A DNA stretch of 64,000 nucleotides. Origin: Phycisphaerae bacterium. GTDB lineage: Bacteria > Planctomycetota > Phycisphaerae > UBA1845 > Fen-1342. The notes under the pieces are model-generated. The model did not search any database. It saw nothing but the letters and a program-made list of their open reading frames with translations, and was not told the DNA's origin. The stretch covers positions 62,001 through 126,000 of the forward strand of contig JANQNU010000036.1 in assembly GCA_028279405.1 (NCBI GenBank), given 5' to 3'. Position numbers and translations under genes: made by a program. This document shows positions 1 to 64,000 of this stretch, one piece after another; within the stretch, counting starts at the first letter, position 1; the number at the start of each line of letters is the position of its first letter.

Positions 1-321
1 TCGCGCGCCGAAGCGTCTCGGCTGGCGGCGCGTGAGCCGGACCGTTTTCAGGTCGGTTCGACATCCTGGGTCACTGCGCGGTTCAGCGCCGAGCAGCCGA
101 TGCCGCGTACTCTGTGGAAGAAGTGGCTCGACGAGAGCTACGGTATCGCGCAATCGTCCGGCTCCAAAGTGAAGACCAAGACGTCGAAGACGACGAAGAA
201 AGCGAAGTCACCGAAGAAAACGAAGACGGTGAAGCACGCTGCGAACAAGAAGGTCGCCTCGAAGCCGACCCGTTCAAAGAAGACCAAGAAAAAAAGCACA
301 TCGAAGAAGAGTCAGCGTTAG
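1..321 (+). CDS. C-terminal part of a probable MmcQ/YjbR-family protein with a lysine-rich tail
   Basis: The frame is open from the first base to the TAG at 319-321, giving 106 codons of a gene that starts outside the window. The first half, around residues 15-50, reads like the end of the MmcQ/YjbR fold (a tryptophan, a short strand, then W-K-K-W-L-D-E-S-Y). The last ~50 residues are almost entirely Lys, Thr, Ser, Pro and Ala, with repeated K-K-x-K and S-K-K units, much like the tail of histone H1 or bacterial H1-like proteins. Such a tail would bind nucleic acid non-specifically. The family call rests on a short stretch, so it is tentative. An internal ATG at 100 would give only 73 residues and would cut the conserved part, so a 5'-truncated gene is preferred. 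Confidence 0.6.
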   Translation, partial: SRAEASRLAAREPDRFQVGSTSWVTARFSAEQPMPRTLWKKWLDESYGIAQSSGSKVKTKTSKTTKKAKSPKKTKTVKHAANKKVASKPTRSKKTKKKSTSKKSQR

Positions 322-455
322 CACGTTCGGGGACCGCGTCACGAGGACTAGCTCTCCCCGTCATGGACCTTGTGGACTGGCGCGAAGAGCACCGCGGTGG
401 GCACGCCGATCACTCAACGATCCTGCTGGACATGGGGAACTAGCCGTTGCGGCAT

Positions 456-1523
456 CTACGCGTCACGTACGATCGCGCGCGGCGGGTCCGCGACGGCCAA
501 GGGCTCATCCGTGACGGTCGTCCGCAGATAGCCCAGTCCGATCCATTTGCGATCAACGGGATGCGGGACCAGCGATGTGAGCGTACCGACCCGCTTGCCT
601 TCCTGAGTGATGGGCGTGGGGCAGTCGATGCCGTCGCCGTCGGGAATCGAGAAGCGGGCGAGTCGTCTCGCGAGTGCGCCGCGTGAACGCATCCGTTCGA
701 CGACCTCCTGGCCGAGGTAGCATCCTTTGTGGAAGCTGACGGCGCGCTCCAATTGGTCGGTCTCGGCCGGGAGGATGTGATCGAGATCGGGGCCGGGCCA
801 GGGGATGCCCGCCGCGACCCGTAGCGTCTGGGCTGTCGCGGCGCCAACGGGTTTGGCGTTCAACGCCGTCAGCTGGTCCCACCAGCGCGCTGCATCCGTG
901 GCGGGCAGGATCAGCTCGAAGCCGCTCAACCCCGCGAAATCATGTCGCACGAAGCGCACCGTCGGGTCGCTGCGCAGCGGCGTGTGACCCAGGTCGGGCA
1001 TTGCGACCGCGTTCTCGACGCCAACCGCAGCGGCGACGCGTTCGAATCCGGGGCCGCCGACGCCGAGGCGCGTCAGCGATGGCGTGAGGTCCGTCATGTC
1101 GACGTCCTCGGTGATATGGTACAGGTCGAGGTGTTTCCAGGCCCGTTCGTGGTACGCACGGTCCACGTCGATCCAGAGCGTATCCTTGTCCGACAATATG
1201 TTGAGGTCGAATTGAATCCGGCCCTTGACGTCACACGCAAATGCGTAGTTGCCGGCTCCGGCATCGAGCGTCGTGACCGCGTTCGTTACGAGGTTGTGCA
1301 GCCACGTCGCACGGTCCGCACCGCTCAGCTTGAACAGGCAGCGATAGCTGCGGTCGAACAACGCGACATCCTCGCGCGCGGCGCCATACTCGGCGGCGGG
1401 CGTGTCGAAGTACGCCGCGGCCGAGATTCCGTGATCGGCGGTCATCTGCTGGGCGCGATAGCCGTCCGCGTGAGCGAATGGAGAGGCGTCGTGGGCCGGG
1501 CTGGCGTCCGGGGAAGTTGTCAT
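456..1523 (-). CDS. ygfZ: YgfZ/CAF17-type folate-binding protein for Fe-S cluster maturation
   Basis: The 355-residue product has the GcvT-like fold of tetrahydrofolate-binding proteins. The family signature K-G-C-Y-L-G-Q-E is at residues 266-273, with the conserved Cys at 268. Family members help assemble or repair 4Fe-4S clusters in enzymes such as MiaB; they are not the glycine-cleavage T protein, which lacks this cysteine motif. No signal peptide or membrane segment is seen, so it should be cytoplasmic. The gene is divergent from cinA, with 84 bases between the two starts that probably hold both promoters. The length is typical of the family. Confidence 0.93.
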   Translation of the reverse strand: MTTSPDASPAHDASPFAHADGYRAQQMTADHGISAAAYFDTPAAEYGAAREDVALFDRSYRCLFKLSGADRATWLHNLVTNAVTTLDAGAGNYAFACDVKGRIQFDLNILSDKDTLWIDVDRAYHERAWKHLDLYHITEDVDMTDLTPSLTRLGVGGPGFERVAAAVGVENAVAMPDLGHTPLRSDPTVRFVRHDFAGLSGFELILPATDAARWWDQLTALNAKPVGAATAQTLRVAAGIPWPGPDLDHILPAETDQLERAVSFHKGCYLGQEVVERMRSRGALARRLARFSIPDGDGIDCPTPITQEGKRVGTLTSLVPHPVDRKWIGLGYLRTTVTDEPLAVADPPRAIVRDA

Positions 1524-1607
1524 CTACGCTCCTGGATACGAGGTCGTCCGAAGCCGGCAGCGGGCCGACGAGCGCACAGCCCGCCGGCCAATACCAGAGT
1601 GTATTCG

Positions 1608-2855
1608 ATGCAAACCGCGAGTCTATTATCGATCGGAACCGAACTCACGCTGGGGCAGACGGTCGACACCAACACGGCGTGGCTGGCGCGGCAACTCGCA
1701 GCCCTTGGAATTCGCGCGGTTCGGCATGAGACGGTTGCCGACGATCTCGAACCGATCGTGGCCGCGATCTGTCGCGGTGCGCGCGCTGCGGACGTTGTAC
1801 TGTGCAGTGGGGGACTCGGGCCGACCGATGACGACCTGACGCGCCAGGCACTCGCGGATGCCGCCGGGTGTCCGCTCGTATTGGACGAGCGCAGTCTCGA
1901 GCAGATTCGCGCGTTCTTTGAAGCGCGCGGTCGCAAGATGCGCACTGCGAACCAGGTGCAGGCGATGGTCCCTGCGAAGGGGCGCCTCATCCCGAACGCA
2001 TGCGGCACGGCGCCGGGGATCGAGGTGACGATCGAAGAGACGCCGGTATTTGCCATGCCCGGTGTGCCGAGCGAGATGCGGGCGATGTTCGCGGAATCGG
2101 TCGTGCCGCGATTGTCGCGTGGGGTGCCGAGCCGCGTGCTCGCGACGCGCACGTTACGGTCCTGGGGGTTGCCGGAGTCGCTGGTTGGCGAGCGTTTGCG
2201 TGACCTGATGGTGCGCGGGGGTGATCCCGAGGTCGGAACGTCGGCCCAGGAGGGAGAGATTCTTCTGCGGATCAATACTCACGCCGATTCGTCGGCCGAC
2301 GCGGCGCGAAAGCTGGATGCCGTCGAGGCGACGATTCGGGAGCGCCTGGAATCGGCGATATTCGGGCGTGAGGATGATACGCTCGCGGGAGCCGTCGGCG
2401 CGCTCTTGACGGCGCAAGCGGCCACGGTTGCCGTGGGCGAGTCGTGCACGGGCGGCTGGCTGGGCAAGCGCCTGACGGACACTCCGGGCTCGAGTGCGTA
2501 CTTCCTCGGCGGCGCCACCACCTACGCGAACACGACCAAGTCGGCGGTTCTGGGCGTTTCCGAGTCACTGCTGGAGCAGCATGGCGCCGTGAGCGCGCCG
2601 GTCGCGAGCGCGATGGCGGAGGGGGCGCGTCGGGTGTTCGGCAGCGACTACGCACTTTCGACGACGGGTGTCGCAGGCCCGGACGGCGGCACGGAGGAGA
2701 AGCCGGTCGGGCTGGTGTTTGTGGGTTTCGCGGAACCGGCCGGGGTCGAAGCGAGATCGTTCCGCTTCGGCAGCGACCTCTCGCGAGACCAGATTCGGCT
2801 GAGGACGATTCATACCGCCCTGAACTGGCTTCGGCTGCATTTGCTGAAACGCTGA
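1608..2855 (+). CDS. cinA: CinA family protein (MoaB-like domain plus nicotinamide-nucleotide amidase domain)
   Basis: The 415-residue product has the standard two-domain CinA layout. The N-terminal MoaB-like nucleotide-binding domain carries S-G-G-L-G-P-T-D-D-D-L at residues 67-77. The C-terminal domain carries G-E-S-C-T-G-G at 277-283, the active-site region of nicotinamide mononucleotide deamidase. Family members recycle pyridine nucleotides (ADP-ribose pyrophosphatase and NMN deamidase activities). The frame stays open far upstream, but that part lies antisense to ygfZ, so the ATG at 1608, where the family match begins, is chosen. Just before it is a small inverted repeat, AATAC at 1590-1594 and GTATT at 1601-1605, which might be an operator. 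Confidence 0.95.
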   Translation: MQTASLLSIGTELTLGQTVDTNTAWLARQLAALGIRAVRHETVADDLEPIVAAICRGARAADVVLCSGGLGPTDDDLTRQALADAAGCPLVLDERSLEQIRAFFEARGRKMRTANQVQAMVPAKGRLIPNACGTAPGIEVTIEETPVFAMPGVPSEMRAMFAESVVPRLSRGVPSRVLATRTLRSWGLPESLVGERLRDLMVRGGDPEVGTSAQEGEILLRINTHADSSADAARKLDAVEATIRERLESAIFGREDDTLAGAVGALLTAQAATVAVGESCTGGWLGKRLTDTPGSSAYFLGGATTYANTTKSAVLGVSESLLEQHGAVSAPVASAMAEGARRVFGSDYALSTTGVAGPDGGTEEKPVGLVFVGFAEPAGVEARSFRFGSDLSRDQIRLRTIHTALNWLRLHLLKR

Positions 2856-2927
2856 TCGAGCCCGCGCAACCGTTGCGCGAACCGCTTCGCATGCGGGGCG
2901 TACCAGTGAGCATTGTCAGGCGGCCCG

Positions 2928-2936
2928 TGGTACAAT
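2928..2936 (+). promoter_or_regulatory. Possible extended -10 promoter of the TPR gene
   Basis: The sequence TGG followed by TACAAT (2931-2936) fits an extended -10 element. There is no good -35 box at the right distance (TTGTCA at 2913-2918 is only 12 bases away). It lies 84 bases before the chosen start of the TPR gene, in the cinA-TPR gap. Confidence 0.35.
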
Positions 2937-3019
2937 GGCCGATAAGGTAAACTGGCCGAGCGTCGACAGTGTTCCGATTGGGGGGCGCAGCCGGGATTGG
3001 CGAACCAGAGGATAAACGT

Positions 3020-4186
3020 ATGCAGCGTAGCAAGTGTTGGAGTCGCGGGTTGCTGGCCGTTATTGCTGGCGTGACGGCGTGGGCGCAGCAGCCGCCTGCG
3101 GGTGGGCTCGACGGTGCGGGCCAGCCGCCGCTGGCGGAAGTACCGGATGAGGTGCAGATCGAGCAGCGGCTGCAACTGGCGCGGCAATTGTACGATCGGG
3201 CGCTGGCTGATCCGGCGCGGAACAACGTTGACTTTGCGAAGGCCGTGGAGCAGTTGGAGTCGGTGCTGAAGATCGACCCGACGAACCTCGAGGCGAACCT
3301 CATGGTCGGGGAGATCTCGATGGATCGTCGCGACTACAACAACGCTCGCGGATACTTCAAGAAAGTGCTGCGGATTCAAAGCAACAATTTCCGTGCGAAT
3401 TATGGCATGGCCAAGTACTACATGCTGAGTCGCGTATGGCGACAGGCGGTGCTGTACTTGAAAGAGGCAGAGCGCGTCTCGCCGCCCGATGAGCTGACCG
3501 ACGTGTTGGTGCTACTGTCGCAGGCTTATATGGAGGAGCGTCGGCTGGCCGACGCCAAGGAGGTTGTCGGCCGCGCGATTCAGGCCGATCCGTCGAGTTA
3601 CGCGGCGACGCGCGTCGGGCTGGCCGTTGCGCTGGCGATGGAAGAACTCGACACGGCGTTGGAGCAGGCTGACCGTCTGATCAAGGTGTCGCAGCAGGAG
3701 ATGATCGAGAGTGGGCTGCAGATCGATCTCGCGAAGCGCTTCGTCGAGTCGTTTGATGTAAAGGTCGAGGTCCTCAAGCAGATCCACAACTCGCTTCACC
3801 GTCGTGATGCCCGCAACCAGGTGACGGATGAACCGGTTGCCGGTAAGGAGACCGAGATCGCCGAGGTGCTGTTGCGAATCGCGGAGACGCGCTCCAACCA
3901 GATGCCGTATCTGGAGACGATTACGTATATCGAGCTGCTGCCGTTGTTGCAGCGGGCGATTGAACTGGCGCCGAGCGACTTGCGCTATCGCAAGGCGCAG
4001 GCGAATGTCATGGCCACGGCTGGGATGGGAAAGCAGTCGCTTGAGGCGTGGCGCGAGGTGTTGCGCATTGCGCCCGGCGACGAGGATGCGCAGCGTGCGG
4101 TCGAATTTCTGCAATCGCAGTTGAGCGGGGCGGCACCGCAGGGTCAGCCGCAGCCCGCGCCGGCCGGAAACACGCCGCAACCGTAA
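3020..4186 (+). CDS. Exported tetratricopeptide-repeat protein
   Basis: The product is 388 residues. It opens with a signal peptide (M-Q-R-S-K, a hydrophobic core L-L-A-V-I-A-G-V, then A-W-A-Q), so the ATG at 3020 is preferred over the GTG at 2969. The rest is helical, with TPR-like units from about residue 60 (for example the segments around D-P-T-N-L-E-A-N-L and S-N-N-F-R-A-N-Y-G-M) and a further pair near 310-360. The tail is rich in Pro, Gln and Ala. TPR units make protein-contact surfaces; no catalytic motif is visible. It is likely a periplasmic or envelope scaffold. The partner cannot be named from the sequence. The next gene is convergent, ending 50 bases downstream. Confidence 0.85.
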   Translation: MQRSKCWSRGLLAVIAGVTAWAQQPPAGGLDGAGQPPLAEVPDEVQIEQRLQLARQLYDRALADPARNNVDFAKAVEQLESVLKIDPTNLEANLMVGEISMDRRDYNNARGYFKKVLRIQSNNFRANYGMAKYYMLSRVWRQAVLYLKEAERVSPPDELTDVLVLLSQAYMEERRLADAKEVVGRAIQADPSSYAATRVGLAVALAMEELDTALEQADRLIKVSQQEMIESGLQIDLAKRFVESFDVKVEVLKQIHNSLHRRDARNQVTDEPVAGKETEIAEVLLRIAETRSNQMPYLETITYIELLPLLQRAIELAPSDLRYRKAQANVMATAGMGKQSLEAWREVLRIAPGDEDAQRAVEFLQSQLSGAAPQGQPQPAPAGNTPQP

Positions 4187-4235
4187 GCGTTGGACCTCTG
4201 TCCAGGTGGTGGGAGTAGGGGCGCTCCTGCTTCTG

Positions 4236-7124
4236 TTACTCGGCCGGCCGGACCCAGCGGTACGCGCGGCCGCTGCCGGAACCGTCCAGGCCGCTTCCCC
4301 AGTAGAGTTCGATCGGCGGGTAGCCGTCCGCGTCATCATCCGAGTAGCGCAGCGCGAGTCGGATCATGCGGTCCTCGGGCGTCTTCTCCGGCTTCTTGAT
4401 CGTGAGTTGAATGATACGTCGGTTGTCTTCGGGGGCGGCAACTTCCGCGCGCGCCGCACCGGTCGTTTTCCCGCCCACGAGCTCGATCGTACCGTCGAGT
4501 GCGACGTTGAGTTCGCAGCCGGAGGCCCCTTCCCAAGCGAAGCCGACGGCCAGCACGTCGCCAGTCGGGCTACCGTTGGCGAGTCGCTTAAACGGCACGA
4601 AACGGTCATCCTCGATCTCGATTGCAAGACGGACGTGCGTCTGATCGTAGCCGCCGGACGCGCGGACGGTGGCGCTGGCGCGGATGTTCTCGCTCGGGAG
4701 CAGTTCGCCCAATGCGGAGCCGCGCGCGGATTGATTCTGGAGACGGGGCGCTGTTGCGAGCGGAACCACATTGATCGGGATCTCGGTACGCTCGTTCCCG
4801 ACCACGACGCGCAGGGTCAGCGACGAGCGTTCGAATCTGCGGCCGGCTTGGGCGTTGAGGTCGATTGGAACGCGAGACCAGTTGCCGTCGCTACGAAGCG
4901 TTCGCGTCGAGACAGCGCTGCTGTAAGGTGCGTCACGCGGCGTGACCACCTGGACATAGCTTGTCTGTCGTTTGGGGACGCGAACGGCCACCTCGAACGG
5001 TTCGGCCTCGGCGAAGACCGTTTCGGGTACCGTGATCCAGGGGCGTGCAAAAGCGATTTGCGGTTCGGGTTGCGGAGTGCTCATCCACAGCGTGAGGAAC
5101 AATGGTTGGCGATCCGGGAACAGCAGTCGCGATCCATGCATGGACTGCATCTCGATCGGTCGGCGACCGAAGTCGTTGGCCCGTAGCGGACCCTCGACGC
5201 CCTGGATCGGCATCAGTACGGCGGGCTGGATGCGGTTCGGTCGCGGTCGAAGGACCGCCACCTGCCGATCAGCCCCGACAAACAACGCCGAATCGTAGCT
5301 CGTCGGCAGGCCGCGAACGGATCCCGCGTAGCGCGTGTTGTAGAGCATGCCCAGCGTCGACGCGAAGCCAAGCAGGCTGGCTTTCGGGCTGAAGTCGCGG
5401 CCGACGAAGCCGCGCAGCGCGTCCTGGTTGCGCGGATTGTTGTCGTCGTCCCGGAGATCGACGTAGACCAGGGCATTGACGCCAGCGCGCGCCGCGGCAA
5501 GGTAGTGCTCGAGCAGCGCTTCGGCCGTGCCGGTATTGCCTGCCGTTCGCAGCGGTTCCGACACATGTTCCCACCAACACGCGTCGGACCAGGTTGCCGG
5601 CCGGTCGCCAAACGCCGCCCGAAGATGCTTCAGGGCCTCTGTCGACGCCCCGCGGGTTCGAACCAGAAGGTTTCGGTTCCGATCGGACTTCGCGGACGCC
5701 ACCCAGTCCGGGTTCGCACGTAGTTGCTCCGCGTCAATCGCCGGAGGCAACACCCGCAGGTCGGGCACGGTTTGGCCCAACTCCTCCTGTAGCTTGGCCG
5801 CGAGCGTGGCGAGCGGCTCGTAGTCGTCTGCGAGCGCGTCCGGCAGGGCCAGATATCGCACGCGTGCGCTGAAATGCTCGACCAGCGCCCGGACCAGCGC
5901 TTCCACGCGGGCTCGCCGATCGGTCGCATCCTCGGAGAGCCAGACGGGAACACCTGAGATGGCCAGCATCGGTGCAATCTCATACTCGTTCAGTGCGGCG
6001 ATCGGTTTCTCGAGCGCCGAGAAATCAAACTCGTTCTCCTTGGCCTCGATCAGTCGCCACGGCGTTTCCAGCACGAGCAACTGCACGCCGATGTCGCGGG
6101 CGACGTCGATCTCCAGAATCTGGTCAGTGACCGGTTCGCGCAGCAGATTGCTACGAACGGCAAAAAGAACCTGCCGCCCGCTGGGAAGGCCGCGGTTGCT
6201 CGGCGTGACGGCGATCGTCGTCGAGAACTCCTGCGGCTTGGTCCAGCCGGTTGCGAGCGCCTTGGCCACGAGCCGATAGAGCCCGGGCTCATCGATCTGC
6301 AACGAGAAGTCGAGCGACTGATAGGAACGAAAGTCGCTTCCGCTGGCGGGCAAATTGACTGCCTTGCGTTGCGTCGCGATCACCGTTCCGTCGGTGCGGG
6401 TCCAGGCCAACTCGACCGTCACGGCCAGCGCCCGCTTGCGCGAGCGGTTCTCGAGCGTGGCGGCAGCACGCACGGTCGCGCCCGGATCGTAGAGCTTGGT
6501 CGGCTGGTCAAACGAGAAGCTGCCGCGCAGCGTTTGGTTCTGGGCGACCCGGTGCTCGACCTGCAGGTCATCGAGGTAGATCGTCTGACTGCCCATCTCC
6601 GTCGTTTCGAGTCGGCACCCGACGATCTGCACCGGCCATTCCAACCCTTTCTTGCCGCGGATGCGCTTTAGCTCGTCGGGCTTGATCGGAATCGAGAGCG
6701 CTACCCACCGGTGCTTTTGCGTGATGGCCCGGTGCGGCGTTTCGAAGAGTTGCCCGGCCGCATCACGCAGCCGAAACGAGACCCGGGCCGCCGCCTTTTT
6801 GATCCAGCAGAAGCCGGCGATGTGGTCAACCTGGTCGAAACGGACCGGTTCGCGGAAGACGAGATCCACCGCGGCGCTCACGGTCGCGCGCGTAGCACCA
6901 ATATCGATTGCCAGACACTGCTGGCCGCGTGCCGGGATCGACTCACGCCGGGCCACACAATCGGCTGCCAAGACCCCCTCGACGTCCCCGACGCTGAACG
7001 CAATCGAATCATCCTCAAAGTCGCCGACCACCGTGACGACCGACTCGGCCGCCTGGGTCGGGACAACCAGCCCAGCCAGTAGCAACAGAGCGCCCCCGAC
7101 AATGCGGGCTACGGCGTTTCGCAC
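4236..7124 (-). CDS. Large secreted glycosidase-like protein, last gene of a six-gene operon
   Basis: The chosen GTG start at 7124 gives 962 residues and a clean signal peptide (R-N-A-V-A-R, then G-A-L-L-L-L-A-G-L, then T-Q-A-A-E). This start lies inside the upstream gene, overlapping its end by 16 bases. Residues ~30-195 look like a jelly-roll carbohydrate-binding module ending in I-Y-L-D-D-L-Q-V. A beta-sandwich follows, then from ~330 a TIM-barrel-like region (E-T-P-W-R-L-I-E near 351, then A-P-M-L-A-I-S-G-V-P) reminiscent of clan A glycoside hydrolases. The last ~150 residues resemble a CBM9-like domain ending near W-G-S-G. No catalytic Glu pair could be assigned, so enzymatic activity is inference. 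It probably acts on or binds a surface or external glycan. Confidence 0.78.
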   Translation of the reverse strand: MRNAVARIVGGALLLLAGLVVPTQAAESVVTVVGDFEDDSIAFSVGDVEGVLAADCVARRESIPARGQQCLAIDIGATRATVSAAVDLVFREPVRFDQVDHIAGFCWIKKAAARVSFRLRDAAGQLFETPHRAITQKHRWVALSIPIKPDELKRIRGKKGLEWPVQIVGCRLETTEMGSQTIYLDDLQVEHRVAQNQTLRGSFSFDQPTKLYDPGATVRAAATLENRSRKRALAVTVELAWTRTDGTVIATQRKAVNLPASGSDFRSYQSLDFSLQIDEPGLYRLVAKALATGWTKPQEFSTTIAVTPSNRGLPSGRQVLFAVRSNLLREPVTDQILEIDVARDIGVQLLVLETPWRLIEAKENEFDFSALEKPIAALNEYEIAPMLAISGVPVWLSEDATDRRARVEALVRALVEHFSARVRYLALPDALADDYEPLATLAAKLQEELGQTVPDLRVLPPAIDAEQLRANPDWVASAKSDRNRNLLVRTRGASTEALKHLRAAFGDRPATWSDACWWEHVSEPLRTAGNTGTAEALLEHYLAAARAGVNALVYVDLRDDDNNPRNQDALRGFVGRDFSPKASLLGFASTLGMLYNTRYAGSVRGLPTSYDSALFVGADRQVAVLRPRPNRIQPAVLMPIQGVEGPLRANDFGRRPIEMQSMHGSRLLFPDRQPLFLTLWMSTPQPEPQIAFARPWITVPETVFAEAEPFEVAVRVPKRQTSYVQVVTPRDAPYSSAVSTRTLRSDGNWSRVPIDLNAQAGRRFERSSLTLRVVVGNERTEIPINVVPLATAPRLQNQSARGSALGELLPSENIRASATVRASGGYDQTHVRLAIEIEDDRFVPFKRLANGSPTGDVLAVGFAWEGASGCELNVALDGTIELVGGKTTGAARAEVAAPEDNRRIIQLTIKKPEKTPEDRMIRLALRYSDDDADGYPPIELYWGSGLDGSGSGRAYRWVRPAE

Positions 7125-9019
7125 AGGCCCAGGGCCGCCAGAAGACGCTGCAATCGATCTCGGTAGGTGTGCTTCTCCACCACGTGGGCCCGCGCTCTGG
7201 CTGCCGCCGACAGACTGTCCCCCGGACTGCTCACGATCGCCAGCAAGCCGCGCGTGGAATCGAACGGCCGATAATGATGGGCAGGGTTCAGCAGGTCGTG
7301 GAGCGGTTCCGGCGCTGAGCTCGCCGGGTGCCAGATCGCGAGTGGTCGACCGCTTGCGGCGGCCTGCAACACGTCCGGAATCCGCAGCGCGTCCAGTGAG
7401 GGCACCACCCCCAACGCGAGGCTTGCGCCATGGGGCTGTTGTTCCGCTTGGCTCGACGACTTCGGCGCAGCAGCGCCCGGTGCACATGGTTCCCATCCCG
7501 ATGTCCGTTCCATCCCCCGACCCAGCGTCCGTCCCAGTTTCCAGCCTGGAGCCCAGTCGTGTTCCGGTTCGGGTTGCCAGCCGACTCCGACCGGCGTGAC
7601 CATCCGTCCGGCTCTGGTGAGCTCCTCAATGATTCTTTCCGCAACTACTTGCGGAATCAAGACTTGCTCGATCGCGTGCAGGAGTCCCGGACGCATTGAG
7701 GTCGGCTGCAGTCTGACGCCGACATCGCGCTCGGCAGCGTCCAGCACGTGTTCTGCGTGCCGGATCATATCCGATTCCCAATGTTCGGCCACCAGTCGAC
7801 CGGCCGATTCCCACAGTAGACGATGCGTCGGTTGGCGGATGCCCACGGCTGTCGGCGACGCGTCACGCCACGGGGCCAGAACCAGGATCGTTGCACTGTC
7901 CGTTTGGCTCGTCAGGGCTTCGGTTTTCGCGGACTCGGCTACCTGTTGGTGGATTTGGTGGACCGTTGCTGCCAACGGGAGCAATTCGGCCCGTGCAGCG
8001 CCGGGGATACTTGTGAGCCGACCCGCAATCGCTGAGCTGGCCGCGAAGCGTTGCGTCCCGTCGTCAGCGAGTTGCTCCGGTACCGCGCCCGACTGCAGAT
8101 ACCATTCGACGACTTTTCCCGGGAGTGCTATGGGAAAGCGGTGCCGATCGTGGTTCACAACAAGCGTTGCGTTAGGACGAAAATCATCGAGCCGGCTGGC
8201 TGGCTCGAGCGGGTGCATGCTGGTCGCCGTCAACGGGCAGCAGAGCGCGTCGATACCCAGTTCAGCCGCGGCTTCGGCAACGGCTTGGCAGGCGACCGTG
8301 GCTTCGGGTGTCGTCGAACGTGATAGGATCGCGAGGCGCGGCCGTGTGCCGACCGGCGCGGACTCGAGACGGGTCTCCGCCAGGCGCTTGTCCCGGCGCG
8401 CCATCGTTTCCGACGCGATTCGCGCGGTGACCTGGTGGATGTGCGCGCACCGCTCGGGCGGCAATGCCGGCAGTCGCGTAATCAACGCCGGCGGCATCAG
8501 CCCGAGATTCTCCGCGAGGAGCACGTTGAGAGCGTCGGCCTCGGACTCCGTGCAGATCAAGATCAAACGTCGGTCGGCGAGCGCTCTACTGAAATCGATC
8601 AGCGACAGCACGGCACGGATCGCGATCGGGTCGGGCTCGAAGACGAACAGCGCCAGGTGGTGCGGCAGCCGCACGAGCAGCATCCGAGCCAGATAGCCCG
8701 TGCCGATTCCGGGCAGCGCGACCGCTTGCTCGGTCGAGGTGAAGTTCTGCAACAACCCCTCGGCCTCGGACCGCGGCGTCGCTGACCCGCCGAGCCATTC
8801 GCTATCCGCGGCATCGTCCCGACGCCACGTGGGAAGCGCGTCGAGCGAGCGGACAGCCGTCATCGTTGACGGGACCCGTGTTGTGCTCAGTCGCTTTGCG
8901 AGTGTCGGGTCCACCGCAGCGAGCGCCGCGAGATTGTGCTCGAGCACGGCGCTTTCCGGCGTGATCGAAGGGGGATGGTCGAGGTCAGCAAGCCGAAATG
9001 GCGCTGCCGGGGCGTTCAT
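7109..9019 (-). CDS. Glycosyltransferase-like protein (CgeB/YkvP-type C-terminus)
   Basis: The product is 636 residues, starting at the ATG at 9019 that overlaps the upstream stop as ATGA. The middle part has an MptE/DUF115-like stretch (G-I-G-T-G-Y-L-A-R-M-L followed by F-V-F-E-P-D-P), a Rossmann-like nucleotide-binding pattern found in flagellin-modification and related transferases. The last ~30 residues (A-R-A-R-A-H-V-V-E-K-H-T-Y-R-D-R) match the closing helix of CgeB/YkvP-type glycosyltransferases. No signal peptide or membrane helix is seen, so it is probably cytoplasmic, transferring sugar to a lipid or protein acceptor. The substrate is unknown. Its position directly before a secreted glycan-related protein supports an envelope-glycan role. 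Confidence 0.7.
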   Translation of the reverse strand: MNAPAAPFRLADLDHPPSITPESAVLEHNLAALAAVDPTLAKRLSTTRVPSTMTAVRSLDALPTWRRDDAADSEWLGGSATPRSEAEGLLQNFTSTEQAVALPGIGTGYLARMLLVRLPHHLALFVFEPDPIAIRAVLSLIDFSRALADRRLILICTESEADALNVLLAENLGLMPPALITRLPALPPERCAHIHQVTARIASETMARRDKRLAETRLESAPVGTRPRLAILSRSTTPEATVACQAVAEAAAELGIDALCCPLTATSMHPLEPASRLDDFRPNATLVVNHDRHRFPIALPGKVVEWYLQSGAVPEQLADDGTQRFAASSAIAGRLTSIPGAARAELLPLAATVHQIHQQVAESAKTEALTSQTDSATILVLAPWRDASPTAVGIRQPTHRLLWESAGRLVAEHWESDMIRHAEHVLDAAERDVGVRLQPTSMRPGLLHAIEQVLIPQVVAERIIEELTRAGRMVTPVGVGWQPEPEHDWAPGWKLGRTLGRGMERTSGWEPCAPGAAAPKSSSQAEQQPHGASLALGVVPSLDALRIPDVLQAAASGRPLAIWHPASSAPEPLHDLLNPAHHYRPFDSTRGLLAIVSSPGDSLSAAARARAHVVEKHTYRDRLQRLLAALGLCETP

Positions 9020-9156
9020 GTGTAGCGCGTCGCCATCGCGAAGAGGAAAACGAGCCACGCGAGATAGAACAGTCCCCAAACGACGATGGGGAGCTTCGAT
9101 CGGGTGGGATCCGCACCAAAGGGGAACTCGGAATCGGGCTTCGGTCCTTGGGTCAT
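9016..9156 (-). CDS. 46-residue single-span membrane peptide
   Basis: This very short gene is supported by its context. Its ATG (9154-9156) overlaps the upstream stop as ATGA, and its own stop overlaps the next ATG in the same way. The product has a charged N-terminus with Pro, Asp and Lys and one hydrophobic helix at about residues 24-42 (I-V-V-W-G-L-F-Y-L-A-W-L-V-F-L-F-A), ending in A-T-R-Y-T. Similar short proteins are common in planctomycete genomes, but no function is known to me. It may be a subunit or regulator of the neighbouring permease or transferase. A longer in-frame start upstream would lie wholly inside the permease gene and is not used. Confidence 0.6.
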   Translation of the reverse strand: MTQGPKPDSEFPFGADPTRSKLPIVVWGLFYLAWLVFLFAMATRYT

Positions 9157-10487
9157 GTGGGCTCCGATTGGTCTGGATCGGTCGGCGCCGTCGACTTCTC
9201 CGGTGACCCGTCGACAGCTTCGGCGGCCGGTGCGGGTGCCGGCTCGCCAACGGTCGGCGAACCCGGCGGCATGCCCGCGAGTCGACGAATCTCGGGCATC
9301 AGCCATTCGGCCGATAACGTTTTGAGCGTACTGGCGATCGGAATCGATAGCAACATGCCCAGCAGCCCGGCCAGCTGGCCGCCGATGAGCAGCGCGACGA
9401 CGGTCGTAATCGGGTGTAGCCCGGAGGACTTCGATTCAATCGTCGGCGTGAGAACGAACGATTCCAGGGCCTGCGTGAACATGTAGACCCCCATGGCCAG
9501 CACGACCGGCCAGAACCACGGCTGCCCCACCTGGGTGGCGTCGGAGTACGCGAAGAAGAGCGCCGGCGGCAACACCACCAGCGACATGAACGGTACGAGA
9601 TTGAACAGACCGGCGAGCAGTCCCAGCAAAAGGCCATTCTTGAGGCCGACGAGCTGCCAGCCGATGCCGGAGACGAGGCCGATGATCATGCAGACCACGA
9701 GCCGGCCGCGGAAGAAGTCCGCGATCGCGCGATCGATCGTCTTGACGACGCGGACAATCGTCGGGCGATAGTCCTGCGGTAGATGGTCGCGCAATGTGAC
9801 CACGATCTCGTTGAAACGCCACAGGAAGAAGAACGCATACATTGGCAACAGGACGAAGATCGAAACCCAGTTCACGACGCTGGTCAACGCCGTGTCGATC
9901 ACTCGAATGATCGAACTGGCGAGCATCCCGGCATGTTCACCCAAGAGCGGCGTCAACTGCTGCAATAGCATCGAAGGCGGGCCATCGCCGGTTGCTGCCG
10001 CTGGTCCATGGTCTTCCAGCGTGGAGGCGCCCGCGGGCTGCGAACTGCTGCTCGGAACCGCTTCGGCTTGCGTCGTCGTCGGCTGCGTCGTCGAAGCCGT
10101 GACGACGTCGAGGACGGCACCCGTTTGGAGCCAGTTGGCATCGTGCAGCCATTCCATGGCCAGATGCGAATATCGGACCACGTCATCCTTGAGGTCGATC
10201 GCTTGACGCGAGGCCTGGAAGAAGACGATGGCGCCCCCGAAGACCAGCAGGATGACGCTGACGATGGACAGCAGGATCATTGCCGTCAGGCGGCGCAGAC
10301 CGAGATACTCGAGCGCGTTCACGACCGGATTGAGGACGTAGGCGATGGCAAGTGCCGCGACCAGCGGCGTAAACACCGAACGGAGTGCGTAGACGAACCA
10401 GAGCAGCGCGGTCAGCGCAGCGATCAGGCCGAGCGTGCGGAACCAGCGCCGGGCGTTCCGCGAGAGTGGCGGCAGGTAATCCTTCAT
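9153..10487 (-). CDS. AI-2E family (PerM-like) permease
   Basis: The 444-residue product has the family's layout: two N-terminal helices (from about residue 15), a hydrophilic region, then a cluster of five to six helices in the C-terminal half. Family members export small molecules or ions; the AI-2 link holds only for a few, and others are Na+/H+ antiporters, so the substrate is open. A Thr/Gln/Pro-rich low-complexity insert (T-T-Q-P-T-T-T-Q) lies around residues 130-160 in the hydrophilic region and is unusual in length. The C-terminal ~35 residues are also Pro/Ala/Glu-rich. Both ends overlap neighbours by four bases, indicating translational coupling. Confidence 0.93.
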   Translation of the reverse strand: MKDYLPPLSRNARRWFRTLGLIAALTALLWFVYALRSVFTPLVAALAIAYVLNPVVNALEYLGLRRLTAMILLSIVSVILLVFGGAIVFFQASRQAIDLKDDVVRYSHLAMEWLHDANWLQTGAVLDVVTASTTQPTTTQAEAVPSSSSQPAGASTLEDHGPAAATGDGPPSMLLQQLTPLLGEHAGMLASSIIRVIDTALTSVVNWVSIFVLLPMYAFFFLWRFNEIVVTLRDHLPQDYRPTIVRVVKTIDRAIADFFRGRLVVCMIIGLVSGIGWQLVGLKNGLLLGLLAGLFNLVPFMSLVVLPPALFFAYSDATQVGQPWFWPVVLAMGVYMFTQALESFVLTPTIESKSSGLHPITTVVALLIGGQLAGLLGMLLSIPIASTLKTLSAEWLMPEIRRLAGMPPGSPTVGEPAPAPAAEAVDGSPEKSTAPTDPDQSEPT

Positions 10488-10918
10488 GCGGTCGGGTCGC
10501 TTGCGGTCCGGTCGAGGTCGATCCGATAGCCCCCGAAGGCCTCGTCGAAGTTGAAGACCCCGTCAAAATCGTCGATCGAGTCCGATTCGTGGGCGCCCAT
10601 CAGATTGAGGCCCACGAGGAAAAAAACCATCTCGCCGAAGTCGCGAGTGGATCGGATTCCCCATTGTTTCAGAACCAGCGGTGCCAGCCCGCCCCAGCGT
10701 TGAATCGCGAGATCGCGCAGGCCCGCACTGAGCTCCTGCCCGGTGACGTGGCGCGGGCCGTCGGACTCGCCGACGTGGACGAGGTTGGTCGTGTATTCCA
10801 GCCCGTGATTGAGGAATTCGTACGCTTCGAGCGGGTAGCGACCGTCCTCGAGCACCGCGCGCCGAAAGCGCTCATACCGTTTGGTGGCATCCGATCCCAT
10901 ATCGCTCCGCATTCCCAC
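10484..10918 (-). CDS. Minf_1886 family protein
   Basis: The 144-residue product matches the small family largely restricted to planctomycetes and verrucomicrobia that I know as Minf_1886. The features are an N-terminal Y-P-L-E-A-Y-E-F-L segment, a T-G-Q-E-L core, L-A-I-Q-R-W-G, and G-E-M-V-F-F-L-V-G-L-N-L-M. It has no signal peptide and no known activity. The stop overlaps the permease start (ATGA at 10484-10487), so the two are translated together. The start lies 14 bases after the stop of the PSP1 gene. A start at an internal Met is possible because the first ~7 residues are not obviously conserved. Confidence 0.85.
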   Translation of the reverse strand: MGMRSDMGSDATKRYERFRRAVLEDGRYPLEAYEFLNHGLEYTTNLVHVGESDGPRHVTGQELSAGLRDLAIQRWGGLAPLVLKQWGIRSTRDFGEMVFFLVGLNLMGAHESDSIDDFDGVFNFDEAFGGYRIDLDRTASDPTA

Positions 10919-10932
10919 GACAACCCAGCCCT

Positions 10933-12261
10933 TCAGTTCATTTTATCCGGCGAATTGCCGTTCGTGGGAGGGTTTTGCGGCCCGGAGCGTCCACGTCGCC
11001 GTCGTCGTCGCCGTTTTGCCGGCCGATCCGGCGTGCCCTCTTGGTCGTTCTTCGGCGGTTTTGCGTCGTTCGAGGCAGGGCTTTCGCGACCGGGTTCCGG
11101 TGCCGATTCGCCAGCTCCCCGTCGGGGCCGGTTCGATCGTCGGCGACTGCGGGAGGGCCGACGGTCGGCGCGCTCGGCGCCGTCCCCACGGCTCTTGTGG
11201 TCGCGTCCGCCGCGCCGGGAGCCGGGGCCGTCCTTGGCGTCGGGCTTTCGCGCGCCGTTCTGGTCTTTCCTGGGCGGGGCCTCCGGTGGTGCCGGGGCAG
11301 GGCGGCGCGGAGCGTTCTCCCCGAGCTCTTCGACCGGAATGGTCATTTCACGGCCGTCGTCGAGGCGGACGAGCACGAGTTGGGTCAGCGTCTGGCGGTC
11401 GACCACGGTCGCTTCGCCAAACTCGGTCGCGATCCGACTGCCGGTCCGTGGCAGTTTCTTCAGCAGGGCTTCATAGCCCTCGTGCTCGTAACGCAGGCAG
11501 CAGCGCAGTCGCCCGCAGCGCCCCGAGACCTTGGTCGGGTCGAGCGTCGACTTCTGCACCTTGGCCATCTTCATGCTGACGGGCCGTAGCTTCTTGAGGA
11601 AGTTCTTGCAGCAACACTCACGCCCGCAGATCTCATAGTCGGCGACGAGTCGTGCCTCGTCGCGGGCGCCGACCTGTCGCATTTCAATCCGGGTGCGATA
11701 GTGGGACGCTAGCTCACGCACCAACTGTCGAAAGTCGACTCGCTCTTCCGAGCGGAAGTAAAAGACGATTCGCTCGCCGCCGAGCAGGTGCTCTACCGTC
11801 ACGATCTTGATGTCGAGCTGCAGTTGGGCGGCCAGCAGCGCGGCGCGATCGATGTCTTCACCGAGGTGCGAATTGAGCCGTGCGTGTTCGTCGACATCCT
11901 GCGTGGACGCCTCGCGCATGATGCGACCGTTGCGGAGTTTGTAAAACTCGGGCCCGCTGGTCTTGACGTAATCCAGGACGCGTTCGCGCGTGACCGAGTG
12001 GTTGCAGCCGTTGCAGAACAGGCTCACCTGCTCGCCGATTTCCATGCCGCGATCCGTCTGGATCACGACCTTTGCGCCGCATTTGAAGGCAGTACCAGGC
12101 CTGTACGAAAACTCGCCGATCCAGTTCATGGCGCCGTAGCGCACGGCGGACGTCGGGTAGATCTTTTCAAGTCCGGCGCCGCACGCCTTGCCGTCGGCTT
12201 TCTTGCATCGTTCGCCCCCGCCGTTGTCCGAATCGGGGCTGAATTGCGGAAGGGATACCAT
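10933..12261 (-). CDS. PSP1/RicT-type protein with a long basic tail
   Basis: The 442-residue product carries the PSP1 C-terminal domain. The diagnostic cysteine clusters are C-G-R-E-C-C-C-K near residue 212 and C-G-R-L-R-C-C-L-R-Y-E near 249. In Bacillus the homologue RicT belongs to an Fe-S-containing complex that affects RNase Y. The last ~150 residues are low-complexity, rich in Arg, Lys, Pro and Asp, ending in a long Arg run and an N-P-P-T-N-G tail, which suggests RNA binding and is not part of the usual domain. An extra Cys pair (C-K-K..C) near residue 19 precedes the domain. First gene of the six-gene operon; the promoter is at 12279-12308. Confidence 0.92.
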   Translation of the reverse strand: MVSLPQFSPDSDNGGGERCKKADGKACGAGLEKIYPTSAVRYGAMNWIGEFSYRPGTAFKCGAKVVIQTDRGMEIGEQVSLFCNGCNHSVTRERVLDYVKTSGPEFYKLRNGRIMREASTQDVDEHARLNSHLGEDIDRAALLAAQLQLDIKIVTVEHLLGGERIVFYFRSEERVDFRQLVRELASHYRTRIEMRQVGARDEARLVADYEICGRECCCKNFLKKLRPVSMKMAKVQKSTLDPTKVSGRCGRLRCCLRYEHEGYEALLKKLPRTGSRIATEFGEATVVDRQTLTQLVLVRLDDGREMTIPVEELGENAPRRPAPAPPEAPPRKDQNGARKPDAKDGPGSRRGGRDHKSRGDGAERADRRPSRSRRRSNRPRRGAGESAPEPGRESPASNDAKPPKNDQEGTPDRPAKRRRRRRRGRSGPQNPPTNGNSPDKMN

Positions 12262-12278
12262 AGTTGCGTCGCGTTTCT

Positions 12279-12308
12279 ATTATCGCTCGCACGCCGATCA
12301 TGCGACAA
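12279..12308 (-). promoter_or_regulatory. Sigma-70-type promoter of the PSP1-led operon
   Basis: On the minus strand TTGTCG (12303-12308) and GATAAT (12279-12284) are separated by 18 bases. The predicted transcript begins only about 11 bases before the ATG at 12261, and no Shine-Dalgarno sequence is visible in that short leader. Confidence 0.6.
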
Positions 12309-12509
12309 TGCGAGACGCTGTTTCCGGGGCCGGGATCGCTTCCAGTGCTCGATCCGGAACCCGACGTATTTTTCGAGCGCTAACAATAGCCGAAGCGGTG
12401 GCCGTTGAATAGAACGAGGCGTCGGGGCTGCCGCTCGCGATCGGTGGCACGGGTAGCTTGCTAACGGTGTTCAGGCGGTGCTGGGAACCGACGATGGCGT
12501 CCGTCGTCG

Positions 12510-15275
12510 TCAGGGACTGGGAGGGATCTCGATCACCTGGTGGAGGCGGCGCGGGCCGCGTGTCTCGCGAATTCCGAGCGCCACCATGTTTCCGATCAGG
12601 CGCGTTGCAGCGGGGAAACGATAGATTTGGGTATAGGTTGCTCCGGGTCCCACGCGAATGAACGCGCCTTCCTGCCGACGTCTTGCCGGCAGCTGGCAGA
12701 AGCTCGAGAAATTGACGGTCTCTTCGGTCCGGTTCTCGAGCATGTGCTCGATAATCAGATTCGCGCCGCGCCAACGCATTCGAACGAAAACGTCAATATC
12801 GCGCAACCCGATTCGGAGCGGGACAATGAGCCGGACCGAGTGCGTCTCGGGTTCATGGATCTCCACACGGATCTCGATCGGCTGCTCGGACGCAAACTCC
12901 TGCGGCGGGATCGTCAGATGCACCGGTACCTCCAGCGTTTCTCCATCCTGGAGCTGCACGTCGATCTGGCCCGGTGTCAGGTTCCAGGTTTTGGGAGGCT
13001 TGAGCCGGACCGTTGCCGTCATTGGCGCTCGAAACGTGTTTTGGAGTCGCAACGTCAGGTCGTGCTCAGTGTCCTGAAGCTCGATCCGATCCGGGGAGAG
13101 CGCGATGCTCTCCTGGAACAGCAAGAGCGGAATGTCCAGGTCGCTGATGATCACTGGCGCCGTCCCGAGCGGAATTCGCGCCCGGCCGTCCTTCAACTCG
13201 AGCGGAAGCGGTGCACCGTTCAGGTCCAATGCCCGTGCGGCGTCGCCCAGGTATAGCGACGTCGGGCTCAAGCGGCGATTAGCGGACCAGCTCCACACGA
13301 CCATGCAGTCCTGTTCGCGCCCTTCGAACAGTACCGCTACGGAGTCCGGGTCCGGGTGCATGACACGCACCGGTCGCTTGCGGCTCAGATGATGAAACAA
13401 CGTGCGCAATACGATGAAGTTCTCGGTCGGGACCCAGTGTTTGGTATCGCCGTCCCGGTGAAGTCGAAACGGTGCGGGTACGTAGACTCGTTCGGCGTCC
13501 AGCGCTTTGGCCAGTACAACCCGCTGGGCCAGGTCTGCGATGCGATCTGCGGGATGAAGAGCCCGATCGTCGTAGGGCAGAATGCGCACCCAGCGACGAC
13601 CGTGTCGAGGCTGGTCAGCGAGAAAGGCAAGCTCCCAGATGGCACCACGGGCGGACGTTGTCGGCTGTATCGGGATGGTCGCGATGACCGCTGCATCTCC
13701 CCGTCGGGTCCGGTGTTCCTCGGGTGCGTCGGCGCCGCTGGGAACCTCCTCGAAGATCTCACCCAGCAGTCTTGCGGCGTTGCCGACCTGTTCCCCGGTT
13801 CGCGGAATCACGACCTCCGGCAGGGTCACGAACCGTTCGAGTTCGGTCCAGAGGCGCTCGATCGATTCCGCGTCCCAGCGGGTCACCGCTCCCAGCGGGT
13901 CGAGTTCGTCGCCGAATTGCCAGGTGGTCAGGATGCCGCTGAAGAACGTGAAGATCGGTCCCATCGGTTCGGCGAGGTCAGCGTTCGACTGGACCATCCG
14001 CAGCAGTGTGTCATCGTCTGCGCGACCGGTTCGATCGCGGGGGAGGATTACGCCGACCGGGTCGACGTGGGCGGTCACCAGGTCGCGAACAAGTCGTCGA
14101 AGGGTGTCGAAGTAGATCTGCTCGTCGCGCGAGTGGATCATGCCAATCATCGGAATCCCCACACGCGCCGAGCCCGCGTGCAGGGCTTCGAGCAGCTGAA
14201 CGGCCCCCGTCGGATCAGCACCCACCCAGCGACCGAGATCGACGCCGAAGTCAGGGAATGCCGGGTCGGTTGTCGTGAAGGGGACCACGACGCCGAACGG
14301 CAGCATGCGTTCGACGATCAGCCGTTCTTGTTCCGGGACCACCAGCTGGGCGCGCGCGACGTACATTCCGGGGGCTAGTTTCGGGACCTGGATGCGCGTC
14401 TGATGCTTTCCGCCACCCTCGACGTCGACGCGTTCGCGATGAACCGTTGCGCCCTGGGCGTTTTCGATCACGACATCCACGCGTTTGGGTTCCTTGCTGG
14501 TGTCCTGGATCACCAACGCCAGGGATTCCGGCTGGCCATCGACGATGAAGCCGCCGGGGTTCGAGAGCGTCAGGCGCAGCACGGGTAGGCGGTAGACCGC
14601 GACGTCGTCGAACCAGGCCCGGCCGCGGACGTCCTCACGGACGATCGGATCGACCTCGTCTGCGGGCGTCACGCGCCAGGAAGCGTCCTGGGCCACCCAG
14701 AGCTGGATTCGCAGGAAGAACGATTCCGGTTGGGTGGCCGTGAACCGAATCTCCAACTCGCGCCAGCCGTTCGGCGGCGGGTCCGTCGATTGGACCGCCG
14801 GTTCGAGCGCGCTGACGTATTCAGACTCGGATACCCGCTCTCCGAATCGATCGGTAATGTAGGTTGCGAGGAAGGCGCGGGCGTGCTCGAGCCCTTCGGT
14901 GCGGACCTGCGCGCGGACGAGGTAGGTTGAGCCGGCAGATACTCGGACGTCGTTGTACACATACTCGTACGCGACGCTTCCGCCGCGAAGGTCGAAACGC
15001 AGGGACGGAGCTCCACTGACGGCCCCCTGGGTGCGGTCGAACTGGGCTGCGGAGTATCGCGGCAGCCCGGGGCCGCTGAGCCGGTCCCAGAACATGGGGG
15101 TTTCGTCGAAGTTACCCAGCGGCCGCTCATTGAAGTCGAACCGTCGGAGAAGCAGGTAGTACGATTCTGCGTCCTCTTTCGCTGATTGGGCGGCGATGCG
15201 CGGGACCGGCGCCGTTGCTATCAAGAGCAGCGACAGCACGAGTGGCCAGGAGCGTGAATCGGATCGCGTACACAT
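12510..15275 (-). CDS. Large secreted glycosidase-like protein
   Basis: The 921-residue product begins with a signal peptide (basic start, core P-L-V-L-S-L-L-L-I-A-T-A, then I-A-A-Q). Residues ~40-240 look like a carbohydrate-binding jelly roll (F-D-F-N-E-R-P, later W-F-D-D-V-A-V-Y). A beta-sandwich follows, then a TIM-barrel-like segment around 340-620 (D-F-G-V-D-L-G-R-W-V, G-M-I-H-S-R-D). The C-terminal part has repeated Ig-like strands. The domain order is the same as in the 962-residue protein at 4.2-7.1 kb, so both probably belong to one secreted family. No catalytic residues can be assigned. No gene lies close upstream on this strand, so it is probably transcribed alone. Confidence 0.75.
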   Translation of the reverse strand: MCTRSDSRSWPLVLSLLLIATAPVPRIAAQSAKEDAESYYLLLRRFDFNERPLGNFDETPMFWDRLSGPGLPRYSAAQFDRTQGAVSGAPSLRFDLRGGSVAYEYVYNDVRVSAGSTYLVRAQVRTEGLEHARAFLATYITDRFGERVSESEYVSALEPAVQSTDPPPNGWRELEIRFTATQPESFFLRIQLWVAQDASWRVTPADEVDPIVREDVRGRAWFDDVAVYRLPVLRLTLSNPGGFIVDGQPESLALVIQDTSKEPKRVDVVIENAQGATVHRERVDVEGGGKHQTRIQVPKLAPGMYVARAQLVVPEQERLIVERMLPFGVVVPFTTTDPAFPDFGVDLGRWVGADPTGAVQLLEALHAGSARVGIPMIGMIHSRDEQIYFDTLRRLVRDLVTAHVDPVGVILPRDRTGRADDDTLLRMVQSNADLAEPMGPIFTFFSGILTTWQFGDELDPLGAVTRWDAESIERLWTELERFVTLPEVVIPRTGEQVGNAARLLGEIFEEVPSGADAPEEHRTRRGDAAVIATIPIQPTTSARGAIWELAFLADQPRHGRRWVRILPYDDRALHPADRIADLAQRVVLAKALDAERVYVPAPFRLHRDGDTKHWVPTENFIVLRTLFHHLSRKRPVRVMHPDPDSVAVLFEGREQDCMVVWSWSANRRLSPTSLYLGDAARALDLNGAPLPLELKDGRARIPLGTAPVIISDLDIPLLLFQESIALSPDRIELQDTEHDLTLRLQNTFRAPMTATVRLKPPKTWNLTPGQIDVQLQDGETLEVPVHLTIPPQEFASEQPIEIRVEIHEPETHSVRLIVPLRIGLRDIDVFVRMRWRGANLIIEHMLENRTEETVNFSSFCQLPARRRQEGAFIRVGPGATYTQIYRFPAATRLIGNMVALGIRETRGPRRLHQVIEIPPSP

Positions 15276-15412
15276 CCCGGTCGTGATATCGGGAAGGTCC
15301 GATTGGGACGTCAGTTGCAGCCCCCTGGATTTTCGCGGGACCTGCTACTGCAACGCCGCCCGCGTCTTTCCGATACCACCATGACGGTGTCACTGCGCCA
15401 CGGAGACCACAC

Positions 15413-16474
15413 ATGTTGCGCGCGATCATGGACTTCATCTTCGGACCCGTGGAGGAGTACCCGGCAGGGAACACGGACGATCAAGGAACGACCACCGCAG
15501 TCGCTCCGCCGAGCGAGGCGACGACGCCGTCGGCCCAGGAGCCGGAGCCGGAGATTCCGGAGGGCTGGTGGACGCCGGCCGAGCCGCCGGTTACGCGACC
15601 GCCATCCTATCGCGGGCGGGTCCAGCCCGTGGACGTCGGCTTATACGATGAGCTGAAGGGCTTCCTCGCGGATCCGAATCTCAAGTTGCCGCAAGTGCCG
15701 CAAGTGACGCAGGAACTTCTGAGCCTGCTCGATCAGGACAACGTGAGCTTCGCGCGCGCTGCGGAAGTTGCCCAACGCGATTCGGTCATTACCGCGGAGA
15801 TCCTGCGGATCGCGAACTCGTCGCAGTTTCGAGGAATCCGCGAGATCCGCCGACTGGACATGGCGTTCGCGCGACTGGGCGTCAAACAGCTACGCTCCGT
15901 ACTGCTCGGCGTCACCATGAAGGCGATCGCGATTCACACCGGTGGCAACAAGAAATCGCTGGGCGAGCAACTCTGGCAGCAGTCCATGGCGTCGGCAGCG
16001 GCTAGCGCCGGTTTCGCGCAACGCTACGACCTGGGCCCCGAAGACGCGTTCATGGCAGGATTGCTGCACGATATCGGCATGCTGGTCATGCTCAAGTTGA
16101 TTCACGATTTTCAGGGCCGCGGACACCAGCGAATCACCCTGAGCATGTTCTATGCGCTGACCGAGGAATGGCACGAACACCTCGGATTGCGGCTCGCGGA
16201 CAGCTGGAACCTGCCGTCGCCTCTTCCCGAGCTGATCGGGCAACACCACACTTTTCCGAAGATCGACGATCCCTTATGGAAACTGCGGTCGATCGTCATG
16301 CTCTCGGACGCAACGTGTGCGCTGCTCCGGTACGCGCGCTACGTCCCGTACGACCTGTTCGCACTGCCCGCCGCGCAGAAGCTCTGCTTCGCGAAGACAC
16401 CCGCAAACTGCAAGTTCCTGGCGGATTTGGAGCGCGACGTGCGAAAACGCGTCGGCGGTTCGACGCTATCGTGA
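15413..16474 (+). CDS. HDOD domain protein
   Basis: The 353-residue product has a Pro/Glu-rich N-terminal region of ~70 residues, then an HDOD domain at about residues 85-290 (L-P-Q-V-P-Q-V-T-Q-E-L-L, A-R-L-G-V-K-Q-L-R, M-A-G-L-L-H-D-I-G-M-L). HDOD domains resemble HD phosphohydrolases but usually lack the metal-binding residues; they act in regulation and signalling. There is no GGDEF, EAL or receiver domain, so this is a stand-alone form. The ATG at 15413 follows a GGAG. The gene ends convergent with lptB and their last nine bases overlap. Confidence 0.92.
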   Translation: MLRAIMDFIFGPVEEYPAGNTDDQGTTTAVAPPSEATTPSAQEPEPEIPEGWWTPAEPPVTRPPSYRGRVQPVDVGLYDELKGFLADPNLKLPQVPQVTQELLSLLDQDNVSFARAAEVAQRDSVITAEILRIANSSQFRGIREIRRLDMAFARLGVKQLRSVLLGVTMKAIAIHTGGNKKSLGEQLWQQSMASAAASAGFAQRYDLGPEDAFMAGLLHDIGMLVMLKLIHDFQGRGHQRITLSMFYALTEEWHEHLGLRLADSWNLPSPLPELIGQHHTFPKIDDPLWKLRSIVMLSDATCALLRYARYVPYDLFALPAAQKLCFAKTPANCKFLADLERDVRKRVGGSTLS

Positions 16475-17248
16475 GTCGACCGGCTCCGGTGGATCCGATA
16501 CGACCGGCGGCTCGGCGGCGCTGAACTCGTCGCCGCGGAACATGCCCCCAAGGTACTTCTCGCGAACCATCGGGTCGTTGATCAGCGTGTGCGGCGTTCC
16601 GCTGCAGATCACCCGCCCATTGTGGATCACGTAGCTGCGGTCCGTTGTCTCCAACGTGGCACGGACGTTGTGGTCAGTGAGCAGCACCGCGATTCCACGG
16701 TCGCGCAAACGCTTGATCTCCGTGCGAATTCCCTCGACCTGAATCGGGTCCACACCGCTGAACGGCTCATCCAACAAGATCAGCTTCGGATTGGTGATCA
16801 ATGCCCGAGCGATCTCCAGGCGACGTTTCTCACCGCCGGAAATGACCCGCGCAGGACTCGTCCGAATGACGTGCAGTCCGAATTGCTCGAGCAACTCCTC
16901 AACTTTCTGCTTTCGCTCTCGTCGGCTGAAACGCATCGTCTCAGCGATCGCCAGCAGATTCTGCTCGACCGTCAGACGCTGAAAAACGCTCGTTTCCTGC
17001 GAAAGATAGCCCATCCCCCATCGCGCCCGCTTGTACATCGGCAGACGCGTCACCTCCCGATCCTGAAACAGAACCCGGCCCCCATCCGGCGTCAAAATAC
17101 CCACCGTCATGCGAAAACTGGTCGTCTTGCCCGCGCCGTTGGCCCCCAGCAAGCCAACGATCTCGCGATCGTCGACCTCGTAGCTGACCTGGTCGACCAC
17201 TCGCCGACCGCCAAACGACTTTACCAGTTGTTGCACCTGCAAGAGCAT
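16466..17248 (-). CDS. lptB: Lipopolysaccharide export ABC transporter ATPase LptB
   Basis: The 260-residue product is a complete ABC ATPase with Walker A G-A-N-G-A-G-K-T at residues 35-42, the signature I-S-G-G-E-K-R-R, and Walker B L-I-L-L-D-E-P-F-S-G-V-D. The sequence is of the LptB type. LptB powers movement of lipopolysaccharide from the inner to the outer membrane with LptF and LptG; those partners are not in this window. The last ~20 residues (A-A-E-P-P-V-V-S-D-P-P-E-P) are an extra acidic tail. Finding lptB fits a diderm envelope. It follows lepB on the same strand after a 311-base gap. Confidence 0.95.
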   Translation of the reverse strand: MLLQVQQLVKSFGGRRVVDQVSYEVDDREIVGLLGANGAGKTTSFRMTVGILTPDGGRVLFQDREVTRLPMYKRARWGMGYLSQETSVFQRLTVEQNLLAIAETMRFSRRERKQKVEELLEQFGLHVIRTSPARVISGGEKRRLEIARALITNPKLILLDEPFSGVDPIQVEGIRTEIKRLRDRGIAVLLTDHNVRATLETTDRSYVIHNGRVICSGTPHTLINDPMVREKYLGGMFRGDEFSAAEPPVVSDPPEPVDSR

Positions 17249-17559
17249 GAACGACTCGTCAAGCGTAAACAGTGCCCGAAATTGTTGAAAACTTGTTCAA
17301 AAGCGTCCCGCAACCAGCGCCAGAATCCTGCGATCTTTCCATTTTCAAGGTCCAATAATATCGCGATCTAGCAGGGCGGAAACGCCGGTTGTTTCTGTAA
17401 ATCGTTTTCAATAAGAGATTTACAGTGTTAGGCACGATGGTCCGGCTTTCGGATCTAAGGTGTTGCTGCGCGTCGGGGATGATGCCCCGATTGCCCCAAC
17501 TGCTTGTCCAGCAAAGTGTTGAAAGTCTCGGTTCGGGTTTGGCATTCTTTGCGCGACCT
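17249..17559. other. Intergenic gap between lepB and lptB
   Basis: The gap has lower GC than its surroundings and no convincing gene. It contains the inverted repeat at 17395-17425 and a small hairpin (TCGGGG at 17473-17478, CCCCGA at 17485-17490) 70 bases past the lepB stop with no T-run. A clear promoter for lptB was not found. Confidence 0.5.
17395..17425. promoter_or_regulatory. Nine-base perfect inverted repeat upstream of lptB
   Basis: CTGTAAATC (17395-17403) and GATTTACAG (17417-17425) are perfect inverted copies with a 13-base spacer. There is no T-run on either side, so it is not an intrinsic terminator. It lies about 150 bases upstream of the lptB start and could be a dimeric operator or an RNA hairpin. 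Confidence 0.5.
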
Positions 17560-19071
17560 TCATCGAATGAAGCGTGTGCGGCCGATGTCCGGCAACGCAC
17601 GTGACGAGAAGCCGGGAACACGTAGTGTAGCTGGAAGATACACAAACGCGGCCCGCCCGACAATCTGCGACTCCACAACCGTGCCCAGTCGATAGTCCCC
17701 GGGGAGGTGTGGCCCGGCCTCGAACCATTCCCGGCTGTCATGGCTGTCGGGGCTGTTGTCGCCCAGGACGAAGAACTCATCGGGACCGAGCGTCATTGGA
17801 TTGGCCCGTCCGGCCCGACGTGTCTGGGGCGCATCGACGTAGAACACGTCGCGTTCGATTCGGAGGTTGCGAAAAGCGTAGGCACCGCCATCGGCGGTCA
17901 TTGCGAGGCTCAACGGCTCGCGGTGATAGGTGTGCCGATACGCGTCAATGTCAAAGGGGTAGCTTTCGTCGTCGGTCGCCAGCAGCTCAACGCCGTTCAG
18001 CGCTACGTACACTCGGTGGTCGACGTGGGCCAGTTCGAGGCGCACCCGCGCAAAATCGCCTTGTACCTGCACCGGACCGAGTTGCGCCACCTCGTTTTCG
18101 TCGTAACGGGAAACGCGGCGCAGGTGCACGTCGCCGGTTGGGCCGAGGACGGCGACGAACCGATTCGATTCGGTCGCGATCTCGAACTGGAGGGTCCCGG
18201 TGCCGCTGCCGCTCTCTCGCTCGATCTCGACGCGAAGCCGGACGTCGTTCACGTACCGGCCCGAGGATCCATTGTTGTAACCATAAACGTCGCGCAGATA
18301 CTCCCCGACGCCGGGCTCGAATCGAATCGACTGTGGACGTTCGTGTGCACCCTGATAACGAATCACACGTGTGGACAAGCCGCTCCAGTCGGATGCGCTC
18401 GGATCGGCGATGTCGACTTGCCAGGGAGCATGCTCCCCGGCGGGCAGACGCGGCACATACCCCTGGTCGTAGACCGGGATCCAGAGTGCGTTTTGCGCAT
18501 ACCGTGGTTTGCGCGCGATCGTTCCGTTGATGAAGATGTCGCCTTCAATGATCTCGACCGATTCACCGGGGAGCGCGACGAGCCGCTTGATGTAGTTTTC
18601 GAGCGGATCGGCAGGGTCGCGAAAGACGATCACGTCCCAGCGCTTCGGCGCAAGGAGCAGGTAGGGCCACTTGTGTACCAGGATACGGTCACCGGCCAGG
18701 CTTTCGGGTGAGAGCCGTCCGAGTGTGAAGCAGTTCGGGCAAATGACGGTTTCGTCACTGGTGTCCGGCTCGTCGACGTTGTATTGCCAGCTGCAGGCTG
18801 TGCATATCTGGTGGCGGTGCCGTCCGAGCAGACCCTCCGCCATCGAGCCCGTCGGGATGATGAAGGGCTCAACGAAGAAGGCGCGAAAGACGAAGGCGAG
18901 AATGAGCGCCGTGAGCACGGCTTGTACGGTTCCCGTCGTGTGAATCAGGTGCTCGATGGCCGAAGAGCTGTTGTCTTGCTCCGGGCCCGGGTCGGGACCG
19001 TGCGACGGCCGGACCTCGATCGGAGGTGGCCCAATTGACGTTTCGTGCTCTGGGCGGAGGTCGCCGGACAC
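17560..19071 (-). CDS. lepB: Signal peptidase I with zinc-ribbon and large extracytoplasmic insert (copy 1)
   Basis: The 503-residue product is about twice the usual LepB length. A single membrane helix (~48-70) leads to the catalytic Ser76 in P-T-G-S-M; the catalytic Lys162 is in Y-I-K-R-L. The closing G-D-N-S-x-D-S-x-D-S-R box is at 437-447. Between Ser and Lys sits an added Cys pair set, C90-x2-C93 and C111-x2-C114, spaced like a zinc ribbon. Between the Lys box and the G-D-N-S box is an insert of roughly 230 residues with alternating strands, resembling a LamG-like beta-sandwich. The enzyme removes signal peptides at the outer face of the membrane. It is 28 bases downstream of the second copy. 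Confidence 0.93.
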   Translation of the reverse strand: MSGDLRPEHETSIGPPPIEVRPSHGPDPGPEQDNSSSAIEHLIHTTGTVQAVLTALILAFVFRAFFVEPFIIPTGSMAEGLLGRHRHQICTACSWQYNVDEPDTSDETVICPNCFTLGRLSPESLAGDRILVHKWPYLLLAPKRWDVIVFRDPADPLENYIKRLVALPGESVEIIEGDIFINGTIARKPRYAQNALWIPVYDQGYVPRLPAGEHAPWQVDIADPSASDWSGLSTRVIRYQGAHERPQSIRFEPGVGEYLRDVYGYNNGSSGRYVNDVRLRVEIERESGSGTGTLQFEIATESNRFVAVLGPTGDVHLRRVSRYDENEVAQLGPVQVQGDFARVRLELAHVDHRVYVALNGVELLATDDESYPFDIDAYRHTYHREPLSLAMTADGGAYAFRNLRIERDVFYVDAPQTRRAGRANPMTLGPDEFFVLGDNSPDSHDSREWFEAGPHLPGDYRLGTVVESQIVGRAAFVYLPATLRVPGFSSRALPDIGRTRFIR

Positions 19072-19099
19072 GCCTGCTCCGATAGCCGTCTGCGTTTGT

Positions 19100-20650
19100 T
19101 CAGTGAATCCAGCGGATGCGGCCGAAGTCCGGCAGAATCCGGGAAAAACGACGCAGCCCGAATTCCGGCCCGTTGTCCGGGAGCAACGGCTGGAAGCCCG
19201 GCCAGTAGACGAAGAAGGCCTGGCCGATCATCTGGCTCCCGGGTACGACGCCTGTCTGATAGCGATCGGCTTCCAGGTCCGCGCGGAGGTGCGCGCCAAG
19301 CTGACGCGGTCCCCAGAACCGGCTGTCCATGCTGTTCGGGCTGTTGTCGCCGCAAACAAAGTATTGGTCTGGACCGAGCGTGATCGGAAAGTCAGGACCG
19401 CCGTTGAAGGGGCCGGCGTGTTGCGGGTGACGATAGGTATAGTACACGTCGCGGTCGATTCGCACGTGCCGTAAGGTGAGCTGCGCGTCGGTGGCGGCAA
19501 TCATCGGGCGCGGCGAAGTCGGCTGCCCCATCCGCTGGCGGGCCGTCTCGGGCGTGACCGTCCACTGTTCGTCGGTGGAATGCCAGATCACGGAGCCGTC
19601 GACCTCGACGAGGACGCGATAGTCGACCACGCCGACCCCGAGTTGTACGGGTGTGTCAACCGAGGTCTGGCCCTCCCACCATTGTTCCGGATCGGCGCCG
19701 CGTTTCTGGTGAATCAACTGCAACCGTCCGTCGGCGTGAAGGCGGAGCGTGAATCGGTTGTCATACTTGGTGGTCGACAGCTCAACGTAACCCGTGCCGG
19801 CCGTGAACGCCGCCAACGCCGAGACACGGGTGTCCGTTACGATTTGGGGAATGATCCGTGGGTCGAGCGGATGGTTGTAGCCGTAGATGTCCTGGATCAG
19901 CGTTTCGCGCTGCGAACCCTCCACGTCCGTGCGGAACCACAGCTCGTCACGGTCGCGGCCCAGGCCGTCGAAGGTGAGACACCGAGCTTTCGGGTCTTGC
20001 CAGCCCGTCCGTTCCGCGCCCGGCTCCCAACGTGGATGAAACCCGGCGCGCCGTGACGGCTTGGCTGGCGGATGATCGTGGTCGTAATACCGAAACCAGA
20101 GCGACTGCTGCGCATGCGGTGCCTTGTGGGTGATCTCGTCGTTGACGAAGATATCGCCGTCGAGAATCTCGATTTTCTCGTTCGGCAGGCCGATCAGCCG
20201 CTTGATGTAGTTCGTTTGTCCATCGTTCGGCACCTTGAACACGACCACGTCCCAACGCTGCGGCCCGAAGAGACCGCCCACTGCGTATGGCCAGCCATGG
20301 ACGACGATTCGGTCGCCGGCCTTGCCGCGCGGAGCGGTCCGCAGAATCTCGTTCGACTCGTAGCCCTGTCGCTTGAGCGTCTCGGGCGTGTCATAGCGCT
20401 GCCGCCAGCGACAATTCGGGCACTGTACGACCTCTCGCTGTCGTTCGAAGGGAAGCCCGGCGGCGTAGTCTACCCCGCAATTCGGACACGAAAAGTCGGC
20501 ATGAGCCCCGCGCAGCGTCTCCGCCATCGAGCCGGTCGGGATAATGAACAACGGGATGAAGAAGCTCTTGAGCACGAGTAGGTAGATCAGGAAGCCGACG
20601 AACGAGGAGATCTGCTCCGCGAGTGGCTCTTTCGCTCTTCGTGTGCTCAT
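19100..20650 (-). CDS. lepB: Signal peptidase I with zinc-ribbon and large extracytoplasmic insert (copy 2)
   Basis: The 516-residue product has the same architecture as the next gene. The membrane helix is at ~18-38, the catalytic Ser41 in P-T-G-S-M, and the catalytic Lys150 in Y-I-K-R-L. The closing G-D-N-S-P-N-S-M-D-S-R is at 434-444. The Cys pairs C55-x2-C58 and C77-x2-C80 again lie between Ser and Lys. The insert before the final box holds a beta-rich domain of ~240 residues. The ATG at 20650 is preferred over upstream Met codons because it follows AGGTGGA and starts at the family boundary. Two full-length copies with distinct sequences suggest division of labour among exported proteins. 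Confidence 0.93.
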   Translation of the reverse strand: MSTRRAKEPLAEQISSFVGFLIYLLVLKSFFIPLFIIPTGSMAETLRGAHADFSCPNCGVDYAAGLPFERQREVVQCPNCRWRQRYDTPETLKRQGYESNEILRTAPRGKAGDRIVVHGWPYAVGGLFGPQRWDVVVFKVPNDGQTNYIKRLIGLPNEKIEILDGDIFVNDEITHKAPHAQQSLWFRYYDHDHPPAKPSRRAGFHPRWEPGAERTGWQDPKARCLTFDGLGRDRDELWFRTDVEGSQRETLIQDIYGYNHPLDPRIIPQIVTDTRVSALAAFTAGTGYVELSTTKYDNRFTLRLHADGRLQLIHQKRGADPEQWWEGQTSVDTPVQLGVGVVDYRVLVEVDGSVIWHSTDEQWTVTPETARQRMGQPTSPRPMIAATDAQLTLRHVRIDRDVYYTYRHPQHAGPFNGGPDFPITLGPDQYFVCGDNSPNSMDSRFWGPRQLGAHLRADLEADRYQTGVVPGSQMIGQAFFVYWPGFQPLLPDNGPEFGLRRFSRILPDFGRIRWIH

Positions 20651-20914
20651 GGCAGATTCCACCTGAAACGACAGGGTGCGTTCACCTCGTACGAACGATC
20701 GGCAAGGTTGGGTCGTAACAATATGTAATCGCTGCCGATCTGGCGGATGATAGTCGCGTGTGCGGCTTGCAGGAACCCCGCGCATCGACGTCGCGCGAGA
20801 TCCCAGGGATCCCCCCAGCATGGGTGAGGCGGTGTCGGGTGCGGGGCCCGGCGGTTGCCTGCGTGTGGGGAGCGCGTCTTCCCATCGGCGCTTGCAGTCG
20901 CTAGAACCTCACGA

Positions 20915-21889
20915 ATGCGTGTCCTCGTCCTGGTCAACCCCTATGCGAACCGCTGGCGAGCCGGTCGTCGGCTGGAAGTCCTGCGATCCGAGTTCGCCGC
21001 GGTCGGTCTGAGCGCCGAGTTCGTTGAGACCCGCGCTCCGAGCGATGCGACGGCGCACGCGGAGCGCGCTGTTCAGGAGTCGTTCGACGGGGTCGTGGCG
21101 GCTGGGGGAGACGGAACCATCAGCGAAGTCGTCAACGGACTGGTCACAGCTTCGATCGGCCTTGGAGACAATGCCATCCGGCCGGCGCTCGGCATCATTC
21201 CCATCGGGACCGGCAACGATTTCGCGGACATGCTGGGTGTGCCGCGCGATATCGCCGCGGCAGTTCAGGCGATCGCAGCCGGGCATACCCGCATTGTCGA
21301 TCTGGGGTGCGTGCGGTTCGAGGCTGATCCGGTGGAGCCATCCGACGCTAGGGCGTCAGCGACGGGCGCTGCTCGGAAAGGACGTGCCTACTACTTCGAC
21401 AACAATTGTGGGGTGGGCATGGAGCCGCTGGTAACGATCGAGAACGTTCGCAGTCGGCTCTCTGGGAACCTGCGGTATATCGTCTCACTGATCCGCGCGT
21501 TGCGCAAGCTCAAGGCCTGGCGAATGCAGATCCAGTGGGATGGTGGTGCTTTCGATGGCCCGGTGCTCATGTTGTCGGTCTGTAACGGCCCGCGGACCGG
21601 CGGGCTCTTTCACATGGCGCCGACCGCACAGTTTGATGACGGTCTGTTCGACTTCGTGCTGGTGCCCGAGGTTTCCAAATGGACCGTGCTGCGACTGCTC
21701 CCGGCGCTCTTCCGTGGCCGGCACGTTCACCATCCCAAGGTCATCACGGGGCGGACCGCGACGCTCGCGGTTCGCAGTGATCCCGGAACGCCGATTCACG
21801 CCGACGGCGAGGTGCTCGGATCGGACGAACGGTCGCTGGCGTTCCACGTGCTCCCGAAGTGGTTGCGGGTTTTCGTACCTGAACCCTGA
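20915..21889 (+). CDS. Diacylglycerol kinase family lipid kinase
   Basis: The 324-residue product has the DAGK catalytic domain: V-N-P-Y-A-N near residue 8, the nucleotide-binding G-G-D-G-T-I-S-E at 64-71, and G-T-G-N-D-F-A at 98-104. Enzymes of this family (DgkB, YegS, BmrU) phosphorylate diacylglycerol or related lipids, usually at the inner membrane face. The C-terminal half shows the expected beta-sandwich pattern ending in H-A-D-G-E-V. A Met upstream in frame would add 20 unmatched residues, so the ATG at 20915 is used. Divergent from lepB copy 2. Confidence 0.92.
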   Translation: MRVLVLVNPYANRWRAGRRLEVLRSEFAAVGLSAEFVETRAPSDATAHAERAVQESFDGVVAAGGDGTISEVVNGLVTASIGLGDNAIRPALGIIPIGTGNDFADMLGVPRDIAAAVQAIAAGHTRIVDLGCVRFEADPVEPSDARASATGAARKGRAYYFDNNCGVGMEPLVTIENVRSRLSGNLRYIVSLIRALRKLKAWRMQIQWDGGAFDGPVLMLSVCNGPRTGGLFHMAPTAQFDDGLFDFVLVPEVSKWTVLRLLPALFRGRHVHHPKVITGRTATLAVRSDPGTPIHADGEVLGSDERSLAFHVLPKWLRVFVPEP

Positions 21890-22034
21890 AGCGCCTGCGA
21901 TGCGCTGCGGGCCGTGCGTGACGGGCCGCCAGCTGTTGGCGGCAACGGGCGCTATTTACCACAGTTGTCGGAAGTCGTATCGTGACGTCGTGTAGCGGAA
22001 TCTTCGACAGAGGATGGATGGAGTGGAAGCGTAG

Positions 22035-23459
22035 ATGAGACGGAAAGCGATCGTTCGGGGCTGGTTGCTCGCGATTCTGCTGACGCCGACGGTGACAGCA
22101 GGTGTGCCGGGAGGGCTCGAATCGCGGCTTGGTGCGGTGCTGTCGCGGCTTCCCGAGGGCGTGACGGCGGCTGTCCTGGTCGAGGACCATGAGCGCAAGA
22201 CGTGGTTCGCGCGGAACGAAACCCGTCCCATGAAACCAGCGAGCGTCATGAAGCTCTTTACGACGGCGGCCGCCCTCGATCACCTTGGAGCGGACTTTCA
22301 CTATGAGACGCGATTTTTCTTCGAGAACGGCGAGTTGTGGGCTGTCGGCGGTGGGGATCCGGCGCTGGGGGACGAGCGGCTTGCGAAGCAACGCGGTGAA
22401 TCGCGCGACGCGCTGTTCGATCGGCTGGCCAACGAGCTGAAAAACCGGTCCGTAACCAGTCTCCAGAAAATCGTCCTCGATGATGCGGTGTTCGACGATC
22501 AGTCGCGGCACGCGGACTGGCCCGCGGATCAGGCCGATCGCTGGTACCAGGCTCCGGTCGGTGGCCTGAACTACAACGACAATTGCCTCGATGCGAAGGC
22601 GGTCGCAAAGAATGGACGCGTCACCTTGCAGCTCTGGCCAACCTTGCCGATGACGTTCGTCGAGAATGGGCTGAAGCCCGCCAAGCGAAACACTGCCGGT
22701 CTCCGGCGCGGATTGGACTCGGATATCTTCGTACTCAAAGGCGGCGTCAAGGACCAGATGAAGCTCGCACCCGCCGCGGCGGGGCGACCCACGGTCTTCT
22801 TCGGCCATGCGCTCAAGGAAGCGCTTGCCCGACGCGGCGTTCCGACAGTCGGTGACGTTGTTCGTCGACAGATAGGTAAGGAGGCGATCGCGCGTGCGAA
22901 GCCCGTGTTCGTCGCACGCACCTCTCTCCGCGAGGTCCTTTGGCGGACGAACACGTTCAGTCAGAATCTGTTCGCCGAGTGTTTGTTGAAGTCGATGGCG
23001 GCGTACGCGCCGCGCGGCCGACGAAGTGAGTCGGCGGGGACGTGGGCCGAGGGTTCCAATCGTGTGCGCGGCGTTCTTGACGACCACGGCGTCTCGATGG
23101 CCGGCGCGGTGCTGCGCGACGGAAGCGGTCTCAGTCATCAGAATCGCGTCTCGGCGCGGCAGGTCGTGGATCTGCTACACGTGATGAGCCAGCATCCGCA
23201 CCGCAACCTCTTTCGCGACAGCCTTTCGACAGCAGGTGTGGAGGGTACGCTGCGGTCCGCGTACAACCGTCCAGGCCTGCGTAACCGGTTGATCGGCAAG
23301 ACCGGGACGATTTCCGGGGTGCGCGCGCTGGCGGGGTATCTCACGCTGTCGGATGACCAGGAGGTCGTCTTCGCGATTCTGCTGCATGGGAACGGCGTGT
23401 CGCGCGATCAGGTGCGGTCCATTGTCGAATCGCTCGCGGGGTCGCCTGTCTCGGAATGA
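22035..23459 (+). CDS. dacB: D-alanyl-D-alanine carboxypeptidase/endopeptidase (PBP4 type)
   Basis: The 474-residue product has a signal peptide (G-W-L-L-A-I-L-L-T-P-T-V-T-A-G). All three penicillin-binding motifs are present: S-V-M-K at 70-73, S-Q-N at 309-311 and K-T-G at 422-424. The ~200-residue stretch between the first two motifs is the insertion typical of class C (PBP4) enzymes. It trims or cuts peptide cross-links of peptidoglycan in the periplasm. A complete dacB is consistent with a peptidoglycan wall in this organism. The ATG at 22035 lies in a run of purines (GAGTGGAAGCGTAG). Confidence 0.95.
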   Translation: MRRKAIVRGWLLAILLTPTVTAGVPGGLESRLGAVLSRLPEGVTAAVLVEDHERKTWFARNETRPMKPASVMKLFTTAAALDHLGADFHYETRFFFENGELWAVGGGDPALGDERLAKQRGESRDALFDRLANELKNRSVTSLQKIVLDDAVFDDQSRHADWPADQADRWYQAPVGGLNYNDNCLDAKAVAKNGRVTLQLWPTLPMTFVENGLKPAKRNTAGLRRGLDSDIFVLKGGVKDQMKLAPAAAGRPTVFFGHALKEALARRGVPTVGDVVRRQIGKEAIARAKPVFVARTSLREVLWRTNTFSQNLFAECLLKSMAAYAPRGRRSESAGTWAEGSNRVRGVLDDHGVSMAGAVLRDGSGLSHQNRVSARQVVDLLHVMSQHPHRNLFRDSLSTAGVEGTLRSAYNRPGLRNRLIGKTGTISGVRALAGYLTLSDDQEVVFAILLHGNGVSRDQVRSIVESLAGSPVSE

Positions 23460-23498
23460 TGGAACCATAGGTCCCGACGCGGCATTCGTGCGAGCCCT

Positions 23499-24038
23499 CT
23501 AGCCCCAGCCGTCTTCGAGGTCGTCAGGGTCCGTCGAGCGTTTTTTGCGGATCTGCTCGCGTTGCCGATTCTGTTCCGATTCGCGACGGACGCACACCGG
23601 GCAGCGACCGGTCTCCGGATCGCTGGCCGACCATTGTGCGCAACTCTTGCAGACGGACGCTCGTCGAACGGTCGCTTGGCCGCACTGGCCGCAGTCGATC
23701 GGCCAGGCTGCAAAATCCATCGGCTTCTTGACCGTCGAATGTTGCAGGCATTCAGAGTTGGTGCACGCGACGTAGAGCGTTGCAACCGCAGTGGGTTCCT
23801 GCCAGACCTTGGGATCGAACTCGGGCGTCAGCAGTCCGACCAGCCAGTACATGCCGGCAAAAAGCAGCAAGCCGGCGACAATGTAAATACCCACGCGTAT
23901 GAGGGTCGGGTCGAAGACGGCGCTGGGATTCTCGCGCACCTGCTGTTTCCAGCTCTTGATGGACTCGGGCGCCTCTTCGAGGGCCGAGCGGACCCGGTGC
24001 GGGATGTCGGTGGGCGAAAAACGCTTGGAGTCGCTCAT
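23499..24038 (-). CDS. Zinc-ribbon membrane protein
   Basis: The 179-residue product has a charged N-terminus, one membrane helix at about 49-70 (V-G-I-Y-I-V-A-G-L-L-L-F-A-G-M-Y-W-L), then a Cys-rich domain. Visible pairs are C-T-N-S-E-C, C-G-Q-C, C-K-S-C and C-P-V-C, which could bind two zinc ions. The tail is highly charged (R-K-K-R-S-T-D-P-D-D-L-E-D-G-W-G). I do not recognise a named family. The ATG at 24038 is chosen because further upstream the frame runs into the tRNA-Thr region. No operon partner is close. Confidence 0.75.
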   Translation of the reverse strand: MSDSKRFSPTDIPHRVRSALEEAPESIKSWKQQVRENPSAVFDPTLIRVGIYIVAGLLLFAGMYWLVGLLTPEFDPKVWQEPTAVATLYVACTNSECLQHSTVKKPMDFAAWPIDCGQCGQATVRRASVCKSCAQWSASDPETGRCPVCVRRESEQNRQREQIRKKRSTDPDDLEDGWG

Positions 24039-24207
24039 GGCAGCTTCCTGCGGGTCACCGGCGGTCGCGATCCACGGCTCCGTTCGGCGGCAAGGCCTGG
24101 GGGCCGGTTGGCCGGTAGATTGCGGAGCCCGATAATCAAGGATCGGCTTGCGTTCCGGGCTCTCTTGAATAGGATAGCGAGCTGGCCGTGGGCGGCAATT
24201 TTTGGTT

Positions 24208-24235
24208 TTGACAAGGTTGAGTGGTTGCATACAAT
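24208..24235 (+). promoter_or_regulatory. Strong sigma-70 promoter of the tRNA-Thr-tuf-secE-nusG cluster
   Basis: A consensus -35 TTGACA (24208-24213) and TACAAT (24230-24235) are 16 bases apart in an AT-rich stretch. Transcription should start near 24242, about 70 bases before tRNA-Thr. It is the best-looking promoter in the window. Confidence 0.85.
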
Positions 24236-24311
24236 GCTCAATCCGGTTTTTCGGAACCGGCCGGAGCGATGTGCGGCAGAGACCGCGACCCGCGACCGTC
24301 GTGTCAGCAAC

Positions 24312-24383
<72 letters not shown>

Positions 24384-24441
24384 TTTCTCAGCGGGCGGCG
24401 GTTCCGCCAGCGTAATTGGTGGTTCTATAGGTTCAGGGAAC

Positions 24442-24475
24442 GGTGGCAGTGGGCTGTCACCCCGGGTCTCCCGGG
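24442..24475 (+). other. Two adjacent hairpins in the tuf leader
   Basis: GGTGGCAG (24442-24449) pairs with CTGTCACC (24454-24461) through one G-U pair. CCCGGG (24461-24466) pairs with CCCGGG (24470-24475). They share one base, so they could be alternative structures. They sit 20-50 bases before the tuf start and may affect processing or translation. Confidence 0.4.
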
Positions 24476-24495
24476 CGTTGAGTGGAGAGTTTTAC

Positions 24496-25728
24496 ATGGC
24501 CAAGGGCGTATTTGAACGGACGAAGCCGCACGTGAACGTGGGGACCATCGGTCACGTCGACCATGGCAAGACGACGCTGACGGCAGCACTGACTGCAGTC
24601 AGTGCGGCGAAAGGGCTTGCGGAGTACAAGCCGTACGACGAGGTTGCGAAGGCCTCGGAGTCGGACGGTCGTCGCGACCCGACGAAGATTTTGACGATTT
24701 CGACGGCGCACGTCGAATACGAAACGGACAAGCGGCACTACGCGCACATCGACTGCCCGGGGCACGCCGACTACGTGAAGAACATGATCACGGGTGCGGC
24801 CCAGATGGACGGTGCGATTCTCGTGGTGAGCGCTGCGGACGGTCCGATGCCGCAGACCCGCGAGCACGTGCTGCTCGCGCGGCAGGTGAACGTGCCGAAG
24901 CTCGTGGTCTTCCTCAACAAGTGCGACTTGGTCGACGACCCGGAGTTGCTCGAGTTGGTCGAGATGGAAGTGCGTGAGCTGTTGAGCAAGTACGATTTCG
25001 ACGGCGACAACGTCACGGTCATCAAGGGCTCGGCGACCGAGTCGCTGGCCGGTGCGGCGGAGAAGAACGACGATCGCATGAAGTCGGTGCTCGAGCTGTT
25101 GGCGGCGTTGGATGCGGATATTCCGGAGCCGGTTCGCGAGCAGGACAAGCCTTTCCTGCTGCCGGTCGAGGACGTATTCAGCATCAAGGGTCGCGGAACG
25201 GTCGGTACGGGTCGTATCGAGCGTGGCGCGATCAAGGTCGGCGACGAGGTCGAGATCATCGGGCTGCACGTCGAGCCGGGCCGCAAGTCGGTCGTCACCG
25301 GCGTCGAGATGTTCAACAAGACGCTCGACTCCGGCATTGCCGGCGACAACGTCGGGCTGTTGTTGCGTGGTGTCGAGAAGAAGGAACTGGAGCGCGGTCA
25401 GGTGCTGGCCAAGCCGGGCAGCATCACGCCGCACAAGAAGTTCCTCGGTGAGGTATACGTGCTGACGAGCGAAGAGGGTGGTCGTAAGACGCCGTTCTTC
25501 AAGGGCTATCGTCCGCAGTTCTACTTCCGTACGACGGACGTGACGGGCAGCATTACGGAACTGCAATCGCGCGAAGGTGGCGAAGCCGAGATGTGCATGC
25601 CCGGCGACAACATCACGATGAAGGTTGAGATCATCAACCCGATCGCGATGGAGGACGGGCTGCGGTTCGCGATTCGCGAAGGTGGTCGCACGGTCGGTTC
25701 GGGCGTGGTGACCAAGATTCTGGAATAG
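24496..25728 (+). CDS. tuf: Elongation factor Tu
   Basis: The 410-residue product is a full EF-Tu, slightly longer than the usual ~395. G1 G-H-V-D-H-G-K-T is at residues 19-26. D-C-P-G-H (G3) and N-K-C-D (G4, instead of the common N-K-x-D with Val or Met) are present, as are the two C-terminal beta-barrel domains. The added length is mainly in the region around [15 protein letters not shown]-Tu carries aminoacyl-tRNA to the ribosome. The ATG at 24496 starts the standard M-A-K-G-V-F-E-R; an upstream in-frame codon adds six unmatched residues. Downstream follow rpmG, tRNA-Trp, secE and nusG. Confidence 0.99.
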
Positions 25729-25844
25729 TCGCTGCTGCGGGTAATCCTGTGGCTGGCGCGGTACGATCTTAGGGGCAGTGGCCGTGACGGGCGTGCACGG
25801 CTGCTGCATTGCTTATCCGCCCGAATTGGACAGAGGTGCTCGCG

Positions 25845-26012
25845 ATGGCCAAATCGCAGAAACGCGAGTGGGTTTGGCTGCAATGCACGGAAACCGGCGA
25901 CCTGAACTATCGCACAACGGTGAACGTGATGGGCGGCGTGCCCAAGCTGCAACTGAAGAAGTACAGCCCGCGGTTGCGCAAGCACACCCTTCACAAGTTG
26001 AAGCGGAAGTAA
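25845..26012 (+). CDS. rpmG: 50S ribosomal protein L33
   Basis: The 55-residue product has the L33 pattern, starting M-A-K-S-Q-K-R-E-W-V-W-L-Q-C-T-E and ending in basic residues L-R-K-H-T-L-H-K-L-K-R-K. Only one of the four zinc-binding cysteines of the C+ form is present, so this is a C- type. The ATG at 25845 is the family start; an in-frame start upstream at 25809 would add residues not found in L33. It stands between tuf and tRNA-Trp, as in many bacteria. Confidence 0.96.
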   Translation: MAKSQKREWVWLQCTETGDLNYRTTVNVMGGVPKLQLKKYSPRLRKHTLHKLKRK

Positions 26013-26017
26013 TCGCT

Positions 26018-26091
26018 AGGGGTGTAGCTCAATTTGGCAGAGCACTGGTTTCCAAAACCAGCGGTTGGGGGTTCGAGTCCCTCCGCCCCTG
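26018..26091 (+). tRNA. tRNA-Trp (anticodon CCA)
   Basis: The 74-base cloverleaf has acceptor arms AGGGGTG and CGCCCCT (one T-G pair), a D arm GCTC..GAGC, anticodon stem CTGGT/ACCAG with loop TTCCAAA, and the T arm GGGGG-TTCGAGT-CCCTC. The anticodon CCA and discriminator G fit tryptophan. It begins five bases after the rpmG stop codon, so it must be processed from the mRNA. The rpmG-trpT-secE order is common in bacteria. Confidence 0.97.
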
Positions 26092-26134
26092 ATGTCGTCC
26101 TGAGACGGGACGATTCGTTACGGCGCATGCGCGA

Positions 26135-26707
26135 ATGACCGATACGAAGACCAACATGACGGCGGCAGATCCTCCGCCCGCCGACAAGAGGCCAGGCATG
26201 GCACACGAAGCAGACGCCGGGGCACCGCGCGCGGTTCAACCGGCTGCGGTCAAGAAGACCCCGGGGCAGAGTCCTTTTCATATTCTCAAGGCCGGGCAGG
26301 GCGCCTATGTGCGCTGGTGTTCGGCAGCGGGTGCGGGCCTGCTGACGCTAGGCGCTGCGGCGCTCATCTACGAGAAGCTCGCGCTGGTCACGCAGAATCA
26401 GGTTGTCTGGTTCATCGTCCCGACGATCTTCATGGCGGTGATGGCGTACCTGGTGTTCTGGCTCGTCGGCCAGAACCAGCGGGTCGTCGACTTCATGATT
26501 GCGACCGAAGGTGAGCTCAAGAAGGTCAACTGGTCCAGCCGGCGCGAGATCATCGGCGCGACCAAGGTTGTGATCTTCACCGTTCTGGCGCTTTCGCTGT
26601 CGCTGTTCGTGGTGGACCTGATCTTCGCCTGGTTCTTCGAGGCGGTCGGTGTGCTGAAGATTGGTATTTTCGATATTCTGTTCGGAATCGGACGGGACAA
26701 AACGTGA
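26135..26707 (+). CDS. secE: Preprotein translocase subunit SecE
   Basis: The 190-residue product is a long SecE. An N-terminal ~50-residue Pro/Ala-rich region is followed by two hydrophobic helices (~65-85 and ~90-112), the conserved amphipathic segment E-G-E-L-K-K-V-N-W-S-S-R-R-E near 125-140, and a final helix at about 145-170. The three-helix form resembles that of E. coli; many bacteria have only the last helix. SecE clamps SecY in the translocon. Its stop overlaps the nusG start by four bases (GTGA). Confidence 0.95.
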   Translation: MTDTKTNMTAADPPPADKRPGMAHEADAGAPRAVQPAAVKKTPGQSPFHILKAGQGAYVRWCSAAGAGLLTLGAAALIYEKLALVTQNQVVWFIVPTIFMAVMAYLVFWLVGQNQRVVDFMIATEGELKKVNWSSRREIIGATKVVIFTVLALSLSLFVVDLIFAWFFEAVGVLKIGIFDILFGIGRDKT

Positions 26708-27459
26708 CGGGCGAGTCAAACGAATCCGTGAACGGGAAGGATCCGATGGATTCCAGCGCCGCGAATCTCGAAGCTCAGCAAGACGAAGTGGACGCGGTCG
26801 ACCCGGGCGCTGCGGTCGAAGAGGAGACCGTTGCGGCCGAACCGTCGGTGGCCGAGAAGCCTGCGGGTGTTGCGGGTGGATCGGTGACCGCCGAGCTGTT
26901 TCGCCCGGGCATGAACTGGTATGTTCTGAAGGTTGCTTCCAACAAGGAAGACCGCGTTCGGGAGGCGCTGGATCGCAAGGTCAAGATAGAAGGGCTCGAG
27001 GAGCGCATCGGTCGGATCCTAGTGCCGACCCAGCGTGAAAAGCGGATCCGCGGGGGCAGCGCCCGCGTCTATCATCGCAAGCTCTATCCGGGTTACGTGT
27101 TCGTCGAGATGGCGACCGAGCCCGACGGTCGGATTCCCGAGAACGTCTGGTTCATCATCAAGGAAACGACCGGAGTCGGCGATTTCATCGGCTCCGGCGG
27201 CAAGCCCTCGCCGATGAATCCTGATGAAGTCGAGAAGATGCTCTCGGCGGCGGTTGGCAAGGAAGAGACGCCGACGCTCAGCGACCTGCCGTTCAACATC
27301 GGCGATCGCGTCAAGGTCAAGGAAGGCGCGTTCGAGAACTTCGAGGGCGTGGTCGACGAGATCAGTGCGCAGAAGGGCACCGTGCGTGTCATCGCCACCA
27401 TCTTTGGCCGACAAACCCCGATCGAGATCGAGTACTGGCAGGTCGAGGCGGTCGAGTAG
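26704..27459 (+). CDS. nusG: Transcription termination/antitermination protein NusG
   Basis: The 251-residue product has the NGN domain from about residue 70 (M-N-W-Y-V-L-K-V-A-S-N-K-E) and the KOW domain near 195-250 (G-D-R-V-K-V-K-E-G-A-F-E-N-F-E-G). NusG binds RNA polymerase and couples it to Rho or the ribosome. The first ~68 residues are an acidic, Ala/Glu/Val-rich extension not found in typical ~180-residue NusG. The start is taken as the GTG at 26704 that overlaps the secE stop; ATG at 26746 is an alternative. The usual rplK does not follow; the next genes are on the other strand. Confidence 0.97.
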   Translation: MTGESNESVNGKDPMDSSAANLEAQQDEVDAVDPGAAVEEETVAAEPSVAEKPAGVAGGSVTAELFRPGMNWYVLKVASNKEDRVREALDRKVKIEGLEERIGRILVPTQREKRIRGGSARVYHRKLYPGYVFVEMATEPDGRIPENVWFIIKETTGVGDFIGSGGKPSPMNPDEVEKMLSAAVGKEETPTLSDLPFNIGDRVKVKEGAFENFEGVVDEISAQKGTVRVIATIFGRQTPIEIEYWQVEAVE

Positions 27460-27486
27460 ACCGACGACCGGGGAGCGTCCGCTCGA

Positions 27487-28075
27487 TCAAGGCTCGTCCC
27501 AGGCGTCAACTTCCTCGATCGACCATTTCACGCCCGTGGCAACTTGCAGGTTGTCCAGAATCTCGGCCCGCAGTTGTTGTGAGACATCGGGCGCCAATTC
27601 TCCCTCAACAAACATCTTCCGCACATCGAAGATGTCCTCTAATGTGATGCGGACGCCCGCCACTGAGATCTCGTGCTTGGACGAGTGGGGGGGCGCGGCT
27701 CAGCAACTCATTCGGCAAGCCGCTTGGCCGAAAGACCTTCACGCTCAGCTCCGGCGGTCGGCGTGGCGTACTCGGCCGCAGCTGATAACGGCGATACAGT
27801 TCCCGCGCGCTGGTACGCTCCCAACGTAGGTCGGCGAGGGGCGCGCGTGTCATTCCGAATCGCGCGAAGCACCAATCGGGTGCGCCCGCGGGCGCACACC
27901 CTTCGCCCAGGTAGAGACCCTCGTTCGGCGGCAGGCCGAGTTTGGCGCGGACCGGACAGGGGCTGCCGCCGTGGCGCACCATCCACTTCCACAACGCAAC
28001 GGGCGTGCGCTGCGGGTTCGCGGTGCCGAACTGCGGCCGGGAGTCGCGCAAGAACTGTTCGGACGTGATGTCCAC
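27487..28075 (-). pseudogene. Frameshifted gene of unknown function
   Basis: From a GTG at 28075 the frame reads a plausible protein (D-I-T-S-E-Q-F-L-R-D, then L-G-L-P-P-N-E-G-L-Y-L-G-E-G, P-D-W-C-F-A-R-F-G). It then runs through a G7 tract at 27687-27693 (C7 on the coding strand) and ends early. Reading with one base fewer in the tract restores a long frame (H-E-I-S-V-A-G-V-R-I-T-L-E-D-I-F-D-V to W-S-I-E-E-V-D-A-W-D-E-P) that stops at 27487. The intact product would be about 195 residues with no signal peptide. No family is recognised; the middle third looks unlike the well-formed flanks, so internal damage is also possible. Slippage, a sequencing error or real decay all fit. Confidence 0.5.
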
Positions 28076-28120
28076 CCAGACGCATGATAGCGCGCGTACG
28101 ATCCGCCGCACTCTGCGCGC

Positions 28121-28151
28121 AAAAAAACCCCGCGGTCCGGAGACCGCGGGG
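28121..28151 (-). terminator. Rho-independent terminator of the PEP-CTERM gene
   Basis: A perfect 10-base stem, CCCCGCGGTC (28128-28137) and GACCGCGGGG (28142-28151), closes a CGGA loop. On the minus strand it is followed by seven T (28121-28127). It begins 41 bases past the PEP-CTERM stop codon. Confidence 0.93.
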
Positions 28152-28192
28152 TTCGTGCGTAGCATTCAGTCGTAGCCGCGCGGGGGTTGCGC

Positions 28193-28984
28193 TTAGCGAC
28201 GGCGAATCAGCGCCAGGGCGCCGAGGGCCAGCAAACCGAGGCTGGTCGGCTCAGGCGTGATGGCGAGGTTGTCGAAGTCGCCAACTTCGCCGGCCGCGTG
28301 GAAGTTATCCGAGAACAGGACGACCTGTTCGGTGGTCGTACCAGCAAAGACGCCGGCGACACTGCTGTAAATCAGCGCGCCGTCGTAGAAGTAGTCGATG
28401 GTGTTGGCACCCGGATCGACCGCGATCGTCAAGTTACGATACTGGCCGTCTCCGATCCAGTCCGCACCCGTATCGACGAAGGCCAGGCCTGCGCCCAGGT
28501 TGTCGAGGACGCGGATGTTGCCGTCGAAGCGGAAGTTGACGCGCGCGGTGAGCGAGTTCTGCGACGGGGCCTGCGGCACGACCGTATAGTCAGCGCCACC
28601 GGTCATGTTGATCGCGACGTCGATCGAGGTCGTGCTCGGGCCGACGGGCAGCGCGCCCATGTCCGGGCTGAAGCCGCCGGTGAGCGTGTTGGTCGGGATC
28701 GCCGGATCCTTCTCGATCCGCATGTGCTGGTCGCCGCCCGCGGGGTTGGCATCCGACACAATGGGCTGGGCCGTACTGGCATTGAACACCGTCCAGCCGT
28801 TCTGGCCGTTCAGCACGCCAGTGCCGAAGCCTTCGCTCGAATCGAAGCCGGTCGACATCATGCCGGGGCCGTTTTCGATGCTGAAAGCACGGTCGTCAAA
28901 AGCGGCAGTGCTGACATTGTCGATGCGCTCGGCCATTGCCGCTGGCAATGTAAGCGCGACACACAAGGTAAGAATCTTCTTCAT
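28193..28984 (-). CDS. PEP-CTERM sorting-domain protein
   Basis: The 263-residue product has a signal peptide (M-K-K-I-L-T-L-C-V-A-L-T-L-P-A-A-M-A) and ends with the PEP-CTERM signal: P-E-P at 244-246, a hydrophobic helix G-L-L-A-L-G-A-L-A-L-I, then R-R-R. The body (~40-230) reads as a LamG/concanavalin-like beta-sandwich with many Asn, Asp, Gly and Thr. PEP-CTERM proteins are cut by exosortase and become part of the surface or extracellular matrix; no exosortase gene is in this window. The ATG at 28984 follows a strong AGGAGGAG ribosome-binding site. Its own terminator makes it a single-gene transcript. Confidence 0.88.
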   Translation of the reverse strand: MKKILTLCVALTLPAAMAERIDNVSTAAFDDRAFSIENGPGMMSTGFDSSEGFGTGVLNGQNGWTVFNASTAQPIVSDANPAGGDQHMRIEKDPAIPTNTLTGGFSPDMGALPVGPSTTSIDVAINMTGGADYTVVPQAPSQNSLTARVNFRFDGNIRVLDNLGAGLAFVDTGADWIGDGQYRNLTIAVDPGANTIDYFYDGALIYSSVAGVFAGTTTEQVVLFSDNFHAAGEVGDFDNLAITPEPTSLGLLALGALALIRRR

Positions 28985-29240
28985 TTCTCCTCCTTTGGTA
29001 GAACTGCGCGGCACCACACGGAGACTGGTTCCACTAAAGATGCGAACCCCTCAATCGACCTCGTTCGAGATGCTTGGTGCGAATGTGAGTCAGCTTCTTT
29101 TCCCGTCTCCTCAATTGTTACTTTAAGCAGCCGCGCGACCTCAACGCAAGCATTCTTCGTTCAAAATTGTCGGCGTTCTGAAACCAAAAACATTATTGGT
29201 CACTAAGGACGCAATTGATTGTCTGTTACACCATGCTTTG

Positions 29241-29254
29241 GCTACAAATGTAGC
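29241..29254. promoter_or_regulatory. Operator-like palindrome, copy 1
   Basis: GCTACA-AA-TGTAGC is a perfect six-base inverted repeat around a two-base centre. It matches the second copy at all arm positions and lies 257 bases upstream of the PEP-CTERM start. The two-base centre is too tight for an RNA hairpin loop, which favours a dimeric DNA-binding protein. Confidence 0.6.
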
Positions 29255-29360
29255 CGTAGGCACCTGCACTGACGACGCAATACGCAGCGTCGCTCTTACT
29301 CGGACGTGGTGCTGTTTGTTGTGCGTTGTTCGTTCAGTTATTCCGCGACTGTGCAGCAAA

Positions 29361-29374
29361 GCTACAGATGTAGC
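29361..29374. promoter_or_regulatory. Operator-like palindrome, copy 2
   Basis: GCTACA-GA-TGTAGC repeats the arms of copy 1 exactly, with one centre base changed. The two copies start exactly 120 bases apart. Confidence 0.6.
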
Positions 29375-29416
29375 TAGCGATGTGTCCTTGCCAACATGTA
29401 CAAGCGTTCGTGTCTG

Positions 29417-31717
29417 CTAGGATGTCGACATGGTGCGTCGGGCACAGAGTTGCAGTGCAGCGTCGAGCACGTCGGCGACGGTGGGGAGCACGAGATTTGC
29501 AGCGGCGCCGAGTGGAATATACGTATCCCGTCCGGTAACCCGTGCGGCTGTTATCTGTCCGTTGCCGCGTTCCTGGAGGATTGCCAGGAGTGGTTCGCTG
29601 AGTCCGCCGGAGTAGCGGCATTCGTCCACGATCAGCGCGTACCCGGTCGCGCGGGCTTGTTCGGCGATAAAGGTTTCGTTCAGCGGGTTGAGCCAGCGAA
29701 GGTCGACTACTCTTGCGGAGATGGCATGTTTCTCGCGCAGGATCCGAGCGGCGCGGAGCGACATGGGGACGCCGTTGCCGTAGGTGAGGATGGTGAGGTC
29801 GTTCGCGTCCTCGTGATAGACGCGGCCTGCGCCGAGCGGGATCGCTTGGTCAGGTTGCGGATAGGGGAATAGCCAGCCGCCGTCGCCGTCAGCGTGCAGG
29901 TCCTTTGTCATATAGAGCGCGATCGGCTCGAGAAATGCGACGACGCGGCCATCGACCTTGGCCAGCGCGGTGCAGGTTCGCAACATCTGAGCAGCGTCGT
30001 CTCCGCGTGCCGGGCAGGCCAGGATCAGGCCGGGGATGTCGCGAAGGGCAGCGACACTGTTGTCGTTGTGGAAGTGTCCGCCGAAGCCTTTCTGGTATGC
30101 GAGGCCGGCGATGCGCACGACCATCGGATTGCGAAACTGGTCCTTGGAGAAGAATTGCGAAGAGCAGGCTTCGCCGCGAAGTTGGTCGATCGCGTTGTGG
30201 ATGTACGCCAGGTATTGGATCTCCGGCATGGGCAGGAATCCGAGGTGTGCGGCACCGATCGCCATTCCGAGAATGCTCGTTTCGTCGAGCAGCGTGTTGA
30301 ACACGCGTCCGACGCCGAAGCGTTTGGTGAGGTTGGCGGTGATGTGGTAGACGCCGCCCTTGGCCGCGACATCTTCGCCGAAGATTGTCATCTCCGGGTA
30401 TTTTGCGAGCAGGTCGTGGAGGGTCCAGTTAATCAGCGCTGCGAGGTGGCGCGGCGGCTGGTGCTCGGGGAGACGCGGTCCTTCTGCCCGCTTCGAGAAG
30501 GCATAGACCCCGTCAAGCGCGAAAGCGTGCAGTCGAGTGCGCTCGTCGGCTCGGCGGGTTGCTTCGCGCTGGACGGCGTCGGGTGAGTAAGGCGCAAGCG
30601 GTTCGAGGATCTCGTCAGCAGATTCCAGCCGTTGTGGGTTGCCCAATTCGTCGGCCGCTCGGCGTACGCGCTCGCGGACGTCCTCATACAGGTCGTTGAT
30701 CGCGTCGGGTGTCATCAGGCCCGACTCGAGCATGGTTCGTGCAGTTGCGAGCAATGGGTCGCGCGCTTCGGACGCTTCGATTTGCGCGAGGGAGTGGTAC
30801 TCCGATTCGACATCCGTGCCGGCGTGTCCGAGTAGTCGGACCACGCGGATGTGCAGGAACGCCGGTCGGCGGTTTTCGCGAACGAAGTCGATCGCCGCCT
30901 GAGCCGTACGATAGGTTGCGGGCAGGTCGAGACCGTCGGTCTGAAAGTACTGCAGCGCCGGACGTGTACGCATGCACGCTTCGATCCATCCGGGCGGCGT
31001 ATGAACGGAGATGCCGAGGCCGTTGTCTTCGCAAATAAAGAGGATCGGTAGCGGGAGATTCTGATGGGCCGCGTAGCAAGCCGTGTTGAAGGCGCCTTGG
31101 GCGACGCTGTGATTGGCGGAGGCGTCGCCGAACGAGCAGAGGACGATGCTGTCGTTGGGGACCTCGCCGAAGTCGCCGACGGTTAATGGATGTCGGAGCC
31201 GCTTGGCGCGCGGGATCGCGAGTGCGGCGCCAACCGATCGTGGCAATTGGCTGGCGATCGTGCTGGTTTGCGGGATGACGCACAACGGAACACTGCCCCA
31301 GACCTTATGACGACCACCCGAGATGGGATCACGATGCGCCGCCATGAACGAGAGCAATGTTTCGCGGATGATATCGATTTCGGGAACCTGCCGGGCGCGT
31401 TCCACCATCAGGGCACCGGCCCGGTAGTGGAGGAACGCGGGATCGCTGTGTCGCGCCAGGCGGCCGATGACGACGTTGGGCTCATGGCCGGATGAACCGA
31501 TCGTATAAAACCCGCGGAGTTCCTTACGCAGTTGCCGGGCCATCAGGTCGAGGTGTCGGCTGATCATCTGCGATTCGAACAATTCGACCAGCGTCCGTCC
31601 GGTGAGCGGGGAGTCGGGGGCGAGCGGGCGGTCCGGGTCTCGTTGATGCTCGGGTGCCGGTGCCTGACGACAAAACGTCCCGAAATTGCGGTCGACGACT
31701 TCTGCGCGATTAATCAT
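29417..31717 (-). CDS. Fused E1 alpha/beta 2-oxoacid dehydrogenase-like protein
   Basis: The 766-residue product joins the two E1 subunits in one chain. The alpha half (1 to ~370) carries the thiamine-diphosphate motif G-D-A-S-A-N, closing with L-F-I-C-E-D-N-G-L-G-I-S. The beta half (~420-766) starts with F-G-E-D-V-A-A-K-G-G-V-Y and continues with a transketolase-type pyrimidine-binding and C-terminal domain (I-V-D-E-C-R-Y-S-G-G-L-S). Fused forms resemble branched-chain 2-oxoacid dehydrogenase E1 and decarboxylate a 2-oxoacid onto a lipoyl E2. The canonical G-D-G of the motif is here G-D-A. No E2 or E3 is adjacent; those near 62-64 kb belong to a separate pyruvate dehydrogenase set. Confidence 0.9.
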   Translation of the reverse strand: MINRAEVVDRNFGTFCRQAPAPEHQRDPDRPLAPDSPLTGRTLVELFESQMISRHLDLMARQLRKELRGFYTIGSSGHEPNVVIGRLARHSDPAFLHYRAGALMVERARQVPEIDIIRETLLSFMAAHRDPISGGRHKVWGSVPLCVIPQTSTIASQLPRSVGAALAIPRAKRLRHPLTVGDFGEVPNDSIVLCSFGDASANHSVAQGAFNTACYAAHQNLPLPILFICEDNGLGISVHTPPGWIEACMRTRPALQYFQTDGLDLPATYRTAQAAIDFVRENRRPAFLHIRVVRLLGHAGTDVESEYHSLAQIEASEARDPLLATARTMLESGLMTPDAINDLYEDVRERVRRAADELGNPQRLESADEILEPLAPYSPDAVQREATRRADERTRLHAFALDGVYAFSKRAEGPRLPEHQPPRHLAALINWTLHDLLAKYPEMTIFGEDVAAKGGVYHITANLTKRFGVGRVFNTLLDETSILGMAIGAAHLGFLPMPEIQYLAYIHNAIDQLRGEACSSQFFSKDQFRNPMVVRIAGLAYQKGFGGHFHNDNSVAALRDIPGLILACPARGDDAAQMLRTCTALAKVDGRVVAFLEPIALYMTKDLHADGDGGWLFPYPQPDQAIPLGAGRVYHEDANDLTILTYGNGVPMSLRAARILREKHAISARVVDLRWLNPLNETFIAEQARATGYALIVDECRYSGGLSEPLLAILQERGNGQITAARVTGRDTYIPLGAAANLVLPTVADVLDAALQLCARRTMSTS

Positions 31718-31943
31718 GTTCTTTGGTTCCTGCGTGTTGATTCTAGTGCGGCCGCACGCCCGGCGGCGCGTGAATCAGCGCTTCAGCATAGCGTCAAGGG
31801 TGCAGAGCGGCCACGCGCCGTCGCGGGCGCGTCGGTGTTCATCGCCATGCTGATTCGGTTTGCGACGGGCCCGAAAATCGGTAGCGCGTGCGACCGTCGT
31901 GGTCCGGGGTGGGCCGGCCGTTGTGGGTAAGCGCTCGAGAGGA

Positions 31944-31972
31944 TTGCTCGGGCCCCACGGGCCTGCTACACT
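31944..31972 (+). promoter_or_regulatory. Probable ribH-nusB promoter
   Basis: TTGCTC (31944-31949) and TACACT (31967-31972) are 17 bases apart. Transcription should start near 31979, just before a GGGAG ribosome-binding site (31982-31986) of ribH at 31996. No FMN riboswitch fold is seen. Confidence 0.62.
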
Positions 31973-31995
31973 CGGGTTCCTGGGAGATTGAGATA

Positions 31996-32475
31996 ATGGC
32001 ACAAGTTGTTTCCGGACAGATGGATGCGCGCGATTCTCGGTTTGCGCTGGTTGTGGCGCGCTTCAACGACTTCATTACGGAGCGGCTCGTCGCGGGCGCC
32101 CGCGATGCGCTGGTTCGGCACGGGGCGGATCCCGATCGCATTTGCGAGATCCGGGTACCTGGAGCGTGGGAGTTGCCGCTCGCGGTGAAGAAGGTCGCGG
32201 CTGGGCGCAAATTCGCAGCGATTCTCGCGTTGGGATGCGTGATTCGCGGGCAGACCCCGCACTTCGAGTATGTCGCCGGCGAAGCGGCCAAGGGACTTGC
32301 AACGATCGGGCTCAAGGCAGGTACGCCGATCGGGTTCGGCGTGGTGACCGCGGACACGCTCGAGCAGGCGATCGATCGTGCCGGCGGGAAAGCAGGCAAC
32401 AAGGGTGCCGACGCAGCCCTCGCGGCAATCGAGATGATTCACGTACTACGCGGTATCGAGAAACTCGAAGACTGA
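31996..32475 (+). CDS. ribH: 6,7-dimethyl-8-ribityllumazine synthase
   Basis: The 159-residue product is a full lumazine synthase. It has the substrate-binding R-F-N-D-F-I near residue 20, P-G-A-W-E-L-P at ~55-61, and [13 protein letters not shown] with the catalytic His near 90. It makes the riboflavin precursor from ribityl-aminouracil and dihydroxybutanone phosphate and usually forms a 60-mer shell. The stop is 20 bases before nusB, a classic pairing. An upstream in-frame Met would lie across the promoter, so the ATG at 31996 is used. Confidence 0.97.
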
Positions 32476-32495
32476 AACCGTTCTTCTGGGATGGC

Positions 32496-32945
32496 ATGGT
32501 GCACACACGCACATTGGCGCGACAACTCGCTCTACAGGCGCTGTGTGTCTTTGACGCGGTAGGTGCGGATTTCGAACTGCGACTCAGCGAGTTCCTGCGC
32601 GACCCGGAGAACCACACCGACCTCGACGTCGCTACCGTGCCCGTCGACGAGGAGATCGGCTTCGCTGCGGCGCTGGCCCGCGGGACCTGGATCGGCCGCG
32701 AGCGGTATGACGAGTTGCTGCGGGCGTCATTGACCGACTGGTCGCTTTCGCGGGTTTCGCCCGTCGATCGCAACATCCTGCGCATGACATTGCACGAGTG
32801 GCTCGAGCCGCCGAACACGGGGTTCGCGATCGTGATCAACGAGGCGGTCGAGCTGGCAAAGCGGTTCGGCGGTGCCGATTCGCCGCGATTTGTGAACGGC
32901 GTGCTCGACGGCGTACGTCGACAGGTGGAGAAAAGCCAAGCATAA
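32496..32945 (+). CDS. nusB: Transcription antitermination factor NusB
   Basis: The 149-residue product matches NusB: a basic N-terminus T-R-T-L-A-R-Q-L-A-L-Q-A-L, S-P-V-D-R-N-I-L-R in the middle and A-V-E-L-A-K-R-F-G-G-A-D-S-P-R-F-V-N-G-V-L-D near the C-terminus. With NusE it binds the boxA of rRNA leaders. The ATG at 32496 is in frame; an ATG five bases earlier is not. Co-transcribed with ribH. Confidence 0.94.
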   Translation: MVHTRTLARQLALQALCVFDAVGADFELRLSEFLRDPENHTDLDVATVPVDEEIGFAAALARGTWIGRERYDELLRASLTDWSLSRVSPVDRNILRMTLHEWLEPPNTGFAIVINEAVELAKRFGGADSPRFVNGVLDGVRRQVEKSQA

Positions 32946-33051
32946 GCTATGGTATGAGTGCGTCGCTGAAGATGATTGGACGCATCGGGATTACACGACC
33001 CGGCGACGGCGGGGCCGGGCTTGCAGACAGATTCGTGCGCGGAGGATTGCC

Positions 33052-33366
33052 ATGGCCAAGACTGTGAAATGTGTGAAGCTCGGTCAGGATCTGCCGGCGA
33101 TCGACCCGGAGTCATCGGCGGGCGGTCGCGCCGTTCGGATGTGCCGGTTGGTTGGCGGCCAGGCGATGACCGATCGCGTCCTCGCGAGCGTGTCGCAGCA
33201 GGCGTGGGACGAGTGGACCGACCACATGCGGATGATCCTCAACGAATACCGGCTCGATCCGACCGCCGACGAGACGAACGAGACGCTGCGGCCCTACATG
33301 GAGTCCTTCTTCTTCGGCGAAGAGAAGCAGATCGACAACTGGGTCCCGGAACAGCCGGCTCAGTAG
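33052..33366 (+). CDS. yggX: YggX-like Fe(II)-trafficking protein
   Basis: The 104-residue product shows the YggX pattern: V-K-C-V-K-L-G-Q-D-L-P (normally with the redox Cys), W-D-E-W, M-I-L-N-E-Y-R-L and F-F-F-G-E near the end. YggX is a small cytoplasmic protein that helps protect Fe-S clusters and labile iron from oxidants. The family is best known in proteobacteria, so its presence here may be through transfer or wide spread. It lies 106 bases after nusB and before two zinc-ribbon paralogues. Confidence 0.85.
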   Translation: MAKTVKCVKLGQDLPAIDPESSAGGRAVRMCRLVGGQAMTDRVLASVSQQAWDEWTDHMRMILNEYRLDPTADETNETLRPYMESFFFGEEKQIDNWVPEQPAQ

Positions 33367-33500
33367 GCGAGCGGCAACCGACCGCGAATTTCGGGGGGAA
33401 TTGCGAGCAGCGCCGGGGTTTCCGGGAATACCTGGGGAGGGCCACGGACGGGGCCGGACCGTGATGCGGGTGGCGCGGGGAACGCGCCAGGGGCGATGCC

Positions 33501-34811
33501 GTGAACAATGGCGCAATCATGCCGTTCTCGCTTCCCGTCTTCGGCGGGCTCGCCGTGCTCTTGCTGTTCGGGCTTGGACTGCTGATCTGGGGTTGGCGGG
33601 GTCGGCGGCGCGGCGACTACCCCGCGTGTCGCAAATGTGATTACAACCTCACGGGTATCGATGCCGACCAGTGCCCGGAGTGCGGGGCGGTGCTGACCGG
33701 CAAGGCAACGGTGCGCGGCGGTCGACGCCGATTCGTCTTGCCGCTTGTCGTGGGGGCGCTCCTGTTGGCGGTATCGATCGGTATTGGCGTGCCCCGCGCG
33801 GTGTCGACGGACTGGTATCCGGTTTGGCCGACCCGCCTGCTGTTGGCGGAGTTGCGTCTCGGGAATGCCCAACGTTTCACACGCGCCTGGAACGAGCTGA
33901 GCGCCCGTGAGCGCTCCGGAACGCTCTCGGCTGCGCACTGGGAGGCGCTGATCGAACAGTGCTTCCTCGAACAGGCGGAGGAAACCAATCCCACCGCCAG
34001 CCAACGGATGATCGATTATCTCGGCGAGTGCGGCGTCAACGGCCGACTCTCTCCTGAGCAGCGCCGCCGAATGTTTGAACAGATTCCCGGACCGACCCTG
34101 GTCGTTCGCGAGCGGGTACGGGTCGGTGATCCGGTTCCAACGTTCCTGAAAGACCATCCGGACGAGCGTCGTCGACGATCGACCCACTACACATGTTGGT
34201 CTCGGATCGTCCGTCGACGAATCGACAGCGACGACGAGCGGTCTACGATCTCGGAGCCCGGTATGCATACGGTCGAAGTGGACGCGGAGCTGGCTATTCA
34301 TGAGATGGTGCCGGACGGGCCCGGAGCGCGGAGATCCAGTAAGGAACCGGTGTTCGTACAGGAGGTGGCACTTTGGGGAGCGTTCGAAGGCTATGTGGAA
34401 GACCCGGTCGCACTTCTGACGGCCGAGCAGAAGACGCAGATCGTATCCGCGATCAGTATCCGTTGCACGACCGAGGCGTTGTGGATCACGCGTGAGCCCA
34501 CCGACTTTCCTTGGCAGGTGAATCTTGCACTCTCCTCCGATGACGCCCAAGCTCAGCTCACGCTACGGAGTAGCCGATTCACAGCGTCGGAGATCACCCA
34601 GTACAGCCATAACCTCAACCTGACCGTGGGCCAACACGTGTCGGTGCTGCTCTACGATGGGGATGGTGCGACTGTGCGGTGGACGACCGACCTCTACCAC
34701 TACTGGGATGGCTACGTCACGATCGATGAGGTGCCTGTCGAAGACGTGAGTGCAATGGCCGGTGTAACGCCGCACAGCTTTACCACCGTGATGCGGTCGT
34801 GGCCGGAGTAA
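33501..34811 (+). CDS. Membrane zinc-ribbon protein, first of a tandem pair
   Basis: The 436-residue product starts with a membrane helix (~14-32), then a zinc ribbon C43-x2-C46 and C58-x2-C61 in the form C-R-K-C-D-Y-N-L-T-G-I..C-P-E-C-G, then a second helix near 77-95. The remaining ~340 residues are hydrophilic with D-W-Y-P-V-W-P just after the helix and beta-rich segments near the end. This ribbon-plus-helix front is common in planctomycete proteins of unknown function. GTG at 33501 follows AGGGGCG; ATG at 33519 is an alternative. The stop codon overlaps the next start (TAATG). Confidence 0.76.
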   Translation: MNNGAIMPFSLPVFGGLAVLLLFGLGLLIWGWRGRRRGDYPACRKCDYNLTGIDADQCPECGAVLTGKATVRGGRRRFVLPLVVGALLLAVSIGIGVPRAVSTDWYPVWPTRLLLAELRLGNAQRFTRAWNELSARERSGTLSAAHWEALIEQCFLEQAEETNPTASQRMIDYLGECGVNGRLSPEQRRRMFEQIPGPTLVVRERVRVGDPVPTFLKDHPDERRRRSTHYTCWSRIVRRRIDSDDERSTISEPGMHTVEVDAELAIHEMVPDGPGARRSSKEPVFVQEVALWGAFEGYVEDPVALLTAEQKTQIVSAISIRCTTEALWITREPTDFPWQVNLALSSDDAQAQLTLRSSRFTASEITQYSHNLNLTVGQHVSVLLYDGDGATVRWTTDLYHYWDGYVTIDEVPVEDVSAMAGVTPHSFTTVMRSWPE

Positions 34812-36157
34812 TGCTCGCCATTACCGCTCAAGTTGTCGTTCCGATGCTGGAGTCGTTCTCGGCGACATTCTTCTGCGGGATGGTCGTGCTGCTGCTGTTG
34901 GGGGTGGGGTTGCTGATCTGGGGTTGGCGCGGGAAGCGACATGGGGATCGGCCGACATGTCGAAAGTGCGACTACAACCTGACGGGCATCACAAGCGAAC
35001 GCTGCCCGGAGTGCGGTGCGGCGTTGACAGCCACCACGATCGCCGGGGGCAAACGCCGACGACGCTGGGGGCCCGTTTCGCTGGGGGCGCTGCTAACCGT
35101 GTGGGCCGTGTGGAGTGGGGCCGATCGCGGTCTCAAGACAGATTGGTATCCTCTCTGGCCCACAGGATGGTTGATCGACGATCTGCAGTGCGGTAACGAC
35201 GTGCTGGTTGATCGGATCTGGCAGGAGATCCAACGGCGAGACAACTCGGACGGACTCACGACAAGCCATCAGCAGCAGTTGATTGACGCTTGCTTGGCTG
35301 AGCATCAACGACCCACGGGTTCGCGGGCTTGGCTCGGGGCGTGCGAGTTTCTCCGAGATTGCGTGACAGGGGGAAAGCTGACGGGGGCGCAGATCAAGCT
35401 GTTGTACGAGAACATTCCGCTGCCGCCGCTCCGCGTCCGACAAGCTGTGCGCGCAGGCGACAGCGTCCCGTTTCGAATTGGGGACGGCTTTGACATGAGC
35501 ACTTTCTTTTTTGGTGTTCGGTACGAGAGCCGCCCGGTGCGTTTCCGCATCGATGGTCAGTCGGTCGAGCTGCCGATCCGGATAACGGAACCAGGGACGT
35601 ATCTGCTCGAAGTCGATGCACAGTTTCGCTTGGTGCAGCTCGATGGGGGAAATCGGCTGCCCTTGCCGCCGGCGCGCGAACAAACGCTCTCGACTCAGGT
35701 GACGGTGGTCGAGGACGATATGCTGACAGTTCTTCGCGACCCCGCGTTTGCCAGGGAGGTTCGCGACCATACACGAGTGGATTGCGATTCGGTTCAGCTT
35801 CGTATCGGTATTCTGGGCGTGTCGATGCCGCTAGCGTTTGACGTTTTTCTCGAGCTCGACGATCACGAAGTACACGTCGGTCGCGCCCTGTTCAGGCCCG
35901 GGCAGCCCTTCTTCAATGCGGAACAGTCGTTTCGGATACCTGTCCGTCTGGGGAGCAGGCGGGCTGTGACCGTGATCCTCCGCACGAACCTCGACATCGT
36001 GCGCGCAACACTAGATGTGACCTCTTGTTGGTCCGGGGAGTTGCGGTTCGATGATGTGCCCATCGAGGCATCCGCGGACGCACGTCGTCGGCTTTTTTCG
36101 CACGATGAGGTACAACGCGCTCAGGATGCCGCCCGCAAGCAACCTGTCGCTCCATAG
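34811..36157 (+). CDS. Membrane zinc-ribbon protein, second of a tandem pair
   Basis: The 448-residue product repeats the layout of its neighbour: helix (~22-37), ribbon C50-x2-C53 and C65-x2-C68, second helix near 85-100, then D-W-Y-P-L-W-P and a hydrophilic beta-rich region. Shared motifs in the same order indicate duplication followed by strong divergence. The ATG at 34811 shares its first base with the upstream TAA stop; a GTG 12 bases earlier in frame is possible. Function unknown. It probably sits in the inner membrane with a bulk domain outside or inside that cannot be decided from sequence. Confidence 0.76.
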   Translation: MLAITAQVVVPMLESFSATFFCGMVVLLLLGVGLLIWGWRGKRHGDRPTCRKCDYNLTGITSERCPECGAALTATTIAGGKRRRRWGPVSLGALLTVWAVWSGADRGLKTDWYPLWPTGWLIDDLQCGNDVLVDRIWQEIQRRDNSDGLTTSHQQQLIDACLAEHQRPTGSRAWLGACEFLRDCVTGGKLTGAQIKLLYENIPLPPLRVRQAVRAGDSVPFRIGDGFDMSTFFFGVRYESRPVRFRIDGQSVELPIRITEPGTYLLEVDAQFRLVQLDGGNRLPLPPAREQTLSTQVTVVEDDMLTVLRDPAFAREVRDHTRVDCDSVQLRIGILGVSMPLAFDVFLELDDHEVHVGRALFRPGQPFFNAEQSFRIPVRLGSRRAVTVILRTNLDIVRATLDVTSCWSGELRFDDVPIEASADARRRLFSHDEVQRAQDAARKQPVAP

Positions 36158-36194
36158 CGGTACGGTATCAAACGACCGTTCTGCGTGTCGCGTT

Positions 36195-37109
36195 TCATCC
36201 CACCAGTCGCGTCAGCGCCTCGGTGTAGCGCGCCGCGGTCTGCTGAACGATCGTTTCCGGGAGCGTCGGTGGTGGAGGGCATTTATCCCAGTCCAGGGTC
36301 TCCAGGTAGTCGCGCAGGAACTGCTTGTCGAAACTCGGGGGGCTGATGCCGAGACGGTGCTCGGACGCGGGCCAGTAGCGCGACGAGTCCGGCGTCAACA
36401 CCTCATCCACCAACAGCAGCTCGTTGTCGCGCACGCCGAACTCGAACTTGGTGTCCGCGAGGATCAGGCCGCGGGAGAGTGCGGCGTTCGACGCCTCGGT
36501 GTAGATCGCGAGCGAGCGGTCGCGTGCCGCCAGCATCCATTGCCGCCCCTCGGCATCAGAAGCCCCCAAACCGCGCGCAAACTCGCTCGCCGCCGCGCAG
36601 GCTTGCTCGAAGGAGATCGGCTCATCGTGACCGCTCGTTGCCTTGGTGCTGGGCGTGAACATCGGACGGTCGAGACGCTGGGCCTGTTGCAGCCCGGCGG
36701 GTAACGCGATTCCGCTGACCGAGCCGTCGTTGCAGTATTCCTTCCACCCGCCGCCGGCGAGATAGCCGCGAACGACACATTCGACCGGCAGGACATGCGT
36801 TTTCTGCACGATCATGGCGCGGCCTGTCAGTTGATCGACGTAAGGCTCGTAGCCGCGCGGCACCTGGTCTCGCGCGACCGTATAGCGCCAATGGTGCGGG
36901 AAGCACGTGGGCAGCGTTCGCAGCCAGTGTTCGGTGATGCGCGTCAGAATGATACCCTTGTCGGGGATCGGTTCGTTCATGATGACGTCGAACGCCGAGA
37001 TGCGATCGGTCGCAACGATCATCAGTGCGTCGTCGAGATCGTACACGTCACGCACCTTGCCACGATGCAGCAGCGCCGGCAGCGACGTTTCACGCACCGT
37101 ATCCGTCAT
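36195..37109 (-). CDS. purC: Phosphoribosylaminoimidazole-succinocarboxamide synthase
   Basis: The 304-residue product is a SAICAR synthetase of the longer type, close in length to the yeast Ade1 form and longer than the ~240-residue form of E. coli. Visible motifs are H-R-G-K-V-R-D-V-Y near the start, A-T-D-R-I-S-A-F-D, V-E-C-V-V-R-G-Y-L-A-G-G-G-W-K-E-Y, and T-K-A-T-S-G-H-D-E. It joins aspartate to CAIR in purine synthesis. The ATG overlaps the stop of the upstream gene (ATGA at 37106-37109), with AAAGGAG just before it. It converges with the zinc-ribbon genes, 37 bases apart. Confidence 0.97.
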   Translation of the reverse strand: MTDTVRETSLPALLHRGKVRDVYDLDDALMIVATDRISAFDVIMNEPIPDKGIILTRITEHWLRTLPTCFPHHWRYTVARDQVPRGYEPYVDQLTGRAMIVQKTHVLPVECVVRGYLAGGGWKEYCNDGSVSGIALPAGLQQAQRLDRPMFTPSTKATSGHDEPISFEQACAAASEFARGLGASDAEGRQWMLAARDRSLAIYTEASNAALSRGLILADTKFEFGVRDNELLLVDEVLTPDSSRYWPASEHRLGISPPSFDKQFLRDYLETLDWDKCPPPPTLPETIVQQTAARYTEALTRLVG

Positions 37110-38173
37110 TGGCCAACTCCTTTCGCCCGTATCCGTTCGTCGTCGCGATCGTTGCGTCCTGTTTCGCGTTCCGGGGCCGGGCCCTCGTCAGATACCGGTT
37201 GCGTCGTAGGTTGTGTGGCGGGTTGCGTCGTTGGCTGCGAGGCCGGTTGGGTCGAGGTCCGCCACTCCGCATGCAGCTCGCGCCATTTTTCGGCCGCCGG
37301 GTCGTTGAGTGCCGTGTCTGCGTTTTCGGCCCGCAGTGCGGTGAATCCGGGCAAGCGTCGAACCGCCGAGACGAAGCGCGAAAGCCGCACGCGCCGGTGG
37401 TGAAGTGCCTGGCGGGATTCGGGGTCGGCCGCGATGCCGGGATCGAGCCGCATGCGAATGCTCATCATTGCGGCGGCGAACCGCGCGCTGTGGACGAGGG
37501 CCGGCGTCTGTTCGGTGAGCGTATCGTATGATCCCGGATCGTCGGACCAAGCGTCGATCGATCGGCCGTCCACGATACGTGTAAGGTGGGATTGCTCCAG
37601 TTCGATGAGCAGGTCGGCCAGCGGCGCGGCTTCATAATCGGTCGCGAATCGGATCCGGGGGATCCGTCCGCGGCTGGTCGCGATCGCGTGCTGGAGGCGC
37701 GTGGCTGCCAACAATTCCGCTAGCCCGACGCCGCGGTCTTTTCGACACTGTTCGGCGAGCGTCGCGCGGAGCTGCGGCGGTGCACGCAGCACCAGTCGTT
37801 GCAGCGCGCGGACCGCCGCGGAGCGGTCGCCATCGTCGAGCAGTTCGTACGCCTCCCGCAGCATCTGTTCGAAATGCTCGCGATCCTCAAGTGCCGGGCG
37901 TCGTTCCTTCGTGCGCTGAGGTTGTATTTTGCGCGGGCGGGGTACCGGCAGGTCGGCCCGTTCGACGCGCCGGACACGGTCGGCGGCAAAACTACGGACC
38001 AGACCCGACACGCCGTCCGAGAGAACGACGCGGAAGACGACCCGTTCGGAATTCTGCGAGATGAGCCGGCCCGTGTAGCGAGAACCGTCGTGAAGGTGCA
38101 AAATGTCTGCGCGGGTCGCGGGTGCCGCCCCCGTCAGCAAAATCAGGAGAGTCGCGATTCGTCGAGGCCGCAT
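37106..38173 (-). CDS. Exported protein with an N-terminal small beta-barrel and a Thr-Gln-Pro tail
   Basis: The 355-residue product has a signal peptide (M-R-P-R-R-I-A-T-L-L-I-L-L-T-G-A-A-P-A-T-R-A). Next is a short domain I-L-H-L-H-D-G-S-R-Y-T-G-R-L, a small beta-barrel pattern common in planctomycete proteins. A long helical, Arg-rich middle part follows. Near the C-terminus is a repeat of the kind T-Q-P-A-S-Q-P-T-T-Q-P, then an acidic/basic end. It is coupled to purC by a four-base overlap, although the link in function is obscure. The ATG at 38173 is preferred because it gives the signal peptide. Divergent from the Gfo/Idh-like gene, 42 bases away. Confidence 0.8.
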   Translation of the reverse strand: MRPRRIATLLILLTGAAPATRADILHLHDGSRYTGRLISQNSERVVFRVVLSDGVSGLVRSFAADRVRRVERADLPVPRPRKIQPQRTKERRPALEDREHFEQMLREAYELLDDGDRSAAVRALQRLVLRAPPQLRATLAEQCRKDRGVGLAELLAATRLQHAIATSRGRIPRIRFATDYEAAPLADLLIELEQSHLTRIVDGRSIDAWSDDPGSYDTLTEQTPALVHSARFAAAMMSIRMRLDPGIAADPESRQALHHRRVRLSRFVSAVRRLPGFTALRAENADTALNDPAAEKWRELHAEWRTSTQPASQPTTQPATQPTTQPVSDEGPAPERETGRNDRDDERIRAKGVGQ

Positions 38174-38215
38174 ACCATTCCCGCACACCGGTGCGCAAAT
38201 GAGCATTATACGTCC

Positions 38216-39232
38216 ATGACAGTGACCCACAACGAAGAAGTCCAACCCGTCACGGTCGGACTGGTAGCCAACGCGGAGAACCTTGCGGAGGTCGCAGCGA
38301 CCTTGTCGCGGGTGCCTGGTGTCGTGATTGGCGCACAGGCGGGAATGGCCAGGAACGTGGCGTTGCCGGATATCGCGCACTACGACGACGAGCGCGTGAT
38401 GCTGGCGCGCGGCGACGTCGGTGCCGTGATCATTGCGGACACGCCGCGCGAGAACGTGGGTCACACGCGCATCGCGCTCGAGTACGGGATTCCGGCGTGG
38501 CAGCCGGCGCCCCTGGGGCGTACGGTCTCGGAGGCGACTGACCTGGCGGCGACGGCACGGACGAAGGGGAGCGTGCTGCGCGTGGCCTCATTCTGGGAAC
38601 ATGCCCGTGACGCCGTTCACAGCGCCTTCGACCTCCTGAAGGATTTCGATATTCAGTTTGCCGAGGTTCGCTTGGCGGTCGCGGGACCGTCAACGGATTC
38701 GTGGCGTGCCGGACAAGGTGAATCCGGCGGCGGTGTATTGCTCCAGGACGGTTACGCGTTGCTCGAGGCATTGGTCGCGTTGCGTCGGCTGCCTAATCTC
38801 GTTTTCGGCATTACCGGTCGGTATCGGCAGCGGGTGAACGAGGCGCGTCGAGAGACCGAGGACGTCAGTGCCGCCTTGCTTCATTTCGACAACAATGGCC
38901 GGGCGCTCGTCCGGTGCGCGTGGGACATCCATCCGGAAGAGAGCATCGCGTGGTTCTTTGGCCGGGAGGCCTCGATCGCACTGTGCCGAACGCGTGTTGC
39001 GGTTCATGATCGACGGGGGACGCAGTTGGATGCGACGCCACTCCCTGTGGACATGCTGAGTAAGGACATTGCACGGTTCGTGGCGCAGCTGGCCGAACCG
39101 GGCGCCAGCGATGCGGCGCAGCGGGCGTTGGATCGGCACGTGGCCACCAGTGCACTCATTGACGCGATTTACCTCTCGGCGCGCACGAATCATCCCGAGG
39201 CGCCGCGCGATCTTCACTCGCTTCAGGATTGA
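38216..39232 (+). CDS. Gfo/Idh/MocA-like protein with a degenerate NAD-binding motif
   Basis: The 338-residue product has the size and C-terminal pattern of Gfo/Idh/MocA oxidoreductases (a long beta-sheet with G-G-G-V-L-L-Q-D-G-Y-A-L-L-E-A-L and H-F-D-N-N-G-R-A). The N-terminal dinucleotide motif, normally G-x-G-x-x-G, reads here G-L-V-A-N-A-E-N-L, so classic NAD(P) binding is doubtful. The E-K-P motif before the catalytic region is also not evident. It may be a non-catalytic relative or use another ligand. Followed after 12 bases by a large lipoprotein gene, probably in the same transcript. Confidence 0.72.
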   Translation: MTVTHNEEVQPVTVGLVANAENLAEVAATLSRVPGVVIGAQAGMARNVALPDIAHYDDERVMLARGDVGAVIIADTPRENVGHTRIALEYGIPAWQPAPLGRTVSEATDLAATARTKGSVLRVASFWEHARDAVHSAFDLLKDFDIQFAEVRLAVAGPSTDSWRAGQGESGGGVLLQDGYALLEALVALRRLPNLVFGITGRYRQRVNEARRETEDVSAALLHFDNNGRALVRCAWDIHPEESIAWFFGREASIALCRTRVAVHDRRGTQLDATPLPVDMLSKDIARFVAQLAEPGASDAAQRALDRHVATSALIDAIYLSARTNHPEAPRDLHSLQD

Positions 39233-39244
39233 CGGAGTTTGTCG

Positions 39245-42061
39245 ATGTCGCTCGGTTGTATTGCCATTCGACTCGCGGTTGCGGTTGCCCTGGTCTCATC
39301 GCTCGCGGGTTGTCTGCGCGGGTCGCGACAGTTCGAGCTGTGGGTAGTGGATGAACGGGCGGGGGTCGACGGAGAGAGCCCGCCATCATTTGAAAACCAG
39401 CGTTACTCGCGTGGTGACGCTCGGGTCCGCCTCGATGCGGCGATCAACGAGACAGTCGCGTTTCAGGTCTGCCTGCGCACGGCCCGGCCGCCGAGCGTGC
39501 CGCTGATCGTACGCGTCGGCGCGTTGCGCGGCGCGGCCGGTGTCATTGCTGCAGACCAGGTGCGGTTGTTCCGAGCGCGGTATTTGCGCGTGGCACGTTT
39601 CCCGGTCTGGTATAGCGAGCATACGGGCAAACCTGCGGTGCCGACGTTCGTGCCGGACGTGCTGGTTCCGTGGGACACGGCGGGTCCGGCCCCGGAGCCG
39701 TTGCGTCTGGACGGTGCCCGCAACGCGATCGTCTGGGTCGATGTGACGGTGCCGCCAACCGCATCGCCGGGGGTCTACGCGGGGTCGCTGGAGGTACGTG
39801 AGGCCGGCAGTGATGCGTTGTTGAGTGAGCAGACCGTCGAACTCCGGGTGCAGCCGGTAGTGCTTCCGGCGCGGCCGGCGTTGCCGGTGTTGTGTCGGGT
39901 CGATCCGCGCGCACTCGCGCGCACGACCGGGCGCTGGGCGTCGTCGGAAGGACAATCGGTCCGTCTGGTCCCGGGGCTGTCCGGTCACCGTCGCGCCATC
40001 CAGCTTACGCAGGCGGCGATGAAGTTGTTTCACAGTCATGGGACGTCGCCGTTTCTGTGGGGCAGTTTTCCGGAGTTTCGTCCGGTCGGCAATCGACGGG
40101 TTGAGGTCGATTGGGAGCCGTTCGATACGCTTGTCGGTGGTTGGATCGACGGTTCGGCGTACGAGGATCGCGCGCCGCCGCACGCGTGGCCGTTGCCGAT
40201 CTCCACGGATCATCCGGGCACGCGCGCCTTTGGCAGTTTCGATCGCCCCGGTTACGCGCGGGCGTTCGCGGCGTACTATGACGCATGTGTCGCGCACTTC
40301 CGGGATCGCGGCTGGCTGGATCGGGCGTTCGTGGCGCCTTTCGAGCACCGCGAACTGTCGGGAGCGACGGTCGCTGCCGTCGAACGGGTTTCGGCGATCT
40401 TGCAGCAGGCTGCGGAGCCGGTGCCGCTTGGCGCGTTCCTGCCGCCCTCGTCGCCGCGCGCGTTGGGTTGGGTGACGGCGCCGCAACTTGACGACGTACA
40501 TCCGGACTACTGGCTCAGCGATGCGACGACGCTTCAACCGAAGACGGCCGCGCAACAGCAGCTGCTCGGAGCGGCGACCTGGATGTTGCCGACGCAACCG
40601 CCGTACAGTGGTTCGCTGGAACTCGCGACCCGCGCGGACGACCCGTTGGTCCTCGGCTGGATCGCTTACCGTTACGGTTTGGACGGATTGTGGGTGGACG
40701 CCGCGGCCGAAGTTGATCCGCGCGACCCGCAGGGTGCGGACGGGCTGATTCATGTCGGGGGGGATGCTGCCGTCCTGCCATCAATGCGTCTCAAACGTCT
40801 GCGCCGCGGGATTCAGGACCACATGCTGTTGACGCTGCTTCGCGAGAGCGGACGGGCGCGGTTGGCACAGCAGCTCTCCGAGCAGCTGGTTCCCTATGCG
40901 CTGACGGATGCTTGTGTCGAGAACCTCCTGGCGACGAGAGCTGCGAGCTGGCCGCGCGATCCGTCGGTCTACGAGCTGGCGCATGCTGTACTGCTTCAGG
41001 AGTTGGCGAACACGTTCGCACCGACGGCTGGCGAGCGAGCGCAAATCGACAATCTTGCGAGTTGGGGGCAGCTGATGACGCGCGTGCGCGGTCTCGAACT
41101 CGAGCCGCGCGGCGTTCGCGTGCGTGCGGGCTCGGAAGGGCTGGTCGCGAACGTCTCGGTCGCGGCGAACAACGCGGGGCGGACGTCGATCCAGGGTCGT
41201 TGGCGTCTGGACGCGGCGCCGGTCGGTTGGGACGTGCCGGCGTTGCCGACGGTCGACGTGCCGCGTGGTACTCGGCGCGAATCGGCGTTCGACATCGAGT
41301 TACGGGCTGTGGCCTACAACGTTGACGGCGTCTACCCGTTTCAGTTGCATTTGGATCGCGACGTGGCGGGCGTGTCGCCAACGACGGCCGGTGTGCTTTC
41401 GGCGCGGCTGGCGATCGCGGCGGCCCCCTTCGTTCGCAACCCGCCGGCGGTGGACGGGGACCTGCGCGACTGGTTGCTCGCGACGAACAACGCGGCCGGG
41501 GATTTTCAGCTCGTGCGCTGGTCTGCCGATCGGGCCGACCGCCGGCCGACCCGCGAGACGCGGGCCTACGCGTGCATGACTGACGACGAGTTGTTCTTCG
41601 CCGTCCGGTGTGCCTTGCGCCGCGGCGAACGACCGATCTGGAACAACGACAATCAGATCGCGGTCGTTGGGGCGCAACCGTGGGGCGAGGATGTAGTAGA
41701 GATCCTCCTCGATCCACTTGGACGGGATGAGGGCACCAGCAGCGATCTGTACTGCCTGCAAATCAAGCCCAATGGCACACTGGTGGCGCGGCGCGGTTGT
41801 CGGACGGATCCGCCCATGGGAGCCTCGGAGATCTGGAACTGTGGCGCCCGCGTTGCGACCGAGATTCGGTCCGACGCCTGGTTTGTCGAGATCGCCGTGC
41901 CATTGCGTGCGTTCGGTCCGGATGCCGACACTTCTCGCGTGTGGAGCGTCAACTTCACGCGTCTCGACAAGCGTCACGGCGAGTATGCATCGTGGTCCGG
42001 CGCACGGCGAACCTGCTACACGCCGCGATCGCTCGGGAACCTCGTGTTGCAACGACCGTAA
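39245..42061 (+). CDS. DUF4091-like glycosidase-fold lipoprotein with CBM9-like end
   Basis: The 938-residue product starts with a lipoprotein signal (A-L-V-S-S-L-A-G-C, lipobox Cys near residue 24). A beta-sandwich region (~40-220) precedes a TIM-barrel-like part, then the DUF4091-like segment (S-L-R-L-K-R-L-R-R-G-I-Q-D-H-M-L-L near 520) known from glycoside-hydrolase-like proteins. The last ~200 residues match a CBM9-like domain (D-G-D-L-R-D-W-L, then N-D-N-Q-I..V-E-I-L-L-D-P). It should be anchored in a membrane and act on glycans, which is inferred. The ATG at 39245 follows GGAG; a TTG at 39239 is in frame. Confidence 0.85.
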   Translation: MSLGCIAIRLAVAVALVSSLAGCLRGSRQFELWVVDERAGVDGESPPSFENQRYSRGDARVRLDAAINETVAFQVCLRTARPPSVPLIVRVGALRGAAGVIAADQVRLFRARYLRVARFPVWYSEHTGKPAVPTFVPDVLVPWDTAGPAPEPLRLDGARNAIVWVDVTVPPTASPGVYAGSLEVREAGSDALLSEQTVELRVQPVVLPARPALPVLCRVDPRALARTTGRWASSEGQSVRLVPGLSGHRRAIQLTQAAMKLFHSHGTSPFLWGSFPEFRPVGNRRVEVDWEPFDTLVGGWIDGSAYEDRAPPHAWPLPISTDHPGTRAFGSFDRPGYARAFAAYYDACVAHFRDRGWLDRAFVAPFEHRELSGATVAAVERVSAILQQAAEPVPLGAFLPPSSPRALGWVTAPQLDDVHPDYWLSDATTLQPKTAAQQQLLGAATWMLPTQPPYSGSLELATRADDPLVLGWIAYRYGLDGLWVDAAAEVDPRDPQGADGLIHVGGDAAVLPSMRLKRLRRGIQDHMLLTLLRESGRARLAQQLSEQLVPYALTDACVENLLATRAASWPRDPSVYELAHAVLLQELANTFAPTAGERAQIDNLASWGQLMTRVRGLELEPRGVRVRAGSEGLVANVSVAANNAGRTSIQGRWRLDAAPVGWDVPALPTVDVPRGTRRESAFDIELRAVAYNVDGVYPFQLHLDRDVAGVSPTTAGVLSARLAIAAAPFVRNPPAVDGDLRDWLLATNNAAGDFQLVRWSADRADRRPTRETRAYACMTDDELFFAVRCALRRGERPIWNNDNQIAVVGAQPWGEDVVEILLDPLGRDEGTSSDLYCLQIKPNGTLVARRGCRTDPPMGASEIWNCGARVATEIRSDAWFVEIAVPLRAFGPDADTSRVWSVNFTRLDKRHGEYASWSGARRTCYTPRSLGNLVLQRP

Positions 42062-42095
42062 CCGCGCCCGGGCATGTCGGGGCCGTGGTCGCCGT

Positions 42096-44903
42096 TCAGG
42101 TTGGCGATTGCAGGAACGTGACGATCGCCGCGTGTCCGTTCTGTCGAGCCCATTCGATCGGAGGGGCGTGCCAACGCACATCCCGAAGATTCGTGTCGGC
42201 ACCGCGCGTCACCAATAGCTGGACAATGGCAAGTTGTCCGGCCCCGGCCGCCCAGTGGAGCGCGCTGGCGCCGTGGAGCGCGGTTGCATCGATCGTCGCG
42301 CCGGCGTCGATCAACTGTGTCGCGATTGCGAGGTGACCGCGTTTGCAGGCTTCGCCGAGCGCGCGATCGAGGAGCCGTTGCCGGTCATCGATGCGTTCGC
42401 CGAATGGATCGAGGTAGGGTGGCATTGTCCCTGACTCGTGTGCGTGCAGCAGCGTCGTAACCTGTTGCGCGTCGCCGAGCGCCGCAGCAATGACGAGGTT
42501 GCTTACCCGAGCGCCGCGCCGCACCAGCGTGGCGGCCGTCTCGTCGTAATCGAACGCCAGCGCGGTTGCGAGCGGCATTCCATCGTCCATCAGACCTTCA
42601 ATCGCAGCTCCGTGGTCGAGTAGTGTTTCGACGATCGCCGCTTGTACGCCGGCGGCGTGTGGATGGTAGCTGCTGACGGCCAGGGAGAGCGCGGTGGCAC
42701 CCGGTCCGCCGCCATAGCTGTCGCACAGTGCATCGACCTCCGCGCCGGCATCGAGCAGCAGGCGGGTAAGGGCAACGATGTCGGTGGGCGTCCTTTGTCG
42801 TCGCGTTTCGACGCCGTTCGCCGAGACGTAGTGCAGCAGCGTTACACGGTGACCGAACGCGGAGCGGGCGCGTACCAGTGTTTCGTCCGCGCGCAGGAGC
42901 GCCGCGAGCGTCTCGGCCTCGCCGTCGACGAGGGCATCGACAGCGGCTTCGAACCGCGGCTCGATCCAGCGGTCGTTGGCAGATTGCACTGCTTCCCACG
43001 AATCGAACCAGTAGATTCGGGCAAGGACGGCGCGTGCTTCTTCAAGAGTGGGTGTTGTACGGCGAACCGCTTCTTCGCTGCGATCGGCCCGGGTTGGATC
43101 CGCGAATCGAAGCGTGGACAACGCCGCCGGATCGGCCTGTTGCCAGCCTGCCAGTAGGGTGTCGGCTTGCTCCGCCATCCACTCACTGACAAGGATCGGC
43201 GTGCCGGGCGTTGTGAAGAGTTCTGTGTGGGCCCGCGAGGCGGCCCCGGCGTGATCGCTTTCATCGAGGGGATCGACTGTGGCTGATGGTTGTGCGGCGG
43301 GTGGCGCGTCGGCGCGCACCGGGTGCAGCAACGCGTCGACTTCCGGCGTTCCGGACGGGTACGGTGAAACCGCTCGCGGGTCGGCGCCGGCTGCGAGCAG
43401 CGATTGAACGCACTCGCGATACCGTCCGCAAAGACGAGTGCCACAAGCGGGGCCTTGTGGATGGTGGCAATGTCGTGAGCCGTAGACCGTGCAGTCCAGC
43501 ACGGTGCCGCCATACCGGTTGAGGACCTCCAGCGGCGGGTCGTACGCCAGAATTGCGTCGAGCAGTTCGGTATCGCCGCGCCAGCCGGCCCAGTGGGCCG
43601 CGGTGAGTCCTTCTTCTCCAGGCACCGCCGGGTCGAACCCGACCTCCAGCATCTTGCGGACGGCTTCGAGGTCGCCGAGTTGTGCTGCTTCAGGCAAGAG
43701 CCGGCGATCGTCGTCCGTGAGCTGTTGCAGCAGCGTCGGGTCGGCGCCAAGCTGTGCGTCGATCGCGGCCTGGTCGGCACGTCGACAGGCGCCGACGAAG
43801 CGATCGAGCGGGCGCGCCTCGCCCGGATCGGCCCCATGTCGCTCGAGTAGCGCGGCCGCTTGCGCGTGACCGCAGCGCACCGCGAGTGCGTACGGCGTGA
43901 ATCCGGCCGATGTCGTGGCGCGCAGGTCGCCGCCGAACCGGACGAGCAATTCAATGGTCTCGACGCTGCGTCCGCGCCGAATGGCACCGTGCAGGCGCGT
44001 GCCCGATTCACTCCCCGGCGTGACGAAGTTCGGGTCGGCGCCGTGCTCGAGGAAAAGTTGCACGCCGACGGGGTCCTCGAAGTCCAGTTTGTGTCCCAGG
44101 CAGTAGGAGATTTTGTCGCGGTCCGGACCGGCGGCCAGAATCAGCTGCAGGCAGCGGTGGTCTTCGAACTCGGCGGCGTGATAGAGCGACTCGGGTCCGA
44201 GCCCCGGGGCGGCGTCGTTCGGGTCCGCTCCTGCTTCGAGCAGCACGCGCGTCAGCGTCGGGTCGTTGGCTATTCCGGCCGCGCCATAGAGCGCCGTCTG
44301 TCGCGCGTTCGGGTCGTCGTTGATGCTGAAGTAGGCATTCGGGTCGGCCCCGTGCTCCAGCAGCGAACTGGCAATCCGCGCCAATCCCGCGCGCCGGTCG
44401 TGGTCGGACGCCGGTAGGCGCGAATGACACACGTAGAGCAGCGCCGGCCACTGATGAGGCCCGCCGGGGGTGCTGGCCAGCGCCGGCGTCCGTTCCAGGA
44501 ACGCCAGAGCCGCGTCTGCGTCTCCGGTTGCACAAGCCACGTAAAGGTCGGCCGCGGACAATGCGGGCTCGACGGTCAGTAGTTCGCGGAGTCGTGTCAG
44601 ATCGCCGGTGGTTGCCGTGATCGACAGGGCCGCGGCCCGCGCCGCGAAGTCCTGGACCGTGCGTTCGACATGGCGCTTGAGTCGGGGCCAGCTCGCGAAG
44701 CCGTGCTCGCGCGCGATGACAAGCTGCGCGTCGCTCAGCTTGACCGTCGCCGCCAGCGTCGCCGACGCGCCATGGAACCGCGGGTGCCAGGTGCGCAACC
44801 GTTCGATCGCCTGTGGCGTGCCAGTACGAATCGCGGAACGCAAGGCTTTTGCTTGTCCGGCAAGATGCTCGAGATGCGGGCGCGGGGGAAGCGTGCGGAT
44901 CAT
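42096..44903 (-). CDS. Large ankyrin-repeat protein
   Basis: The 935-residue product consists mainly of ankyrin repeats. Many units of the form L-L-x-x-G-A-D-P-N and A-A-x-x-G-x-x-x-x-V-x-x-L-L are present in two blocks, ~130-520 and ~690-930. The N-terminal ~100 residues are helical (A-G-Q-A-K-A-L-R-S-A-I-R). A Cys/His cluster (C-H-H-P-Q-G-P-A-C-G-T-R-L-C-G) near 490 could bind metal. There is no signal peptide, so it is probably cytoplasmic and used for protein binding. The ATG at 44903 follows GGAGG at suitable spacing; upstream frame is ignored because it lacks the pattern. Confidence 0.88.
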   Translation of the reverse strand: MIRTLPPRPHLEHLAGQAKALRSAIRTGTPQAIERLRTWHPRFHGASATLAATVKLSDAQLVIAREHGFASWPRLKRHVERTVQDFAARAAALSITATTGDLTRLRELLTVEPALSAADLYVACATGDADAALAFLERTPALASTPGGPHQWPALLYVCHSRLPASDHDRRAGLARIASSLLEHGADPNAYFSINDDPNARQTALYGAAGIANDPTLTRVLLEAGADPNDAAPGLGPESLYHAAEFEDHRCLQLILAAGPDRDKISYCLGHKLDFEDPVGVQLFLEHGADPNFVTPGSESGTRLHGAIRRGRSVETIELLVRFGGDLRATTSAGFTPYALAVRCGHAQAAALLERHGADPGEARPLDRFVGACRRADQAAIDAQLGADPTLLQQLTDDDRRLLPEAAQLGDLEAVRKMLEVGFDPAVPGEEGLTAAHWAGWRGDTELLDAILAYDPPLEVLNRYGGTVLDCTVYGSRHCHHPQGPACGTRLCGRYRECVQSLLAAGADPRAVSPYPSGTPEVDALLHPVRADAPPAAQPSATVDPLDESDHAGAASRAHTELFTTPGTPILVSEWMAEQADTLLAGWQQADPAALSTLRFADPTRADRSEEAVRRTTPTLEEARAVLARIYWFDSWEAVQSANDRWIEPRFEAAVDALVDGEAETLAALLRADETLVRARSAFGHRVTLLHYVSANGVETRRQRTPTDIVALTRLLLDAGAEVDALCDSYGGGPGATALSLAVSSYHPHAAGVQAAIVETLLDHGAAIEGLMDDGMPLATALAFDYDETAATLVRRGARVSNLVIAAALGDAQQVTTLLHAHESGTMPPYLDPFGERIDDRQRLLDRALGEACKRGHLAIATQLIDAGATIDATALHGASALHWAAGAGQLAIVQLLVTRGADTNLRDVRWHAPPIEWARQNGHAAIVTFLQSPT

Positions 44904-45133
44904 TACGACCTCCTTCAGTGCACGGCCCGTGGTCCGCATCGCGGGCAGAAGAAAGTCGTATTCGTCTTCTGCTGCTGGTCGGTGGGATGCTCCCTTTCCG
45001 CGGACTGGACGCGTCCGAACACGCGTTGCTCCAATGGTAACGTCGTGCGGCGGCCAATCGCAAGCGCATGCGGTCGCGTAGGCGCGCCAGGCGAGGGCTC
45101 GTGGAGCCACGTGCGGGGTGCCACACGTCGCAG

Positions 45134-45139
45134 TACAAT
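45134..45139 (+). promoter_or_regulatory. Possible -10 box of a leaderless gene
   Basis: TACAAT ends seven bases before the ATG at 45147, so a transcript from it would start at or next to the start codon. No clear -35 box is seen. Confidence 0.35.
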
Positions 45140-45146
45140 TCCCCGG

Positions 45147-46022
45147 ATGCAATCAACAGCTGACATCCAGGCGGGGATGGTCGGGGCCACGGCGGCGGTT
45201 CGGCGGCGGCGCTGGCGCCTGTTTGTTCCATTACTCGCGGGCGTCCTGCTGCTCGTCGGCGGAGGGGCGGCGGCTGGATACTACTGGACCCTGGATGGGC
45301 GGATTCGAGCGGGATTGCAATCAGACGACGTGAAGCAGGCGCGCCGCGCGGTCGGCGCCATCGTCGTTCTGGATCGGGTGGGGTTCTGCGAAGCGCTTGT
45401 AGCGCGGATGCACGCGTCGGACGATTGGCGGATCCGTGAAGCGTGCGTGTATGGCCTGGGCAAGATCGCAGGTCGCGACAAACCGGTCGGGACCCAACCC
45501 GTAGATGGTTCGCGTTGGTCCACCGAGATTGTGACGTTGCTGGAAGATGAAGCGAACGGCTACGTGCGCCAGGCGGCCTGGCTCACGCTGGCGCGAATTG
45601 ATCCGCAGACGTTTCGGGACGAGGCCGTCGGCGTCGAGACGGCGCAACTTCCTTGGGACGACCTGGGGATCGGCCAGGGCTGGTTGCAAATCAAGGACCG
45701 GCGCGGTTTGGAGCGACTGTTTCACTGGGCGATCCACGGGAACGACGATCAACGGCAGGTCGCGTGTCGCGCGTTCGAGAAGGCGCTGCGGCCCTATCTC
45801 GAGACGGCGGGGCGCTGGCCAGCCGATTACAACCCCAAACAGGGGGATATCTGGCCTGCGGCCCTGGTTAACGAATTGCAACGACGGACGGCGGGCCTCG
45901 ACCTGGTGACGATCGCGGATAACTCGATCCCTTACCTCGAAAACGCGGCGAAGGTACAGCGCAACGTTCGACGGATCACAGGCAGCCGAGAGAAGATCGT
46001 CGATTTCCTCTATGGTCGGTAG
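45147..46022 (+). CDS. Membrane-anchored HEAT-like repeat protein
   Basis: The 291-residue product has one membrane helix at about 25-45 (L-F-V-P-L-L-A-G-V-L-L-L-V-G-G-G-A-A-A-G) after a short basic N-terminus. The part outside reads as paired helices of the HEAT type (for example I-R-E-A-C-V-Y-G-L-G-K-I-A and V-R-Q-A-A-W-L-T-L-A-R-I). No enzyme motif is visible. It probably acts as a scaffold anchored in the inner membrane. The ATG at 45147 lies seven bases after a TACAAT. Divergent from the ankyrin gene. Confidence 0.75.
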   Translation: MQSTADIQAGMVGATAAVRRRRWRLFVPLLAGVLLLVGGGAAAGYYWTLDGRIRAGLQSDDVKQARRAVGAIVVLDRVGFCEALVARMHASDDWRIREACVYGLGKIAGRDKPVGTQPVDGSRWSTEIVTLLEDEANGYVRQAAWLTLARIDPQTFRDEAVGVETAQLPWDDLGIGQGWLQIKDRRGLERLFHWAIHGNDDQRQVACRAFEKALRPYLETAGRWPADYNPKQGDIWPAALVNELQRRTAGLDLVTIADNSIPYLENAAKVQRNVRRITGSREKIVDFLYGR

Positions 46023-46147
46023 CCTTGGCGTGTATGCTCCCGGTGAGCGGCACGCGATGGCACCCTGATCCCGCTGGCGGCTGATGCCGCTATGGTGGTC
46101 GAGTGTATTGCCGGAGAAGTGCCTTGCTCCAGAAAGGATAACAGTAA

Positions 46148-46657
46148 ATGCCGGTTTCAGAATCAATCAATCAGAAGCTCAACGAACAGATTACGAACGA
46201 GCTTTTTGCCTCGCAATCATATCTTGCGATGTCGTGCTATTTCGATACGCAGGGTCTCATTCACATGGGGCGGCTCTTTCGGGCGCAGGCCGACGAGGAG
46301 CGCGCACACGCGATGAAGATTCTCGACTATCTGCTTGAAGTCGACGGTCGCGTTTCGCTACAGTCGATCGATGCGCCGAAGCACACCTTCGAATCGGTGG
46401 TCGAGGCGGCGGAGACGGCTCTTCAGCAAGAGACGCAGGTCACCTCTCAGATCCACGCGCTGGTGACTCTGGCGGACAGCGAGAAGGACTACGCGACCCG
46501 CAGCTTCCTGCAATGGTTTGTGGACGAGCAGGTGGAGGAAACCGCGACCATGTCTCAGTTGGTGCAGTTGGCCCGGATGGCGGGCCCCAACCTGCTGCAT
46601 CTGGATACATACGTTTCCCGGCTCCGAGAGGGCGGGGCCGGTAGCACGGCCACCTAG
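46148..46657 (+). CDS. ftnA: Bacterial non-haem ferritin
   Basis: The 169-residue product has the ferritin four-helix pattern with the iron-site residues Glu18 (N-E-L-F), Glu51 and His54 (E-E-R-A-H), Glu95 and the E-Q-V-E-E segment near 127-131. Haem-binding Met of bacterioferritin is not evident. It stores iron as a ferric core within a 24-mer. An AAAGGA site lies before the ATG. The next gene is a di-haem cytochrome on the same strand 69 bases away. Confidence 0.93.
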   Translation: MPVSESINQKLNEQITNELFASQSYLAMSCYFDTQGLIHMGRLFRAQADEERAHAMKILDYLLEVDGRVSLQSIDAPKHTFESVVEAAETALQQETQVTSQIHALVTLADSEKDYATRSFLQWFVDEQVEETATMSQLVQLARMAGPNLLHLDTYVSRLREGGAGSTAT

Positions 46658-46726
46658 CCGTAACTTCCTGTGTTCTTTGGGCGTCAACTTCGGCGTCGCG
46701 CAATGCGGATGAGGAGGATCGTCGAG

Positions 46727-48139
46727 ATGAGGCGAACGTATCTAGCTGGTTTGAGCATCGCGTCGTTGGTCGTCATGGGTGGTTGCCCGTTGGTCGTTCC
46801 GGATCTGTTGCGCGACAACCTCGCCGAGGGCGCGCGGCTTGCCGAACAACGGATTACACAGGAGCAGATCGCGTCCAAGACGATGAGTCTAGCGCAGCTT
46901 CGAGATCGCGGCATGAAGATCTTTACCATGCCATTCAGTAAGGAGGATGGCTACGGCGACGGCGTCATGACCACGGACGAGCGCCGGACTCCCGGGGATC
47001 GTCCGACCTTGCAGGACAACGGCAGCTTCTTGCGGGTGAACGGGCTGGATGGTCAGAGTTGCGTCGAATGTCATTCGGTGCTCAGCAACGCGAGCATTCC
47101 GCCGATCTTCGGGATCGGCGGCGTCGGGTCGGCCGTGACCAACGCGATCATTCAGCCGACGCGCATCGATGTCACCGACACGGACGACGCCGGTTTCGCT
47201 TCTTTTGACGGGCGTTTTGCCAATCCGCCGTTCCTTTTCGGTTCGGGTGGGATCGAGCTGCTCGCGAAGGAAATGACGATGGACTTGCAGGCGCTCGAGG
47301 AGCAGGCCCGCAACAATCCCGGTACACGCGTCGCGCTCGTGAGCAAGGGCATCGGCTTCGGTTTTGTCCGCTTCGAGAACGGCACGTTCGATACCTCCGA
47401 GGTTCGCGGTGTCGATGATGACCTGGTCGTTCGTCCGTTCGGGCGCAAGGGCGAGTTCTCGACCGTTCGCAAGTTTGACGTTGAGGCGATGCAGTTCCAC
47501 TTCGGGATGCAACCTGTGGAAGTTCACGGTGAGGATACCGATCCTGACGCCGACGGCATCATGAACGAGGTGACCGCCGGCGATCTGTCTGCGCTGCACG
47601 TCTTCAACGTCACGCTCAAGCGGCCGTTCGGGCTGTTGCGCTCACCGACGGCGGAGCGCGGGCGCCAGCTCTTCCAGCAGGTGGGCTGTGCTGACTGCCA
47701 TATCCCGACGATGTTCACTGAACGCCGAACGTTGCCGTTGACGTTCCCGGAGGATGAGGAGCGGCCGTTCGACAACGAGTACATGGCGATTGATCTCGCT
47801 GACGTCCCGGGCTTTGCGTTGCAGCCCGATGGCGGCGTCGCGGTGCCGCTGTTCTCGGATCTGAAGCGACACGATATGGGCGACGAACTCGCCGAGAGCT
47901 TCGGTATGCGGCTGGATCGGGTGTTCGTCACCGCGCGTTTGTGGGGCATTGCCGACACGGCGCCGTACTTGCACGACGGCCGGGCGATGACCCTGGGCGA
48001 GGCCATCTTGATGCACGGCGGCGAAGGCGAGGATGCGCGCGACGCGTATGCGGCCCTCTCCACTGCTGATCAGAATGCCGTGATCGAGTTCCTGCGCACG
48101 TTGCGCACGCCGTTGGATGCGACCAACGACCTGGAATAG
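46727..48139 (+). CDS. Di-haem cytochrome c family lipoprotein (DUF1111-like)
   Basis: The 470-residue product has a lipoprotein signal (L-S-I-A-S-L-V-V-M-G-G-C). Two haem c motifs are visible, C112-V-E-C-H116 and C321-A-D-C-H325. The regions between and after them fit the di-haem oxidoreductase-like family (R-G-R-Q-L-F-Q-Q-V-G-C-A-D-C-H; D-T-A-P-Y-L-H-D-G-R-A near 410). It would be tethered to the membrane on the outer side and pass electrons; the partner is unknown. The ATG at 46727 follows GAGGAGG at 46711-46717. Confidence 0.86.
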   Translation: MRRTYLAGLSIASLVVMGGCPLVVPDLLRDNLAEGARLAEQRITQEQIASKTMSLAQLRDRGMKIFTMPFSKEDGYGDGVMTTDERRTPGDRPTLQDNGSFLRVNGLDGQSCVECHSVLSNASIPPIFGIGGVGSAVTNAIIQPTRIDVTDTDDAGFASFDGRFANPPFLFGSGGIELLAKEMTMDLQALEEQARNNPGTRVALVSKGIGFGFVRFENGTFDTSEVRGVDDDLVVRPFGRKGEFSTVRKFDVEAMQFHFGMQPVEVHGEDTDPDADGIMNEVTAGDLSALHVFNVTLKRPFGLLRSPTAERGRQLFQQVGCADCHIPTMFTERRTLPLTFPEDEERPFDNEYMAIDLADVPGFALQPDGGVAVPLFSDLKRHDMGDELAESFGMRLDRVFVTARLWGIADTAPYLHDGRAMTLGEAILMHGGEGEDARDAYAALSTADQNAVIEFLRTLRTPLDATNDLE

Positions 48140-48162
48140 TCGGGGTCGAAGGCGAGGGTGTG

Positions 48163-48678
48163 ATGCCCGAGCGCGTGCGTTGGAAGCTGAAGGACGGGAT
48201 GACCTGGCGGCGCAAGCTGGAACAGGCGCATCCGAACCACGGAAAATGCGTGCCGGTGCCGAAGGCGCAGGAGAATCGCTTCGGTGCCGGCCTGATGCTG
48301 ATCCCGCGGCCGTTGGACATCGATGCATTGGTGCGCTCGGTGCGCAAGGGCCGGCTGCTGACACAGGGGCGTCTGCGTGCTCGCTTGGCCGAGGATGCCG
48401 GCGCGGTTGCGTGTTGTCCGCTGACCACGGGTATTTTTCTGCGGATCGTTGCCGAGGCGGCCGAGGAGTCGCGCCGCGCCGGGCGCAAGCGAGTCACACC
48501 TTACTGGCGCGTCATTCGCGACGATGGCAAGCTCAATGACAAGTTTCCCGGAGGACCCGCAGCCCAGGCGCGCAAACTGAAGGACGAGGGCCATCATATC
48601 TTGCCGGGGAAGGGCCGGCAGCCGCTGCGGGTTGAGCATTTCGAGGATGCCGTGGTTGCGTTATCCTCACGCGCATGA
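48163..48678 (+). CDS. Alkyltransferase-like (MGMT-fold) protein without the active-site cysteine
   Basis: The 171-residue product resembles the DNA-binding part of O6-alkylguanine-DNA alkyltransferases as seen in MGMT-family proteins of unknown role (W-R-R-K-L-E, M-L-I-P-R-P-L-D-I-D, C-P-L-T-T-G-I-F, then T-P-Y-W-R-V-I). The reactive P-C-H-R is replaced by P113-Y-W-R116, so methyl transfer is not expected. Alkyltransferase-like proteins with a changed residue bind alkylated DNA and pass it to nucleotide excision repair. Its stop overlaps the start of the deacetylase-family gene (ATGA). GTG at 48160 is an alternative start. Confidence 0.74.
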   Translation: MPERVRWKLKDGMTWRRKLEQAHPNHGKCVPVPKAQENRFGAGLMLIPRPLDIDALVRSVRKGRLLTQGRLRARLAEDAGAVACCPLTTGIFLRIVAEAAEESRRAGRKRVTPYWRVIRDDGKLNDKFPGGPAAQARKLKDEGHHILPGKGRQPLRVEHFEDAVVALSSRA

Positions 48679-49625
48679 GTGCGGTCGGGCTGGTTTTTGA
48701 TGATGTCTTCCGCCGGCACGACACGGGCCCCGGACACCCGGAACGCGTCGCACGGCTCGAGGCGATCGGCGAGGGTTTGGCCACGTCCGGGCTCGTCGAT
48801 CGGCTGGTCCGGGTTGCACCCACACCCTCGACGGACGCCGACCTCGAACTGGTTCATGATGCCGACTACATTCGCCGGGTGGCCGTCGCTTGTGCGGACG
48901 GAGCGCCGTACATCGACACGCCGGATAGCGCGATTTGTCGTCAGAGTGAGCATGTCGCTCGGCTGGCCGCCGGCGCGGTGGTTTCCGCTGCTGACCGGAT
49001 CGCGGCGGGAGAGCTGCGACGCGCGTTCTGTGCGGTCCGACCGCCCGGGCATCACGCAGAGCGTAGCGTGTCGATGGGGTTTTGCCTGTTTAACAACATT
49101 GCCGTAGCGGCGCGGGTATTGCAGCGACGGCACGGATTCGAGCGGATTCTCATCCTCGATTGGGACGTCCATCACGGCAACGGCACGCAGCACACGTTCG
49201 AGGAGGACCCGGGCGTGCTTTTCGTGAGCTTGCACGCCGACCCGCGGACGCTCTATCCGGGGACCGGGTTCGCTCACGAACGTGGTCGCGGTGCGGGCAG
49301 CGGCTACACGCTGAATGTGCCGCTGGAACCCGGCAGCGACGACGACGAGTGCCGGCGGGTGTTCGAGGATCCGATCATCCCGGCGATCATCGAGTACGAG
49401 CCGCAGGTCGTCTTGCTCTCCGCCGGCTTTGACGCACATGGTAGCGATCCGGTCGGCAATCTGGGTTTCTCGGACGCTGCGTTCGATTGGATGGGGACGC
49501 GGTTGATCGAATTGGCGGACCGGTTTGCTGAGGGTCGCATCCTGAGTGTGTTGGAGGGGGGCTACGACCTGGGGGTCTTGCAGCGGGTCGTGCCGGCTCA
49601 TCTGTCGAAACTGGTCGGGCAGTAG
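48675..49625 (+). CDS. Histone deacetylase family protein
   Basis: The 316-residue product is a complete member of the HDAC/AcuC/acetylpolyamine deacetylase superfamily. The charge-relay His pair is H126-H127 (P-P-G-H-H). The zinc ligands fit D164 and H166 in D-W-D-V-H-H-G-N-G-T-Q, plus the Asp in A-G-F-D-A-H. The catalytic Tyr is in E-G-G-Y-D near 300. It removes acyl groups from protein lysines or polyamines. The start overlaps the alkyltransferase-like gene by four bases. Confidence 0.94.
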   Translation: MSAVGLVFDDVFRRHDTGPGHPERVARLEAIGEGLATSGLVDRLVRVAPTPSTDADLELVHDADYIRRVAVACADGAPYIDTPDSAICRQSEHVARLAAGAVVSAADRIAAGELRRAFCAVRPPGHHAERSVSMGFCLFNNIAVAARVLQRRHGFERILILDWDVHHGNGTQHTFEEDPGVLFVSLHADPRTLYPGTGFAHERGRGAGSGYTLNVPLEPGSDDDECRRVFEDPIIPAIIEYEPQVVLLSAGFDAHGSDPVGNLGFSDAAFDWMGTRLIELADRFAEGRILSVLEGGYDLGVLQRVVPAHLSKLVGQ

Positions 49626-49721
49626 CGACGCAAATTTTTGAACCAGGATGGAACCGGGGGGTGTCTTCGTACATTGTAGAAGTAGGAGCGAACCATATAC
49701 GTACGACGGAGGGTGGATCGC

Positions 49722-51086
49722 GTGCGTCTACAATTCATGATGCGGGTCGCGCTGTTCGCGATGGTGGGCATTGTCTTGGGCAGGTCGGCGACAGCTGTCG
49801 CGGGTGGCGATGATCCGGGGTTCCTCGTGAACTTCGTGCCGAGCATCGGCACCAGCCGGATGCAAATCGGCTTCGGGATCAACGGCGAGGGAGCTGTTGT
49901 CGGTATCGCGTCCTCACAACTGGGGAATCCGAGCGCTTTCGCACCCTGGTTGTGGGAAGGCGGTCCGGCGCCCATCGGCATCGGCCCACCGCTGGGAACG
50001 TATGACTTTTTGGATGCGGCGCGGATCAATGACGACGGTCTGATCATCGGGACGCTCTACGTGCCTTCCGGCGGTCCTCCGACGGTCGGTCTCGGGGTGC
50101 CCGTTCCGGTTGGGACGACGCGGGCCGTCGTGTTCGAATCGCCGGGTGTCGTAAACATGATCCCGGGCCTCGGGTCGATTCTCGGTGAGGTCGAGCGCAG
50201 CAATGGGGCGTCGGGCCTGAACGACTTCGGCGACATCGTCGGCGCTTCGATCGATGGCGGCGACGGCCCGTTCAGCGGCATTCGACGCGCGTTCCTGTAC
50301 GATCGATCCGGCCAGTTGCACGACCTGAGCGGCATTGCCGGTGCCGGATTTCGCGCGACCGATGCGGTCGACATCAATGATAGTGGTCAGATCTGCGGTC
50401 ACGCGGTGGCGGGCGGGCTAACTTATGCGTTCCGGCATGATCCGCAGTTGGGCCTGCGTTTGCAGGGGCCGCCGGCGCCGGGCGAGTCCCTGGTGGTTCG
50501 AGCGATGAATGACCTCGGCCAGGTGGTCGGCATCATCCGGAACAAGCAGTTTGAGTTCGTGGCGGGCTTCTTGTGGGATGGCACGACGTTGCAGCGTCTC
50601 GGCCCGTACCGGCCGCTGGACATCAACAACCACGGCGAGATTGTCGGATGGGCCACGACCGATATCCCCGACGGCCCCTTCGGCTTCGAGCGACATGCCG
50701 TCTGGTTCGACGGTGCGAAGTGGCATGATCTGGACGTGCGGATCGGCACGCCGCCGTTCTCCTGGTTCGGGCAAGCGGTCGCGATCAACGACGCGGGCCA
50801 GATCCTGCTGCGCCAGGAGTACACCTTTCAAACGGTGCTGGTGACCGACAATGCCCTGGTGCTGACGCCGGGCGTGCCGCCTTTGGGGGACGTCGACTTG
50901 AACGGATTCGTGGACCCGATCGACTTCAGCGCCATGTACTCCTGCTTTTCCGGTCCGGCTGGGCTGCGGCCCACGAGCTGTCATGGTCGACAGGACGAGT
51001 ATTCGGATCTTGACGATGACGGCGACGTCGACCTTGCGGACCTCTGGGTGATGCAGCGTTTGATGGAAGTGCAGCCGGTGGATTGA
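49722..51086 (+). CDS. Secreted HAF-repeat protein with dockerin-like tail
   Basis: The 454-residue product begins with a signal peptide (M-R-V-A-L-F-A-M-V-G-I-V-L-G, then A-V-A-G-G). At least seven HAF-type units follow, each with a core like I-N-x-x-G-x-I-V-G (for example A-R-I-N-D-D-G-L-I-I-G, G-L-N-D-F-G-D-I-V-G, D-I-N-N-H-G-E-I-V-G). The C-terminus has two EF-hand-like dockerin segments, G-D-V-D-L-N-G-F-V-D-P-I-D and D-L-D-D-D-G-D-V-D-L-A-D. GTG at 49722 is chosen because GGAGGG lies eight bases upstream; ATG at 49737 is also possible. The propeller-like repeats and calcium-binding tail suggest surface attachment. Confidence 0.78.
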   Translation: MRLQFMMRVALFAMVGIVLGRSATAVAGGDDPGFLVNFVPSIGTSRMQIGFGINGEGAVVGIASSQLGNPSAFAPWLWEGGPAPIGIGPPLGTYDFLDAARINDDGLIIGTLYVPSGGPPTVGLGVPVPVGTTRAVVFESPGVVNMIPGLGSILGEVERSNGASGLNDFGDIVGASIDGGDGPFSGIRRAFLYDRSGQLHDLSGIAGAGFRATDAVDINDSGQICGHAVAGGLTYAFRHDPQLGLRLQGPPAPGESLVVRAMNDLGQVVGIIRNKQFEFVAGFLWDGTTLQRLGPYRPLDINNHGEIVGWATTDIPDGPFGFERHAVWFDGAKWHDLDVRIGTPPFSWFGQAVAINDAGQILLRQEYTFQTVLVTDNALVLTPGVPPLGDVDLNGFVDPIDFSAMYSCFSGPAGLRPTSCHGRQDEYSDLDDDGDVDLADLWVMQRLMEVQPVD

Positions 51087-51113
51087 CGGGCCGCTGATTG
51101 GAAATGGTGACGG

Positions 51114-51675
51114 CTACGGCTGCACGAATTCGCTGGGCCGTTCGGCAAGATAGCGCCCCACCGCGCCCTCGATGCAGCGCTCGGGATCGTTTTCGCATTG
51201 CATGTAGTCGTCAAACAGCGCTTCTAGTTCATCCTCCAGGGATCCCCGGTCCTGGTCGTTGGCGGCTGTTTGAATCGCGATCGCGTCTCGAAGAAGACGT
51301 TCATGATCGAGGCAGCTTGCTGCCCGCAGGCATTTCAAGCGTCTGTGAATGTTCTTCCGGAAGATGCGCAACCAGGAAGTAACCGTAACCGCCGTTGTCT
51401 GTATAGCCTTTAAAGGTATAGAGATAACACAGGATTCGCTGGCCGGGCGTGAAGTCCTCCGCGAGTACTTTGCGTTGCTCTTCGATCGTCGCGTACAGTT
51501 CCAGCGCGCGGATCAGCGCGAGGTGCAGTTCGAGAAGGGACCCCGGCTTCCTCGCTCTCAGGTCCACTTTCCCGTACAGCTTTCGTTGCAGGCTCAGTCG
51601 CGTTCGGCCAGCAAGACGAATCAGTGCAGCCGAGGTGCGGCTATAGGCATCGACGAGTTCGCGGTGGATGAGCAC
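51114..51675 (-). pseudogene. Frameshifted gene, possibly DUF4375-like
   Basis: The frame from ATG 51675 reads a coherent protein up to H-S-Q-T-L-E (114 codons, with Y-T-D-N-G-G-Y-G-Y-F-L near residue 95), then ends early in an unrelated tail. Removing one A from the AAA at 51333-51335 (minus strand) continues with C-L-R-A-A-S-C-L-D-H-E-R-L-L-R-D-A-I through to F-V-Q-P at 51114, for a total of 186 residues. The N-G-G-Y motif recalls the D-N-G-G-F of DUF4375 proteins, which is tentative. It lies 12 bases after the next gene's stop, so it is the second gene of a pair. It may be a real break or an assembly error. Confidence 0.6.
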
Positions 51676-51687
51676 GGGGGATTCTCG

Positions 51688-52119
51688 TTAGTCTCCCGCG
51701 GGGAAATCCTTGGCGGCCAGCGGCAGGGCCCACAAGTACGCGACGATTGCGGCCAGTAGCGCGGCGCCGGCTGCCATCAGGAACGCTCTCATGACGACCT
51801 GTCCGACGCCTTCTTCGTTCATGCTCAGCATCGCGAGGCCGCCGAGGGCCATCCCCGACATCAGCAGCGCTCCCGCGACCACCGCCGCTCGGCCGCGGAT
51901 CGAGCGGCCGCCGGGAACGGGGAGGACTTGTGCGAACGCCCCTTGTGTTCCGACGAAGAAGAGCTGGCAGAGCACGCCGAAGAGCGGACAGCCAACAAAG
52001 TAGATCAGATTGACCTGCCACGGGGGCAGTCCGGACTGCTGCTGGAGCCATGAACGGGCCAGGACGACGCCAATCAGCGCGCCGATCCAGATCGGACTGT
52101 AGTAGGAGAAGCGGTTCAT
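51688..52119 (-). CDS. Small integral membrane protein
   Basis: The 143-residue product has four likely membrane helices (~8-24, ~35-56, ~78-98 and ~112-134) with a C-terminal K-D-F-P-A-G-D. No family is recognised. The ATG at 52119 is chosen since the upstream part of the frame is antisense to the asd leader and not protein-like. The frameshifted gene follows after 12 bases. Divergent from asd. Confidence 0.7.
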   Translation of the reverse strand: MNRFSYYSPIWIGALIGVVLARSWLQQQSGLPPWQVNLIYFVGCPLFGVLCQLFFVGTQGAFAQVLPVPGGRSIRGRAAVVAGALLMSGMALGGLAMLSMNEEGVGQVVMRAFLMAAGAALLAAIVAYLWALPLAAKDFPAGD

Positions 52120-52148
52120 CCCACGCTCCGTTTTCGGGGGTCGATTGT

Positions 52149-52168
52149 GGCCGGCCTGGTCGCCGGCC
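52149..52168. repeat. Inverted repeat between divergent genes
   Basis: GGCCGGC (52149-52155) and GCCGGCC (52162-52168) are perfect inverted copies with a six-base spacer. It lies between two divergent starts and could be an operator or a chance GC palindrome. Confidence 0.35.
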
Positions 52169-52251
52169 GAACACTCGGTCGATACTATACGGTGTTCCGG
52201 GCCGCGCGTCGCGACGCGGCCATACTTTTGCGTAGTTTGGAAGAACGTGCG

Positions 52252-53250
52252 ATGAGTCGAGTTGCGATTGTCGGTGCGACGGGTGCGGTGGGGCAGACCT
52301 TCCGGCAGGTACTGGAAGAGCGGCAATTCCCCGCGACGGAGTACGTGCTGTTGGCGTCGGAACGGTCGGCGGGCAAAGCGGTCGACTGGGTGGGCGGGCA
52401 GCACACGGTGAAGCCGTTGACAGCGGATTCATTTGCCGATGTACAGTTCGCGTTCTTCTCCGCGGGTGGTTCGGTCAGCCGGGAGTATGCGCCGTTGGCG
52501 GCGCGGACTGGCGCGCTGGTGATCGACAACTCCTCGGCGTTCCGCATGGCCCCCGAGGTTCCGCTCGTCGTGCCCGAGATCAATGCCGATGCGGCGCGAC
52601 AGCACCAGGGAATCATCGCGAATCCCAACTGCTCGACGATCATCATGACCATGCCGCTCTGGCCGCTGCACCGACACAACCCGGTACGTCGAGTGGTGGT
52701 GAGTACGTATCAGGCGGCCAGCGGGGCCGGCGCGCGGGCATTGGAGGAGCTGGAGTCGCAGACGCGTGACGTGCTTGCGGGCCAGCCGGCGGTACCGTCG
52801 GTTTTTCACGTGCCGTGCGCGTTTAACGTCTTCAGTCACAACACGGCGATTGGTGAGGACGGCTACAACGTCGAAGAGAAGAAGATGATTCTCGAGACGC
52901 ACAAGATCGTTGGCGATGGGTCGATCGCAATTTCGCCGACCTGTATGCGCGTACCGGTTGCGCGGGCCCATACGGAATCGCTGGCGATCGAGTTCTCGTC
53001 TGCCATCGAAGAGTCCGCTGCGCGCGAGTGGCTGGGAGCGGCGCCGGGCGTGACGGTTGTCGATGACCGTGCGCAGAACCGGTTCCCGACGCCGTTGGAC
53101 GCGTCAGACCGCGATGATGTGCTTGTGGGCCGCATTCGCCGCGATCCAAGCGTGCCGGAGAATCGCGGCCTGTCGCTGATTTGCTCAGGAGATCAGCTTC
53201 GGAAAGGGGCCGCACTCAACGCGGTACAGATCGCAGAGCTCTTCATCTAG
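52252..53250 (+). CDS. asd: Aspartate-semialdehyde dehydrogenase
   Basis: The 332-residue product is a full-length ASADH. The nucleotide motif G-A-T-G-A-V-G is at 8-14. The catalytic Cys127 is in A-N-P-N-C-S-T-I. Later V-S-T-Y-Q-A-A-S-G-A-G and R-V-P-V-A-R-A-H-T-E are present. It makes aspartate semialdehyde for lysine (and so diaminopimelate), threonine and methionine synthesis. The ATG at 52252 is the family start; an upstream Met adds 35 unmatched residues. A GGAAGAACG stretch is the probable ribosome-binding site. Confidence 0.96.
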   Translation: MSRVAIVGATGAVGQTFRQVLEERQFPATEYVLLASERSAGKAVDWVGGQHTVKPLTADSFADVQFAFFSAGGSVSREYAPLAARTGALVIDNSSAFRMAPEVPLVVPEINADAARQHQGIIANPNCSTIIMTMPLWPLHRHNPVRRVVVSTYQAASGAGARALEELESQTRDVLAGQPAVPSVFHVPCAFNVFSHNTAIGEDGYNVEEKKMILETHKIVGDGSIAISPTCMRVPVARAHTESLAIEFSSAIEESAAREWLGAAPGVTVVDDRAQNRFPTPLDASDRDDVLVGRIRRDPSVPENRGLSLICSGDQLRKGAALNAVQIAELFI

Positions 53251-53304
53251 TACCTGATCGGTAGTGGCGCCGCCGCAACCGATCCGTTGACGGAGGGAAG
53301 CACG

Positions 53305-54882
53305 ATGTATCGGTCTTTTGTCGTCCTCGGGGCCTTGTTGACCGCGATAATGTTCACGGATGAATCGGCGGTTGCCGATACGGCGCGCGGGATCGTCTTT
53401 CACGACAAGAACGAGAACGGCAAGCACGACGCGGACGAGCGCGGTTTGCCGGACGTTCGGGTCTCCAACGGCGAGACCGTCGTCAAGACGGACTCCCAAG
53501 GTCGGTATTCGATACCGGTCACGGACGACACGATCGTCTTCGTCATCAAGCCGCGCGGCTGGTTGCCGACCGTCGATGCGCTGCAACTCCCGCGGTTCTA
53601 CTACGTGCATAAGCCGGCGGGTTCCCCGAGGGGCCTGCGATTTGCCGGCGTGGCGCCCACCGGGCCGTTGCCGACGTCCATCGATTTCCCCATGACGCCG
53701 AATGACGAGCCGGACCGCTACCAGGTGATCCTCTTCGGCGATCCGCAGCCGCGGGACCAGAAGGAGATCGACTACATCGCACACGACATTGTCGAATCGC
53801 TGGTCGGCCACCCGGCCGCGTTCGGGGTATCGCTCGGCGATGTCATGTTCGACAACCTGTCGCTGTTTGACGCGCTGAATCGTGTCGTGGCGCGCATCGG
53901 CCGCCCGTGGTTCAACGTGCACGGCAATCACGACATGAATTTCTTCGCGACCGAGGATCGCTACGCGGACGAAACCTGGGAGCGCGTGTACGGGCCGGCG
54001 ACCTACTCGTTCGACTGGGGACCGGTGCACTACGTCGTGCTCGATAACGTTAACTATCACGGCCCGGCCGACCGGCGCTATCACGGCGAATTTGGCCAGA
54101 AGCAACTCGACTGGCTGCGCGCCGATCTCGAGCACGTGCCGCAGGATCAGCTCGTCGTGCTGATGATGCACATTCCGTTGCCGAAGTTCTTCGACAGCCC
54201 CGCGGTCTACACGAAGGATCGGGCGGCGTTCCTCGCGCTGCTCGAGGGTCGGCGGCACACGGTATCGCTATCGGCCCATACGCACATTCAACAGAACCTG
54301 TTCGTCGGGCCCGAGGACGGTTGGGCCGGGTCCGACCCGCACCACCATCTCAATGCCGGCACGATCTGCGGGAGCTGGTGGAGCGGAGCGCCGGACGAAT
54401 TCGGCATCCCGCACACGACGATGCGCGACGGCGCCCCCAACGGCTGGTCGATCATGACGGTGGATGGAAACCGGTACAGCATCGAGTACTTCGCGGCTGG
54501 CCGACCCGCGGATCATCAGATGGCAATCTACGCGCCGGAGGTCGTAAAGCAGGCAGACGTGTCGACGACTGACGTGCTCGTCAACGTTTTCGCAGGGTCC
54601 GCTCGATCGTCGGTCGAGCTGCGCGTCGACAACGGTCCGTGGATCACCATGGAGCGGACCGAGATCGAGGATCCTTACTTTGCCGCTGCCAAGGCGCGTG
54701 AGAAGCGAATCAACCCGCTGCCCTGGCGCAAGCTGCCCGACGATGTCGTGAAATCGTCGCATATCTGGAAGAGCCGGTTACCGGGACCGCTGGCTCCGGG
54801 CGTCCATGCGTTGCAGGTACGGACCACCGACATGTACGGGCACACCTACAACGATCACCGGTTCATGCGCGTCGCTAAGTAG
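53305..54882 (+). CDS. Secreted calcineurin-like metallophosphatase
   Basis: The 525-residue product has a signal peptide (Y-R-S-F-V-V-L-G-A-L-L-T-A-I-M-F). Its N-terminal ~100 residues form a beta domain (G-I-V-F-H-D-K-N-E-N-G-K-H-D, resembling an SdrD/CNA-B fold). The catalytic core carries F-G-D-P-Q (D-x-H replaced by D-x-Q), G-D-V-M-F-D, G-N-H-D at ~213 and later M-H-I-P and S-A-H-T-H. A C-terminal beta domain follows. These belong to the calcineurin-like phosphatase superfamily with an extra C-terminal domain. The Q in place of the first metal-binding His is unusual. GGAGGGAAG precedes the ATG. Confidence 0.88.
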   Translation: MYRSFVVLGALLTAIMFTDESAVADTARGIVFHDKNENGKHDADERGLPDVRVSNGETVVKTDSQGRYSIPVTDDTIVFVIKPRGWLPTVDALQLPRFYYVHKPAGSPRGLRFAGVAPTGPLPTSIDFPMTPNDEPDRYQVILFGDPQPRDQKEIDYIAHDIVESLVGHPAAFGVSLGDVMFDNLSLFDALNRVVARIGRPWFNVHGNHDMNFFATEDRYADETWERVYGPATYSFDWGPVHYVVLDNVNYHGPADRRYHGEFGQKQLDWLRADLEHVPQDQLVVLMMHIPLPKFFDSPAVYTKDRAAFLALLEGRRHTVSLSAHTHIQQNLFVGPEDGWAGSDPHHHLNAGTICGSWWSGAPDEFGIPHTTMRDGAPNGWSIMTVDGNRYSIEYFAAGRPADHQMAIYAPEVVKQADVSTTDVLVNVFAGSARSSVELRVDNGPWITMERTEIEDPYFAAAKAREKRINPLPWRKLPDDVVKSSHIWKSRLPGPLAPGVHALQVRTTDMYGHTYNDHRFMRVAK

Positions 54883-54890
54883 TCACGCCA

Positions 54891-55295
54891 ATGGGACTCC
54901 CCAAGCGGGCATTCACGTTCTGGGGCATGCCGCGCGCCGTCTGGAACGTGCGCTGGCCCTGGGGAGTTGTGATCCTTACCTGCGGTGCGATCAGCCTTTC
55001 ATTGGTTTTCCTGCGGCTGGTGAATCCAGCTTTCGTATCCGCTCGACCCGCAATACTGGCCCAGGAGATCGGAACATTCCTGATTGTCATCAGCGCGGTC
55101 TGCGGGCCGTATCTTGCCCAGCGATCACTCAAGCGGCGCGTGCGGAAACTCGAAGGGCGCTGTTGCCCCTGCGGCTACGAACTCGTCGGGCTTCCGGAGG
55201 AAGGCAAATGCCCGGAGTGCGGCCTCGATTACATGGTCCCCGACTTGCGCCAGTGTTGGACCCGCTGGCTCGGAATCAAGTGGGCCGATGGGTAG
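54891..55295 (+). CDS. Zinc-ribbon membrane protein
   Basis: The 134-residue product has two membrane helices (~24-42 and ~55-76) and a C-terminal zinc ribbon, C91-x2-C94 and C107-x2-C110 (C-P-C-G-Y-E-L-V-G-L..C-P-E-C-G). The ribbon is the same type as in the proteins at 33.5-36.2 kb. It starts eight bases after the phosphatase gene and is probably co-transcribed. Function unknown. Confidence 0.76.
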   Translation: MGLPKRAFTFWGMPRAVWNVRWPWGVVILTCGAISLSLVFLRLVNPAFVSARPAILAQEIGTFLIVISAVCGPYLAQRSLKRRVRKLEGRCCPCGYELVGLPEEGKCPECGLDYMVPDLRQCWTRWLGIKWADG

Positions 55296-55299
55296 GCCG

Positions 55300-55713
55300 C
55301 TACGCGGTCTCGCGGCTGGGCGTCGGTGGGAAAACGAACGTACGGCGAGCGCGGTCCGATCGTAGCAACTCTTGCGGGTAGTATCGATTCAACAGATCGC
55401 GGTCGAAGAGATCCGGATTCGCGGCAGCGAAAGCATTCCAGCCGCGGTTGTCCGTGCTGCCGATCCGTTCGTGTATCAGGCACGTGAACGCGAACGTGAT
55501 GGTCTCGTGGTAGTACTCAGGGTGCCCTTTGGACGACGCGTACCGCTGCAAGATCCCGGGCAGCACCGCCAGCGTCGCCGCAAGATCGGAACGTGTGAGC
55601 AGGTACCAGGCCACCCGCACGTGATCATCGTGACTCAGCGACTCGAGCGTGCAGCGTTCCAACGCCGAGAATAGCGCGGCCGTTTCGAAATCCGCCTCAG
55701 ACACTGCTTGCAT
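55300..55713 (-). CDS. Conserved small protein of unknown function, second in a two-gene operon
   Basis: The 137-residue product is helical with conserved-looking features: L-E-R-C-T-L-E-S-L-S-H-D-D-H-V-R-V-A-W-Y-L-L, H-P-E-Y-Y-H-E-T-I-T near 75, and a tail N-R-Y-Y-P-Q-E-L-L-R-S. Similar proteins occur in many bacteria, without a known role. The His/Glu pattern might bind metal. The ATG at 55713 lies 17 bases inside the upstream gene's end, so expression is coupled. Confidence 0.75.
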   Translation of the reverse strand: MQAVSEADFETAALFSALERCTLESLSHDDHVRVAWYLLTRSDLAATLAVLPGILQRYASSKGHPEYYHETITFAFTCLIHERIGSTDNRGWNAFAAANPDLFDRDLLNRYYPQELLRSDRARRTFVFPPTPSRETA

Positions 55714-55996
55714 CGGTGCCCTCCTCGTCCAACTGGTGACTGTCAGCGGCATTCAAATCCAACCCGTAGATCCGCTTGAAGTCCGCGACCCGCGCGAGCG
55801 TCTCCGGCGAGAACGGAACCTTGCCCTCGAGAACATGCAGACAGATCCCCTCGAGCAGATCGCCGAAGGACAAGTCCTTGTACTCCGCCAAGCCCTTCAG
55901 AACCTTCACCAGACGCTTCTCCATCCGAACCCCCGTCTGGACGCGAACCACCGTTCGGCGCCGGCTTCCGCTATCAGTCGATCCCGGTGTTGTCAT
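55697..55996 (-). CDS. Small DNA-binding-like protein, first in a two-gene operon
   Basis: The 99-residue product has a basic N-terminus (S-R-R-R-T-V-V-R-V-Q-T-G-V-R), then helices (M-E-K-R-L-V-K-V-L-K-G-L-A-E-Y-K-D-L-S-F-G-D-L-L-E-G), reminiscent of a ribbon-helix-helix regulator or an antitoxin. A close family name is not certain. The start ATG at 55996 comes six bases after a likely -10 box, so the mRNA is probably leaderless. A palindrome overlaps that promoter, which fits autoregulation. Confidence 0.72.
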   Translation of the reverse strand: MTTPGSTDSGSRRRTVVRVQTGVRMEKRLVKVLKGLAEYKDLSFGDLLEGICLHVLEGKVPFSPETLARVADFKRIYGLDLNAADSHQLDEEGTDASSV

Positions 55997-56002
55997 GCTA
56001 AT

Positions 56003-56030
56003 ATGTTAACTTGGTAACATCATTTGTCAA
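56003..56030 (-). promoter_or_regulatory. Leaderless promoter with overlapping palindrome
   Basis: On the minus strand TTGACA (56025-56030) and TAACAT (56003-56008) are 16 bases apart, and only six bases separate the -10 from the ATG. The inverted repeat ATGTTA (56003-56008) and TAACAT (56015-56020), with a six-base spacer, covers the -10 and most of the spacer, where a repressor would block polymerase. Confidence 0.7.
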
Positions 56031-56106
56031 TGTGCCGGGTTCATAGATGGTGCGGTGGGCTCAGGTTCTACCCTTAGATGTATTGACCCAATCTGCGCAG
56101 TGCGAG

Positions 56107-56352
56107 CCCGGAGCGCAAGCGACGGGTGGGGGTTCGGTGTTGGACCGCTCGCGTGCGATCGGGCTGGTTGTGTTTGGTCTCTGGTTCGCGCCGGGGCCCG
56201 TGGCGTAGACACGGGCCTCGCAAAGGGAGCTTGCTCCCCTCGCTCGCGCTCGGGGCTCGTTGTGTTTGGTCTCTGGTTCGCGCTGGGGCCCGTGGCGTAG
56301 ACACGGGCCTCGCAAAGGGAGCTTGCTCCCCCCCGGAGCGCAAGTGACGGGT
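56107..56352. repeat. Structured tandem repeat, two main copies
   Basis: A 77-base unit occurs at 56162-56238 and again at 56254-56330 (92-base period) with two differences. Each copy holds two hairpins: GGCCCGTG/CACGGGCC (56195-56217; 56287-56309) and GGGAGCTTGCTCCC with a CTTG tetraloop (56225-56238; 56317-56330). A shorter direct repeat, CCCGGAGCGCAAG(C/T)GACGGGT, flanks both units at 56107-56127 and 56332-56352. No gene is seen here. It sits in a 477-base gap (55997-56473). Confidence 0.85.
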
Positions 56353-56438
56353 CATTGGCGGGCGAGACGCCCGCCCCACACCGTGTTTCTTGGGATCGTT
56401 CTTGCAAGGACCCGCGCCGCAGAAGCGGGCCTCATCAA

Positions 56439-56452
56439 GGGAGCTTGCTCCC
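56439..56452. repeat. Third copy of the CTTG-tetraloop hairpin
   Basis: GGGAGCTTGCTCCC recurs, preceded by GCGGGCCTCATCAA, which is a changed version of the repeat's middle part. It is a decayed third unit near the 3' end of the flavoprotein gene. Confidence 0.75.
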
Positions 56453-56473
56453 CGCCCCCAGGATGGGGTGGGG

Positions 56474-58183
56474 TCAGAGCGTAGCGGCGATCTCGGACGC
56501 GACCCGCTCGGCGTCGAGCAGGCTGTTTTCGACCGCGGGTAGCGCCCAGTTGTCCTGGTTGACGAAGAAGATGCGGTCGTCCATCGGCCGTTGGAGCATT
56601 TCGGCGACCCCGCCGGCGATGATTCCCGGGGACGCGATCGGCATCGCGTGGCCCCAGCGGGTCAGGCGCACCTGCTGTATCGCGGACACCGGCATCTCGA
56701 GCAGGTTCATCATCCGTACCAACTGGGGCGCGAGTCGTTGCGCGAAGCGTTCCAGGTGGTCGTCGCCGAAAATTACGCGGAAATGGGCGCCGACGAACGG
56801 CAATGGCCAGTAGAGCGTCAGCACGTTGCGGTCGGCGAGATCCTGCTGCGCATAGCTCCCGTGGAGCATGTCGACGACGCGGTGGTTCTCGGCAAGATCC
56901 GCATCGTCTATCGGGAACATGTCATCGGTGATCAGGAACGTATCGTAAAAGTCGCGCGGGATGCGCTGATTGAGCAACACGTTCGCTACGACATACGGCG
57001 AGTTCGCGACCTGATCGAACGCGGAGCGCTTGATGGGGTCGAGCGCCGGGAGGTCGGGCAGGATGTACTTGGCGACGTGTTTGGAGCCGGCCATCACGAC
57101 CCGCCGGGCGCGGATGGCATGCGGCTCGAAGTTGGCGTCGAGGTATGTGACCCGGACATGGTCCGGGCCGTCGAGCCGAACGTCGACCACGTGCGACGAG
57201 CCGCGCAACGTGTACGGACGTTTCTTCGTCGGCACGTCCTGGTCCAGTTCGGTCAGGCGTTCCCAGAGACGCTGCGCCATGAAAGCGACGCCCCCCGGGA
57301 AGATCCAGCGTCCGAACTCTTCCGCAGCGACGAAGTTCCAGCCGGCCGCTGCGGAGATCTCTTCCATTGAACGACCGAACGAGGAGTAGAAGTAGGACTG
57401 CACCCCGGCCTTCAGGAACGGCGTCATCGGAATGCCCATTCGGTTCTCGACGTCCTCACGGAAGTTGAGGATATCCATGTCGAGAATCCACTGGTTGTCC
57501 TTGCCCTCGGGTAGCGGGATCTCGGGGTAGCTGTTGTTCGCGATATCCTGCACGACCTCGGCGTATCGCTTGAACGCTTTTTGTTCCTCTGAGGAGAAAC
57601 CTTCGCCACACCAGTACGTGTCGCGGATTTTGCCGTACACCTCCATCGGGTCTGGCGGGAACGACTCCCGGACCACTCGGTGTAGTCCGAGGCCGCGGTA
57701 GAAGCGATCGAGAAATGTATCAGGGTCGGGCGTAATGACGTAAGCGGTTCCGAGCGAGTAGCGCGCGTCTCCCCAGCGCTCGCCGAGCGCGTTGCCGCCA
57801 AAGCGGTCGCGCAGTTCCAGGACGATTGGGTTGTGACGTTTCAGGAGGAGTGCGGATGCAAGGCCGGAGATTCCGCCACCAACGACGACGACGTCTGCGG
57901 ATTCGCTCGGCTCGGGCTGCTTCCACGTCGGCTGGTTGTGGAAGTAGATTTCGTCCCCGGTTTTTCCGTAGTAGTCGCCGGTCCAGCGATCGTAGAACGG
58001 GATGCCGTCGACGAAGAAACTCTTGTTGAGGCCCGCGAGAGGTGCCAATGGCGCCGTCGATTCATCCAGTGGTGCGAACGGCAGCAGCTTTCCCGCGGCG
58101 CCGAGGGTCATTTCCGGAAACATCCCCGCGGCGAAGGCCCCGAGGCCGCCACCGACGAACGATCGGCGTGTAGGTCGACTCAT
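56474..58183 (-). CDS. Tat-exported flavin-dependent amine-oxidase-like protein
   Basis: The 569-residue product starts with a Tat signal (R6-R7-S-F-V, then G-G-G-L-G-A-F-A-A-G). The FAD site is V-V-V-V-G-G-G-I-S-G-L-A-S at about 98-110, followed by E-L-R-D-R-F-G-G-N, typical of the amine oxidase/phytoene desaturase superfamily. A closing FAD motif near the C-terminus is less clear. Tat export implies that the cofactor is loaded before export. The substrate is not known. Confidence 0.88.
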   Translation of the reverse strand: MSRPTRRSFVGGGLGAFAAGMFPEMTLGAAGKLLPFAPLDESTAPLAPLAGLNKSFFVDGIPFYDRWTGDYYGKTGDEIYFHNQPTWKQPEPSESADVVVVGGGISGLASALLLKRHNPIVLELRDRFGGNALGERWGDARYSLGTAYVITPDPDTFLDRFYRGLGLHRVVRESFPPDPMEVYGKIRDTYWCGEGFSSEEQKAFKRYAEVVQDIANNSYPEIPLPEGKDNQWILDMDILNFREDVENRMGIPMTPFLKAGVQSYFYSSFGRSMEEISAAAGWNFVAAEEFGRWIFPGGVAFMAQRLWERLTELDQDVPTKKRPYTLRGSSHVVDVRLDGPDHVRVTYLDANFEPHAIRARRVVMAGSKHVAKYILPDLPALDPIKRSAFDQVANSPYVVANVLLNQRIPRDFYDTFLITDDMFPIDDADLAENHRVVDMLHGSYAQQDLADRNVLTLYWPLPFVGAHFRVIFGDDHLERFAQRLAPQLVRMMNLLEMPVSAIQQVRLTRWGHAMPIASPGIIAGGVAEMLQRPMDDRIFFVNQDNWALPAVENSLLDAERVASEIAATL

Positions 58184-58238
58184 GATTTGCGCTCCTCCTG
58201 CAACCCGAACGGGCTCGTGGTACTATAGTGTAAAAAGG

Positions 58239-58811
58239 ATGCAGATCGTGACGTTTCTTATCACAAATTGCGGACTTCCAGCGAGGCGTCAGGTACTCGG
58301 GCGCCGGATCGCGAGGTGCTTGCTGGCCCTTGTGCCGGTTGTTTTGAGCGGTTGCGGCGGCAGTGCTGACATGCAAGCGGTGTTTCCCAGCGACGGTACG
58401 CCGGCGCGGATCCGGGAGAGCGCGCAGATGGAAGCGGTCCTGCTGGAGCCGACGCTCGAAATACGGATGGGGGAAGCGCCGCCCGATGCGTTTCCCACTC
58501 GTAGCGCCGCGATACCGGTCGAGGAGTCGGTCGCGCGCGAGCTCCGGTCGCTGCTGGTTTCCGCGCGAAGTTATGAAACCGGTGCTGCAAAGGGGTGCAG
58601 GCCGACGCCTGGAGTGCGGCTGATGCTGTCCGGCGAAGACGTTGATATCAGCGTGTTGATCTGTTTCGAATGTAGGATTCTGACTATCTTTGAGGGTGAT
58701 CGCTCAGTGGGTGGCGGCAGTTTCGACCCTGGGGCGTCACGTCTCCTGCACCTGATCCGGCAGGTCTTTCCCGACGATTCAGTGATTCGCCAGCTCGAGG
58801 TTCCGTCTTGA
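58239..58811 (+). CDS. Small lipoprotein
   Basis: The 190-residue product has a long basic front and a lipobox L-V-P-V-V-L-S-G-C near residue 34, then a mostly hydrophilic region. C-F-E-C near 145 suggests a redox or metal pair. No family is recognised. TATAGT at 58224-58229 may be its -10 box, very near the ATG at 58239 with AAAAGG. The stop overlaps the next start as TTGA. Confidence 0.62.
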   Translation: MQIVTFLITNCGLPARRQVLGRRIARCLLALVPVVLSGCGGSADMQAVFPSDGTPARIRESAQMEAVLLEPTLEIRMGEAPPDAFPTRSAAIPVEESVARELRSLLVSARSYETGAAKGCRPTPGVRLMLSGEDVDISVLICFECRILTIFEGDRSVGGGSFDPGASRLLHLIRQVFPDDSVIRQLEVPS

Positions 58812-59095
58812 GTCTCGGCGTCCCCATTCAGCCGATCACGGATCGCAGGTGGAAACGGTGTTCGACCTGCGGGGCGCGCGTCGCGCAGCAACGGTCCACT
58901 TGTTTCGACTGCGGTTTCCACGCGTTCGGCTCGATCGTCATCAATCCACGGTTCGGGCGGCACTGCTGGTGGTCGTGGGTGTATCGGCTCGAGCAGGTTT
59001 ATGGTTGGTTGCTCGCGGCGATTGCCCGCGTGATGGTCGTGGCGGCTGCCGCGACGCTGATCCTGAAGAAGGTTCTCGATTGGGCCTGGGCGTGA
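58808..59095 (+). CDS. Small protein with zinc ribbon and membrane helix
   Basis: The 95-residue product has C-S-T-C and C-F-D-C pairs (residues ~18-35), like a short zinc ribbon, and a C-terminal membrane helix (W-L-L-A-A-I-A-R-V-M-V-V-A-A-A-A-T-L-I-L). The start is a TTG that overlaps the upstream TGA, the only overlap of that kind in this window, and the strong coupling supports a real gene. Confidence 0.6.
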   Translation: MSLGVPIQPITDRRWKRCSTCGARVAQQRSTCFDCGFHAFGSIVINPRFGRHCWWSWVYRLEQVYGWLLAAIARVMVVAAAATLILKKVLDWAWA

Positions 59096-59390
59096 CGTGA
59101 TGGGCTCGAACGCGACCGGGGACGGCGAGAGGGGGGATGCACTGGCCAACGGGGGGTTGTGGGGTTACACTCGGATACCGCAAGAAAGAGGCGGCTGCGG
59201 GGCGAACCAGCCGTCGAATCCGAGATTCGCGCGAGAAAGACGTGGGCAGCTCAAGCAGTATCGATCAGGTCGCAGCGTGCGATGTGCCCCCGGGGCTCGG
59301 CGCCCGGGCCGCAGAATCGTTGCGTGACGCGCCCGGCGGGCCTGCCCGGTGCCGTTGATCCGAATATTCCGTTCCCCGTGAGGTGACTCC

Positions 59391-60503
59391 GTGCCACGCA
59401 AGACGCTAGAAATCCCGCGAAAGATCGAATGGCTATCCGTGCTGGACCACGAGGGGAACCTCGACAAAAAGCTGGAACCGAAGATCCCGGCAGAGGATCT
59501 CCGCAAGCTCTACAAGACGATGCTGAACAGCCGGATGTTCGACGAGCGCTGTTTTCACATGCAGCGGCAGGGTCGGATCGGGACCTATGGCCCGACGAAG
59601 GGGCAGGAGGCGGCATCGCTGGGTTTTGCGTACGCGATTGGCAAGGATGACTGGCTGGTACCGTCGTTTCGGGAGACGGCGGCGATGCTCTGGCGCGGCT
59701 GGGAGATGGACAAGATCCTGCTGTGGTGGGCCGGAAACGAGGCCGGGGCCTCAGTTGCGGAGGGGATCAACGACCTGCCGATCTGCGTACCGGTCGCGTC
59801 GCAGTGTCAGTACGGTATGGGCGTTGCGTGGGGCTGCAAGCTTCGCGGCAAGGGGCAGGTGTGCATCACGTTCTGTGGTGATGGCGGGACGTCCGAGGGC
59901 GACTTTCACGAGGCGATGAACTTTGCGGGTGTCTATCAGACCCCGATGGTGATGGTCATCCAGAACAACCAGTGGGCGATTTCGATTCCGCGCGAGTCTC
60001 AGACGGCTTCGCAGACCATTGCCCAGAAGGCGGTTGCATACGGGTTCGACGCGTTTCAGGTTGACGGCAACGACTTGCTGGCGGTAATCGTGGCCGCCCG
60101 GGAGGCTGTCGAGAAGGCGCGCAAGGGCGGCGGCCCGACGCTGATCGAGTGCATCACGTATCGGCTCGGCGTCCATACGACGGCGGACGACCCGAAGAAG
60201 TATCGCTCGGACGACGAGGTCAAGGAGTGGGAAGCCAAGGACCCGCTGCCGCGATTGCGAGACTACCTGATCAAGAAGGGGGTGTTGGACGAGAAGGGCG
60301 ATCAGGCGGTTCGCGACGAGATCAAGGCTGCCCTGGATGCCGCGACGCACAAGTTCGAACAGTACCGACACGATCAGTACGAGATGTTCCATCATATGTT
60401 TGCCGACATGACGCCCGAGTTGCAGCGGCAGATGGCCGAGTTGAAGGATTATCATGAGTGGAAAGAGTCAGGCAAGAAGCGCCAGCCCAGCCGGGTGATC
60501 TAG
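59391..60503 (+). CDS. pdhA: Pyruvate dehydrogenase E1 component, alpha subunit
   Basis: The 370-residue product is a complete alpha subunit. The thiamine-diphosphate motif is G-D-G-G-T-S-E-G-D-F-H-E-A-M-N, closing with Q-N-N-Q-W-A-I-S at ~195. A phosphorylation-loop-like Y-R-L-G-V-H-T-T-A-D-D-P-K-K-Y-R is present near 255. It starts with GTG at 59391 after GAGGTGA. It forms a heterotetramer with the next gene's product and decarboxylates pyruvate (or a related 2-oxoacid). Confidence 0.93.
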   Translation: MPRKTLEIPRKIEWLSVLDHEGNLDKKLEPKIPAEDLRKLYKTMLNSRMFDERCFHMQRQGRIGTYGPTKGQEAASLGFAYAIGKDDWLVPSFRETAAMLWRGWEMDKILLWWAGNEAGASVAEGINDLPICVPVASQCQYGMGVAWGCKLRGKGQVCITFCGDGGTSEGDFHEAMNFAGVYQTPMVMVIQNNQWAISIPRESQTASQTIAQKAVAYGFDAFQVDGNDLLAVIVAAREAVEKARKGGGPTLIECITYRLGVHTTADDPKKYRSDDEVKEWEAKDPLPRLRDYLIKKGVLDEKGDQAVRDEIKAALDAATHKFEQYRHDQYEMFHHMFADMTPELQRQMAELKDYHEWKESGKKRQPSRVI

Positions 60504-60596
60504 CGCCGCCGGGTCGGCCGTTGGTGTCGACCACGGTCCGCAGCAGCGAGCGCGGACGGTTCGGGTTTCGGGATAAGCAGAAGAGAGGATCAAGCG

Positions 60597-61577
60597 ATGC
60601 CGCAGATGACGATGGTTCAGGCGCTGAACCTTGCGATGAAGGAAGCGATGCGTGAGGACCCAAACGTCATGGTCATGGGCGAGGACGTCGGGCAGGACGA
60701 AGGTGTCTTTCGCGTTACCGAGGGTTTGCTCGACGAGTTCGGTCCCGATCGTTGCGTGGACACGCCGCTGGCGGAGGCTGCGATCGTGGGTGGGGCGGTC
60801 GGCCTGTGCTTCATGGGATTCAAGCCGATCTGCGAGATGCAATTTGACGGATTCTCGATGCAGGCGTTTCATCAGACGGAGGGTCACGTCCGTCGATTCC
60901 GAAACCGTACGCGTGGTCGGCACACGTGCCCGATGGTGATTCGCATGCCGTATGGCGGCGGGATCCGCGCGATCGAGCACCATAGCGAGGCACCTGAAGC
61001 GACGTATGCACATCTGGCGGGCCTGAAGGTCGTGCTGCCCTCGGGGCCGCGGAACGCGCGGGCGCTGCTACGGGCGGCGATCCTCGACCCGGATCCGGTG
61101 ATCTTTCTGGAGCCGAAGGCGTCGTATCGTGCGTTTCGCGAAGACGTTCCGGAGACGCCCGAGACGATGGAGATCGGCAAGGCGCAGATCGCACGGACCG
61201 GTAAGGACGTTACGCTGATCTCGTATGCGGCGACGCTCCGGGCGACCCTGGACGCGGCCGAAGAACTCGAGGACGAGCATGATATCGACGCGGAAGTGAT
61301 CGACGTGTTGAGCGTTGCGCCGCTCGATTCGGAGACGATCAACGCGTCGATCCGCAAGACGGGCCGCGCGGTGGTCGTGCACGAGGCGCCGCGACATTGC
61401 GGCGTCGGGGCGGAGATCGTGGCGCGGGTGGTCGAGGAGAGTTTGTTGTATCTCGAAGCGCCGATCAAGCGTGTGACCGGGTTCGATACGATCATTCCGT
61501 TCTTCGCGAACGAGATGACCTACTTGCCGGACGCCGGGCGCGTGATCAAGGCGACGCTGGAGACGGTGCGTTTCTAG
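60597..61577 (+). CDS. pdhB: Pyruvate dehydrogenase E1 component, beta subunit
   Basis: The 326-residue product matches E1 beta: M-V-M-G-E-D-V-G-Q-D-E-G-V-F near 25-38, D-T-P-L-A-E-A-A-I-V-G near 58, F-D-G-F-S-M-Q-A-F-H-Q near 83-93 and H-E-A-P-R-H-C-G-V-G-A-E-I near 262. It holds part of the thiamine-diphosphate site at the alpha-beta interface. It lies 93 bases after pdhA and 209 bases before E2, all on the same strand. Confidence 0.95.
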   Translation: MPQMTMVQALNLAMKEAMREDPNVMVMGEDVGQDEGVFRVTEGLLDEFGPDRCVDTPLAEAAIVGGAVGLCFMGFKPICEMQFDGFSMQAFHQTEGHVRRFRNRTRGRHTCPMVIRMPYGGGIRAIEHHSEAPEATYAHLAGLKVVLPSGPRNARALLRAAILDPDPVIFLEPKASYRAFREDVPETPETMEIGKAQIARTGKDVTLISYAATLRATLDAAEELEDEHDIDAEVIDVLSVAPLDSETINASIRKTGRAVVVHEAPRHCGVGAEIVARVVEESLLYLEAPIKRVTGFDTIIPFFANEMTYLPDAGRVIKATLETVRF

Positions 61578-61786
61578 CGTGTCGATGCGTTGTCGCGCGT
61601 CTGATGGTGCTCACGGAGTCTCGGGTGTTGGAAGCGAACGGTGGCGACGTGCTGCCGGTGGTTGCCGATGAGCGGCGCCCGCTAGAATAGTCTCGGTCGA
61701 CGCCCGGCGCGTCGTTGCAATGGAAACAGATGCCGTCCCGGGCATGTGCCGACGGCGCCCAGCCGACTGAAATCAGAGGTTGATTC

Positions 61787-63115
61787 ATGTTCGAATTCAA
61801 ACTGCCCGACCTCGGTGAGGGCATTCACGAAGGCCAGATCGTCAACGTGCTTGTCAAGGAAGGCGAGCATGTCGAAGAGTACGCTCCGATGCTCGAGGTA
61901 GAAACCGACAAGGCTGCGGTGGAGATTCCCGCGCCGAAATCGGGGACGGTGGTCAAGATCAACGTGGAGGCCGGCCAGATGGTCAAGGTCGGCGACGTCA
62001 TGTTGTCCATCGACACGGGGGCGGGGGCGGCGACCCCCGCGGCCGCGCCAGCTGAAAAGGCCTCGGAAGCGGCGCCTCAAAAGGAGACAGCGCAGGGCTC
62101 CAGCACTAACGGCGAGACCCGCCAGACAGCTCCGACTGCTGCAGCGACGGCGCCGGCCCCGGCAGCTCCAGCGCCGCGGCGTGGCGACGGTCCGGTGCCC
62201 GCGGCCCCGGTGGTGCGCAAACTGGCGCGCGAGTTGGGGGTTGATATTGCGGCCGTGACCGGTTCGGGTCCACACGGACGAGTGCTCAAGGAGGACGTTG
62301 AGCGCTACTCTCTGGGTCATCGGGGTGGGGCGCCGGCAGCGGGCGGCATGAGCGCGGGCGATGGCGACGCGGCGCTGATGGTGCCCACCGAGGCGCTTCC
62401 CGACTTCAGCCAGTACGGGACGGTGCGACGCGAAGCGGTCTCTCAGATTCGTAAGACGATTGCGAAACAGATGACCCGTTCCTGGCTCGGCGTTCCGCGG
62501 GTCACCCATGGTGAGCAGGTGGACATCTCCGACCTGGAGAAGAACCGCAAGCGCTACAATGAGAAGCTGAAAGAGGGGCAGTCGAAGCTCTCGGTGACGG
62601 CGATCGTGATGAAGGCGGTTGCGGTCGCGATCGCGGAGCACCCGCAGTTCAACTGTAGCTTCGATGCGGCCAACAACGAGATCATCTACAAGGACTTCAT
62701 CAACCTTGGCGTGGCGGTGGATGGTCCACGTGGGCTGGTTGTACCAGTCGTGAAGGATTGCCAGGCAAAGTCGCTGCCGCAGATCGCCGCCGACCTGTTG
62801 ACGATGGCGGACAAGGTACGGAACAACAAGGTTCAGATTGCCGATATGCGCGGCGGCACCTTCACGATCACGAATGTCGGAGCGCTGGGCGGGACGTTCG
62901 CGACGCCGATGGTCAACAGTCCCGAGGTGGCGATCCTGGGGATGGCCAAGGCATCGTGGGAGCCGAAGATCGTCGATGGTGAGATCAAGCCGCGGTTCAT
63001 GCTGCCGCTGTTCATGTCGTTCGACCATCGTGTGATCGACGGGGCCGACGCGGCTCGCTTCTGCAACGAAATCAAGGACATGCTGGAGAATCCCCTGCGG
63101 CTGCTCGGGGTTTGA
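61787..63115 (+). CDS. pdhC: Dihydrolipoamide acetyltransferase (E2)
   Basis: The 442-residue product has a single lipoyl domain with the lipoyl-lysine at K42 (V-E-T-D-K-A), an Ala/Pro linker (~85-135), a peripheral-subunit-binding domain near 137-175 (V-R-K-L-A-R-E-L-G-V-D), and the catalytic domain with H414-R-V-I-D418-G. It transfers the acyl group to CoA and forms the core of the complex. An intrinsic terminator follows 15 bases after the stop. A TAGAAT at 61683-61688 could be its own -10 box, but the spacing to a -35 is short. Confidence 0.95.
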   Translation: MFEFKLPDLGEGIHEGQIVNVLVKEGEHVEEYAPMLEVETDKAAVEIPAPKSGTVVKINVEAGQMVKVGDVMLSIDTGAGAATPAAAPAEKASEAAPQKETAQGSSTNGETRQTAPTAAATAPAPAAPAPRRGDGPVPAAPVVRKLARELGVDIAAVTGSGPHGRVLKEDVERYSLGHRGGAPAAGGMSAGDGDAALMVPTEALPDFSQYGTVRREAVSQIRKTIAKQMTRSWLGVPRVTHGEQVDISDLEKNRKRYNEKLKEGQSKLSVTAIVMKAVAVAIAEHPQFNCSFDAANNEIIYKDFINLGVAVDGPRGLVVPVVKDCQAKSLPQIAADLLTMADKVRNNKVQIADMRGGTFTITNVGALGGTFATPMVNSPEVAILGMAKASWEPKIVDGEIKPRFMLPLFMSFDHRVIDGADAARFCNEIKDMLENPLRLLGV

Positions 63116-63130
63116 TCGGGTGAGAAGAAG

Positions 63131-63154
63131 GGCCGCTACGAGCGGCCTTTTTTT
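63131..63154 (+). terminator. Rho-independent terminator after E2
   Basis: A perfect seven-base stem, GGCCGCT (63131-63137) and AGCGGCC (63141-63147), closes an ACG loop and is followed by seven T (63148-63154). It separates E2 from lpd. Confidence 0.92.
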
Positions 63155-63205
63155 GTCGCCGGAGCCAATTTCGGCATCGCAGTCAGACATTTGGAAAGGA
63201 CGCGC

Positions 63206-64000
63206 ATGGTCGTCGGAGAACTGACGGAAGAAACACAGTTGCTGGTCATCGGCGCCGGCCCCGGGGGGTACGTTGCGGCGTTCCGGGCGGCGGACCTCGG
63301 TCTCGAAGTGACGCTGGTCGACGCCGCTGAGTTGTTGGGCGGCGTGTGCTTGCGAGAGGGTTGTATCCCGTCGAAGGCGCTGCTGCACGTTTCGCACCTG
63401 ATCGAGAGTGCGTCGGAGGCGTCGTCGTTCGGCATCGGATTCAAGAAGCCGACGATTCAGGTCGAGAAGCTGCGCGATTGGAAACAATCGGTCGTCGACC
63501 GGCTGTGTGGCGGCGTCAAGTTGCTGGCGGGCAAGCGTAAGGTGCGGGTGATCCAGGGAAGGGCACAGTTCGAGGATTCGAAGACGGTCCGTATCGAAGG
63601 TGGCGAAGTTGCCCGCGTCAAGTTCAAGAACTGCATCATCGCCACGGGTTCGAGCATCAAGCACTTGCCGGAGTCGGTGATCCCGGCGGATTGCCGGATC
63701 GATTCGACTGAAGCGCTTGAACTGAAGGACATTCCCAAGTCGCTGCTGGTTGTGGGCGGCGGGTACATCGGGCTCGAACTGGGGCAGGTGTACGCCGGTC
63801 TGGGTTCGAAGGTAACGGTGGTGGAAGCGTTGGATCGCATCCTGATGGGGTGCGACGAGGATCTGGCGCGTCCGCTGATCGCTCGATTGCGCAAGCAGTT
63901 TGATGCGATCCACACGGGCGCGATGCTGGAGGGAGCCAAGCCGACGAACAAGGGCGTCGAGGTCAAGTTCAAGAAGGGGGCCGAGACGCAGAAGGTGATC
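63206..64000 (+). CDS. lpdA: Dihydrolipoyl dehydrogenase (E3), N-terminal part
   Basis: The frame is open from ATG 63206 to the last base of the window (265 codons). The FAD motif G-A-G-P-G-G is at 16-21, the redox cysteines C48 and C53 are in G-G-V-C-L-R-E-G-C-I-P-S-K, and the second nucleotide motif V-V-G-G-G-Y-I-G-L-E-L is at about 183-193. There is no lipoyl domain in front, unlike some E3 proteins. It re-oxidises the lipoyl group with NAD. GGAAAGGA is the ribosome-binding site. Confidence 0.96.
   Translation, partial: MVVGELTEETQLLVIGAGPGGYVAAFRAADLGLEVTLVDAAELLGGVCLREGCIPSKALLHVSHLIESASEASSFGIGFKKPTIQVEKLRDWKQSVVDRLCGGVKLLAGKRKVRVIQGRAQFEDSKTVRIEGGEVARVKFKNCIIATGSSIKHLPESVIPADCRIDSTEALELKDIPKSLLVVGGGYIGLELGQVYAGLGSKVTVVEALDRILMGCDEDLARPLIARLRKQFDAIHTGAMLEGAKPTNKGVEVKFKKGAETQKVI

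Follow-up and report, generated by a model that had tools for sequence, protein, structure and literature searches.

The window analysed here, a stretch of 64,000 nucleotides from a Phycisphaerae bacterium (contig JANQNU010000036.1), encodes two adjacent type I signal peptidases (SPase I), LepB-A and LepB-B, both of which carry a four-cysteine insert between the catalytic serine and lysine residues and a predicted jelly-roll domain in front of the GDN motif of box E. The two proteins are probably a housekeeping SPase I pair which arose from one tandem duplication, and in each of them a probable Cys4 metal ribbon and the jelly roll would fulfil a structural or docking role. The genes and the conserved parts of the enzymes are located as follows:

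19100..20650, minus strand: LepB-A, type I signal peptidase of 516 aa (PF10502, E 4.7e-25; TIGR02227, E 3.9e-25)
20558..20623, minus strand: single transmembrane helix of LepB-A, aa 10-31 (DSSP of the model, sequence)
20528..20530, minus strand: catalytic Ser41 of LepB-A in PTGSM (sequence, alignment)
20201..20203, minus strand: catalytic Lys150 of LepB-A in NYIKR (sequence, alignment)
19343..19351, minus strand: box E GDN of LepB-A, aa 434-436 (alignment)
17560..19071, minus strand: LepB-B, type I signal peptidase of 503 aa (PF10502, E 4.5e-31; TIGR02227, E 1.6e-29)
18844..18846, minus strand: catalytic Ser76 of LepB-B (sequence, alignment)
18586..18588, minus strand: catalytic Lys162 of LepB-B (sequence, alignment)
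17755..17763, minus strand: box E GDN of LepB-B, aa 437-439 (sequence, alignment)

Both proteins exceeded the curated cut-offs of Pfam Peptidase_S26 and of the NCBIfam signal peptidase I model (TIGR02227), with profile scores of the two copies of 108.5 and 88.9 bits (cut-off 22.9) and of 102.8 and 88.6 (cut-off 47). Cleavage of signal peptides is predicted for both. The genes lie next to each other on the minus strand with lepB-A first and are separated by 28 bp; the proteins share 36% identical amino acids. LepB-A starts with the ATG at 20650, from which its residues are numbered, and a longer reading frame with an ATG at 20821 is also open. The start codon of lepB-B is a GTG with the sequence GGAG just upstream. 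Scans of the region for promoters and terminators gave signals no better than chance, and the Rfam search of positions 12000-30000 yielded two tRNAs only.

The Ser-Lys dyad and the GDN motif of box E aligned with those of E. coli LepB and were invariant in 57 sequences from the family and order of the organism. Thus, the first-pass annotation was correct in assigning Ser76/Lys162 and Ser41/Lys150 as retained catalytic residues with C-x2-C pairs between them, as the sequences and alignments of both copies confirm. The RR/K flank N-terminal to the helix of LepB-A suggests that the N terminus is inside and the catalytic domain outside, a topology which is assigned by homology to SPase I.

Confident AlphaFold2 models were obtained, with a pLDDT of 87 and a pTM of 0.87 for LepB-A and with a pLDDT of 83 and a pTM of 0.81 for LepB-B. 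The catalytic core of LepB-A was superimposed by VIA on E. coli SPase I (3s04; Z 15.1, 142 residues, 2.6 A, 37% identity), and Foldseek matched the catalytic fold to 1t7d (E 1.9e-07). E. coli LepB (MEROPS S26) shares with the two proteins the Ser-Lys dyad, boxes B to E, the catalytic beta fold and, between boxes D and E, a domain that takes no part in catalysis. However, only 55 residues lie between its Ser and Lys, without an insert between box B and the GDFILV strand, whereas this spacing amounts to 109 and 86 residues in the copies of the window. Other Planctomycetota (e.g. L146-L172) have an ordinary, short SPase I with the same S26 catalytic core, which is mostly encoded by ORFs of 182-383 residues and in which the large domain preceding GDN is missing after Lys.

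The additional residues between Ser and Lys belong to the four-cysteine insert:

20318..20515, minus strand: insert of LepB-A from box B to GDRIVV, with C55xxC58 and C77xxC80 and beta-strands 50-54, 61-65, 73-76 and 83-86 (alignment, model)
18694..18831, minus strand: insert of LepB-B, with C90xxC93 and C111xxC114 and beta-strands 85-89, 96-100, 108-110 and 117-119 (alignment, model)

In the alignment with E. coli LepB and with planctomycete enzymes without the ribbon, the insert follows box B (IPSGSMMPTL in E. coli) and precedes the GDFILV strand, a site which by homology would lie close to the membrane, where it borders the active-site cleft. C55, C58, C77 and C80 are absolutely conserved in the 57 close relatives although the mean column identity is 31%; they belong to 32 invariant columns, which also comprise the catalytic Ser and Lys and the GDN motif. 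A cysteine occurs exactly 14 residues past the catalytic Ser in all 192 unique insert-bearing LepBs, defined as those with at least two CxxC pairs among 279 unique LepB cores (188 were parsed directly, and L035, L039, L246 and L307 were read by eye due to a mis-set start or an extra upstream Cys). A chance pattern of cysteines was rejected on account of the invariance of the four residues and the fixed position relative to Ser. A further 73 cores showed a Ser-Lys distance of at most 62 residues and no CxxC, and six (L142, L178, L196, L197, L198 and L235) possess an insert of similar length without any Cys. L179 and L261 are apparently partly eroded. Additional CxxC pairs occur in some lineages; in family f53 (L188, L190, L191 and L244), for instance, the Ser-Lys segment holds six of them (12 Cys), some located from box C to Lys (CKxC ... 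CPRC), and the six pairs possibly form three ribbons.

According to DSSP of both models, each CxxC is flanked by two short beta-strands, resulting in a hairpin-knuckle-hairpin arrangement. Both cysteine pairs are predicted at the tips of beta-hairpins in the models; neither these models nor the conservation of the cysteines refute the module proposed in the first-pass annotation. The consensus of the knuckles is C-x-x-C-G(80%)-[YWF] and C-P(91%)-[NS]-C, and the loop between them varies strongly in length and is poorly conserved. We infer that the insert is most likely a zinc ribbon, in which the two knuckles together hold a single structural zinc ion (Cys4); the metal would be Zn or Fe, and disulfides are less likely. 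The matches of the inserts to the named zinc-ribbon families of Pfam reached at most 20.4 bits for LepB-A (cut-offs 26-29) and 16.7 for LepB-B (cut-off 30.3), part of any such match being due to the Cys spacing alone, and those of the homologues also remained below the cut-off. The insert was therefore filed under no named family. It has two C-x-x-C knuckles at the tips of beta-hairpins and the C-P-x-C motif in common with Zn_ribbon_4, Zn_ribbon_8 and RUBY_RBDX, but differs from the named zinc ribbons and from rubredoxin in its long variable loop and in being embedded in the ectodomain of a membrane protease. The lists of structural matches were dominated by the jelly roll, so that structure comparison barely probed the fold of the ribbon. 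The view of the first-pass annotation that a ribbon-like tetracysteine module and an additional beta domain are present is supported; both are conserved in the homologues and are assigned to the outer side of the membrane by homology.

Two other readings of the four cysteines were considered. One is an iron site of the rubredoxin type, or a metal site that responds to the redox state, by which the activity of the enzyme would be regulated. The profile of the insert matched rubredoxins of the PDB (best E 2.4e-05, down to 1e-3) beside other metal-knuckle proteins, and most members share the C-P-x-C form of the second knuckle with rubredoxin. This similarity is, however, probably driven mostly by the spacing of the cysteines; the variable and poorly conserved loop between the knuckles does not resemble the compact core of rubredoxin, and related lineages live without any of the cysteines. 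Such a site is therefore improbable. It is also unlikely, if somewhat less strongly so, that the CxxC pairs are disulfides which stabilize an extracytoplasmic hairpin without a metal. The location of the module on the oxidizing side of the membrane, as deduced by homology, and the loss of the cysteines as a set in some lineages would fit disulfides, but C-P-x-C and C-x-x-C-G at the tips of beta-hairpins are signatures of metal-ribbon knuckles. Moreover, the set of cysteines is close to all-or-none, and no intermediate with two Cys was seen among the 279 unique cores, which is easier to reconcile with one common site than with two separate disulfides, though it is no proof of a metal. Where the insert is retained without any Cys (L142, L178, L196-L198 and L235), the metal of the presumed zinc ribbon must be dispensable.

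The second module is located between box D (Lys145 in E. coli) and box E (GDN), as derived from the alignment with E. coli LepB:

19442..20104, minus strand: concanavalin-A-like jelly roll of LepB-A, aa ~183-403 (VIA Z 16.2 to CBM66 4azz, 153 residues aligned, 3.2 A; Z 15.3 to ERGIC-53 1gv9)
17842..18489, minus strand: concanavalin-A-like jelly roll of LepB-B, aa ~195-410 (VIA Z 15.1 to ERGIC-53 4ygb, 165 residues aligned, 3.0 A; Z 14.3 to CBM66)

In both copies the jelly-roll fold was matched over 150-176 residues with Z values of 14-16, above the background of Z 7-8 which is stated for the tool. The beta-rich domain which had been noticed before the GDN box is hence present in both proteins and is modelled as a concanavalin-A-like jelly roll. 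In E. coli LepB, the loop between boxes D and E harbours the non-catalytic domain II. The slot is therefore a known one that is occupied by a different domain, and the jelly roll replaces domain II rather than being wholly added. The ribbon, unlike the jelly roll, is a real addition to SPase I. The earlier statement that typical LepB possesses neither module consequently holds for the ribbon insert, which is absent in E. coli, but not for the slot of the jelly roll, in which E. coli has domain II.

The distribution of both modules was surveyed with LepB genes from 145 planctomycete genomes and from named contigs. The ribbon occurred in 75 of the genomes and a Cys-less insert in five, while 65 were scored as without; the loci were the best matches to profile A1 or PF10502, and a genome scored as without may hold another copy. 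All 24 genomes of the organism's own family and all 15 from other families of the order possess the ribbon. In the rest of the class it was found in five of nine genomes, and the remaining four have the Cys-less insert. The other classes of the phylum contributed 31 genomes with the ribbon, one with the Cys-less insert and 65 without. In many families of the phylum, the ribbon insert is absent altogether. An insert of the length of the jelly roll was present in 137 of the 145 genomes, judged by length, since the fold was predicted for the two proteins of the window only; the match to profile A1 spans this domain also in families without the ribbon. Of the 80 best-ranking named matches, all belonged to planctomycete records apart from one labelled Actinomycetes (L108), which probably is a mislabelled metagenome bin. 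A tblastn search of plasmids yielded proteobacterial LepB only, over just 27-36% of the query. Judged from these sequences, an SPase I with the two-module architecture is the standard enzyme in almost all of the class and in many further families of the phylum.

In the phylogenetic trees, the 24 A copies of the family formed one clade and the 24 B copies another, each with a support of 100 (IQ-TREE), and A and B together were set apart from all other LepBs (support 97 in IQ-TREE and 94 in FastTree). The simplest reading is therefore that the pair was formed once, by a tandem duplication at the base of the family, and tandem pairs in other families (e.g. f14 and f35) look independent. An assembly artefact was rejected, as 24 of the family's genomes share the tandem, among them one whose contig end is truncated. 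In L181, L186 and L203 (families of G062, G085 and G121), a tandem second LepB shows ISTGSM instead of IPTGSM and AYVKR or PYVKR at the Lys box while the ribbon is retained; this looks like an independent duplication.

Downstream of the pair, a further gene is encoded on the same strand:

16466..17248, minus strand: LptB-like ABC ATPase (PF00005; synteny)

The name LptB was given due to sequence resemblance and not by a dedicated model. The order lepB-(lepB)-lptB was found in most loci of the family and order with enough flanking sequence (L026-L064) and in several other members of the class. This conserved order suggests a link between the signal peptidase and genes for LPS export. The organism's own genome (95.5% complete) yielded no further Peptidase_S26 and no archaeal-type SPase (TIGR02228). 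Since no other SPase I was found and the synteny with lptB is conserved, LepB-A and LepB-B are most likely housekeeping enzymes and not accessories for the large proteins encoded nearby.

This bears on two proposals for the function of the pair. According to the first-pass annotation, the tandem copies might be specialized enzymes for large secreted proteins, in which the added modules gate the substrates. Two diverged paralogues are retained across the family and large ORFs are present in the window, as would be expected for such a specialization. However, no SPase I genes other than this pair were found in the genome, relatives from other families that possess one copy show the identical architecture, which is standard in the class, and the neighbourhood of lptB points to housekeeping; the proposal thus finds no support and is very improbable. 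The other proposal concerns the jelly roll, which might bind carbohydrates as an active lectin and thereby anchor SPase I to glycans of the envelope or choose glycosylated substrates. CBM66, GH16 and L-type lectins such as ERGIC-53 share the jelly-roll fold and were the best structural matches, and the polar residues D254, Y258/N259, D273 and D343 are nearly invariant. On the other hand, the fold is common to many proteins without binding function, the domain is inserted inside a protease, and its sequence identity to these proteins is only ~12%. The predicted fold shared with lectins is no proof of sugar binding, and an active lectin is unlikely.

The preferred reading, which is considered probable, is a housekeeping pair with a structural metal ribbon and a jelly roll in the place of domain II, and such a pair would operate as follows. 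LepB-A and LepB-B would be single-pass membrane proteins whose Ser-Lys dyad cuts signal peptides at the outer face of the membrane. A module of 46-66 residues would emerge directly after the strand bearing the catalytic Ser, and its two CxxC knuckles, holding one zinc, would form a ribbon close to the membrane on the rim of the active-site cleft. The jelly roll would sit in the loop used by domain II in proteobacterial LepB, as a scaffold or as a domain binding a partner or glycans. Both modules would leave the catalytic chemistry unaltered; their likeliest role would be structure and docking, by which the enzyme or the emerging pre-protein is positioned with regard to Sec exit and envelope. 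A single tandem duplication in the family's ancestor would have given rise to two diverged paralogues, which were kept by the genomes of the family. It is doubtful that the outer-face metal ribbon and the lectin-like domain instead form a planctomycete-specific docking or regulatory platform which couples cleavage to the metal or redox state or to glycans of the envelope.

SPase I is essential in most bacteria and is an antibiotic target; arylomycins bind to E. coli LepB (e.g. PDB 3s04). A full-text search of the literature, with most subscription journals outside its scope, revealed no description of a ribbon or jelly-roll insert in SPase I. The architecture is robust and apparently unreported. 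For Candidatus Kuenenia stuttgartiensis, a single SPase I (kuste3749) and signal peptides with an AxA cleavage consensus were described (PMC2881027); the passages on SPase I in this source mention no inserts, a comparison by description and not by protein sequence. The whole phylum appears to run an SPase I with a lectin-like domain in the loop leading to box E; in much of the phylum, a predicted metal ribbon beside the catalytic Ser is added. This offers a testable approach to the organization of protein export in planctomycetes, whose membranes and envelope are unusual. The lineages that keep the module without Cys represent a natural experiment on the need for the metal.

Beside the lepB genes, the window contains several long ORFs. 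The protein encoded at 12510-15275 (minus strand; 921 aa) is probably secreted, as it possesses an N-terminal signal-like stretch, and a FixG_C/NEW3-like Ig domain at residues 737-812 was its only family match. Further ORFs of 940 to 1086 aa are located at 4236-7496 (minus strand), 39239-42061 (plus strand) and 42096-45152 (minus strand).
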